Source: Larus michahellis
Lineage: Eukaryota; Chordata; Aves; Charadriiformes; Laridae
NCBI RefSeq assembly: GCF_964199755.1
Contig: NC_133911.1
Coordinates: 2,383,001-2,447,000, forward strand
Length of the DNA: 64,000 nucleotides
Reading direction: 5' to 3'
The stretch's first letter is position 1. Each line of letters opens with the position of its first letter. The position numbers and the translations under genes are program-made. The notes beneath the pieces are model-generated. The model had not been told where the DNA came from. It did no database searches and saw nothing but the letters and a program-made list of their open reading frames with translations. Of this stretch, positions 1-64,000 are shown in pieces.

Positions 1-437
1 CGCAGCCGCAGCCGGGGCTTCGACTCGCGCTCCAGCCCCCGGGGGCGACGGGCTGAACCCGCCTCCTCCACCCGCACGGAGCAGGAGGTAAAGCAGCTTC
101 CCTTAAACCTCAATTTCGGGCAGATAAATGATGGTATTTTGGATAAAAAGTTTGTGCGACCCAGCCCTTCGTGCCAAGCCTGGAGCGGGACCAGGGCAGC
201 ACCATGCCGGCTGCATCCCACCGGGATGTTTGGAGCATCACCTCCAGCCTGACGTGCTCGCAAGGAGAAAGAAGAGCAGTTATCTTCTCAAGGAAGCATT
301 TAAGGAGGGGCAGAATCGCACCCATAATTGTTTTTAAGAGTAACGATGTTGGGAAAAAGAGATTCCCGCCAAGGCCTTGGCAGTTCGGGCTTTCCAAAAT
401 CCTCCCCGCAAAGAACGGCGGCGTCGCGGGGACTCAC
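1..437. other. ATP13A2 intron 21 and GC-rich left edge
   Basis: No convincing exon. Bases 1-90 are very GC-rich and open on both strands. The plus strand reads Arg/Ser-rich and ends at a donor-like GAG/gtaaag. The minus strand could hold a fragment of the next ATP13A2 exon, but there is no clear polypyrimidine-AG acceptor and no firm match. Confidence 0.4.
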
Positions 438-598
438 CTCCGGCTGCTCCTCGCCCCGGGAATGCTCGGCGGGGATGAATTTCAGGGCGGCGGGTTTGTC
501 GTGGCCGGGCGGGGAGGCGTTGACGAAGATGACCCGCTCTTTCGGCTCCACCATGCGGCAGCTCCTGGCCACGTTCACGGCCGTCAGCATGTTGTCTC
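438..598 (-). CDS. ATP13A2: ATP13A2 exon 21 (last exon in window)
   Basis: Starts [17 protein letters not shown] (human GDNLQTAVTVARGCGMV) and ends at GEEQPE with donor gtgagt in phase 0. Later exons, including GDGAND, are not found in the remaining 437 bases to the left edge. Confidence 0.96.
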
Positions 599-3500
599 CT
601 GGCGGAAAGAACCCGGCGGGACTTAGTAACCCCCCCGGGGGTGTTTGGTAGCCGGCGTTGGCAAGGGCTCGCACGGCCGCCGAGCCAAGAAGAGCAGCTC
701 CAACCTCTTTTCAAACCTCCAAACCTTTTTCCCAGCCACCGCAGCCGCGCCGGGGGGCTCTTTGCTCTCCCCCCACCCCCAGTTTTGGGCGAGAACGTCA
801 AAATCTCCTTTCTGCCCTACCCCAAAGCAAAGCGGCGGCTTCCAACCCTGCCAGCGGCTTGCAAAAAACCCGCAGGCGATTCCTGCGTCCCATCCCCCCC
901 CCCCACTCCGGCATCATCAGCCGTGAGACTCGGGGTGCGCACGAAATATCGACATTTACGGGATCGGGGGTGAAACCGCCACCGGTTTTGCCGTTTTAAG
1001 CCGCCCATCCCAGGTCTGTGGGTTCAGGCTGCACCCACGGAAAAGCCCCCCTGCGTGTCCCCGTCCCCCCCCAACCCTGCCGGATGCGAGCCCACCCGCA
1101 GGGACACGCCACCAAGCAGCGGGGCTGCGCCAAACCAGGGGCGCGGAGTCCTCGCCGTGCCCCCCCCACCAAGCCCCCCAACCCCGGCCCACCCCCAGTT
1201 CCGGTGGGGAAACCCTCTACCCCCACCCGGTGTCAAGGGGCGCTCGTGTCCCCTCTCCTCCCCCAGCCCGGCGTCCCCCGTCCCGCCTCGGCAGGGTCAC
1301 CTGTCACCATGACGGGGCGGATGTTGGCGTTCCTCAGGAGGCGAATGACGGGCGCAGATTCCGGCTTGAGGACGTTTTTCATGACGAGGAAGCCCAGGAA
1401 GGTCAGGCTGCTCTCCGCGGAGTCCCTGGGAGGGAGACAAGGAGCCGTTCGACACAAGGCAGAGAGCATCAATCGGGAACAACAGCCAAAAAAGCCAGCA
1501 GCTGCTTTCGTACGGGTTAGGGTTTAATTCCTCGCAGGCCGCGGGACAGGCCAAGCGTCCCGTGAAACGCTGGGAGCAAAGACGACGTAAACGGAGCGAG
1601 AAGCGGTTGGCACCAACCTGGGGAGCTGCAGGGCCTCCTGGAAGGTGGAGACGGCGCCGAGGGGTTTGGAAGCCAGAGCCAAGACCCGGAAACCATCCGT
1701 GGTGTAGTGTCGCAGCATCTGGGAGAAATCCAGGGGCACTGCCGCGGGAAAAGCGAGGTCAGACCCATCCCTGAACGAACCCGGGCGACGCGGACCCAGC
1801 TCCCAAAGGACCGAAGAGCTTCGGATGCTCATCCAGCCTCCCACCCCCTTCCCTGGCTTCTTGGTTCCCGTGTTCCTCCTGCCACAAGGCCGGAGCTAAT
1901 CCAAAGCCCTTGCGCCTCTGGGATGTGGCATCCCCGAGGATAATTTCCCGTTGGGATGTGCTATGGGGATGCAGAAACAGCAGAACCGGCCGTTTTTCAG
2001 CGGGGGAGCGATAGCGAGCCGCCGTCCCCGCTCCGGGGCACGTACCCGTTTCCTTCCTGCAAAGGCTGGCCACCATCTCCGGCGCCCCCTTGACGTAGGC
2101 GTGGGCCGAGGCTTCGCCGGGCAGCTTGGCCAGGACGCTCATCCTCTGCAAGGAGGAGGAGAAGGGGAAACGCCGGAGGATCCCCACGGGCGACTGGTGC
2201 TTCTGGGGAGGAGAGGGAACGGGTGTCAGGGCTGGGATGGAGCTTCTCTGGGAGGTGGAACTTCTCCGGGGGCTGTGAAGAACAACCACCTGGGGAGCCC
2301 GAGCCACCCTGGTCCCCGCGACCTACCCTGTCCCGCGGCTGTTCTTCCTCGGGCGGAGGTTTCATCACAGCCAAGACCTTTGTCCCAAACTGCTGGAAGG
2401 CGGGAAGCTCACCCTCCTCCTCCTCCTCTTCCTCCATCATCTCCAGGCGCTGAAACCAAGGCAGATGCTGGGATGGCAAAGCCCTGCCTCGCAACCCCCA
2501 AGCTCCATCCACCCCCTGGCTGGTTTAAACACCCCCTCTGACAGAATCCCAGCATGGTGGGGGTGGGAAGGGACCTCTGGAGATCACCCCGTCCCACCCC
2601 CTGCCAGAGCAGGGTCACCCACAGCAGGTGGCACAGGAACACCTCCAGGTGGGGTTGGAATGTCTCCAGAGACGGAGACTCCCCCACCTCTCTGGGCAGC
2701 CTGTGCCAGGGCTCTGTCACCCTCACAGCAAAGAAGTTCCTCCTCATGTTTAGGTGGAACTTCCCATGGTCACGTCTGTGCCCGTTACCCCTTGTCCTGT
2801 CTCCAGGCACCACTGAGAAGAGCCTGGCCCCATCCTCCTGACACCCACCCTTTCAGTATTTATCAGCGTTGATAAGATCCCTCCTCAGCCATCTTTTTTC
2901 CAGACTGAGGAGACCCAAATCCCTCAGCCTTCCTTCATCAGAGAGGGGTTCCAGTCCCCTCAGCACCTTGGTAGCCCTTTGCTGTCCCCTCTCCAGCAGT
3001 TCCCCGTCCTTCTGGAACCGGGGAGCCCGGCAGAGCAAGACGTGTGCCGCCTCCCTCTTCACGGAAACGCAACTTTGCCCGCCGTTTCTCTTACCCAGCC
3101 GGTGGATTCCATCATCTTGAGGTCCACGGGGTCGCCGATGGGCTGCGCCCGCAGCAGCGAGACGGTGTGGCAGGCGGCCAGCGAGTAGAGCAAAGGGCCG
3201 GCGGGCAGGCGGCGGGGCTCGTGGACGATGGGCATGAAGTGGTTGTTCTCCAGCGGCACCACCCCCCAGACATCCAGACCTTCTTCCGTCAGGGTTCCCG
3301 TCTGCGGGGAAGAGCGTGGTGGGTCCGGGTCAGTCCTCCCGGAGCTGGAAACCATGGCGCTGCCCAAGACCCACCTTGTCGAAGCAAACCAGGCGGATCT
3401 TCCCGCAGAGGTTGATGCGGGGAGGGCTGATGCAGAAGATGCCCTGCTTCTTCAGCCTGTTCTGGGCGTAGATGGTGCCCACCGTCATCGCAGCCGGGAG

Positions 3501-6500
3501 AGCCGGGGGCACGATGACGGTGACCAGGTCGAGGGCGCGGATGATGATTTGCCCCACAGGGACCTCGGCAGGCGAGGAGGAAGAGGGGTGGGCATCCTCA
3601 TAGCCCTCCCCCATCTTCATCCCCGTCGGCTGATGGTCCCAGTGCCAGCCCGAGCGCGGGGATTCACCGCCTCCAACAACCCTACCTGGTTTTTAACCAA
3701 GATGAGGATGCTGTAGAGCGTGCCGATAAAAGCTGCGCGGGAGAACGGGCTCGGTTACAAAGCAGAGCAGGCGATGGGGTGGGTTCAACCATTTTAAGAG
3801 GAGTTTGGCTGCTCCCGGCCATCCCTCCACGCTCAAGACGTACCCAGGACGGCGAGGAACAGGACGAATTTCACCGCGTCCTTGTAGAACTTGAAGCTGA
3901 CGGGTTTGGGGTAGAGGATGGAGCTGATGAGATCCCCTTTGGCGGTGCAAAACCCTGCGGGAGAGGAAGGCAAGCACGTTGCAAAGTCACCGCTCCCAAG
4001 GAGGTAAAGGCTTCATCCTGGTTTTCCCCCCCCCACATCCGTCACCTGTGCGGGTCACCACGGCCAGCACTTCTCTGCCCACGTAGGACTTGGCTTGGAT
4101 GACCTGCGTCCCGCAGAACAACGTGTGCCGCCTGTGCTCCTCGGGGGAATAGATGGTGCCAGAAGCCTGGCTGCCGGCCGGGAGAGGGGTCTTCATCACC
4201 GGCACGCTCTCCCCTGCGGTGAGGAACATCACGGAGGGAGGGTTATCACCCTTGGGGGGGGTCAGGAACCAACCAGCCTGAATGGGAAGGGGCTGCCATA
4301 GGGCCACGGAGATAGAAGGTTCGTCCTCTCCCCCAAAATCAAAGCATGAGGTGGGGTGGTGGAGGGGCGCAGGCCGCCGGGTGCGGGGGCTCTCACCCGT
4401 CAGCATGCTCTCGTTGACCATGCACTCGCCCGTCAGCAGCGCGGCGTCGCAAGGGACCAGCGTCCCGTCCGCGGGGAGGCTGATGCAATCGCCCGGCACC
4501 AGGTCCGCCGAGCTCACCACCATCTCCTCTGGAAAAAAGGGCGGCCGCGCTCAGGAACGTCATCCCGGCATCGTCCCCAGGAAAAGTCATGCCAGCATGG
4601 TCCCCGGGGACGCCATCCCGGCATGGTCCCCAGGAAAGTATTCCCGGCATCATCCCCAGGAACATCATCCCAAGGAATGCCATCCCAGCATCGTCCCCGG
4701 AAATCGTCCCCAGGAACGTCATCCCAGCATCGTCCCCAGGGACGTCATCCTGGCATTGTCTCCAGGAACATCATGCCGGCATCATCCCCAGGAACTTCAT
4801 CCCAGCAATCGTCCCCAGGGATGTCATCCCAGCACCGTCCCCAGGAATGTCATCCCAGCGTCGTCCCCAGGCACCATCCCCAGGAACGTCATCCCGGCAT
4901 CGTCCCCTGGGATGTCATCCCGGCATCGTCCCCAGAATGTCATCCCGGCATCGTCCCCAGGAAAGTCATCCCAGCAATTGTCCCCAGAGATGTCATCAGC
5001 CCCAGGAGCACCATCCAGGCACCGTCCCCAGAACGCCATCCCGGCATCGTCCCCAGGAACATCATCCCGGCATCATCCCCAGGAAAAGTCATCCCGGCAT
5101 GGTCCCCAGGAAAGTATTCCCGCATGGTCCCCAGGAACATCATCCCAAGGAATGCCATCCCAGCATCGTCCCCAGAAATCATCCCCAGGGACGTCATCCC
5201 AGCGTCGTCCCCAGGCACCGTCCCCAGGAACATCATCCCAGCATCGTCCCCAGAATGTCATCCCGGCATCGTCCCCAGGAAAGTCATCCCAGCAATTGTC
5301 CCCAGGGATGTCATCGGCCCCAGGAGCATCATCCAGGCACCGTCCCCAGAACGCCATCCTGGCATCATCCCCAGGAACATCATCCTGGCATCGTCCCCAG
5401 GAACGTCATCCCCACAACGTCTCCGGGAACGTCATCCCAGTATTGTCCCCAGCAAAGTCATCCCGGCATAGTCCCCAGGAACATCATCCTGGCGTCGTCC
5501 CCAGGAATGTCATCCCGGCATCGTACCCAGGGACATCATCCTGGTATTGTCCCCAGGAACGTCATCCCGGCATCGTCCCCAACGCCTTCATGCCTGCAGC
5601 CCTTGCTCATCGCGGACATCGCACTCACCTCCGCTGGGGCGACGGACTCGGACACCGACCGACATCTTGGCCATGTTCTGCAGCGTGGCGCTTTGCTGCA
5701 AGGGAGGGGAGGGTTGGCAGCACACCTCAAACGACAGCCCAAAAAGCCCAGCAAAGCAGCCATAGAACAGGTCTCGAAGGCTCGGGACCGCGGACGAAGG
5801 ACAAGGAGACCCGCCCCACCGTTGGAGCACGGGTTGTCCCCCGCCAAGCCGGGCTCCGAGGGAGTCCAGCGACAGCACAGAGGTCAAACAGCAGCAGAAA
5901 AGGGGTCTACTCCCCTAGAGATGGTTGTCCCAAATAAGGCCACCCACCAACCTTCCTCGTCTCGTAGAGGGACAGCCCTAAGGAGATGGTGGAGATGAGG
6001 AAGATGCAGGCGGCGTAGTAGTAATAGGCGTCGCAGACCCACAGCACAATGCTGAACACTTGGAAGATGTAGAAGGGATTGAGCACCTGGAAGGGAACAC
6101 GGAGAGAGAGCAGGTTTGGGGGGGATGGGACTACGAGAGCTTCCTCCAGCCCATCGCGAGACCGCCATCCAGGCTCCTCGAGGAACAAGTGTTTACGCAG
6201 AGGAGAAGACGGTCCTTCCCTGGGGCTGGGGATGAACCGGCTGACTTCTCGCATGCCCTCCGTCCTCCCCGGCTTTGCTTACGGCCGGTGCTCCCAAGGG
6301 ACGCTCAGCCACCTCCGCAACCTCCCTGGGGATGCTCCTGTCTGAGAGCTGAGAGGCAGGACGGGTGCCCTCCGCAGCTCTGTCCGCTCTGCCTCCTCTC
6401 ATCTCTGCCCCAGCGCCTTCTCCTAAAGCCCTCTCCCCTCCCCGCCAGCAAGGGACACGGAGACGGGGAAGGATCTGCCCCGGGACGACCCGATCTTTCG

Positions 6501-7219
6501 GAAGCGGGGCCGCGCGGGCGCGCACCTCCTCCACCAACAGCCTGGCGTAGGACTTGACGGGCACCTCGATGAGGTTGGGTCCATAGATCTTCCTTCTGCA
6601 AAAGGGGAGAGAAAAAAAGCCAAGGGGGGAGCAAAGGCAGGTTGGGGAAAAGCCGCGTTTCCAACTCCCAGGGACCCTCGCCCTGCCCAGACCCCCCACG
6701 GGAGTCCCGTTCCGCGGAGGAGCCGCACCAGGGCAATGCTGCACACTCGGGATCCTCCGTTTTGAGGTCTGGGGGCAAGAAAAACCCCACGCTCCGGAAT
6801 TTTCTGACCCCTGGAAAAGCCACATTTCCAACTCCCAGAGACCCTCACCCTGCCCGGACCCCCCACGGGAGCCCCGTTCCATGGAGGAGCCACACCGGGG
6901 CAATGCCACACACCCAGGGATCCTCCGTTTTGAGGTCTGGGGGTAAGAAAAACCCCACACTGCGGAATTTTCTGGCCCCTGGAAAAGCCTCATCCGCACT
7001 CCCCGGGTGTCCCGTGAAGCTGGAAGATCCCTACCTGGTGTTGTGGTCTTGCTGGTCCAGCCCAGCCTGGGCGAGGTGGAGATCTGCGCAGGTCCAGCCT
7101 TCGTCCAAGAGGCTGGGCAAGGCCGAGGGGAAAGAAAAAACGGAGAAATGGGAGTTAAAATCCGCATGGAGCCTGGCCCGGCAGAACAAACGCCACGTCC
7201 AAGTCCTTGGGGAAATACA

Positions 7220-7251
<32 letters not shown>

Positions 7252-10200
7252 CCAACAAAAAAAAAAAGAAGCTTTGGGAAAGGGAGAGCATCTTGTTCCT
7301 CGGCATCCGCCGCGGCTCGCGGGCGCCAAAGAGCCGGAACAAAAGGGGCACAGTTGGGAATGCCGGGAGCGGCACAGGGCGGCGGGGACAGTCCAGCGGA
7401 CGCCAAACGGCTTCGCCTGGTCTCCTCTGCCCACAAAGACGGGCAAAATCAACAACCTGGCGGTGTGGTGGGGGGGAGGGTGTGGGGGGAGAGGGGCAGC
7501 ACGGCTTTCCCCGACCCGACGCCCCAGGGATGGGCTTTGCAGCGCAGGGAAAAAGCTCCGGCGTGGTTACGTGACATCCAGGCGGGTCAGGATCATTCTT
7601 GGGTGGGGGAGGAGGGGGGGGACAAGGAGAGCAGCAGAGAGACGCAGAGAGGTTTGCCGCGGCAGGAGGGGGCCGGCAATACCTGACTTTGCAGTACGCC
7701 TGCCGCCGCTCGATCCAGATGTAGCGCATGCCCTCGAAGAGGTAGTACCGCAGGACGTTCTTCTGAGCGGAGCAGGACGGAAAAAACACGGCGTTAGCGG
7801 GACAGGAGGGCAGGCGACGCCGCGGGAGAGGGTTTACGGTGAGAGGAGAGGCGGGGAGGGTTCGTTACCTCCTCCTTGTCATGGAGGCAGATGGTGTCCC
7901 GGCTCTCCTCCTCGTCCGCCACGCCGATGGCGATGCTGGTCCTCCGGTCCTCCAGCCTGGCCCCGGGGTGATGCTCCAGGCTGCTCGGGGTGGAAAACCG
8001 ATGGTCGGTCCCTCCCTCCCCAGCGCCCGTCTCCCTCGAAGCCGAAAGCCCACGGGAGTCCTGGCATTGCGGCGGAGACGGGACCCCAGCATCGTGGCGG
8101 GGACGGGATCCCGGCATAGCCATGGGGACGGGATCCTGGCATTGTGGTGGTGATGGGATCCCGGCATGGCCATGGGGATGTGATCCCGGCATTGCGGTGG
8201 GGACAGGATCCTGGCATCGTGGTGGTGATGGGATCCCGGCACTGCGGCGGGGACGGGATCCTAGCATGGCCATGGGGACGTGATCCCAGCATTGCGGTGG
8301 GGATGGGTTCCTGGCATGGCCATGGGGACGGGATCATGGCATCGCGGTGGGGATGGGATCCCAGCATTGCGGCGGGGATGTGACTCCAGCATCGTGGTGG
8401 GGATGGGATCCCGGCATTGTGGTGGTGATGGGATGCTGGCATTGCAGTGGGGATGTGATTCCAGCATTGCGGTGGGGATGGGATCCCAGCATCGCGGTGG
8501 GGATGGGATCCCGGGATCGCGACGGGGACGGGATCCTGGCATGGTCATGGGGATGTGATCCTAGCATTGTGGTTGTGATGGGATGCTGGTATTGCGGCGG
8601 GGACGGGATCCCGGCATGGCTATGGGGACGGGATCCCAGCATTGTGGTTGTGATGGGATCCCGGCATCGCGACGGGGACGTGATCCCAGCTCACCTTCCC
8701 TCACCCAGCGCCTCCGTCCGCACGCGGGTGGTGAAGCACTGCCCGAATCGGTCCTGCAGGACAGGCAGGACTCTGAGCAGGGGGAAACGGGGAGCGTGTG
8801 TCCCCCCGACCCCCAGCTCCTTCAAACGGGGACGGTGTCACAGGCAGGGAGTCCCTGGCCACCCGTCCCCGATGACGGCGGGGTTTTAGGGACAATAAAG
8901 AGAAACGCAAAGCCAGGCTGGCTGCTAGGGAAGGGGAAAGCGCAAAATTATTCAGAGGCAGGCTGTGAGGACAGGCTGAGAGAGCTGGGGGGGCTCAGCC
9001 TGGAAAAGAGAAGGCTCCGGGGAGACCTTCCAGCCCCTTCCAGTCCCTAAAGGGGCTCCAGGAAAGCTGGGGAGGGACTCTGGAGCAGGGAGGGGAGCCA
9101 TGGGACGCGGGAACGGTTTTACACTGAAAGAGGGGAGATTTAGATGAGATATCGGGAAGAAATTCTTTGCTGTGAGGGTGGTGAGCCCCTGGCCCAGGTT
9201 GCCCAGAGAAGCTGTGGCTGCCCCATCCCTGGAGGGGTTCAAAGCCAGGTTGGCCGGGGCTTGGAGCCACCTGGGCTGGTGGGAGGTGTCCCTGCCCAGG
9301 GGACAGGGACGTGGTGAACTTTAACATCCCTTCCCACCCAAACCACTCTACGATTCTATGAATAATCTGGCTGTGGGGCAGCAATGTCACACACAGACAG
9401 GGGAGGGTGACAAGCAGCAAGGAACCTCCTGGGTGGTGGCAGAGCCCAACCCAGGTCCCCCGGTGTCATGTCCCCCTGCCCCCGGCCCAACCCCGGTACC
9501 CCCCTGCCCAGGGACTCACCCTGATGATGACCCAGTCGGCCTGGCCGAGGGCGCAGGGCTGGCATTTCGCCTGCACCTCCAGGCTCGGCTTCCAGTGGAA
9601 GAGGACGAGGAGCAGCCCCGCCGTCAGCACGGAGCCAGCGTGGCACAGGGCCACCCGCCACATCCTGGTCTGGTAGCCCGTGACCTCCTGCAAGAAAAGA
9701 GATCACCTTTACGGGGACGCTCATTCACAAAAATCAACGGGTAATAAGATTATCAAGCGTCTAAATTCTAAATCGATGAAAACCCCAAGCCTCCCGGCGC
9801 GATTTAACGCCCGGCAGGTGACAAGCGAGTAGTTTTGGGGCTGGAAAAGCACCGTCTCGTGCCGGTGTGGCAGGTAACGCGTGGATTTTTTGTGCCGGCC
9901 CTTCCCGAAATTCCCTTCCTCCCCACGGCGAAGCCCTCGGACCTACCATGGGGGATTTATCGGCGTCTCGCTGCAGCGTCCCGTACCCCGGCCGCTGGTG
10001 GCCCAGCAGCCTGCTGCTGTCTGCGAAACCAAAATAAAAAAAAAGGGGGGGGGAGGGAATTAAAATAATAAGGGGAGTTGATCCCAGGGGTTATTTAGGA
10101 GATGCCTGGGGTGCCGGCTGCACCGATGGCATCCCTGGATGCGTCCCAGAAGGTGGCTGGAGTCAGCGTCCCCTCCGTCACGCAGCCCTGGGGAGGTGGC

Positions 10201-13200
10201 GGGGGGGGGGGGGGGGGGATGCTGTGGGCACGGGGCGCCCCGGCGCTGCCCGCTCACCCTCCCGCGGCACGTGACGGTCACGGAAACGATGCCAAAAGGA
10301 GCCCGGGGAGGAAAAACTGGCACAAACCCAGCGGCTTAACGGCCGGGGGAAGGGAGCAGGGCTGGCGCAGAGCCAGGGCCGGCGCGGGGAGAGCTCTCCC
10401 AGCCGCTTTTCAGGCTTGTTGGCTCCTTGGCTTTCCCCCCCCCCCGGCCAGGCCGAGGATGCGGGCACAAAACGTGCTTTTTTTTTTTTCCCCAGTTTTA
10501 AGGATGCCCAGCGCGGCTCAGCACCTCCCGCTCCCGCTGGTCCCCTCTGCCCGGCCTGAGAGACGGGAGATCCTCAGAGGCATCGCCGCCGCCGTCGTCG
10601 TTCCGGGTGGGATTTTAACCATCGCCCTCCGTCCCACGAAGCGGATCCCGCTCATCCCTTAAATCCACGCCCGACTACAAGCAGCGGCGGCCCAACTCCG
10701 GGATGGGAGAGCAGCGGCGGGGAGATAACACGTGGCGCAAACACAAACCAATTCCCACCCTTTGGAACCAGGCAAATAATTTCCTGGATGGGTTTGGGTT
10801 TCCAGGAGGGCTCTTAGACCCGGCTGGGAGCCCCTGTTCCCGTCCTCCGCCGGAAAAAACCACCCCGGCCTGATTCCTGCCACTCCCCGCTCCGACCCCA
10901 AAGCTCGCTCCGACCCCAAAGCTCGTCTGCAGGTGACAAAAGCAACTAATTAAAAACCATCCCCTGGGTTTCGATGATCACCAGGACCGGGGGCTTCATC
11001 TCGCCGTGCGACCCAGTGGGTAACCAGTTCCCAAAACGCGGCCGGTGCCGCTCCAAGGGTTTGGGGTTGGGGAAGTGGAGGGGGGGGGGGATGAGCCCAA
11101 GGGATGGTTTAATGGTTTTAATAAACAAAAGCTCCCCCCCTCGGGAGGCAAAAGCCAACGGTGGCGAAGCTCGGCAAGGGCCGGCGAGGAGGGGAGGCCT
11201 CAGATCGCCCCGCTGCCAGCGTCAAAGCCTGGGAAAAGCAGGGATTCCAAGGGAAACGGGGATGGGAAAAGCAGGGATTCCAGGTGAAACAGGGTCGGGA
11301 GAAGCAGGGATTCTAGCTGAAACGGGGATGGGAAAAGCAGGGATTCCAGCTGCAATGCGGCCAATAAAAGCAGGGATTCCAGGTGAAACGGGGATGGGAA
11401 AAGCTGGGATTCTAGGTGAAATGGGGCCGGGAAAAGCAGGGATTCCAGGTGAAACAGGGTCAGGAAAACCAGGGATTCTAGCTGAAACGGGGATGGGAAA
11501 AGCAGGGATTCCACGGGTGAAATGGGGCCAGGAAAAGCAGGGATTCCAGGGGAAACAGGGCCAGGAAAAGCTGGGATTCTAGCTGAAATGGGGATGGGAA
11601 AAGCAGGGATTCCGGATGAAACAGGGCTGAGAAAAGCAGGGATTCCAGGTGAAACGGGGCCGGGAAAAGCAGGGATTCCAGGAGAATCGTGGTCAGGAAA
11701 AGCAGGGATGCCAGGTGAAATGTGGCTGGGAAAAGCAGGGATGCCAGGGGAAACGGGGATGGGAAAAGCAGGAATTCCAGGGGAAACAGGGCCAGGAAAA
11801 GCAGGGATCCCAGCTGAAATGGGGCCAATAAAACCAGGGATTCCAGGTGAAACGGGGCCGGGAAAAGCAGGGATTGCAGGGGTGAAATGGGGCCAGGAAA
11901 AGCAGGGATTCCAGGGGTGAAATGGGGCCAGGAAAAGCAGGGATTCCAGGTGAAATGTGTCTGGGAAAAGCTGGGATTTCAGGTGAAACAAGGCTGGGAA
12001 GAGCAGGAATTGCAGGGGTGAAATGGGGCCAATAAAAGCAGGGATTCCAGGGAAAATGGGGCCAGGAAAAGCAGGGATTCCAGGGGTGAAATGGGGCCAG
12101 GAAAAGCAGGGATTCCAGGTGAAACAGGGCCAATAAAAGCAGGGATTCCAGGTGAAATGTGTCTGGGAAAAGCTGGGATTTCAGGTGAAACAAGGCTGGG
12201 AAAAGCAGGGATTCCAGGGGAAACGGGAGCATGTGCCGCCCTTCCGAAGAGCCCAACAAAGGAGAGGGCGAGGGCGGGGGGGACACACCTCGCACAAAGG
12301 CTCGGCGGCGGGGGCTGCAGGAGGGGGAAAAGTAGCGAAACAACCTGAAAACAACCCAATTTGCTCTCGGCACCTCCCCGGGCAAGAGGCGAGAGGCGCA
12401 GCCCACCTCTCTCCGCAACTCCGGAATCGTTACGGTTTTCACGATCCTGTAAGCAGGAAATCTTTCGGAGGAGGAAAAGAGCACGGCCGCCATCGGCTGC
12501 GTCCGGCGGCTCTTGCGCAACCCCGTCCTCTCCCGGGGGGGGGGTTTCTCACCTCCCATCCCGGCTGCTCCCCAAAACAGCGGGAAAAGGGCTCTCTTGA
12601 CCTTTGACTCACCGCTCCGCTTGGGATGGGACGGGACGGGATGGGATGGGACGGGCACAGCCCCGTCATCGCCCGCCGGCGGACGCGTTCCGGGACGCAT
12701 CCGGCACCGGCGGAGCTGAGGGCGAAGCTGCGCCACCGGTTGGAACGGGCCACACCTCGTCGGCAAACACGGCGCGGGGGCAACCGGCCATCCCCTCCTC
12801 CCGTTGCCAAAGCTCATCTGGAGAGCCCCGGGGAAGGGATTTGCTTCTCTCTCGGCTGCTAAAAGTGGGGGTTAAAGGTGGGGGGTGACACCCCCGAGGT
12901 GGCTGCAGATGCTGGGGGGGGGGGGTCAGGGATGCACCAGCCCCGCTGGCCAAGGGAAGGGGGGAGCACCGAGTCCCCGCCGACGCCGGGTTTTGCGCGG
13001 TCGAAACGCTGCTTGAAGTCCTCGGAGCTCCGGGATTCGCCCCGTCTTGCACCTTCCGGAGAACCACCCCGTGGCCCCGCCGGCAAGGTTTCGGGGCGGG
13101 GGGGGGGGGAAAGTGGGAAGAACGGTGCTCGGGATGCCCCGACAGCTAGCACACGCGCTGGCCACGAGGACGTAACCTTGAGCCCACGCGTCTCGCGGCA

Positions 13201-16200
13201 CCAAACACCCCTCTCCAAAGCACCCCCAGCCCCGGCTGGGGACCGTTTGCCAACACCAGCACTGGTCCTTGCCCTGAGATTTTGTCCCAAAACGCAGCCT
13301 TTCTCCCCAGCAGCACCCCCCCACCCCCGAAAGCGGACACAGCCCGGTCCCAGAGACCTTCTCCACAAGCTCCTTTTGCAGCTGCAGCTCTTTTACAAGC
13401 ACCTTTCTCAAAGCAAACCAACCCCAAGCAGACTTTTAGATGTCCCTCTGCTCTCCTGGTCCACGCTGGATGCTCAGGGCTTCCCAGGCCGTGTCCGCCA
13501 TCCTTCTATCTCCCATCCATCCATCCATCCATCCATTCATCCATCCACCTCCCACCCTCCTCCATCCATTCATCCTCCTCCATCCATCCTTCATCCATCC
13601 ATCTGTCCATCTCCCACCCTCCTCTATCCATCCATCCTTCATCCATCCATCCGTCCATCTCCCACCCTCCTCCATCCATCCATCCTTCCTTCATCCATCC
13701 ATCCCCCATCCATCCGCCCAGCTCCCATCCATCCATCATCTGCGATCCTCCTCCATCCATCTCCCATCCATCCATCATCTGCCATCTCCCTCCATCCATC
13801 CATCTCCCATCCATCCATCATCTGCCATCTCCCTCCATCCATCCATCTCCCATCCATCCATCATCTGCCATCTTCCTCTGTCCATTCATCCATCTCCTAT
13901 CCACCCATCCATCCGTCCATCATCTGCCATCTTCCCCCATCCATCCATCCATCCATCCATCCATCCATCCATCATCTGCCATCTTCCTCCATCCATCCTC
14001 CTCCGTCCATCCATTTTGTTTCACCCATCCATTCTCCCTCCATCCATCTGTCCTCCCTCCATCCTTCTCCATCCATCCAACCATCCATCCACATGTGCAA
14101 GCTAGAGGTTCCATGCAAGAAGAGGAAGGTCCACCCAGGGAGGTTACTGCAGCCAGCAAAGTCTTGGTTGACAGGATGGAGCTGGCAAGGTCAACCCAGG
14201 TCCTTGGAGATGGCGAAATGGAAAATCAGGATGAGGCAAAAGTAAGGAAGGAGGAATAAGGACAGGGAAACGGTGCTTGGGTCACGTAGGGCGAGATTTA
14301 ACTCAGGAGGATCTTGCGGAGCAGCCTTCAGGCTCTCCTTTGGGATGGGAGATGTCACGGCTGGCTGCAGGCCCAGCCCCAGCAAGGGGTTGGGAGGAGA
14401 CGGCATGGACCCTCCCGCCCTTTCCACCAAGCCAACATCAACTCGTCCGCACGAGGAACACGCTGTCCTGCCCGCCACGCGGCCGGGGCAAACATGTCCG
14501 ACCAGGAGATCTGGTCCTACCTGGCAGCATCCGTCAGGAAAATGCCCCAAGGCTGGAAGAAACAAAAGGACGAGACGGGCTCCATACGAGGTGGGCAGGT
14601 GGAAGATGGGGATTCCGTCTCTGGACACCCATCAAACCCTTGAGACGGGTGAGAAAATAAAGTCCTTGTGGGCGAGACGCCCTCCCAGCGTCCCCGTCTG
14701 TCTCAAACTGGTTTCAGTCTGGATTTGTAGGGAAGGGGAGGAAGCCGGCAGCACCACCAGCGTTTGCTTCGCTACGTGCCGACGACACCGGCTGAGGCAA
14801 CGGCGGTCACAAACCCTTGCGGCCAGGCAGGTTTCTCCTCCACCCCGGGCGGGCATCGCCCCGACCTCCCCTGCACCCGCTTTCGCAAGACCTCGCCGTA
14901 CGCCAAAACCTCCTGTCAGGATGGGGAAAGCGCCCGGTGGCTTCGGGAGCATCCTCGCTTGGGCAACTATCGACCACGGGGGACAAAAAAGGGTGGTTCG
15001 TAGCCCAAACCCACATTTTTTCCCCAAATTCTGGTGAAATAAGTTGCTCCTACCTGCCTTAGGGAGAGAGGGTCCGTGCTCCATCCCCGTTCCAGTGTGT
15101 TGAGCCGGGATGAGAGCATCCCCCGGCAGCTCCCAGGCTGGCAGCGCCCCTAAATTAACCTGGGTGGCCTTAAATTAAGCAGGGGGGGGAAATAAAAGGG
15201 GTGAGGTTTAAGCCCCCCGATGATTTTGGGGTCCGAGGGGCTGTGCGCGGGGTTGGGGACCACGGCGGCGGGGACCACGGTGGCGGCGGCACGGCTGGGA
15301 GAGCCCCGTGGAGCCGAGCGCGGGCCCCCGAAGAGCCCTCGGATGTCACACTCCTCCCTTTCCTGCCGCAAAGCTCTTCCTCTCTCACCCCGGGGAAACT
15401 CCTCCACCCCAAACCGGGGCAAATTCAAAGAGAAACGGGTAAAGGTCGCACGGGACGCGCCGCTTCCGCGTGGCCCCGCAGAAGAAACGCCGCCGGCATG
15501 AGGGATGCAAAGCACCTCGGGATGTTTTCTCTGGCACAACATCGCAGCCAGCGCCGGGCTGAACCCACAGCCGTGGTTTTCAGCCCCTTCCGAACCCCCG
15601 GGATGCCTTTTATCCCTTCCAGCCTCCACCCTGCAAAGGGTCTTTCTGCTGTAAAGCCACGCGGCAGCCGGCAGCGGTGCCGATCCGGGGCTCGCTTATC
15701 CCACCACATCCTTTCCCGGCGCAAGAAAAACCCCGGGATTGCTCGGCTCACGGGCTGAGAAAATGCAGCGTGGTCCTTCACAGCCTTAAAACGGGGCCAG
15801 AAAATGCAGCGTGGTCCTTCGCAGCCTTAAAAATGGGGCCAGAAAATGCAGCGTGGTCTTTCGCAGCCTTAAAACGGGGGTGCGAAAATGCAGCATGGTC
15901 CTTCGCAGCCTTAAAAACGGGGCCGGAAAATGCAGCGTGGTCCTTCACAGCCTTAAAACGGCGCCAGAAAATGCAGCGTGGTCTTTTGCAGCCTTAAAAA
16001 CGGGGCCAGAAAATGCGGCGTGGTCTTTTGCAGCCTTAAAAACGGGGCCAGAAAATGCAGCGTGGTCCTTCGCAGCCTTAAAACCCACCCCTGCCTCCAC
16101 GATGCCGATGAAGACGCCGCGAAGGGACGCGCTTGGTGACGAGCTCGGTGCCTCCCCAAGGTGGACCCGGAGCAGCCTGGCTGTGGGAAGCGGCCTCGGT

Positions 16201-18331
16201 GGAGCGCAGGGATTCGGCTGTGGGGTTCGGGGGTGTCGGAGCATCCCAGGGAGATGCCCGGGTTTCGTTTCCCGCAGATGAAATCAGCACGCGGCTTCAC
16301 ACGGAGTCCCCCGCGCTGGTGTGGGCAGGAGTCCCACAGCTCCCCTCCCTGATCCAGAGTCCCTTCCCGGCTTTCCTGGAGCCCCTTTAGGGACTGGAAG
16401 GGGCTGGAAGGTCTCCCCGGAGCCTTCTCTTCTCCAGGCTGAACCCCCCCAACTCTCTCAGCCTGTCCCCACAGCAGAGGGGCTCCAGCCCTCCCAGCAT
16501 CTCCGGGGCATCCTCTGGCCCCGCTCCGACAGCTCCGTGTCCTTCTTGTGCCGAGGGCTCCAGAGCCGGACGCGGTGCTCCTGCTGGGGTCCCACCAGAG
16601 TGGAGCAGAGGGGGAGAATCACCTCCCTGGATCTGCTGGCCACGCTGCTTTTGATGCAAGCCCAGGATCATGTCACGGAATGGTTTGGTGGCCGTGCCCC
16701 CAAAAAAGGGCTTTGCACGCCCACGTTTTGCAAGGAAAGGCACAAGATTCTGCCCCAAAAAAGGGCTTTGCACCCCCAAAAAGTTGCAAGGAGTTGGTTT
16801 GGGTGGGAAGGGACCTTAAAGCCCCCCCAGTGCCACCCCCTGCCCTGGGCAGGGACACCTCCCACCAGCCCAGGCTGCTCCAAGCCCCGTCCAACCTGGC
16901 CTTGAACCCCTCCAGGGATGGGGCTGCCACAGCTTCTCTGGGCAACCTGGGCCGGGGGGGGGTCGGCCGCAGGGGGGGACACGACACACGACACACACGG
17001 GACGGGACCCGTTTTGGGTTGTCCCGACGGGATGTAAAACCAAACCCGTTCCCACCAAAGTCACCGACCGTTGCGACCCCCGGTTGGGCGGGGGGGCCGC
17101 AGGACATCGCTGCGCTGACACCCCCGGAGCGGCAGCACACCCCCACCCCCACACCCCACCCCACGGCGCCTCCTTCCGCAAAGCCCACGGGCAAAATAGG
17201 GCAAAACGGGGCAAAATAGGGCAAAGCTGCCCTCCCCGCGCTCTGTAAAACGCAACCGCAGGATGCGCAAAGTCCAATGCCGGCCCCCCCCGTGGGGACA
17301 CGCACGGTGCCACCCCCCCACCCCCCCCCCGGTGGGCCGTGCGTGATGCAACCGTGGGGACACGCACAATGTAAACCCCCAGGGGCCACGCACAGTACAA
17401 TCCCCCCCCCCCCTCCCCGTCGCGGGTCGTTCAGTGGAAACAATGGGGCCACGCATGACACAACCCCCGGGGGCAAAACGCAACCCCCCCACGGGGACAC
17501 GCACGATGTGACCCCGCCACGGGGACACGCACGATGCGACCCCCACCCCCCACGATGTCAACCCCCGGGGGTCACGCAAAATGCAACACCCCCCCCCCCC
17601 CCCCCCCCCATGGGGAGCCACACACGACGCGACCCCCCCTCCGTGGGCCATACACGATGCAACCCCCGGGGGCCACACATAGTGTGAACCCCCCCCCACC
17701 CCACACACACCCCGGGAGCCACGCACGATGCAAACCCCCCCCCCCGCAGGGGTCGTGCACGATGCAAGCGTGGGGCCACACATGACACAACGCCCGGGGG
17801 CCCACGGACGATGCGACCCCCCCCCCCCCCCAACCCCCGTGGGGCAGGCAGGATGCAAGCGTGGGGCCACACGAGGTACAACCCTTAGGGGGGGCCACGC
17901 ATAATGCGACACCGCCCCTCCCTCAGGGGGCCACGCACGACACAACTCCCGGGGGACACGCAAAATGCGACACCACCCCCCCCCCCGCCGTGGGTCGCGC
18001 ACGATGCAACCACAACCATGGGGCCACGCACGATGTGACACCCCCCCGCCCCCCCGACCCCGCCTCAGGGTCGTGCACGATGCAACCGTGGGGCCAACTC
18101 ATAATGCGACCCCCCCCCCAGGGCCCACGCACGATGCAAACCCACCCCCCCCCCCACCCCGGGGGCCACGCAAAACGCGACCGTGGGGCCACGCACGCAG
18201 CCGCCCGACAGGAGACGGGGGGGGGGGGGGGGGGGGGCGGGCAGGGTGGGGGCCGTGTCCCCAAACCCCCCCCCCGTCTCCTCCCTCAAGGCACCCCCCC
18301 CCCACCCGCGGGCCCCCTGACCTGAGCTCAT
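438..18331 (-). CDS. ATP13A2: ATP13A2, lysosomal P5B-type polyamine-transporting ATPase (5' 21 coding exons; 3' end outside window)
   Basis: The product is a P-type ATPase of the P5B group, known in mammals as a late-endosomal/lysosomal exporter of spermine and spermidine. The 21 coding exons sum to 2394 bases (798 codons) and stay in frame at every join. Visible landmarks are the N-terminal MSSDSSRLLG, a hydrophobic hairpin in exon 3, the first transmembrane pair in exon 9, the actuator loop TGES (split over exons 11/12), the P5B transmembrane-4 signature PPALPAAMT in exon 15, the phosphorylation site DKTGTLT (Asp about residue 499, split over exons 15/16) and the hinge TGDN (split over exons 20/21). 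Human ATP13A2 is about 1180 residues, so the GDGAND segment and the last transmembrane helices must lie left of base 1. SDHB follows in the same orientation upstream, as in human. Identification rests on residue-level agreement with the human protein along its length. Confidence 0.97.
1301..1425 (-). CDS. ATP13A2: ATP13A2 exon 20
   Basis: Encodes [20 protein letters not shown] and IRPVMVTG. Together with exon 21 it forms the TGDN hinge motif. Acceptor cctcccag, donor gtgacc. Confidence 0.96.
1618..1738 (-). CDS. ATP13A2: ATP13A2 exon 19
   Basis: Encodes [20 protein letters not shown] and LASKPLG, aligned with human [20 protein letters not shown] and LASKPLP. Donor gttggt, acceptor cgcggcag. 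Confidence 0.96.
2046..2202 (-). CDS. ATP13A2: ATP13A2 exon 18, nucleotide-binding domain
   Basis: Encodes [15 protein letters not shown] and [14 protein letters not shown]. The KGAPE motif is the nucleotide-domain signature of P-type ATPases (human KGSPE). Acceptor ctccccag, donor gtacgt. Confidence 0.97.
2327..2449 (-). CDS. ATP13A2: ATP13A2 exon 17
   Basis: 41 codons. A seven-Glu run (EEEEEEE) is followed by [12 protein letters not shown], aligned with human FGTQVLAVMRPP. The Glu run replaces a shorter acidic linker in human. Donor gtaggt, acceptor ggtttcag. Confidence 0.93.
2538..3045 (-). mobile_element. CR1 LINE, 3' fragment, in ATP13A2 intron 16
   Basis: About 500 bases of CR1 3' sequence in reverse orientation. 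The left end carries the reverse complement of the CR1 terminus (cagaatcccagcatgg, then gggtgggaagggacct). To the right it includes the typical segments tctgggcagcctgtgccagg, cacagcaaagaagttcctcc and cctcagccttccttcatcag. It is 5' truncated, as usual for CR1, and carries no intact reverse transcriptase. It sits less than 100 bases from exon 16. Confidence 0.93.
3095..3301 (-). CDS. ATP13A2: ATP13A2 exon 16
   Basis: Starts with [13 protein letters not shown], completing DKTGTLT. It continues through [11 protein letters not shown] and [14 protein letters not shown] into the nucleotide-binding domain. Acceptor tccccgcag, donor gtaaga. Confidence 0.98.
3375..3563 (-). CDS. ATP13A2: ATP13A2 exon 15, PPALP helix and start of P domain
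   Basis: 63 codons with [20 protein letters not shown], the transmembrane-4 substrate-site signature of P5B ATPases. It ends at CFDK, whose Asp is the phosphorylated residue. Donor gtgggt. Confidence 0.98.
3686..3732 (-). CDS. ATP13A2: ATP13A2 exon 14 (47 bp, transmembrane)
   Basis: A 47-base exon encoding [16 protein letters not shown], aligned with human GTIYSIFILYRNR. Acceptor cccgcgcag, donor gtaggg. It lies between two short introns. Confidence 0.94.
3844..3954 (-). CDS. ATP13A2: ATP13A2 exon 13
   Basis: Encodes [18 protein letters not shown] and [17 protein letters not shown], the end of the actuator linker and the start of transmembrane helix 3. Acceptor ctcccgcag, donor gtacgt. Confidence 0.96.
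4046..4213 (-). CDS. ATP13A2: ATP13A2 exon 12, actuator domain
   Basis: Completes TGES with [10 protein letters not shown], then [15 protein letters not shown] and the run to TRTG. The [10 protein letters not shown] segment is identical to human. Donor gtgacg. Confidence 0.97.
4397..4528 (-). CDS. ATP13A2: ATP13A2 exon 11, actuator domain
   Basis: Encodes [16 protein letters not shown] and [12 protein letters not shown]. This is the P-type ATPase actuator domain up to the TG of the TGES dephosphorylation motif. Acceptor ttttttccag, donor gtgaga. Confidence 0.97.
4553..5583. repeat. 26-bp minisatellite in ATP13A2 intron 10
   Basis: About 40 imperfect copies of a unit near 26 bases, consensus like gtcatcccggcatcgtcccc plus aggaac. 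It fills almost all of intron 10 (4529-5628). All three plus-strand frames stay open over hundreds of codons because the unit lacks stops. Some copies are joined by shorter or 27-base variants. Confidence 0.95.
5629..5695 (-). CDS. ATP13A2: ATP13A2 exon 10
   Basis: Encodes [20 protein letters not shown], aligned with human [20 protein letters not shown]. Donor gtgagt opens onto the 1.1-kb minisatellite intron 10. Confidence 0.94.
5952..6086 (-). CDS. ATP13A2: ATP13A2 exon 9, first transmembrane pair
   Basis: 45 codons. Two hydrophobic segments around [15 protein letters not shown] and [18 protein letters not shown] form the first core transmembrane helices before the actuator domain. Donor gttggt, acceptor cccttccag. 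Confidence 0.97.
6526..6595 (-). CDS. ATP13A2: ATP13A2 exon 8
   Basis: Encodes [20 protein letters not shown], matching human [21 protein letters not shown]. Donor gtgcgc, acceptor cttttgcag. Confidence 0.96.
6646..6980. repeat. 168-bp tandem duplication in ATP13A2 intron 7
   Basis: Two adjacent copies of about 168 bases (6646-6812 and 6813-6980). Each starts ggaaaagcc and ends near ggaattttctg(a/g)cccct, with roughly 10% differences. The first bases of a third copy follow at 6981. No coding content. Confidence 0.92.
7035..7112 (-). CDS. ATP13A2: ATP13A2 exon 7
   Basis: Encodes [12 protein letters not shown], aligned with human LLDHGRSCDDVH. Acceptor cttgcccag, donor gtaggg. It ends two bases into an Arg codon completed by exon 8. 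Confidence 0.94.
7216..7268. repeat. (CA)n followed by A-rich run
   Basis: An eight-unit CA microsatellite runs straight into about 19 A residues and a second A-rich run. It lies in ATP13A2 intron 6. Confidence 0.9.
7683..7762 (-). CDS. ATP13A2: ATP13A2 exon 6
   Basis: Encodes [18 protein letters not shown], close to human KRVLRYYLFQGQRYIWIE. Acceptor ccgctcag, donor gtattg. Confidence 0.96.
7869..7980 (-). CDS. ATP13A2: ATP13A2 exon 5
   Basis: Encodes a poorly conserved acidic linker of the cytosolic N-terminal domain ([13 protein letters not shown] and on to HDKEE). Phase 2 in, phase 0 out, donor gtaacg. Confidence 0.9.
8062..8690. repeat. 25-bp minisatellite in ATP13A2 intron 4
   Basis: About 25 copies of a 25-base unit like gggatcccggcatcgcggtg plus gggac, with alternating variants (catcgcggtgg, catggccatgg, cattgtggtgg). 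It occupies nearly the whole intron between exons 4 and 5. It shares the core atcccggcatcg with the intron 10 array. Confidence 0.95.
8695..8753 (-). CDS. ATP13A2: ATP13A2 exon 4
   Basis: Encodes [19 protein letters not shown], aligned with human DSSWQLFTVQVQTEAIGEG. Acceptor tcctgcag, donor gtgagc. It lies just beyond the 25-bp minisatellite of intron 4. Confidence 0.93.
8940..9362 (+). mobile_element. CR1 LINE, 3' fragment, in ATP13A2 intron 3
   Basis: A plus-orientation CR1 tail with the typical segments ggctcagcctggaaaagaga, ttctttgctgtgagggtggt and caggttgcccagagaagctg. It ends in ctctacgattctatgaat, the CR1 3' terminus. About 420 bases, 5' truncated, and antisense to ATP13A2. Confidence 0.94.
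9520..9687 (-). CDS. ATP13A2: ATP13A2 exon 3
   Basis: 56 codons with a hydrophobic stretch ([15 protein letters not shown]) followed by HWKP. This corresponds to the membrane-embedded N-terminal hairpin of P5B ATPases (human LLLFRWKP). Acceptor ttcttgcag, donor gtgagt. Confidence 0.95.
9947..10020 (-). CDS. ATP13A2: ATP13A2 exon 2
   Basis: Encodes the cytosolic N-terminus including RPGYGTL, which corresponds to human PTGYGTL. Acceptor tttcgcag, donor gtaggt. It starts in phase 1 from the tiny exon 1, across an 8.3-kb intron. Confidence 0.92.
10021..11225. other. ATP13A2 intron 1, unique GC-rich part
   Basis: No exon recognised. It contains an 18-base G run (about 10201-10218), a C run near 10437 and a T run near 10480. 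It is the 3' end of the 8.3-kb intron 1 in transcript orientation. Confidence 0.6.
11231..12232. repeat. 33-bp minisatellite in ATP13A2 intron 1
   Basis: About 30 copies of a unit near 33 bases, like gggaaaagcagggattccag plus gtgaaacggggcc. The unit is divisible by three, so it produces long artefactual open frames on both strands. Some copies are 35 bases through an inserted gg. Confidence 0.95.
12233..13500. other. ATP13A2 intron 1, GC-rich spacer
   Basis: No gene recognised. CpG-rich in places (12480-13100), with G runs near 12535, 12916 and 13096. It could hold regulatory sequence, but nothing specific is visible. Confidence 0.5.
13505..14093. repeat. (CATC)n / (CCAT)n microsatellite-minisatellite in ATP13A2 intron 1
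   Basis: Nearly 600 bases of interrupted ccat tetranucleotides. They contain a higher-order subrepeat ccatccatcatctgccatct(c/t)cc repeated several times between 13725 and 13990. Confidence 0.96.
14094..15750. other. ATP13A2 intron 1, unique spacer
   Basis: Mixed-composition sequence with no exon, repeat or recognisable element. Open frames here show no family resemblance. Confidence 0.5.
15755..16084. repeat. 41-42-bp minisatellite in ATP13A2 intron 1
   Basis: Eight copies of a unit like gaaaatgcagcgtggtcctt plus cgcagccttaaaaacggggcca, with few differences. This suggests recent expansion. Confidence 0.95.
16330..16684 (-). mobile_element. CR1 LINE, internal fragment, in ATP13A2 intron 1
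   Basis: Reverse-orientation CR1. It contains the reverse complements of the segments also seen in the plus copy at 8940-9362 (tttcctggagcccctttagg, ccttctcttctccaggctga). It continues further 5' into ctccgtgtccttcttgtgcc and gatctgctggccacgct. The CR1 3' terminus is missing on its left side. Confidence 0.88.
16686..16796. repeat. Two isolated copies of the 55-60-bp satellite between CR1 pieces
   Basis: Two units (cccccaaaaaagggctttgc, then acgcccacgttttgcaagga; and ccccaaaaaagggctttgca, then cccccaaaaagttgcaagg). They match the large array at 18495-19465, 1.7 kb away. They are bounded on both sides by CR1-terminal sequence. Confidence 0.9.
16791..16955 (-). mobile_element. CR1 LINE, 3' end fragment, in ATP13A2 intron 1
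   Basis: Begins with the reverse-complemented CR1 end (ggtttgggtgggaagggacc) and runs through cagggacacctcccaccagc to gcttctctgggcaacctggg. It is out of order with the fragment at 16330-16684, so the two are separate insertions or rearranged parts. Confidence 0.88.
17285..18195. repeat. C-rich (transcript G-rich) minisatellite at the 5' end of ATP13A2 intron 1
   Basis: Degenerate copies of a roughly 30-base unit like gggccacgcacgatgcaacc plus a variable C tract of up to 20 bases. On the transcribed-sense (minus) strand this is a series of long G runs, starting about 130 bases after exon 1. Confidence 0.9.
18322..18331 (-). CDS. ATP13A2: ATP13A2 exon 1 (coding part)
   Basis: Ten coding bases: ATG AGC TCA G, then donor gtcagg. 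G at -3 of the ATG. It is too short to recognise alone. It is chosen because joining to exon 2 gives MSSDSSRLLG, matching the human start MSADSSPLVG. Confidence 0.9.
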
Positions 18332-18440
18332 GGCGAGCGGCCACGCGTGGGCCGCAGCCCCGCGCGCGCTGCCGGCGGGCCGGCGGAAGGGCGCCGCGCG
18401 GGGGGTGCTGGGACTTGTAGTCCTTTAACACCGCCCCCCC
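18322..18440 (-). promoter_or_regulatory. ATP13A2 promoter / 5' UTR, CpG-rich, with ZNF143 (SBS)-type site
   Basis: CpG-dense sequence immediately upstream of the ATG. On the minus strand, 18421-18404 reads actacaagtcccagcacc, which fits the SBS consensus ACTACAANTCCCAG bound by ZNF143/THAP11 at many vertebrate housekeeping promoters. No TATA box is seen. The transcription start is not determinable here. Confidence 0.7.
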
Positions 18441-18489
18441 CCCCCCTCAAGCAAGGACACACGGAGGGGGCCAACAACAAAACGACCGG

Positions 18490-19470
18490 GGTTCTACCCC
18501 AAAAACGGGCTTTGCACCCCCAAAACTTGCAAGGAAACACGCCAGGTTCTGCCCCCCAAAAAAGGTTTTGCCCCCCCCAAACTTCTAAGGAAACATAGGG
18601 GGCTCTGACCCCCCCCCCCCCAAGTCTTTGCACCCTCAAAAACTGTCAGGAAACACAAGGGGCTCTGCCCCAAAAAAGGGCTTTGAACCCCCGAAACCTG
18701 TAAAGAAATGCACCTCGTTCTGACCCCAAAAAAGGAGCTTTGTACCCCCAAAACTTGTAAAGAAACGCACTGGGCTGTGCCCCCCCCAAAGGGCTTTGCA
18801 CCCCCACATCTTGCAAGGAAACGCACGGGGTTCTGCCCCCAAAAAAGGGCTTTGCACGCCCACGTTTTGCAAGGAAATGCGCCAGGTTCTGCCCCAAGAA
18901 AGGGCTTTGCACCCCTCAAAACTTGTAAGGAAACACACTGGGCTGTGCCCCCCCCCCCCAAAAAAAGGGCTTTGAACCCCCACATCTTGCAAGGCAAGGC
19001 ACGAGATTCTGCCCCAAAAAAGGGCTTTGCACCCCCACATCTTGCAGGGAAACGCACAGGGTTCTGCCCCCAAAAAAGGGCTTTGCACCCTCAAAAACCG
19101 TAAGGAAATGCAGGGGGCCCTGCCCCCAAAAAAGGGCTTTGCACCCCCAAAACTTGTAAGAAAACGCACCGGACTGTGCCCCCAAAAATGGCCTTGAACC
19201 CCCAAAATTTGGAAGAAAACACACCAGGCTGTGGCCCCCAAAAGCGATTTGCACCCCCACATCTTGTAAGGAAACACAGGGGGCTCTGCCCCCCCAAAAG
19301 GGCTTTGCACCCCCACATCTTGCAAGGAAAGGCGCCAGGTTTCACCCCCCAAAAAAAGGGCTTTGCACCCCCAAAACTTGCAAGGAAAAGCACCAGGCTG
19401 TGCCCCCCAAAAGGGCTTTGCACCCCCCACATTTCGCAAGGAACTGCAGGGGGTTCTGCCCCCCCCCAAA
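18490..19470. repeat. 55-60-bp satellite array upstream of ATP13A2
   Basis: About 17 copies of a unit like tgccccaaaaaagggctttg plus cacccccacatcttgcaagg plus aaacgcaccgggttc. Some units carry caaaacttg in place of cacatcttg. The array begins about 70 bases beyond the promoter motif. Open frames through it spell repeating GVQSPFLG-type peptides and are not genes. Confidence 0.95.
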
Positions 19471-21260
19471 GGAGCTCTTTGCCCTCATGGCAGGGGGGTG
19501 GGGGACACAGCACCCACACTCCTGCTGCAGCGGGGCTCCCCCCCCGGGGAAGTCGCAGTGTGGGGGATGTTGAGGCCAATAACGAGGCGCAGCCCCCAAA
19601 AAACACCCGGCGCAGACCCCTCCGGCCACCCCTGGGCTTTTGGGTGCCCCAGTCGTTGCCAAACTGCTGCCCACCACCCCCGCGGCCAAAAAAAAAAAAA
19701 AAAAAATTAAAAAAAAAAAATATCACTTCCCCCCCCCCCCCCCATACGCATCCTCACACACGGGAGTTTGGGTTCCTTTCCCAGGAAGGGACATAAAAGT
19801 CCGTGTTTTCTTTGGATGCGCCTCAGGCAGAGCCTTGCGCTTCCTCCCCCAAACCAAAGGTGAAGCGGATTTTGGGAATCAGAACAGAAAAACCTCGACC
19901 AGCGTTTCCATCCAACCCAGCAACGAGGCAAAAACCAGTTCGTTTGTGCTCAAAAACCCCCCACGCCAACTAAAGAGAAGGGAATAGCGGGAGACGAGGT
20001 GGGTCGCAAAGCTCTCCTCATCCCAGCTGTGGATGGGAATCCCTTGGATTTAAGCGGGGAGGTGAGATTACGGAGCACGAGGATGCAATAGATACAGAAA
20101 TATCGCTATCACAGGACTGAAAACGCGTCCCCGCTCCCTAACATCAGCAGCGGGGTCTTCCCTATCCCTTCCCCTTCCCTTCCCGGGACGGACGCTCACC
20201 CGTCCTCAGCCACAGCTCACTCGACGCACCGAAAATAGGGGCAGTAACAGCCCAACGCACGTGGATTTTCAGGGTAAAATCCCCGACCTACGGCAGCCTG
20301 TCCTACATCAGCTCTGGGGAACGAAGCCGTTAACTCAAGGAAAAGAAAGCAGCGTTTCTGCGAGTGAAAATTAAGACGGCAACGTCCGCTTGGCTTCTCG
20401 AGACAGCCACAAGGCTCCCTTACTGCAGGAGAGAGAAATAAACGGGGGAAAAAACCAAAACACCAAAAAACAGAGTCATTTTCGGGGCAAGTCTTTCCTG
20501 AGCCGTACGTGGCTTTTTGTACCACCTCGATCTTCATTCGCCGCCCACTGGCAGCACCCTGGCTGCCACACCAGGTCTCGGAAGCAGCGTCACGGTATTT
20601 CTAGAAGTTTTTACTACATCTAGACAAAAAAGAAATAAAAAAAAATAATAAATCTATCACGCAGCAAAACAGAAAGCGCTTCCTTTCTCTCCGGCCCCCT
20701 GAAGCTGCAAGCAAGCAACAACCTCCATCACAAGCTCGAGAAATCTGGAGCTAAAAACCACTCGTGCCAAAGCAAGAGACGGATTGAACCCTGGTTCTGA
20801 CCAATCTCGTCTACTTTAGGACCCGAAATAAGAATGAGCAGCCCAGCAGCGGCAAGACACCCCTCTCCGGGTGGCACCGCCACCGGTATTTTGCCACACG
20901 CCGGCGCCCTGTGAGCTCCGGGTCCTCACCAAGGAGCCCAGGGGATTTCGGAACAGGGCGAGATTCTTCCAACATTCCCCTTTCCCAGCCGCTTCCATCT
21001 GTTTTCTCGCCAATGGCCACGGGGCTCATTGCTCGCAGGTCTCTTCCCACGCACGCATTCACTTCACAGACGTGGGATCAAGGTCCCTACGGGAATTTTC
21101 TGTCTCCCTTCATCTCCCCTCGCTTTCAAATCCTCCATCCCACCGCAGGGTCGCCGAGGTGACCCCAGCTGCTCCCACACTCAAAACCCCAAAGGTCTGG
21201 GCTCCTACGACAGCAGCGGAGGCATCAATTCCATATTATTAATAAATAACAACTCTTATT
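19471..21260. other. ATP13A2-SDHB intergenic spacer
   Basis: No gene recognised. Contains A-rich runs (19687-19720), a C run (19729-19743) and an A/T-rich patch near 20625-20660. The right end probably includes the last part of the SDHB 3' UTR. Confidence 0.6.
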
Positions 21261-21274
21261 TGTTCTTTACAGTA

Positions 21275-21280
21275 TTTATT
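21275..21280 (-). terminator. SDHB poly(A) signal
   Basis: AATAAA on the minus strand, 124 bases downstream of the SDHB stop codon. It is the closest canonical hexamer after the stop. Confidence 0.75.
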
Positions 21281-21403
21281 GTACGTGCAAACCTGTGGGA
21301 GAAACACCAAACTCCCCGCTGGAACCTTCTCTTCCTAAATCAGGTAGAAATTACTTTCAGGTAAAGCATGTTGGTGTGTTACACTTCCAGTTAGGGAACA
21401 GCG

Positions 21404-31847
<10,444 letters not shown>

Positions 31848-31855
<8 letters not shown>

Positions 31856-32000
31856 CTTGGCGTTGCGCAGTTCCGACCCCGCTCCCGCCCCGGAAGCGGA
31901 AGGAGCCCCCGCAAGGCCAGGGAAGGGAAGGCGGGGCGGGGCTCTTCCGGCAGCCATCTTGGATGTGGCGGCGGCCTGAGGGGAGGCGCCATCTTGAGTG
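31848..32000 (-). promoter_or_regulatory. SDHB CpG-rich promoter with three YY1-like and paired ETS-like sites
   Basis: Three gccatctt motifs (YY1 core; 31850-31858, 31953-31960, 31988-31995), the first overlapping the SDHB start codon as AAGATGGCGGC. ETS-type ccggaag lies at 31890-31896 and cttccgg at 31944-31950, with a GC box at 31931-31942. No TATA box. This composition is typical of nuclear genes for mitochondrial proteins. Confidence 0.75.
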
Positions 32001-32296
32001 TGGCGCGTCCTGTGGCACAAGGCGGGATGGCGGGGCCAGGGCGCCTGGATCCCCCCTTTTTGGGGTGGAGGGAGACCAGTGCGGCCCCCCCCTTTAATTC
32101 CCAGCCGAGTTCTTTCTGCAGGGAAGATGCCCAGGCCCTCCTGCCTGCCCCAACACCAGGCAGAGCTAAATGGTGGGTGCTGAGGGCTGACATGGCACGT
32201 GTCCCCCCACCTCACCCTCCCTGAGTGCTTCCCACCTTTTCTCTCACGATTATCGCCCCTTATTAATTGATTTCCCGCCTTGTTCCTCACAGCAAA

Positions 32297-32302
32297 TTTA
32301 TT
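32297..32302 (-). terminator. PADI2 poly(A) signal
   Basis: AATAAA on the minus strand, 74 bases beyond the PADI2 stop codon, which implies a very short 3' UTR. It lies about 440 bases from the SDHB start codon. Confidence 0.7.
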
Positions 32303-32375
32303 AATGAACTGAATTGCAAGCAACACACACCGAAAAAGCCGCCGGGGGCGAGGGTGGAGGGGGAAGGAGGCCCCG

Positions 32376-32609
32376 CTACGGCGTTACGTGCCACCATTTG
32401 AAGGTGAAGGGCCGCCGCTGGACGTTGGTGCCGCAGCGGACCTCCCCGAGCCGGCCGTGGTAGGAGGCCACATCCTCGAGGAAGCGGCAGCGGAGGCCCA
32501 GCGGCTCCAGGAGGGAACGGATCTGCCGCTCCAGGCAGCATTCGCCCCCCACTACGGGGCCAAAGGGCTTGGGGATGCCCAGGTCCATGGCCAGGACGAT
32601 CATGGTGAC
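32376..32609 (-). CDS. PADI2: PADI2 exon 16 (terminal), nucleophile Cys647
   Basis: 234 bases: [20 protein letters not shown] through [20 protein letters not shown], then VTP and TAG. The nucleophilic Cys is kept. The preceding His is Arg, and RRKP is QRRP. Confidence 0.97.
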
Positions 32610-35600
32610 CTGTGGGATGACACAAGGGGAGCCCAGCGGTGTCGGGACTGATGAAGCTGAAGGAAAGCCACTGGACACCCTCCTCCATCAGCCTCGTCCC
32701 ACAATGGGGCATCGACACCACGTTTTGCAGCTGCCTTCCCCCAGGCCTCCAAATCCGGCATCGCTTTCCCTTCTTTTATCATTAAAAAGCACCCCACACC
32801 TTGCCATTTCACCGCTTTGGAGGGTTTTCGCCTCAAAACTGCGTGGTTTAACGCAACCACAAGCAACACAAAGCCACAAAGTTGTGGTAGACCCGGATTT
32901 ATCCGAGCCTGGTTGGAGATATTTTCTTTTCCTGGGCAGCTGTAAATATTGTGCTGTTTTGGGACGATTTTGGGGACTCATCCTGTCTGAATAAGCTGAT
33001 TTTGGGGAGGACCTGAGGAACGGGGATCCCCCCCTCACCATGTTGGGGAAATACGGCACGGCTTTGCCCTGCTTGTCAAGCTTGAAGAGGGCCGGCAGGT
33101 CGATGATGTCCTCCTCCGTCAAGCCCAGCTCCTTCTTGAGGACGTCCCTGTTCCAGTCGATGCAGCGCTGGAGGGGGTGGAGAAGAGCAGGTCGAGAAGG
33201 GGGACACAGGTGGGCACAGTCCCCCAAAACCATCTCAGGCAGGAAGGGAACCAAAATGCAAAACCTTCCCTTAAGATTTTGCACCACCCTGGGGCAGTTA
33301 TTGCAGGAAATATCAATTATTGACAGAAATATCGGTTATTACCTGGACATACTGGTTCTGCTGCACCAGGATGTCGTTGGAAAGGACCTTGTTAATGGTG
33401 ACCCGTTTCGTGTCCGCCCCCGAGTACCCTGCAAATGCAAAGCCCTGTCAAAATGAAGCGTCACTGGTAGGAGCCCAGCTTAAAACAGGGCACAAAGATG
33501 GGAAAAAAAAAACCCAAATCCCCATTTCCTGAGCTTGGGGTTAAGGCTGCCGGGAGTCCCAATTCTTAGTTTATTGGGAAACTGGGTGGGAGGAAAACCT
33601 TTCCCCATTGGAAAGAGCGTTGGAAAGGTCATATCACCCATCCTCCTGCCCACAGGAATTGTTAGCTCCTAAATTTCTCCACCCAGCTCCATAAAACCAG
33701 AGCTACCACCTCCACCCCTTGTTTGGGGACAGCCATGTCCCGGGCAGGTGGCAGTGACCCAGAGGGACCCGTGAAGGTATGGAGATCTTCCCCCCAACCC
33801 CATCGCGGATGGATGGTGTTGACAATTAAAGGGTGCCCAAACTGGTTGACAAAATATCATTGCTGCAGGGAGGCAAGGGCAAGCGAGAAAAAAATGCTGC
33901 TAATTTGGGGTGACACGAGAGCCCCTCGGTTGTCCCCACTCCGTGCTGGAACTCTGCTGGCCTTTACAGAGATGCTCCATCCCACCAAGCAAGCATCCCC
34001 TCCGTGCAGAGGGCTTTATCCCTCCCGTCCCACTCGCTTTCCCAAAATAGGGCTTGAGGAGGCTGGGTATGGTGGGCAGGCATCCCGTTTGCCAGCCGTG
34101 AAGGACAACGGCATGGGAAAAGGTCCCCATGTCCCCCCGATACCCGCACGACAGTCAGGCGCTGTCGCCCTCGTGCCGGCTGCTCTGCAGGGTGGCTCCG
34201 GCTGTCTCAGCCGACATCAAAGCTCAGCCGAAGCTGCCCGCTGTCCCCTTGCCTTTGAACATGGTGGCTTCGCCCTGGCCTTCTTTCTGCTTCTCCCGAA
34301 AGAGCTTGTAGCATGCTGCGGGGCTGGCCATCAGCATCCGAAATCGCTGGGACAAGACAGGAGGGAAAGCAGTCACCAAAAGTGCCTTATCCAAAGCCCT
34401 GAGTGGTTTCTTTTTGCAAGGAACCTGAGCCCAAACTCTTTAAAATGAGGCATCTTGGCTGTTATTTAGTGCCTTTTTTTAATGGGGTGCTGAGGGGATA
34501 TGCCTGAATGAGGTGTCGTGATTTATGCTGTTGGCAAATAGCCACCTAAGCGTCCCTGAGGGGTTAAACTGCTGTTGGGACAGGGAGGAAAACTGCAGGC
34601 TCGGCTGCACCTGGGTCCAATCCTGCCCATCCCAGGTGGGGTATATAAACCCCAGGCAGGGTGTTTGCTGGAGGGTTGGGAGAGCTGAGGTGGTGAGTGG
34701 GGTTGTTGTTGATTTTGGTTTGTGCTGGGGTTTTTTTTTGGTGGTTTTATGTTTGTTTGTTTGTTTGTTTGTTTGTTTCTAGGCTGATGTTGCAATGCAG
34801 GGGACTTTTGAATTTGTAGGGTCTCAGCCCAAATCACGACAGTCCTGACTTGCTTCCCACCGTCAGAAATGGTCTGCTTGGTGGAGCGCTGGAGGCTGCT
34901 TGTTGTAGTCTTATGGTATCTCTTGCCAGGGCTTAGCACAGCCCTCGGGAGGGTAAAAGTGCTGTGGGGAGGGTTTGTGGGGTGTTGTGTGTACATAAAT
35001 ACTCCTCTTTTGAACCCTTCAGGTCAAGATGTGATTTCCCCAGGGGGAAAAATCTTGTGTCAGAAGCAGTAAAAACTGTGCTAGAGGAAAGAGCTGGCTT
35101 CTGAAAACATCTGGGACATGCTGAGCAGCTGTAAGCCCTGGCCAATCCACGTGAATCTTGAGGTTTAAATTTCTTAGACTACCTTTACAAGCATCTCTTT
35201 TTCTTCTCTGTGTTGATCATGAGCTCAGCAAGTCCCTTTTTGTGTTCAGAGCCCTCATTTTGGGGACAGAGGTGAGAACCTGAGCAAATACCGGTTGGAA
35301 CTGTCAAAAAAAAAAATATGAGCTTTGGGATTTTTCCCTAGAGGTGCCCCAATAGGATTAGCTGCTCAGGAGAGAAAGCATGGAGCGGGGTGGGGTTTTG
35401 GCGTACCTTCGTGTCGGAGGTGGGCACAAAAGTGACGAACTCATCGACGTGGCCCACGGACAGCCAGTCGGAGTAGAGCTCCACGGGAGCCTGCACTTGC
35501 TGGGCATAGAGAAAATCCCGCACCACTCTAGTCATTCTCCTTCCTGCGGATCTGGGGGCGAAATACCCCCGAGAGAGGGAATAAGGGGGATAAATATTTT

Positions 35601-38600
35601 TGCATTGATATGTCCGTACACCTAAATTGCGATCAAGGTGGGGGAAGGAAAGGAGGGTGCAAATGTAAAGGCAGAGATTGGGTGTATCCACTCCATAGGG
35701 TACCAGTTCTGCAGATGGTTAAGGAATGGCTAATTGAGGCCCTTAAAGTAAGTTTTTTTTATGATGTTTAGGGACAATTGTGGCTTCTTTGCTCCCAAAC
35801 ACATGGGTTTCCCATCTCTTACGTGGGGAAGCTGCTGCCGATGAGAATACGTCCCAGGGGATATTCCTTCCCTGCCACGGTCACGGGTGGGCTGACCTCC
35901 AGGTTGCCGAAGGAGTCGAGGGTGGTGATGGCTTCGAAGAGGGGCTCTTGGCACACGTAGCCAAAGTCTGGGCCCTGCGGAAACAAAAACCGCTGTGGGC
36001 TTTGCCCTGAATCCCCCCTGCTTCCATGCTTTTGCTTTTATCCCTTCTGCTGGCCTCAGAGCTGCTCCCGTGGGTAAAAATATCAAGAGTGAAGCCTCTC
36101 CATGGGTGGTGAGAGGCTAAAGGAAAGGCAAGAGGATAAAGGTCTCTGGGTCATCTGGGCTCAGTAATAAATGGCAAGTGCCAGGGGTAGAGCTGGGGCA
36201 TTGAGCTGGGGAGAGATCTCCTCTGCTATCCCACAGCCAATGTTTAAATGTCTGCATTAAGCTAATTAGGTGCTGGGGTAGCCCTGAAGCTGAGTTTCTG
36301 GATGGCTCTTGTGGAGCTAGATGAACTTCAGCCCCTGAGGAGGATCCACCCCAGGCGTAAGAGCCACCCAAAGGGCTGTGCTTCACTTAAATCCTATTTA
36401 AGCCCTGATTTTCAGGACTTAATATATCTGGGATTTAAGGCGTCGTGCATGCAGGGGTAATTAACCCTTGGTTGTGATGTGCCAGGGTCAAATGCCCAAA
36501 GGAGAGATTGCAATGCTAAAAACAGGGCAGAAATGGCAGTGGTGGGACAAAAATCCTGCCTTGAACCTGTCCTTGCTCTCCGGTTCAAGTCAACATGGGC
36601 TTGGAGCTCACGGCAGCCGCTGGGATGAGATCAGGTATCTCTTGGGTTTGCATTAAATCCCAATCGCTTATTAGTGTTGGGTTTCCTTGGGGGCAAACCA
36701 AATATACAGGTTGGTAAAAACGAGCAGGGAGACCTGAGGGTGCATGGCTTTGATCTCAAAAGTTGATATATTTATTTTTTTTTTTAAAATTGAGGGTGTT
36801 TGGAGAAGCTGGGATAGAGAGAGGGCAGCAGGGCTGCCTTTAGCCGGGGTCCCCCATGCGTTTTTGGGGTGCGTATCTGGAGGATGGCAGGGGGTCAGCT
36901 CCTTTCCCCGGGTGCTGCAGGAGGGACTGAGGATGAAACACCTGCTCTCAGCTTATTTCAGTTTAATAAACCACGGAGCCGGTACGGTTTCAACTGTCAA
37001 GGCGCTGGTTCATCCCAGGTTTGCAGGTCACATCCAAGTCCTATCAGTTCCAGATTGATTTTGAGGGGCTAATTCCCTCTCGTCTCCTTTTTCCCTGGCG
37101 CGGGGTCCCAGGGGCTTAGGGCTTGGCCGGGGCGAGAGGAGGACCCGTGCGTGTTGCATTTGGCTAAATATTCCTAGCTGGAAAATGAGATTGGAAAGAT
37201 AGGAGTGGGGATTAGGGAAGGCTTCAAAGCAGAAATTGGAGTATAATGTATTAGCAGCTCCAAAGGCTGAAATTGCTTCTCTAAATATGAAGCAAAGCAA
37301 TTCCTAAAGAGGGCAGATAGGAGCGGTTGCCCGGCTTATTTGCGAAGGAGCGGATCAGTGCGCTTTCCCATCCCGCCTGGTGAATCCGGGACTGCACGTA
37401 CTCATTTCAGGCATGAGAAAAGATGTATTTCAAAGCTTTTGAAAGTGCTTAAACTTCCCCAAAGTGACATGCAGCAAAAAAAAAAGTGAGCTGCCAATAT
37501 GCTGCCCTCTTCTCCCATTACTGCTGGAGAGATGAGCGGGGCTAAGGCTGCCCAGAGGGCCCAGCTGGGTTTATGGGGTTTATTGGTGGCTACCTGGGGA
37601 TGTCCTGCTTTTTGGTGATATCTCAAAGGGATTGTTCAATCCATCTTTTTCCCTATGCTTGTCTTTGCTGGGCTCTCACAAAACGCCCTGGCCAGGGTCA
37701 CTGCTCTCCCAGGCGGCTTTCTTTGCACGCCCTGTCTGTGGCTGTCGCTCTGCCTTGGCAGAGAAGACCCACAGGGATGTTTTTGGCAGCTGGCTGCATC
37801 TTGCTTCCTTCTGAGCAAGTAAATTGACCCTCTCACACTTTCCTTCCCTCTCCCGCTCGGGAGCGGCTACATATTTGCAGGCGTAGAAGAGGAAAGGAAA
37901 AACCAGCCCATTGCTCAGATATTCAGGGTGAAGAAATCCATTCCTCTCCTGGAGCTTGGCGGGAGCCTTTCGTTCCCAGAGGCGTGAGCTCCTCCTTGCC
38001 TCTCTCATCCAGCACCTTCTGGATAAAGGGTTTTCCAGATGGCTGGGATGTGGATTGGGCTCTGATCCTTGCTTTGAGGGGGGTGAGGCTGTTGGTGGCC
38101 TCCCAGCTGGAAGTGCATGGGGTAGCATCTCCGTGCAGCTGCATGCAGAGCTGTTAAACTCTCATTTTTCAGGGAATGCATTCTAGGGCATCCAAGTAGC
38201 CAAGTGCAAGGAGGGTTTTAGGAACAGTAAAATAGGGTAAGCATAAAATCCTTCAAGCTGCTCCTCAGGCAGTGCAAGTGACTGTCCTGCTCTTACCAGC
38301 AGCTCCTTGATGGGGAATCGCTCCAGCCCTCCATCTCGAGGCGAGTCCAGCACCACCGGGAAGCTTTTGTGGGGAGCGTGGGTGTAGCCAAACTCAATCT
38401 CTTCCTAAAGAAGGGAGGAAAACCCTCATGGGGCACATCAGCAGGGAGGGAAAGCTTTTCCCCCTCTCTGGTGTCCGCCTACCTGCATCCAGCGGTCCCC
38501 ACGGTTGATGTAGCCGAAGCAAGCCCTCAGCTCACAGCCGGCCTTGTTCACCAGGTTTTTTATCTCCTTGATGAAGAGGTAGTTGTCCTTCATGCTGGGA

Positions 38601-41600
38601 AAGTGGATGGCAGGAGGGAAGGGGATGAAGGGCTGCTGGAGGATTGATATCCCGTGCAGGCAGCTGCCGTTCCCTCTGCCCATCACCTCCCCAGCCTGTC
38701 TCGGTGGGGCTGATGCTGGTTTGGCTGGGAAGGGGTCATCCCTTGGCCTTTACCTGCAGACAAAGACGTTCACCGGTGCCAAAGTGTTGGGGGTCATGAT
38801 CCACGGTGCTACCCTGAACGTTACTGTGTCGGTGAAGATTGGCGTATGGGGGATACCCTGAGGGAGGCAAGCAGAAATTGGGGAATTTCCACACCCTGTT
38901 TACCACTATTTTCCCCAGATACCCTGCCCCTGAGGTCATGTTTGCGGTGAATTAGTGAGGACCGCTCGCCATTCAATCCCCTTCCCCTTCTCCATGCCCC
39001 TCAGGCTGTTGTGGCCTCCCATCTGCACCCCTTGCCTGGAGCCCCCAGACCTCAGCCAGGGTCTCCAGGAGGCTGACGTGGATGGAGACCAGCCCAGGGA
39101 AAGTGTCATCGGGAAAGCGGAGCCCCTCGACGAAGAAGTCGAGCTCGGCGGCCCCACCGATGTACTGCACAGTGTGGTACAGTTTCCTCCGCCCCAGCAC
39201 GTGGATGTAGCGCTGCCCGAAGAAGGGGTCTGCAAGGAGAGAAAGGGGAAAGTGGATAATTTCCGAAGTTTCAGCGATGGTTTCGAAGCCTATTTTGCTT
39301 GTGTGCAAGGAGGTACCGCAATCCCTCTGTGCTGGAGCTTCTCCACCTCCGTGGGTGGATACATCTTCACCTGGCAGAAGTACCTTAAAACAGGAATTAA
39401 GGGCTTGCAGTTTTACAGTTGCGGACGAGAAGGGCGAGGAAAAATGTCTCAGCCTTTCCTTGGATGGAGCAGTCATTGGCAAGATGTTTTCATGGGGTTT
39501 CTGCCTTTGCAGCCCCTCTGACCACCAAACCCCCCACTGACAGACTGCCTCTGTATTGGAGAACAAAGCCAAGCTACTTCATGGCACGTTTCTGGGCTGG
39601 ATGATGGCTTTTAGTCCCAGGGAATAAGTCTCTGTGCCCACATGTGGACATGAAGTATCTGGGTGTCAGGACACATGGCTTTTTTTTTTTTTTTGCTGGA
39701 TGACCTTGGATAAACGGCTTTATGGCCCTGTGCCTCTGCTTGTTAATCACCAAAGTTTTCCAATTGACTAAGAAGAGAGAACGTTCAACGCCGGAAAAAT
39801 TTGGAGGAAGGAGGCTGAGAGCATGATTTGCTTCAGAAGTGCCATTTGAAGAGCGTGGAGAGGACAAGGTCAGAGATGGAAAGGAAAAGAGTTTGCAGGG
39901 ATCTCAAAAGCACCGCAAACAAGGAGGAGGGGAGGAAGGACTTACTCTGCATGTGAAAGACCCCAACTTTGTCAGCGTCGGAGACAGGAATATAGAGAAC
40001 AATTTCATACCCCCGGGGCAGGCGCTGTGGCCCTTCAGTCCTCAAGACCATCCGAGACATGTCCAGCAATTCTGGGGTGCAAAACAAAAAAGGAAATTGG
40101 GTGATGGGTGACCGCACCATGCAGCTCTGGCCAGCTTGCGTGCTCCCGCGTGGGGTTCGCATCTCCCATGCCAAGAAATCTGCTCTTCCCTCGCTACCGG
40201 CCTTTGCAAGCTGGAAAAACAGCCTGCGGTCCTGCTAGCAAAGCTTGTGGCTTGTGCTTTGGAACAAATGTCCTCTTTCTTCTTTTTTTTTTTTTTTTTT
40301 TCCTTTCCCTCAACAGCCCTGGCAGAGCTGATCCCTGGCCTCAAGAAGTCGATGGGCACTGACTCCGGGTTTAGTTTTCCAGGAACAGGCGGGTATTCCC
40401 AGCCGCTGGCTGCATGCCTTGCCCTGAGCTCCTTTCACCTGCATGAAGCATCCGTGTGCCGAGCTCTGCCGTCACTGGCACTTCTATTTTTCTGCCTGTG
40501 CTTCGTGCCCCTGCTCGACCACAATTAGTTTGAGTGGCATTAAAAAAAAAATAAATAAAATCCCCATGTGGGAAGCTTACTCAGCAGCTTGGTGGAGAGC
40601 AGCTCATGGGCACTCGGTTCCCAAGCAAAATTTTGTCTCCAAAAAGATTAAAGAGGGGGGAATAATGGAGCATTTTTGATTTAGATGATGTTTTGTGTTG
40701 TTTTGGTTTTTTTTTTTTTTTGAAGCTGTGTTACCTTCTTTGCTGAATACCCTTTCGTCGTTGCAGTCTGATGCTGGAGTGAAGGGGCTCTCCTTGTCGC
40801 AGCTGACGAGCAGGATGGCCCCGTGTCCCTCGGGCCCCCAGGTCCAGCTTGCCTAAAACACCCCGCTGGGGCTTAGCAAGCTCAGGCTTTTGCAAGCCCG
40901 TGGGCTTTCTGTGCGGTGGAAGAGGCTGAATTACCTTGTTGGGGTTGTTGTTCTCCACCACGCCGTCCCGATCCGCATCGACGTCCAGAGAGATCCCTGG
41001 ATGGGCAGACCAGGGTATGGCAAGGTTGAGTGTGTGCAAAAGTGCCCCCCACCCCCCCAGACCAAACAAACCTGGGTTCATCTTTGCCCCTGACATCAAA
41101 ACACCCCACTCTGAGGGACTGAAGGGCTGAAGAGGGATTTTTGCATTGCAGCAGTCTTCATACTCACCGATGCCAGTGAGGAAGACCCCGGCTTGGTTGA
41201 TGGGCTGCCCTCCCTCTGCGTAAAAGCTGACGGTTACCTGCAAACCCCCAAATCCCTGGTTGGGGAAGGATTCTCTACCTCCATGGAGGTCCCACACCCC
41301 AGCACCCCACTTCTTACCTTGTTATCGTTGACTTCGGTGCTGGCCTGGCTCATGCTGAACCTCAGGACTGTCCCCTTGTCGAGTGGCCACCGTGTCGGGC
41401 TGCTGGCAGCTGACCCGTCCTCACTTCGGCCCTGGCATGCCACCTCTATGCTCACCCCCTCAGTGTGTTTCACGCCGAAGGCGACTGCCCCAGCTGGGGC
41501 TGACCTGCCGAAAACACGCCATCTTTTTAGAGGTTTGCACTGAAAACACCTGGTTCTCACTGCAATTAATTTCACTGCCCAAAACACAGCCAAGACTGGG

Positions 41601-43066
41601 CACGCTGGCGTCTCCACGCTCACCGCCGGCACCTTTCTGCCCTTTCCTCCCTCCCTGGGAGTGCTTTAAGTGTCTTGTTTTTTTTTTTTTTTTTTAGGGC
41701 AGAACACACTATTTTAGCAAAATGAATCTATTTTGTAGCCACCGGTGCAGATTACAATCTGTAATAATCGCAGCCGAAACAATCCGTGCAGCTGGAACCG
41801 GACTCGGGTTTGCACTTCAATGGAGAAATCCGCGTTTGTTTTCCAACCAAGGCAAACCTGGTATTTAACAACTCATCGTAATGGTGTGGCATCCCCGCTG
41901 AGAGACTTTACCATGGGAAACTCTAATTTTCAGGGTGATTTTATCCAACCCCAAAGCAGCTGGTGTCGCACCGCTCCCAGTCTTGTGTGCCTTTGCTTTT
42001 CTCCAGCTCCTCCACGCATCCCCTTCCCTTCTCCTGGCTCCTTGTCCCTAATTTCCCCGTCTTTCCAGGATTATTATTTTTGGGCTGCTTGCAGCTCCCA
42101 AGGTACAGGCTCCCTTTGAGCATGCATGTTCCTGACACCCGAGAGCTTGCACCGTATCACCGTTACAGCATCATTTATTGGGTTTCTGGATGCCGACGGC
42201 CCCGCCAAACCCACACCGGGTAGATGAGGGGGAGAAGGAAATCTGAGCGCTTGTTTGCTGCTGCCCGGGCGTTTCTTAAACTGTTAAATTACATTTAATT
42301 ATGCATGGAAAAACTGGTTTGGTTTCCTTGTTTCTGGGTTTTGGGAATCCCACCGGGAGGAGATTTGACCTGGAGAGAGATGCCAGATGAGTTTGTAACT
42401 GCGCTGCTTGGCTTGAATAGGGAGGGTGAGATTTGCAAAAGCAGCAAAGACCAGAATTAACCATGAAATGAGCTTTAAAACTTTTTCCTTTGGGGGAATA
42501 ATTATCTTGCAATGCATTACGTTGGTTTTAGGAGTGCAGGGCTGGTGTTGTGGGGACTTCCATGCTTTGCCAGGACACTGCTTGGTCACTAAATCTTGTT
42601 TTCCTCCCCTCTTCTAGCTGCATCCCCTCCTTTCCAGTCCATCCCCATGGCTCCTGCTTATCCCTGCGCTCTCCAGCAGCTTTCCAAGATGATGCCGGAT
42701 CTGTTGACCACAAATGGATCAAACCTGTCGCTGTTGTAGACCCAGGGTAAATACCGTGTCATGCAAACGTGGATGCTCAAAGCTTTCCTGGGATTCGCAA
42801 AGCCAGGGAGGATTTTGCCCACAATTTGCATTAAATCACAGTGTCAGGGCTGTGGGCTTTGGGGGAGTGGAAGGCAAAACGAGGAGGGGGGATTTGCAGG
42901 GAGGTAAAGGCAAGGAGAAAAGTGGAGGTGCAGAAACGGAGGGAGGAAAGGGAGCGTTGGGGAATCCCACTCACCCGTAGATGTCGACGGAGATGCGGGT
43001 GCCCAGCACGCACAGGGCCTCGATGCGGTTCCCATGCTGCAGCCGGAGTGTGCGGTCCCCTGACAT
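32376..43066 (-). CDS. PADI2: PADI2, protein-arginine deiminase type 2 (complete, 16 exons)
   Basis: The product is a calcium-dependent enzyme that converts peptidyl-arginine to citrulline. Sixteen exons join to 665 codons, exactly the human PADI2 length. The N-terminal immunoglobulin-like domains (exons 1-7) include the calcium-binding segment [15 protein letters not shown], and the C-terminal catalytic fold follows. His471 and Asp473 (SVGHVDEF) and nucleophile Cys647 (RCGTN) are present. Residue 351, the first catalytic Asp in human (QDEIEF), is Glu here (QEEIEF), and residue 646 is Arg instead of His. The C-terminus is WWHVTP rather than WWHMVP. Intron 13 uses a GC donor. The best match is to PADI2 rather than its paralogues throughout (for example [19 protein letters not shown]), and inverted orientation relative to PADI1/PADI3 agrees with the known cluster. 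Confidence 0.98.
33039..33167 (-). CDS. PADI2: PADI2 exon 15
   Basis: 43 codons: [34 protein letters not shown] and YFPNM. Donor gtgagg. Confidence 0.97.
33343..33428 (-). CDS. PADI2: PADI2 exon 14
   Basis: 86 bases: [20 protein letters not shown] through QNQYVQ (human SSKRITINKILSNESLVQEN). Donor gtaata. Confidence 0.95.
33429..34252. other. PADI2 intron 13 (GC-AG)
   Basis: No other feature recognised within this 0.8-kb intron. Confidence 0.6.
34253..34346 (-). CDS. PADI2: PADI2 exon 13 (GC donor)
   Basis: 94 bases: [20 protein letters not shown] through EATMFK. The donor is AAAG/gcaagg, a GC-AG intron. No usable GT lies nearby, and the join to exon 14 gives [11 protein letters not shown] in frame. 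Confidence 0.94.
34641..34650 (+). promoter_or_regulatory. Consensus TATA box inside PADI2 intron 12, antisense to PADI2
   Basis: gtatataaac on the plus strand. A donor-like ggtg/gtgagtgg lies about 45 bases downstream and an acceptor-like tttctag at 34776-34782. An antisense transcript could start here. This is inference only. Confidence 0.3.
34751..34778. repeat. (GTTT)7 microsatellite
   Basis: Seven uninterrupted GTTT units in PADI2 intron 12. Confidence 0.97.
35407..35551 (-). CDS. PADI2: PADI2 exon 12, catalytic His471/Asp473
   Basis: 145 bases with [20 protein letters not shown] and [14 protein letters not shown]. His471 and Asp473 are intact. Acceptor gcccccag, donor gtacgc. Confidence 0.97.
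35823..35974 (-). CDS. PADI2: PADI2 exon 11
   Basis: 152 bases: [40 protein letters not shown] and [10 protein letters not shown]. Donor gtaaga. Confidence 0.97.
35975..38296. other. PADI2 intron 10
   Basis: Unique sequence in the longest PADI2 intron (2.3 kb). No coding or mobile element recognised. Confidence 0.6.
38297..38404 (-). CDS. PADI2: PADI2 exon 10, catalytic position 351 is Glu
   Basis: Starts GAA GAG ATT GAG (EEIEFGY) after acceptor ttctttag. Human has DEIEFGY, and the PADI1 gene in this window has DELEFGY (GAC). The next AG, four bases in, would break the frame, so alternative splicing does not restore Asp. Confidence 0.96.
38483..38594 (-). CDS. PADI2: PADI2 exon 9
   Basis: Encodes [20 protein letters not shown] through NRGDRWMQ (human NRGDRWIQ). 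Ends with CAG before donor gtaggc. Confidence 0.97.
38754..38857 (-). CDS. PADI2: PADI2 exon 8
   Basis: 104 bases: [20 protein letters not shown] through VNVFVC. Acceptor ccctcag, donor gtaaag. Confidence 0.97.
39051..39229 (-). CDS. PADI2: PADI2 exon 7
   Basis: Encodes [20 protein letters not shown] and [20 protein letters not shown]. Donor gtctgg is a weak match but the join to exon 8 keeps frame. Confidence 0.96.
39230..39945. other. PADI2 intron 6
   Basis: Contains a T15 run near 39680. Nothing else recognised. Confidence 0.55.
39946..40071 (-). CDS. PADI2: PADI2 exon 6
   Basis: 126 bases: [20 protein letters not shown] through [11 protein letters not shown]. Donor gtaagt. Confidence 0.96.
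40072..40734. other. PADI2 intron 5
   Basis: Contains T-rich runs near 40285-40303 and 40708-40721 (A runs in the transcript). Nothing else recognised. Confidence 0.55.
40735..40852 (-). CDS. PADI2: PADI2 exon 5
   Basis: 118 bases: [20 protein letters not shown] and on to DERVFSKE. Human [20 protein letters not shown]. Acceptor gttttag, donor gtaaca. Confidence 0.96.
40935..40996 (-). CDS. PADI2: PADI2 exon 4, calcium-binding loop
   Basis: 62 bases encoding [20 protein letters not shown], the acidic calcium-site segment of PAD enzymes. Donor gtaatt. Confidence 0.97.
41168..41237 (-). CDS. PADI2: PADI2 exon 3
   Basis: 70 bases: [20 protein letters not shown] and TGI. Same length as PADI1 exon 3. 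Donor gtgagt. Confidence 0.95.
41318..41504 (-). CDS. PADI2: PADI2 exon 2
   Basis: Encodes [20 protein letters not shown] through [14 protein letters not shown] (human VTMSQASTEASSDK). Acceptor ttcggcag, donor gtaaga. Confidence 0.96.
41505..42974. other. PADI2 intron 1
   Basis: Unique sequence with a T17 run near 41678. No exon or element recognised. Confidence 0.55.
42975..43066 (-). CDS. PADI2: PADI2 exon 1
   Basis: [20 protein letters not shown] and [10 protein letters not shown]. The start aligns with human MLRERTVRLQYG. An in-frame upstream ATG at 43183 is rejected because it adds a 39-residue extension unlike the family. Donor gtgagt. Confidence 0.95.
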
Positions 43067-46000
43067 CTCCCTCCGCAGCAGCCCAGGCGCTCCAACGATG
43101 GGCACACGCACCCTTTCCCGCCTGCTCCGGTTGGCACTGAGCCCCCCAGCAGTGCCCAGCCTCTTCTCCTTCCTCCCTGGCAAGCCTCCCCCCTCCTCCT
43201 CGACTGTCCCTGGAGCAAATCAATCGGCTTTTGGAGCTTGCAAAGTTTGGGATGGCAAATGTGCAGCCGCCACCCCGGTCTGAAAGGAGGGGGCGGTTGG
43301 ATTGGACCCTCTAAAGCCCCAGGAAAATGATCTCAAAGGGGAGGGAAGGGATGGAGAGGGAGGGCAGCTGGCCTGAAGACCAGCTGGCTCCCAGCCCTGT
43401 GCAAGGAGCTCCCCCAGCTGTCCCCAACTCTTGTCTGTCCAGCATCTCCCTGACCCCAAACTGGGATGAGCAGCCCAACATGGAGGCGATTTTGCAGTGC
43501 TTTGGGTTTCGGCTGGTGTTTGCATCCATGGGGTATCCACTCTGCTCTCTAGGGCAAAGCACTGGCTGCTCTTGGGAGGAAGAAATACAATTTCCCAGCC
43601 CTCAGGCTAGAGCAGGACACTCCTTTCTTTTTTTAATTTTTTTTTAACCTTATTTTCAAAGAGAAATTGGGGAGCGAGTTGCCAATGAGGCGAAATCAGA
43701 GGCGGTTTTGCACGGTGAACCTGCCGCTTGCCACCCTGTGCCACAGCAGAGCACGTTGGGAGCAATTGCTGCCCACGCAGGCGTTTGCATTATTTATTAC
43801 CGTCAAGGTAAATATTCATGTTAAAAACCAAACTTCTGCCCCAGATTTTGGAAGCCACAAGCAATTAGTGGAGGAGCGGAAGCGTTCAGGTTGATGTTCC
43901 TTATTTGTATCCCTTTTGGGCTTTTATTTTTTTTTAGTGCTTTCTTCCCTCTGTGGCCAGGGCATAGGAAACAAGCTCAAATCCAGTTTTCCATCGGAAG
44001 CAGATCTTGTTTTATTTTGCTGTGACCTGAACAAACGCGGCCGAGGGCTTTGCCTTGCTGAACAAACTTCTAGAAAGGAAAAAAAAAAAAAAGAGGCAGT
44101 TTTCCTGCTTTTCTGCACATGTAAAAATGAGGTTTGTGGTGAGGAGGGGATTTATTGAAGGCTGTAGATGTTCTCCTCTAAGAATATAAGAAAATGTAAA
44201 TCACTTTGCTCCTGGAATGTGCCTTTTGTAGAGTATCGTGGTCAGGGTGGCACCGCTGCTGGGCAAAACGTTATGGGGACTTGGGTTTAAATGACCCCTG
44301 TTTGAGACACTCTGACCTGGGAGCTGAGCTTTCTGGCAGCTGGAAAATGCTCCTTCTGCTGAGAGAGAAGCATCATGATTTATCTGTTTAAACCACCGGT
44401 AGTAAGAAACGCTGGTGAAAGAGGAATGAGAAAGAGAAATTATTTAAAAAGGGGGGGGGGGGGGGACACACAATGAAAAACCCAAAAAACCCCCAACTGC
44501 ATGTTGCTTGCACAAGTGGGCTCTGTTCTCATGCACCGCATGAGACTTATTTTCCCCTCTTTTTACCCCAATGCAGAGCCAGCAGCTGGCATTGAATGGG
44601 CTGGGGTGGCTTTACCTCCTTGCGCTTTCCTGGGACCTGTGGGCTGTGGAAATAGAAGTGTAAATGCACCAGTTCGGAAGAAAATGAGCCAAAAGCAGCT
44701 TCTCCTTTACTGCTTTCACTTCCCGATTCCTGCACCCGAGGATTTGGTATTTTGGTTGTCAGTAAGGAAAACATATGCTATTTAAATCCTCCTTTTCTCC
44801 AGAAAAAAAACGCCCCAACCCCAGAGCCTTCCCGTCTTACAGGAAGACCCCAAGGTCACTGCATCACTTGTGACTTTTGAAATCAGCAGGAGTATTTCTA
44901 GCTGGTTACGGGGTTTGTTTTATACATCTATATATAAATATAAATGTATTTATATCCCCCATGGTCCAGCTGGCGTGATGGTGCTGGCATGGGTAAAAGC
45001 CAAGGGGTCTTTCCAAGCTTCTTGGGGGTCTTCCCAAGCCATGCAGGTTCTTTGTAAGCTTTTTGGGGTCTTTGGAAGCCTGGGGGGGGGGGGTGGTGTC
45101 TTTGCAGAGCCCCTGCAGCAATGTTTGCAGTGAGGATAATATGAAATCCTTCCTGGGGAGGCTTTGGCAAAGCACCCACCCCTTGCAATGTCTGCATTTG
45201 GGGAGGAAGGAGAGGGACAATCACACCCAAGAGGCATCCAAGGCATCCTTCCTGTACCTGCTGCCGGCGCTGGGGACAAGCGTGAGGACCTGTATGTCCC
45301 CATCGCACGAGGGGCAGGAAAAGCCTGCGTGAATCCCCGCGCCAGTTACTGAATAAACCTGGTTTTATGCTGCAAGAATGGGATTTTTCAGGGTGCGAAA
45401 GTGCTATTGGCGATGCAGGCTCTGCTCTGTGCTATCAGGTGGGAGATCAGACATGGTAAACCATCCCAGGACGGATATATAGATACGGATATACACACGC
45501 ATGTAGATGTCTGGAGGCTCGTGGTTTCGTGGCTATAGTCAATCTGGTCAGAGGAGTTCTCCGGTGTTTTTTTTAAAAATCAGATCTGCCAGATTAGGAG
45601 CTGCTCTGCATAAACTTCCCCGCCGCCGATGGATCTCTGCCTGCCCTAATTTCGAGGACCCGGGAACAGATCCCAGCGCTGGAGCTTGCAAACAACCACG
45701 GCGAGCTGATTCCTGAGGGTTTTCACGTCCGTGTCGCCCAGCATCTCCTCCGCGAGGAGGACCGAGCCGGTGAGTGCAAGGGGGTTTTAAGCTCCATGGG
45801 TGCTCGGTGAGGGTTTTTGGCGTGGTTTTGCAGCTCCCTTCCTGCCAGGCACGTGCCTTATTGCAAAGAGTAGGAGGGAAATGTCCCCCCTCGCGGCGTC
45901 CTTTCAAGCTGACCTTTTGCGTTTAGGAGGTGCAAACAGGTGCCTGTCCCGATCGAGCCACGAGGCGCTGCCCATTCCTGCCCGTTCCTGCCTGCGCTGG

Positions 46001-49000
46001 CTTTATTTTGGAAGAGGCAGGCAGCTTCGAGGAGGCGAAACCAACCCACTGGTGAGGATGAAGGAGCTTGGGCGAAGCTGAGCCCACCCGTAGCTTTGTT
46101 GCTCTCCCAGTGGGGGAGATATTTATAGGGCAGCAAATTTCATGCAAAGCTGGAGGAGAGCATGAGCACCGGGTGCGTGCACGGCTGCAGCCCCAGGGGG
46201 TAAAAGCAGTTTTATGGTGTGCTTGGCTCTTGGATTGCCAGGTATGAAGTCGCTCAGCAGGCAGACACCTTTATTTTGGGAAGAAGGAAGGATGGAGGGG
46301 GATTTCTGGTGCTTTCTCACCCAGGAGAAGGCAGATGCTAAGCCAGCTCTGACGAGTCCTGACCTCAGGTGTTTTACCAGGATGGGGACCAATCTCTCAT
46401 GGGTTTTACTGGCTTTCAAAGCATTTTTTACTGGTCCATACTCCTCCTGCTCTTCTTCCCTGGCTTCCAAGCAGGATGGGGAAGGCAGGTCCCCAGGAAG
46501 GGACTTGGTGGCCACCTGGGATGCTCCTGCCGTGCTGTTACAGCTACACACCTGAAGAAAATAAACCCCCATGCAAACCGGAGCAGGACTTGATAACTGG
46601 TTTGATGCCTTGCCTTATTGCAAGTAATTAGGCTGACATGGCTCTTAAAAGTTCCTGCCTGCAATTACGTATGCAGAGTAATAAATAAGGTGTAATTATT
46701 GGCTCAGGGAGATTATCAAACTTTCCTTGACGGAGTGGTGGTGCAGGATGGGCGAGAAGAAATGCCCGAAGAGGGTCTGGGCCATTGGTGGTGTTCCTGG
46801 GGGAGCACTGAGGGGGTCAGGTATTGCTCCATCATGGCTAAAAACAGGCTGAAATTGGGAAAAAGATGAAGTGAGCCCCAAAAAACAAGGCTGACCAAGC
46901 TCACTCAATCTGATGGAGAGGCAGGATCCCATCCGTCATGTACCAGGGATCTTAATAGCAACTTCTCCGGACAAGGTGTTATTAGGAAGAAACACTCAGC
47001 TCTGTATGGGCCAGATGACTTAAAATCATCATTCTCCCTGTGCATGGGCATGTCGGTGCTAATAGAAGGTGGAGGAGGAAGAAGAGGTGAGTGTAGGTAC
47101 CACCCAACGAAGACGAGGTGTTTTAGGCTTGAGCGAGCATCCGCAGTGATTGTGGTGGCTCAAAATGTGCCGTGACTAAACTCGCCGAAGAAAAAACCCA
47201 AATCCAAAATGAAGATGAGGTTTCAGCACTGTGTCTCCATCCTTTCTGGATAGGTGTGATCCCGGGTGGATTTTGAGAAGCGTATGCTCTCAAACCCTCT
47301 GCTGAAGCCCTCGTGCTTGCTGGGAGCCCGAAACCACCATCCTCCACCTCCCTCCAGATTACAGACCGTACCAGCCTGACCCCGTGGGGATTAAGGTGTG
47401 TTCCCTGTCCGGCACAGGGTTCAAACCAGCCAAGCAGGATGCGATGCTAAAATCACAGCAGGCGGCAAACTCAGCACCGTGCCCAGTCCAAACCAGTGCG
47501 ACCAGCAGCTGCGAGTGGGAAATCCAACTTGCAGCTCTCTTCGGTAGAGATGCTGCTGTGGCCAGACTCTTCCTGGGAGGATGCAATGAGCTCCTCGCCC
47601 CCGCCGCCAGCTCTGCTTCGCCCCAGCTCACAGGGTTTTAACGGGGCGTGAAGCCTTGTGTTCCCCCATGAGGGCTTGAGAACCAACAAAATTCACAAGT
47701 CTGTGAACATCAGGAGTTTGGCTCGTGCTGGGTTTTGGGAAATGAGATTTTATCTAAAATCTCAAGCAAGGCGAGGTCCTGGAGAGCCTGGAAGTGCCGC
47801 TAGCGTTTCCCACTCGAGCATCCTGGCTGCCCCGGCAGGCTCCCACGATCTTATTAAAGCCGTGCTCGCATACGAGACATGGTGCTGTTGGTTATTTTTC
47901 TGCTGCAATTAAAGTCGGAAGGAGCCCTTTAATGTAGACTGGCTGGGAGATGTTTAAAGCAGCTGGTTTGATCTTGCAGGGGAAGGTGCGTGCAGGTCGC
48001 TGCTCCTCCGGCTGAGGACACACGGCTCAGTGCACTGGTGGGGACTGGTCCTTCTAGCTCTACTGAGCTTGCTTTGACCTTTTTGGCTTGCAAGGGGTCC
48101 TGCCGCTCGTAAAACCGAGTTTTTCCTGGCTCCAGCCCTCTCCTGCCCATTGCATTGCTAACGCGCCATGAGAATGGGGACCACGTTGCCCCATCCCCCT
48201 GGCTACGAGGATGAACCTTGTGGCAACGGGGCTACCAGCATGCTCTCTGTCCCTACGCTGCCTTTTTCCTCCATTTTAGCTGCTGCCTCCATCCCCGAGC
48301 GTGACAGAGAATTCCTTCCCGGCTTCAGCAAGAATAACCTCACCTGGTTTCCCTCTTCGCAGGCAGGTGAAGCCTCCTGGGATGGCCCGGAGAGAGATGC
48401 CTATCTCTGGTAGACGACATCTTCCAGCCACGGGGATGTTTCCCGTGAGACTTTTGCTGCTTGCCCAAAAGCCCCAATTCCCCTGAAATGCGAGGTCCAA
48501 GCGAAACACTGAGAACTTTTAATTTCCATTGAAAGCTTGTTTTGTTTTGTTGTTGTTTGTTTGTTTTCCCCTTCCCTGCGTGCCAAATAACCAGTTTTCC
48601 CTGCACCCGTTTCTGTCCGTCGCGCTCCTCGGGAATTGTTATGATGGGAAGGACCGACCTGGACAAACATTTCCTTTTGTTAGGCTTTATTCGGGCATTG
48701 CCCTAGTGGGGTGGCCGAGGCCGTGAGTCACCTGTGGAGAGGCTAGATGGAAAATTTGGGTTGTTTTAAAGAAAATGCTTTATTTTAATGATACTGTGTA
48801 TTATAATAACCCTAAACAACCACTTTGCGCAACAGGAGGAGTTGAAATGTTTAATGCATTAAGCTTTGGAGTCCTTATATGGATCTATAAGGGAATAAAA
48901 AGGTGAGAATAAGCCCCAAAAGAGCTCGCTGCCGAGCATCCCAGGGCAGGGCTGGGTGTCACCCACCCTGTCCTGCCCCTTTGCCTCGTGTCCCCTCCCC

Positions 49001-49227
49001 GGAGCTGCCTGGCTCCCCCCAGGGGCTGCCTTATCGCCTCCATCTCCCCGAGTGGGGCGGCAGCTTGCTGGGTGGTGGAGGTGGAGACGGCAGGGTCCCC
49101 TGGCTAAACCCCGTCATCGAGGGAAGGAGGAGTTAAAATTCCCCTGCCTTTTAATCCAGTCGTGCTGGTTTACCTACAAAGCCAGGCAGCAGCTTCCTTC
49201 ACATGCAGCCGCAGTCCCCGGCGCATC
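43067..49227. other. Divergent PADI2/PADI1 spacer
   Basis: About 6.2 kb between the two start codons holds both promoters and 5' UTRs. I see no gene. Visible features are a G run at 44452-44465, a short four-copy motif around tcttcccaagc (45005-45085), an AT-rich patch at 44927-44955, a TTG-rich stretch near 48540 and a TATA-like ctataagg at 48886. Neither gene has a clear TATA box close to its ATG. Confidence 0.55.
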
Positions 49228-49319
49228 ATGCCCCAACGACACGTCGTGCAGATGTCCACCAGCCACGCCAGCTACGGCGTCTGCGTGTTGGGTACTGAGG
49301 TCTTCCTCGATACGCGCCG
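49228..49319 (+). CDS. PADI1: PADI1 exon 1
   Basis: [20 protein letters not shown] and [11 protein letters not shown] at -3 of the ATG. Donor gtaagg. Confidence 0.94.
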
Positions 49320-52300
49320 GTAAGGCTTGGGATGGGGGGTACCCCCATCGTTTTCCATAGGGCTGATGGGTTTTGGGGGAGCCCAACAGTGTCTTTACTC
49401 TTTCTTTGGAGGAGAAATGAGCGCTAGGGGGGAAATCGGAGCTCATTTTGAGCCCACACCATGAGTTCAGCCAAGGATTTGGCGAGCTTGTTCGGTGCAC
49501 GGGGGACACATCTCGCTGGGGCTGTGTTAAGGGACAACGTCCCATGCGGAGCTGCACCCAAAGGAGGGACGTCATTCTGGCAAATGTGAGGCGTCGAAGC
49601 GTAGCCGAGCCATGACGATTTGCAGGCAAAGCCCATGCACACCCCAGCTAAGCGGGATCTATTTCTGTCTGTGAAAACATTAGGCAAGAGCAATTCAAGA
49701 TGAGTAACTTGGTCGGAGCTAAAATGGGGTAAAGAATAAAATGTGTGGCTCAGGCAGAAAAAATCCACCAGCAGGTTTGCATGGGTGATTTCACAAAAAG
49801 AGATTTTTTTTCCAGCATTAAATACGGGGGTTGCTTTATTGGCCAGATACGAGGCTGTATTTACCCTGCTGTTACGTTGTCGTTATTTAATAAATCACGT
49901 TTATAATGATAGAGACTACAGGACAAGCCAGTTGGGATCGCATCCGGGGCAATTATTGGGATCGTGTGTTGGAGCCAGGCCAGGACGTGCTGTCGTCCCT
50001 CTGAAGGGCTTTGGATTGAGCTTTAGCTGCCCTTAAAAAGTATTCTTTTTCTTCTCAGCCGGATGGGAATATATAAAACCTATTATTTGACTTTTTTTCC
50101 CTGGCTTTGGACCGAAAACGAGCTCAGTCCTATTTAAACATGGAGCTCGAGCCCCTAAATGGGCTGATTTGGCTTCTCAGTAGCAAAATCTGACCTTTGG
50201 TCCAAAAAAGCAGAGGGTGAATGTTCTTTCAAGTAAAAAAAATGGGATCATTTTGTTCCCCGAGAGCACTGGCCAGGGGGAACTCGGTGATGGATGCGTC
50301 AAGGTTTGACTGCGGTTTGGTCCGTTTTGGGGCAGAAAATGGAGCACGGTGGGAATCTGATGGTGACGCTGAGGTGTGAGGGCTGTAAAATCAGGGCAAA
50401 TAGACCCAAATTCAAGAAGTCCTGGTATACAACAGCATGCAGGTGGATTTATGATGTTGCACGATGTTAAATACACGGAATGACGAATGAGATGACACTT
50501 TAATCTCCCCTTACAAGCTGCTGCAGGCACCAGGGATACCATGCCAAGAGCAGCACTGGGAATAAATCTCTTCTGGGATTTATTTTTGGTTTTATTCTCG
50601 CTGTTAAAATTTACTGCTCTGTCCCTTTTTGCGTGTGGCTGGGGAGGCTGGCTCCCGATGGCAGACAGGTTGGAGCACTCATGATCCTGGGATGGAGGTG
50701 CTGGGCCTGTAATGAGCAGGTAGGCAGCACTTCAAAGGCAAGGGACGTCATGCAGGTGGGGTGCGGGTTCTCCATGCTGGGATTCGGGCTCTACTCCAGT
50801 TTGGGCATCTCTCGGGTCAGGGGATGGTCCCATGATAACTATCTCCCCAGATGGCTGACATCAGAAGTTGTCCTGGCTCTTTGTCGGGGTTTTGTTGTGG
50901 AATGCTGAAGTTTTGGGGGTTTTCTTGCTGTTGTGGAGGGAGGCTGGATGCCCAAACTTCAGCAATTTGCAATCTAGGCTTGACCACGAACGGACGTGCC
51001 AAAGCTCCAGTGGGAGCTCTTCTTGCTCAACACCACCACAGAGATAATACATATAAAATTCAGACGACGTGTTTCGTCACCTGAAGGTGCCCTTTCCACC
51101 CAGTTAAGGCTGGATTTTAATTCCAGGTTCAAGTATTTGGCTCCACAGAGGAGAACAGGAGAGACAACTTGGTCTATAACCCCACACTGCTCTGTGTTTC
51201 AGATCTACCCCCAAAAGTGCCATGTCATTTGATGTCCATGCCACCTCCGCAGTTACGGTCCACATCGTCCACAACCCCACGACAAAACCCATGATTAACT
51301 CCAGATGGCCCCTGGATCCTGATATAGAGATTATAGTGACCATTGATGTCACCAGCAAGACCGTCAATGACAATAAGGTAAGTTGCTTTTTGTGCACTGA
51401 AACTGGAAAAAAAAGTTAAACTTTCCATGAAAGAATGGAGGATTGTGGGCAGGCTCAAGCATTTCTAGGTAATACTGACATTGGGCTTGTTTCCGTGGAG
51501 GAAACTCAAACTTAAAAAAGAATTGTGAAGTTATCATGTATGAAAAATGAAACTAAGAAGGAGAAGGAGATGAGATGATCACATTTTGTGCCCTAAATGT
51601 GAGGCAGCAGTGGTTGCAAAAGCTGGTGTCAGAAACTCCATGCCAGGCAGCAAAAGTAGTCCAGGCAGAAATGGTTCGGCTGAACTATGATTAATGGAGA
51701 ATGACTTGGATGAACCCTCCATGAGCTTGTTGTATAGCGTTGGTTGGTCAACCCACTGAGTGGAAAGACCTACTCAGCATGACGGGACATGGGACTTGGG
51801 TCACGATGTGGTGATGTCTTTGCAGGTTAAGATTTCATACTACGGACGGGAAGGCAATGAGCTCTCGGTGGCTTGGTTGTACCTCACCTGCGTAGGTAGG
51901 TATTACAGCAATGCTTGTTCAAAACCCGGCCAACCCTTTCTGATGCCAAGATCTAGTTGGGTTCATGGGATGGGAGTTAAGTGGGGGGCGCGGGCTACCC
52001 ATCTGTGATGTGCAATGAAGGTTTGGGTGTTGACTGATGCTGACAAGCAAGAGGGAAATAATTAAAATGTTATTATGCTGCCTTATATGGTGCAAAAAAG
52101 ACACAGGCTGGGCCATGTCCCCACCCAACACATACACCAAGCATCCTTCTCTGCTTGCCAAGACCATTGCGTTGGCAGAAGAGGATCCGAAGGAGACCAT
52201 CTCACCCAACTTTGGCCGGCGTCCCCCTCCTCGACCTCTGTTGCAGCTAGTGGAGAGGAATAGGTACCAAAGAGCAGTTGTCTGACCTATTTTAGAAGTT

Positions 52301-55300
52301 TAGGATGAGATGAATCATTCCCTTGAAATGCCTATTTTCCTCTGCTGACTACAAAGGGAGTCTAGACAACCAGTCTGGATGCAGAGCCTTCCACTTGGAT
52401 GGATTAATTACCCTAAATTTGGAATTTTCTAAAGCGTTCACATGACAGCCAGACCTGTGTCCTAAAGTCATGCATATGCCTTCCAAAAATTGCACCTGAA
52501 GAGGCTGATGGTTTCCCACGTCCCATAACTGATGGTCTCCACTGGAGCCATCTGGGGCCACAGCTGTCTGCAGGGCTTCTGCCTTACAAATGCTCTTCTC
52601 TTGCTTAGATTTAAGAGCTCCATTTCCAGCTTTTCCACGCCCTCCTCTCTGCGTGAAGGAGGACAATCTCTGCTTCAGTGCCCGTGTTTTTCACAAGCCG
52701 AATATCCGATTCGGAGGAGTTTCTGTATTAAGATAGGCTTAATACAGATTTAAGTGGGGTTTAGATGAGGTTGCTTTATTGGGCCAAGAAGAGCTCTGTA
52801 AGGGAAAGTCCTTCTCAAACACTGCATTGAGCCTAGTAATTATTCAGATGTCCACTCACCCGTGGTGAAAACATTTTCATGCCTCCACCGTGTTTTGGCT
52901 TTGTGAAAAACTCTACAGTCAATATGAAATTGTTGAAAACACAAAATATGCCCTGAAGTGAGTACGTCCCTGCTGGGGGTGCCGAGAAGGGAGAAGGTAG
53001 CTGGAGACCGAAGGGGGAAAGGCGTGAAAAAGCCATCGAGTTGGCTTTTCTATTGGCATTCTGTTGGAGACGTTGGGTCTGGAGCAGCTTTGGGGCGTGA
53101 AGGTGGGGTTGGGGTTGGCTGACTCATGACTACTGCCAAGGATGAGCCCAAAATGCCACCCAAAGCTCATTCCCCTGCTATTGGCTTCCTTCTCTCTTGA
53201 TGTTTCAGAGGTATCCCTGGATGTGGACTTGAGCCGTAATGGGAGAGTGAAGAGCAGAGGGAAGGACAAGGTAAGGAGAAGCTTTGCTGGAGTCAAAGTA
53301 TGGAGGGTCAAAGCAGGGTGCAGCCGTTTACAGTCTCTTCCCTAAAAACTGCCAGGAGGGAGAGGGACTTGGATGGTATAATTGGTGTCTGAATTAGAGA
53401 AAATAACATGGCAAAATCTCAATGTACTAATTGAGGTGGAAAAGACTTTATTTTCTTATTCCGTGCCAAAATCTCCTGCCTCTCCAGTCCAGCCCCAAGG
53501 ATCGTATAGGAGAAAATACTCTGCTTTCTTTTCTTTTCTTTCTTTTTTTTCTTTTTTTTTTTTTTTCTTTTTGGACTTGAAACGTGCCACTAAATGAGTC
53601 AGCTGCAAATTTTGCAAACAGCAAGAGATTTACCCCTTTGGCAACAAATCTGCATATGCCCAAGCACTTACACCCGGGTAATTAGCTGTAGCCCAATTGG
53701 CAGCGCAAATTGTACATCGAGATGAGATGCATTCCTAGAAACTGTGTAGTGTTGTCCAGATGAGGCCTGGCAGATACTGTCTGGCTTGTTAGAAGATAAG
53801 ATCTGTTTGAAATAGTCTTTGCTGGCCCTGCTAGAAGCGGAGGGTTAGGAAATTTAGTGGCTTGAAAGCATCGCTGCTGTCTCCCCGCCAGTCTTGACTG
53901 CATGTTGTGGGTTGTCCTCTGAGCGTGGTCGTGGGGTTTTCCCCGGTTTGGGAGGAGGCTGGGATGGGGGAAATCTCACTCCCATCCTCTTTGGGTGCTT
54001 CTCCTCCAGGCCAAGTGGACGTGGGGTCCCAATGGGCAAGGTGCTGTGCTCCTGGTCAACTGCGACCGGGACAGCCCTGGTACAGGGGGGCCAGACAGCG
54101 GTCAGGTGGACATACGGACCACTGCAGGTAGGGTGTCATCTGCAGCGCAAGGGGACCCAAAAGATCTCACCGGGGTGTTTCCCACTTGTAAGACCTCTCT
54201 CCCCTCTTTCCATCTTCTTCTGCTCCGTAGACCTTCAGGACATGTCCGTCATGCTGCTGCGGACTCAAGGTCCCAGCGCTATCTTTGCTGAGTACCAGGT
54301 GATCCTGCACGTCCCCGAGTCGGATGCAGATAAAGTGCGGGTTTTCCATGCTATCCGTGAGTATTCCTTCCTTCCCAGATATCCATGCATGACCCCGAGG
54401 CGAGTGGACCCGGATTTCTTTTTGTTTACCGCGGCTAGAGGCTGGGTACCTCCAATTGCTGGAAACGCTCATTTATCCCCAAAGCTCCTCTGCTATTCTA
54501 GAAGATTTGGGTTATATGGGAAAAATCAAAGGGGAAAGGATAAAAAAAGGCTTTTCTCAGGGGGGTTGCTGAAATGTTGATGTTCCCACGGGGTGGATAA
54601 CCCCTGCGTGGCTCCCGGCACCGTTTCAGTGAGGGCAATGACCCAGCTGCCAAAGCAGCCCATCTTGTTGGGCAGCGCGTTTTGCCTTTGAACACCCTGG
54701 CAGCTGGATCTCCAGCAGCTCCCCGCCGAAAATCAGGTCAGGGAACCCAAGCATATCATTAGATGCTTAACTGGAGCCACGCACCTTGAAAGGGTTGGAC
54801 CTGAGGGTATAGAGTCCTCTTTGTATGAGGAAGATCAAGTGTGCTCCCCAGAGAAGAGGAGGCACACCCGCTCCTCTGCAAACCGCGCTGGCATCAGCCA
54901 CCTCCTTGCTGGTGCCTCCTTCCAGCCCGGTGGACAGGTTGGTCACTCCGTCTTGGGTTGGGTATTTTGGTGTTTCTCTAGGGAGTGACTCACACCCCCA
55001 CTACAAACCCGTGTTGGGGCCGGACAAGCTCTCCTACGTGCTGGACCATGTCGGCAGTGGAGAAAACATCTTCTACGTTGAAGGGTTGGCTTTCCCCGAC
55101 GTGGGCTTCTCTGGGTTGGTTTCCTTCAGCGCCAGCTTGCTGGAGCTTCCTCATAAGGTACATGGGGTTTGCCTCATCCCCTGCAAAGTCCCCTAACAGT
55201 GGGGTGTCAACCATCGCTCCCTGGTGTTTCGCCCCTCGCAGAATTTGCCAGGCACCCCAATTTTCACGGATACGGTGGTTTTCCGCATGGCGCCCTGGAT

Positions 55301-58300
55301 AATGACGCCCAACACCCAGCAGCCTATGGAGGTTTTTGTCTGCAGGTAGGAGGGACGTCAACCCATTGCTCTCCTGCCTTGGGTGACTCTCCAAGGAGGA
55401 GCTTTTGACCTTTCCTTGCTACGTAGCAGCCATAGGGTGAGCCAGGCTTTATGCATGCTATAATGGAGGCAATATTTGGGTGGGAAGCCTGCTGGCACTG
55501 CTGCACTCATTGCAACCCCAAGGAGAAAGGTCGGAGGACCCTCTCCAGGGTCTAACTACATGCAGGACTATTACCCAGTGCAATTAGAAATAAGGAATGT
55601 GCTGCAGAGTTGGGGGGGGGGGGCTTCTCATGATCCCCCCTTGCAGCATTTGCTCCTTCCTCTCCCTCCAGCATCCAGCGGGGCCCAGACTCCAACGAAG
55701 CCTTTCTGGAAGGGCTGAAGGTCCTGCTGAGGAAAGCCAACTGCAAGTTGACCATCTGCTCGGAGGTGGAAACCCGCAGTGACCGCTGGATCCAGGTCAT
55801 CAATCGATGCTTGTAATACACAGCTCTCCTGGTCCCTTACAGGCTCCTGGGCATGTAGGGTGTGTCCCTGTTGCTGACACCCCTGGGAGGGACTAGCTGA
55901 GTTGCTGGGGCAAGCACCTAGATGCTAAGAGGTGAACCAGGCAACCGTGAACTAAAGCATGGGGAGATGCTGCTGGTGGTGGCAACCAGCGCAGACGTTG
56001 TCCAGAGACCCAAGGGGTCATTCCAAGAGGTACCCCGTTGCAAGAGAGACCCCATGGGACATCGCAAGAGGGGCCCCATTACAAGAGAGACCTAACGGAG
56101 GCATTGTGAGAGGGGCCCCATTGCGAGAGGGGCCTCATTGGGCTTTACCAGCGGGTCTCCACTGCAAGAGGGACCCTATAGAACATTGCAAGAGGGGTCC
56201 CATTGCAAGAGGGACTTTGTGGGGGCATTGCAAGAGGGATCCCATTGCAAGAGGGACCCTGTGGGGCTTTGCAAGGGGCTCCCCACTGCAAGAGGAACCC
56301 TACAGAGCAATGCAAGAGGGTCCCCACTGCAAGAGAGACCCTGTGAGACATTTCAAGAGGGACCCTGTTGCAAGAGGGGACCCTGTGGGGCATTGCAAGA
56401 GAGTTTCCGTTGCAAGAGGGACCCCACAGTACCTCTACAGGAGGGCACGGGCTGGATGTGCCGTGTGCTCCCTGCAGCGTGCCCAAGCCCTGCTCTCCCT
56501 TTCCCGCTTCCCTGCCCGTTGTGGCTCCAAGTTGCTTCCCCGGGGGTGACCTACGCCAGGCGCCACGGTGCTGGATAGGGTGTCACCCCCAGGGAGAGCA
56601 AGGCAACCGCTTCCCTTGGGCTTATGGGGAACTGCCAGGCTTTGCCAAGTTTGCCCCATTTCCTGCTCCACCTTCACCGCACACCTTGCCGAGATGGCTA
56701 TCACCCCGCCACGAGTTTTCCTCCTCCTCCTTCCTCCCCTTTTTCCTCCTCCTTTCTCTCCTCTTCTTCCCACAACAGGACGAGCTGGAGTTTGGCTACG
56801 TGGAAGCGCCGCATAAGACCTTCCCTGTTGTCTTCGACTCACCCAGGAACAGAGGCTTGAAGGATTTTGCTTTTAAAAAGATCCTGGTGCGTTGTTGCGT
56901 TGCCAACCCCCTTTTCCCTGCCCAAAACCTCCACCCGGGGAGTCCCCATCACCGCTCCCCTCTTCCCCAGGGGCCCGATTTTGGCTACGTGACCCGTGAG
57001 CTCCCCGGGAGAGAGGTCACCAGCCTCGACTCCTTTGGCAACCTGGACGTCAGCCCACCGGTGACGGTGCGAGGGAAGGAGTATCCCCTGGGCCGGATCC
57101 TCATCGGCAGCTCCCTGCCTTGGTGAGACGCGGTGGGGCTCAAGCCCTACTTCCGGGATGCAGGGAAGCACCAAAAATCCTTGCATGAGAAAAGGTTGCA
57201 CCCTTCAGAGCGGAAATCTGGGGGCCACTTCTCATCAAAATGGGAATTTGGGGCCAATTCCCATCAAATCCTGGATTCAACGTGCGTCATTATTCCTTCA
57301 TCCCTTACAAAATCCTGCCACCGCTCTGATTTTTAACTTCTCCCAAACTGTTGGTGCTTTTGCTCTGATCCTACAGTGCTGTAAGCATCCCGCCTTGTTT
57401 TTATTTTCCCTCTATTAAAAGGAAAAACAGGGGAATCCAGGAAAGAGTAGAATCCTGAATAACTGGAAATTGTTTTGCTCTGGGCAGGCAGTGCTAGGCA
57501 GCCCCGTGGGAACAACAGCGCCCTGCAAAATCCTCCACAAAGGAGGTTATTTTCCTGGAAAAATAACAATGGGGACCAATCCAGATGGGGTTTGATCCGG
57601 GATAACAAATGGGATGCTCCCACCCCAGCCCCGCTGCAAGCCAGGGAGCTTGCTTTGGTTACAGCGGCGGGTAAATGGCATTTTCCCAGCCTCGCTGGGA
57701 CCGTAATTATCCCTTATTACAAGAAGTTTAATTAATGTTTTCCCAGCCTGCTGCCGTCTGTCTAAGAAAACTTCACCCCTGTGTAAAGCGCTGCGTAAGG
57801 AGGGATTTAAGATTCACAGGGACGGGGGAAAATAAATCCAAAGGTGCCTGAACAGAACAGGGGATGTAATGCCGGATGCCTATAGATACATACAGCCTAT
57901 ATATATATATATATATTAAAAAAAAAATATGTATTTTAATATATAATACAGGTATATATTATATATAATATAGATATAGTAATATATAATATTTTGTATG
58001 TATATTACTATACTATATATTAATATATACTGTAAATATATTCATATATAACATATTTGTATATATTAATATATAATCTAGACATATATTGCTCAGACTA
58101 TTTCCAGCCTCTTCCCGGTGTTTCCCATTAAAACGGGATGTGCAGATGCTGCTTCTCCCCTTGGTGTGACGTTTGGGGGAAGGATGGGGGTAAATTTTGG
58201 GGAGGGGTGTGATGGCCGCCCGCTTTCTTCTCCTCCGTCTGCTCCCTAGGGCCTCTGGCCGGAGGATGTCCAAGGCGGTCAGGGATTTTCTTTACGCCCA

Positions 58301-59898
58301 GAAAGTGCAGGCTCCGGTGGAGATTTACTCGGAATGGCTGACTGTGGGCCACGTGGATGAATTCCTCACCTTCGTCCCCACCTTTGATAGGAAGGTACCG
58401 GTTCCTGGAGTTGTTCCTGCTCCTGCACGAGGCTTCTTCTGCAAATGCCAAAAAGAAAAAAAAAAAAAAAAGAAGCCTTTTTTGTAATTGTTGTAATTGC
58501 TTGTCCTCCCCACGGTGGCTGGGTGATGCACCTGCGTTTGGGGTGGCTTCCTGGAAAACGGCGAGTCCCTGGGTGGCATCCTGTGCACCCTGTGATGATC
58601 GTGGCATCCCGTACAACCTGTGATGGTGGCATCCCGTACAACCTGCAACACCTGGGGCTGGGTTTGGAGTCAGCGTGGTGTCTCTCGGCAGGAGGGTGGG
58701 AATAAAATATTCCACCAGCAGCAAAGCCTGAAGCCCTTGGCTCTCTCCCGCAGGGTTTCCGGCTCCTCTTGGCCAGCCCCAATGCCTGCTACAAGCTCTT
58801 CAAGGAGAAGCAGAAGCAGGGCCACGGTGAAGCCACGCAGCTCGTTGGTAAGGGAGCAGGCGAGGGCATCCCTGCGGCCTGGTGGGGACCACTGGCATCT
58901 GTTACTGGTGTCCCTTACCGGTCTGCTCTGGTCCCCACACAGGGCTGAAGAGCACTGAGAGGAGAAGCATCGATGAGATCCTGGCGGATGAGTCGCTGAG
59001 GAACGACAACAGGCACGTGCAGGTGGGTCTTTGCACCCATGGATTTGGGTGGGTTTGCTCACATCGCTGCCGGGTGATTTCGGGGTGCAGGGAGTGTTTT
59101 TAGAGATCCTGGGAAAGAGCAAGAAACTGTGGTACAAGTCGCACTGTGCAGCGTGAAAGCAGACGGGCAAGAAGACCAACCGTGAAGGAGCCAGGCACCC
59201 TTGGGTGCTGGGTCACCCCAGCCCATTGTCCCACTGGGAGGTGACTGCAGAAGTGTCAAAACCAAAGGAAAGAGGTTGCTCAGGTTGGGGATGGGTTCGG
59301 GACGTTGCTCAGAGGGATCGGATGGGTGAGGATCTGGGCAGGGTGCAATAGGGCACACAGGGGTCCATGCATGGGATTTGGGGTGCTGGGATGGCCTGGG
59401 GTGTCAATTCCATGTCCTCCCTCTCTGCAGCGCTGCATCGACTGGAACCGCGACCTCCTGAAGCAGGAGCTGGGTTTGAGCGAACAGGACATCATCGACA
59501 TCCCCCAGCTCTTCATCATGCATGGCTCCCGTGCAGATGCCCTCTTCCCAGACATGGTAAGACCCTCCGGCACCTTCTCCCCTCCAACCCCTCTTTTTCC
59601 ATCCACACTTGATGCAAACACACATTTTGAGTGGAAAACACTGATTTTTTGGTCCGGCTGGCAGGTGAACATGCTGGTGCTGGGCAGGCACCTGGGCATC
59701 CCCAAGCCCTTTGGACCACTGGTGGGTGGGCAGTGCTGCCTGGAGGAGCGGGTGCGGGCGCTGCTGGAGCCCCTGGGCCTCACCTGCACCTTCATCGATG
59801 ACTACTTCTCCTACCACGTCCTCTCTGGCGATGTCCACTGTGGCACCAACGTCCGGCGTAAGCCCTTCACCTTCAAATGGTGGCACATGGTGCCCTGA
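49228..59898 (+). CDS. PADI1: PADI1, protein-arginine deiminase type 1 (complete, 16 exons)
   Basis: A calcium-dependent peptidyl-arginine deiminase. In mammals PAD1 acts in epidermis on keratins and filaggrin. Sixteen exons join to 661 codons (human 663). Catalytic residues are Asp350 (QDELEF), His470 and Asp472 (TVGHVDEF) and Cys643 (HCGTN), all intact, and the C-terminus is the family WWHMVP. PADI1 is preferred over PADI3 because of MAP-like start [10 protein letters not shown], the SNEAFLEGL insertion in exon 9 (human PADI1 SNEKFLEDM) and [16 protein letters not shown] in exon 14 (human GLKHQAKRSINEMLAD). Many exon lengths equal those of PADI2, as expected for duplicated genes. It is divergent from PADI2 and followed by PADI3. 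Confidence 0.95.
49320..51202. other. PADI1 intron 1
   Basis: Unique 1.9-kb intron. No further feature recognised. Confidence 0.6.
51203..51377 (+). CDS. PADI1: PADI1 exon 2
   Basis: Encodes [20 protein letters not shown] through [10 protein letters not shown]. Acceptor gtgtttcag, donor gtaagt. Confidence 0.96.
51826..51895 (+). CDS. PADI1: PADI1 exon 3
   Basis: [20 protein letters not shown] and TCV. Acceptor ctttgcag, donor gtaggt. Confidence 0.97.
51896..54009. other. PADI1 introns 3 and 4 (around exon 4)
   Basis: Outside exon 4 the sequence is unique apart from a long polypyrimidine tract at about 53518-53573 (ttctttt units, then T runs) in intron 4. Confidence 0.6.
53209..53270 (+). 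CDS. PADI1: PADI1 exon 4
   Basis: 62 bases: [20 protein letters not shown]. The loop is shorter in acidic residues than PADI2 exon 4. Donor gtaagg. Confidence 0.96.
54010..54127 (+). CDS. PADI1: PADI1 exon 5
   Basis: 118 bases: [20 protein letters not shown] and on to VDIRTTA. Acceptor cctccag, donor gtaggg. Confidence 0.97.
54231..54356 (+). CDS. PADI1: PADI1 exon 6
   Basis: 126 bases: [20 protein letters not shown] through [11 protein letters not shown]. Donor gtgagt. Confidence 0.97.
54982..55157 (+). CDS. PADI1: PADI1 exon 7
   Basis: Encodes [20 protein letters not shown] and [20 protein letters not shown]. Acceptor tttctctag, donor gtacat. Confidence 0.96.
55242..55345 (+). CDS. PADI1: PADI1 exon 8
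   Basis: 104 bases: [20 protein letters not shown] and [14 protein letters not shown]. Donor gtagga. Confidence 0.97.
55672..55795 (+). CDS. PADI1: PADI1 exon 9
   Basis: [20 protein letters not shown] through ETRSDRWIQ. Twelve bases longer than PADI2 exon 9, a PADI1-type insertion. Donor gtcatc is weak. Confidence 0.96.
56010..56435. repeat. About 42-bp minisatellite in PADI1 intron 9
   Basis: Degenerate units like cattgcaagagggaccctgt plus ggggcattgcaagaggggtccc. The shorter sub-motif gcaagaggg recurs about every 20 bases. Roughly ten copies. Confidence 0.92.
56779..56886 (+). CDS. PADI1: PADI1 exon 10, catalytic Asp350
   Basis: 108 bases starting GAC GAG ([20 protein letters not shown]). 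The catalytic Asp is present. Donor gtgcgt. Confidence 0.97.
56971..57122 (+). CDS. PADI1: PADI1 exon 11
   Basis: [40 protein letters not shown] and [10 protein letters not shown]. An 84-base intron precedes it. Donor gtgaga. Confidence 0.97.
57895..58085. repeat. AT-rich alternating tract in PADI1 intron 11
   Basis: Nearly 190 bases of alternating TA and TATA/ATAT-containing words (tatatat, atataatat). It contrasts sharply with the GC-rich surroundings and can fold into hairpins. It lies about 170 bases before exon 12. Confidence 0.93.
58250..58394 (+). CDS. PADI1: PADI1 exon 12, catalytic His470/Asp472
   Basis: [20 protein letters not shown] through [19 protein letters not shown]. Acceptor ctccctag, donor gtaccg. 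Confidence 0.97.
58754..58847 (+). CDS. PADI1: PADI1 exon 13
   Basis: 94 bases: [20 protein letters not shown] through GEATQLV. Here the donor is an ordinary GT (gtaagg), unlike the GC donor at the same position in PADI2. Confidence 0.97.
58943..59022 (+). CDS. PADI1: PADI1 exon 14
   Basis: 80 bases: [20 protein letters not shown] and NDNRHVQ. Donor gtgggt. Confidence 0.96.
59431..59556 (+). CDS. PADI1: PADI1 exon 15
   Basis: 126 bases: [20 protein letters not shown] through ADALFPDM. Donor gtaaga. Confidence 0.97.
59665..59898 (+). CDS. PADI1: PADI1 exon 16 (terminal), nucleophile Cys643
   Basis: [20 protein letters not shown] through [20 protein letters not shown], then HMVP and TGA. 234 bases, as in PADI2. 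Confidence 0.98.
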
Positions 59899-59971
59899 AG
59901 AACCCGGGGTCGGGCTTGGGTCCTGCAACTGGAGGATGAAGGTGCCTTTGGTGCATCAGGAGATGCATCAA

Positions 59972-59993
59972 AATAAAGGGTTTTGCCAATAAA
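59972..59993 (+). terminator. PADI1 poly(A) signals
   Basis: Two AATAAA hexamers (59972-59977 and 59988-59993) within 95 bases of the stop codon. Confidence 0.8.
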
Positions 59994-59998
59994 GCTGC

Positions 59999-61600
59999 AT
60001 TAACACTGAGGGCGCAGCTCTTCCCCATCTCCTGTCCTTTCTTCCTCGGCTCTTGGGTTGAAAATGTCATTTGAAACGTGTTTGTTTTGTTTTGTTGTGT
60101 TTTTTTTTTTTTTTTTTTTTTTTTAAGCACATGGGCTTGTTACGGGAATTGTGGTTTTATGGGATGGGGACAACCACGGTGGGTGGAGGATAGACACGGA
60201 CCGTCTTTGGGAGCATGGCGCATGCGTGTCAGCAGGCAAGGAGGCTGCTTGGAGGGCTTCAGGCCCCGTCCCCCTGCTAAAGAGTCTTATAGTCCCTTAT
60301 CCCAGGTTTGTAGCTAATAATCCCCCCTAAAAATTCCCAATTTATCGGCCAAAAAACCACCTCCCTTTGGGGTGACCAGCTCTTCACCCCAGCACGGTGT
60401 GGAGGCAGAGTCCCATCCTCATGCAAATCATTTTACACCTTCCCCAACGAGAAAATTTCCTTTTCCCTTTGCAGCCGCCCCGGCCGCCCTTTCTTTCCTT
60501 CTTTTCATGGCAAACGGAGCGTGGCATTTCCCCATCCGACCTGGCACCCCTGCCCGTCCCCGCTGCCAGCGCTGCCCTCACCCAGCAGGAACAGAAACTG
60601 CTCCCCTGCCCCGGGCATCGCATAGCCCTGTGCAACCCCGGAAGCTATTATGTGGCTAAAACCACTTTTTTTTTTTTTTTTTTCCCAGAAATTTGCTTTT
60701 CTAGCCATACTTTTTGAGGTGTAAAAGCGTAGCTGTGCCTCCGGTACAAACCGCTGCGACGCCGTGTTTGCAAACGGTGCCGGAGAATCAAGCGGGGATG
60801 CTCTCCGAAAGGATCATGCATCCCTCTTGACACCCCACTTTTTGGTAAAAAAAAAAAAATTAAAAAAAAAAAAAAAAAGAGGAGGATTCCTAACCCCAGG
60901 AACCCCCTTTCCCTGCGCTTACGGCTCTGCTGAGTTTCCCCCACCCCGAGGAGCGATATTAAATTCCAGCGGCGCATGACCCCGCAGGGAGTTGGTGGGG
61001 GGACAGCTGCATCGGCAAAGGGCTCTCCCACGCCGAGAGGAGGATTTAATTAAAAGAAAGACGATTAAAGCCGTGGCGGGGTCTGCTGTCCCCACCACAG
61101 GTGACGGACCCACCCCTCGACCCTGTGCAGCACCCAGGGGATGGGGCAAGCACCCAGTTAGCAAAAAGAAGAAAACCCTCCCAAAATAAGAAAACCCTCC
61201 CAAAATGCGAATGAAAGCCAATTTTTCTAGCTAGTCAATAAAACCCTTTAAGAGGAGAAACAAAACCCCGCCGAGCCCGGCGCTGGCACGTCCCCAGCTC
61301 GGCTCCAGTGTCACGCTGAATATTTTATGGCGTGGGTTTAAGGTTGGAGGGGGGGCTGGTCCCATCAGCATGTCTTTGTGCTAAGAGGGGAGGAAGAAAA
61401 AAAAAAACCTGAAAAAAACCAAAAAATCCCACCCCCGAGCTTCTTAAAAAGAAAAATAAAAACTCCGGTGGGTGTCTTGGGGTGCTTTTTCCCCCCCCCG
61501 CTGCGGCTGATTCATGCTCCATGGCCGGGCAGCGAGCACACCCAGCCTGCAGGCTGGGCGCCTGGAGGTGGGATTAAGCCGGGCTTTGGTTAATCCCCTC
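59999..61600. other. PADI1-PADI3 spacer
   Basis: No gene. Contains T- or A-rich runs at 60101-60124, 60665-60683 and 60847-60880, the last two resembling retroposon tails but without recognisable bodies. Confidence 0.55.
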
Positions 61601-61613
61601 CCAGCAGCCGGGC

Positions 61614-61621
61614 TTTATAAA
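61614..61621 (+). promoter_or_regulatory. PADI3 TATA box
   Basis: tttataaa at 61614-61621, 54-61 bases upstream of the ATG at 61675. This places a start site near 61645 and a 5' UTR of about 30 bases. A TATA promoter fits a tissue-restricted gene. Confidence 0.7.
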
Positions 61622-61674
61622 TCCCCTTGTGCCACCCGTCGCAGCACCCAAGGGTGCCCCAGGGGCCCGCCGGC

Positions 61675-61766
61675 ATGGCCCAGCAGCGCCGCGTCCAGCT
61701 TTCCACCCAACGTCCCACCAGCACCGTCTGCGTGCTGGGCACTGAGCTCTCCCTGGATGTCCGCGG
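61675..61766 (+). CDS. PADI3: PADI3 exon 1
   Basis: MAQQRRVQLSTQRPTSTVCV and LGTELSLDVR. 92 bases, as in PADI1 and PADI2. G at -3 and +4 of the ATG. Donor gtaagt. Confidence 0.9.
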
Positions 61767-63965
61767 GTAAGTGGCGAAACAAAAAAAATCTGCTTTTTTA
61801 AATTATTATTAGGTTTTTTTGCTTTTAGCCCCTTAATCAAGCCGATTAAAAATAGCTCGAGGTGGGGTGGGGGCAACGCTGCTGTGCTGGGGGTGGTTTT
61901 CCCAGGGGATGCGGATCCCCGGGAGGAAGAGGATGCTCCGAATCGTGATGTAGCAGCCGGACGGTGACCCCTCCAAGGGGGATTTTGCAATTTTCGGGTG
62001 CAAAAACCCCCTTCCTGGGAGCTTTAAGTGATACCGTGGGCTGAATTTCACATCCCGGCTGGGGGGGCTGCTGCGTCCTCCTGCAGAATGGAAATATTTC
62101 CTTGTTTTGGCAGAACGCGGGGAGTGAAACCGCCGGGGTGTCACCTCCCGGCACGGGGTGTTTCAGCTGCTCCGCTGGCCCCTGCCCAAGTTCAAGTGCT
62201 TTTCAGCAGCAGGTTTTGCTTTTTGCTTCCTTAAACCCCAGCTCAAGCAGCCGCTCAGGGATTTATATTTCCCTTAATGCCTCCAAACCTGCTGCACCGT
62301 CGCCGCCGGCAGCATCCCGCTGGCCGCAGGGTGGGTTTTTCCTCTCCCCCCCCCGGGGACGGATCCGGGTTTTCCTCCTCGGGGGTGAGGATTTGTGCTC
62401 CTTGGCCCGTTGCCTGTGGCTTCTTGCACCGAGACAGAGCCATGTGAGCTGCAGCCTGCCCCGCCGTCCCAGCTTCGCTTCCCTCTTAAGGGGATGCAAC
62501 CGGTCGGGGCTCCCCGCCACGGGGTGAAATCCGAAGATTCGGGCAGCCCCGTGCCAAAATACATCCCCCCCCAAACAGCTCTGGGGTTTTGCTGCGATGG
62601 AATATTGGAGGGTTTGTTGCCATCGTGTCTTTGCAGGATGCGTTGCAATTGCGTTTCGCAGGACTCGGTGCCTGTCGCGGGGTTCGTTGTGATGGAATAT
62701 TACAAAAATCGGGGCCCGTGGCGGGGCTGATTTGCAATTAATACAATAATTGCGGGGTTTGTTGCAATATCATATTGCGGGACTTGCTGCGTTTTGCATC
62801 CTTCGACGCGCTTGAATATCGCAAGCTTTTGCGCGTATCGCCGGGTTCGTTGCAATTAACGTCGCGGGATTTAGCGCCGGTGCCTTTCCGCAGGATTTGT
62901 TGCCTCGGGCAGGATTTGTTGTAATCACCTTGTGCGGGATTTGTTGCAATTGCCTTTCGCGGGATTTGTCACAATCGCGTTTTGCGGGATTGGTTGCGTG
63001 TGGAAGGACGGCTTGCAACTGAATTTTGCGGGGTTCCGTCGCACGTCGCGGGATTTGCTGCGGTTGCCTTCTGCAGGATTCGTGGTGTGTCGCAGGATTT
63101 CCTGCGATTGCGTCTCGCGGGGTTTCCTGGGTACCGAAGAACTCGTTGCGACTGCAGTTGGCGGGAGTCGTTGCGTTTCGCTGGACTTGCTGCGGCTGCG
63201 AATTGCGGCTTTTGTTGCGTATTGAAGTTGCAACTTTATGGAGTTGCCTTTCGCAGGATTTGTCGTGTATCGCAGGATTTACTGCAACGGCGCGTGGTGG
63301 GATTCATTCCAATTGCATTTCGCAGGATTCGTCGCCTTTTGCACCACTTGTCGCAAGGGTTCCTTGCACGTCGCAAGATTTCATGCGCGCGGCAGGGTTG
63401 GCATCCCCTGCGGATGGCCGCACATTATTTTATTCCAGCATTACCCCACCCTGGGGCTCTCACCGGGTGTTTTCTCCCCCCCCCCAGATCTGCACCCAAA
63501 GATGCCGTCGCCTTCCACGTGCAGGGGACGCCGGGCGTGAAACTCTACGTGGTCCATGAGACCCAGAGCGTCAAGTTGCCCTCCAGCGTGTGCCGCTGGC
63601 CCCTGGCAGCCGGCACCGAGGTGCTGCTGGCCATGGACGCCCTCAGCAAGGACGTGGGCGATGAAAAGGTGGGTGCCGGGGGCCACCGGCAGGATATGGC
63701 CCTTCTTTGCACCCTGGCGAGCACCCGCTCCTTCTTGCAGGTCAGGATTTCGTATTTTGGGGAGGCCGGCGGGGTGCCCGTGGCCAGAGCCATGCTGTAC
63801 CTCACCTGCGTGGGTAAGTAGCGGGGGGACACCCCCAAATCATGGTGGGGATGTGTGCCTTCCCCCCCCCACCCCCCCCCACCCAGCATCCCTCTCCCTG
63901 CAGAGGTCTCGCTGGACGCCGACACCAGCCGCAGCGGGGCTGTGAGCAGGACGCTGCTTGATAAG
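61675..63965 (+). CDS. PADI3: PADI3, protein-arginine deiminase (5' four exons; cut by right edge)
   Basis: The N-terminal part of a third peptidyl-arginine deiminase. Four exons (92, 181, 73 and 62 bases) join in frame to 136 codons. They cover the first immunoglobulin-like domain and the start of the calcium-binding region (EVSLDADTSRSGAV). The start MAQQRRVQLSTQRPTSTVCV resembles both PADI1 and PADI3. The name PADI3 rests mainly on its position after PADI1 in the same orientation, as in mammals. A PADI4-like assignment cannot be excluded from this part. The catalytic domain is outside the window. Confidence 0.82.
61767..62625. other. PADI3 intron 1, unique part
   Basis: No exon or mobile element recognised. 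Confidence 0.55.
62630..63400. repeat. Degenerate 25-32-bp minisatellite in PADI3 intron 1
   Basis: About 25-30 diverged copies of a unit like cgcgggatttgttgcaattg plus cctttcg. Spacing varies from about 22 to 34 bases. CpG content is high for an intron, and the array shows both TpG and intact CpG variants at the same positions. Confidence 0.9.
63488..63668 (+). CDS. PADI3: PADI3 exon 2
   Basis: SAPKDAVAFHVQGTPGVKLY through MDALSKDVGDEK. Acceptor is a long C tract ending cccccag. Donor gtgggt. Confidence 0.93.
63741..63813 (+). CDS. PADI3: PADI3 exon 3
   Basis: VRISYFGEAGGVPVARAMLY and LTCV. One codon longer than exon 3 of PADI1 and PADI2. Donor gtaagt. Confidence 0.94.
63904..63965 (+). 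CDS. PADI3: PADI3 exon 4 (last in window)
   Basis: 62 bases: VSLDADTSRSGAVSRTLLDK. Donor gtataa, 35 bases before the window ends. Confidence 0.92.
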
Positions 63966-64000
63966 GTATAAAGAAGGGGAGTGGGAGCCCCCCCGGGACC

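Follow-up and report, generated by a model that had tools for sequence, protein, structure and literature searches.

The PAD genes of the analyzed region

The window, meaning the whole 64,000-nucleotide stretch of Larus michahellis DNA analyzed here, contains PADI2 and two of its paralogs. PADI2 lies on the reverse strand (32376..43066) and was modeled as 16 coding exons encoding 665 amino acids, on the basis of a splice model, an open frame, and phmmer similarity to human PAD2. On the forward strand are found PADI1 (49228..59898), which served as a control, and the start of PADI3 (61675..64000), which extends beyond the window's end as far as position 68049 (extended coordinates of locus L009). 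Exons of SDHB are also present in the window and have their best match in 1yq3, which we take to be a chicken structure. Globin exons elsewhere in the assembly, assigned to adult alpha-A and beta-A by cluster position as in chicken, likewise point to a bird: the beta exon agrees with the bird chains 3eok and 3a59 at 72 of 74 positions and is identical to none of the five chains listed. Across the assembly (1.4 Gb in 616 contigs), scoring of the best candidates gave 19 PAD domain matches, all within three adjacent genes.

The PADI2 coding sequence comprises 1998 bases in the splice model, equal to 665 residues and a stop, with both start and stop intact. AG is found at every acceptor and GT at every donor bar one, with a GC donor (GCAAGG, 34247-34252) closing exon 13 in place of GT. 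The predicted protein matches human PAD2 over residues 3-665 with a phmmer score of 1121 bits, versus 748 bits for PAD3, and its exons match PF08527 and PF03068. Identity to human PAD2 is 71.0%, with residue 351 numbered the same in both proteins; PADI1 and PADI3 share 60.4 and 59.0% with their human namesakes, below the PADI2 figure. By sequence comparison, the gene is the PADI2 ortholog, since it encodes a full-length PAD and its closest human PAD is PAD2.

Two further observations concern the paralogs. Exon 16 of PADI1 (59661-59900 with edges) and exon 16 of PADI3 (67812-68051 in extended coordinates, L009) are 97.4% identical, or 97.5% over 240 bp with edges, and exons 4-15 of the two genes are 59-79% identical. 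This has the look of a recent gene conversion across the exon that carries the catalytic Cys. Intron 9 of PADI1 contains a tandem array (56007-56424) of roughly 10 copies with a period of about 41 (also 124).

A glutamate at the guanidinium-binding position

Exon 10 of PADI2 (38297..38404, reverse strand) begins in phase 0, is flanked by TTAG and GTAAGA, and opens with codon 351 (38402..38404), which reads GAA and encodes Glu at the position of the guanidinium-binding Asp of other PADs. The reverse strand near 38404 reads CGC TGG ATG CAG, followed by intron 9 and then GAA GAG ATT GAG TTT GGC TAC. In the alignment, position 351 is Asp in human PAD1, PAD2, PAD3, and PAD4, and it is Asp (GAC) in both L. 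michahellis PADI1, where exon 10 lies at 56779-56886, and PADI3. The guanidinium Asp (PAD4 Asp350), a feature of a competent PAD, is absent from L. michahellis PADI2, which has Glu351 instead. An earlier, sequence-only reading had placed Glu at the opening of exon 10 where human PAD2 has Asp, and had noted that PADI1 in the same window keeps Asp (GAC); the first statement is borne out by the codon and exon model and by the alignment to human PAD2, the second by the PADI1 model.

That reading had further held that shifting the acceptor could not bring back the Asp, and this stands after examination of the acceptor, the donor, and intron retention, by which splicing rescue was ruled out; in-frame retention of the 78-nt intron 9 reaches a stop and regains no Asp. 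A-to-I RNA editing was likewise ruled out as a route to Asp, as under the genetic code it can yield only Glu or Gly from GAA. A spare exon 10 was not found in the window, where tblastn gave only the exon 10 of PADI2 and that of PADI1 at E < 0.2 (all others E >= 0.23). Nor was a second PADI2 copy or haplotype found, with the exon 9-10 DNA matching the 1.4-Gb assembly once. The idea that agmatine deiminase or DDAH normally carries Glu here was abandoned, Asp96 of agmatine deiminase being the equivalent of PAD4 Asp350 (PMC4487231). The start of exon 10 now reads GAAGAG, a run rich in purines. Both Asp-to-Glu changes of PADI2 (residue 177 at 40070-40735 and residue 351 at 38402-38404) sit on exon-start codons, possibly by chance.

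In the Porphyromonas gingivalis enzyme PPAD, D130 is the equivalent of PAD4 Asp350 and is called indispensable, and D130A and D130N are among the mutants made (PMC4487231). In PAD4 itself, one study uses D350A as its catalytically dead form (PMC12803043), and another states that activity is lost when D350 is mutated (PMC11142921). The literature matches listed include no report of an Asp-to-Glu mutant at the guanidinium site, and among those listed from open papers there is no report of avian PADI2 loss of function or of a PADI2 of similar kind. Chicken PAD2 differs from human PAD2 at two residues within 341-357 (PMC8055403), an interval in which L. michahellis PADI2 differs from human at three (L342I, I349M, and D351E). 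If two of these three changes are common with chicken, Asp351 is kept there; judged by this count of differences, chicken PAD2 probably keeps Asp351. Chicken is also said, after a 2003 review, to have the Asn motif, with the PAD isozyme not given (PMC4487231).

Kept and changed functional sites in PADI2

The catalytic set Cys645/His471/Asp473 (PAD4 numbering) is present in PADI2 as Cys647 (TGC, 32433..32435), the catalytic His471, and Asp473, the second guanidinium Asp (codons 471-473, encoding His, Val, and Asp, 35443..35451; all reverse strand). Loss of the catalytic Cys, the mark of a PAD6-type pseudoenzyme, is not seen. The substrate residues Trp348 and Arg373 are also kept. The Ca1/Ca2 ligands Gln350, Glu354, Phe408, Leu411, Glu412, Glu352, Asp370, Ser371, and Asp374 are the same as in human PAD2, taking a ligand list that published text matches in part.

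Other positions have changed, all likewise on the reverse strand. Codon 590 (ACC, 32604..32606) encodes Thr where other PADs have Asn (PAD4 Asn588, PPAD Asn297), and PADI2 departs from the M/L-V-N-M motif with MVTM. Codon 646 (CGC, 32436..32438), immediately before the catalytic Cys, encodes Arg where other PADs have His, giving GEVRCGT as a departure from the G-E-I/V-H-C-G-T/S motif. In the Ca3 site, two of six ligands are changed in a way seen in no other vertebrate PAD of the comparison (human PAD1-4 and L. michahellis PADI1 and PADI3): codon 154 (AGC, 40802..40804) encodes Ser in place of an Asn ligand kept in 6/6, and codon 177 (GAA, 40070..40735), split by intron 5 between base 40735 and bases 40071 and 40070, encodes Glu in place of an Asp ligand kept in 6/6. 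Position 158 is Glu, like human PAD2. Five functional or motif residues of PADI2 (154, 177, 351, 590, and 646) are altered; the changes are read directly from the gene and are absent in the relatives examined. Judged by its sequence, it is missing the guanidinium Asp, the Asn motif, the Cys motif, and part of Ca3 from the features of a competent PAD. The sequence-only reading had described the frame as otherwise intact, which is correct for an open frame of 665 residues in 16 exons and does not carry over to function, given N590T, H646R, N154S, and D177E.

Several of these residues have been studied elsewhere. PPAD N297 is equated with PAD2 N590 and PAD4 N588, N297A is inactive, and the Asn is described as strictly conserved in the citrullinating enzymes of the superfamily (PMC4487231). 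Asn590 is proposed to polarize the catalytic Cys, a proposal that stems from PPAD. The Ca3 ligands of PAD4 are Asn153, Asp155, Asp157, Asp165, Asp176, and Asp179; N153A has 2% of wild-type kcat, with partial recovery in N153D and N153Q, D176A gives 9.7 versus 13.3 per second, and of two Asp-to-Glu mutants in calcium sites, D157E is near wild type and D155E almost inactive (PMC3559651).

The three L. michahellis proteins were aligned with human PAD1-4 and 11 cyanobacterial PADs. Private changes, counted where the six remaining vertebrate PADs all agree, number 16 in PADI2, 19 in human PAD4, 15 in PAD3, 13 in PAD2 (one of them a first residue absent from the alignment), 9 in PAD1, 8 in PADI1, and 6 in PADI3. 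The private-change total of PADI2 is ordinary; the kind of change is not. We listed 27 catalytic, substrate, and calcium positions, drawn in part from PMC3559651 and PMC4487231; the six other proteins agree at 21 of these, and PADI2 departs at four of the 21 (N154S, D177E, D351E, and N590T). The same count is 0/17 for each of the six other PADs, the denominator being 17 rather than 21 because L. michahellis PADI2 then joins the comparison set. This enrichment at functional sites is modest (hypergeometric P = 0.043) and the test was framed after seeing the data; listed sites that lie in non-invariant columns do differ among the other PADs, as in PAD1 at Ca5 and at one Ca1 position. H646R and R395Q fall in columns invariant in all 17 other aligned sequences, His646 and Arg395 being outside the listed functional set and spotted afterwards. 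R395Q is given little weight because the PADs of archaea, Paenibacillus, and Vibrio do not retain this Arg.

Conservation among prokaryotic PADs

Prokaryotic PADs were collected from 19 loci, cyanobacterial searches (19 of 292 genomes with a match at the level of the phylum and 69 of 291 at that of the order), four actinobacterial plasmids, and 32 further stretches of DNA; searching the order to which a Vibrio genome belongs, and likewise that of a Paenibacillus genome, each gave one genome above the cut-off (1/394 and 1/296). The resulting 96 loci exclude a fragment (L048), two matches below the cut-off (L064 and L065), and a sequence split over two frames (G1077). His471, Asp473, and Cys647 are all kept at 65 loci, which reduce to 59 distinct core domains and, at 90% identity, to 43 clusters; 30 loci do not keep them, and one is partial. 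Asp351, Asn590, and His646 are present in 65/65 of the intact set, which should not be read as 65 independent trials because the sequences are interrelated and mostly cyanobacterial.

The 30 loci lacking Cys647 (L039-L046, L090, and L092-L112) are cyanobacterial PAD-domain proteins with 30 distinct core domains in 16 clusters, in which the Cys is replaced by Ser (25), Asp (3), Thr (1), or Ala (1). They look like a group of PAD-like pseudoenzymes in which Asn590 is kept. Residue 351 is Asp in 17 of them, Gly in eight, Asn in three, and Glu in two, so that 13/30 are without Asp, and His646 is absent in 24/30. Both of the Glu351 proteins (L039 and L095) are also without His471. Asn590 is present in 30/30 of these proteins and in all 95 prokaryotic sequences covering the position; its loss is consequently not a known mark of a pseudoenzyme. 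Glu351 beside an intact Cys/His/Asp set was found in no other sequence examined, and neither was Thr590 in any set.

Interpretation of the PADI2 changes

We favor, with a probability of roughly 0.58, a real, lineage-specific PADI2 that is catalytically weakened or silent, its catalytic center having degenerated with the remainder of the protein conserved. With one more methylene than Asp, the side chain of Glu351, set between the calcium-ligand neighbors Gln350 and Glu352, should grip the substrate guanidinium differently. Thr590 should not back the catalytic Cys as Asn would, and next to Cys647 an Arg takes the place of an invariant His. Ser154 together with Glu177 should weaken the Ca3 site, which helps to turn the enzyme on. 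The expected product is a PAD that folds, may still bind calcium at Ca1 and Ca2, and citrullinates poorly or not at all; we infer that PADI1 and PADI3, with these residues kept, would carry citrullination in its place. Several observations count against a weakened or silent enzyme. It would be odd for a long-dead enzyme to keep Cys647, His471, Asp473, Trp348, Arg373, and the Ca1/Ca2 ligands intact, as PADI2 does. Asp-to-Glu is a conservative change, as the near-wild-type D157E of PAD4 illustrates (PMC3559651), the private-change total of 16 is below that of human PAD4 (19) and near that of human PAD3 (15), and the enrichment is modest (P = 0.043) and was set up post hoc.

The same retained residues could instead belong to a working but retuned enzyme, in which Glu351 would still bond to the guanidinium group, neither Thr590 nor Arg646 would do harm, and the changes would alter the response to calcium or the choice of substrate. 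Identity to human PAD2 above the figures for PADI1 and PADI3, along with the conservative nature of several changes, is consistent with this, yet none of the 65 intact prokaryotic PADs is changed at 351, 590, or 646, the PPAD equivalent of the Asp, D130, for which D130A and D130N mutants were made, is called indispensable (PMC4487231), and the literature matches listed contain no Asp-to-Glu mutant at the site; we regard a retuned enzyme as unlikely, while taking it seriously. The sequence-only reading had offered a weakened enzyme, a working one, or an error at one base; a single-base error alone is insufficient to account for the gene because N590T, H646R, N154S, and D177E sit at invariant or near-invariant positions. 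One base (GAA versus GAC or GAT) would be enough for a sequencing error or a private allele at codon 351, leaving a species that has Asp and other changes that are real and minor, and the probable Asp351 of chicken PAD2 (PMC8055403) would fit. This appears improbable, however, with no N in the window, only one copy and no trace of another haplotype found across the assembly (616 contigs, 1.4 Gb), and four more functional-site or motif changes independent of that base. Those four additional changes therefore favor a real weakening or loss of catalysis, as far as sequence can indicate. Recent loss of purifying selection, with the intact frame reflecting only the youth of a pseudogene, might likewise leave a single gene with five altered residues at conserved functional or motif positions, but we consider it very improbable: every one of the 16 exons is intact, as are the start, the stop, and the splice sites, and the number of private changes is ordinary.

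A more speculative and doubtful role for the protein is that of a calcium-gated binder of arginine peptides. With the Cys-His scaffold and Ca1/Ca2 kept and the guanidinium Asp and Cys-supporting Asn lost, it might close on peptidyl-arginine and hold or shield arginines without citrullinating them. Departing at the guanidinium Asp and the Cys-supporting Asn, PADI2 of L. michahellis would offer a natural experiment on the residues required for catalysis and on PADI2 roles beyond citrullination, and the presence of a PADI2 gene alone would be a poor basis for assuming citrullination in birds.

Comparison with known PADs and PAD-like proteins

PADI genes are reported from all the major groups of vertebrates, and the catalytic and substrate-binding residues are described as fully conserved in the homologs compared (PMC8826395). 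PAD6, the Cys-less cyanobacterial proteins, and L. michahellis PADI2 depart from that statement. The L. michahellis protein is like human PAD2 in its end-to-end alignment at 71.0% identity and in Cys647, His471, Asp473, and the Ca1/Ca2 ligands, and unlike it in D351E, N590T, H646R, N154S, D177E, and R395Q. The Cys-less cyanobacterial proteins share PF03068 with PADI2, and many of them also lack Asp351 (13/30, with Glu in L039 and L095) or His646 (24/30). Unlike PADI2, they have no Cys647, their Glu351 pair is without His471, and all 30 keep the Asn590 that PADI2 has lost. Human PAD6, an inactive oocyte PAD, is singled out as the one notable deviation from the MVNM and GEVHCGT motifs (PMC4487231), and PADI2 is altered in both as well. 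PAD6 differs in having Ala for the catalytic Cys and many calcium ligands that are not conserved (PMC11067741), whereas L. michahellis PADI2 keeps the Cys and the Ca1/Ca2 ligands. Asp353 and Asp359 of PAD6 are named near the active site (PMC11067741), and where PAD6 structures in the PDB match exon 10, the alignment begins one residue past position 351. PADI2 of L. michahellis would thus resemble PAD6 in its expected outcome, having reached it by another route.
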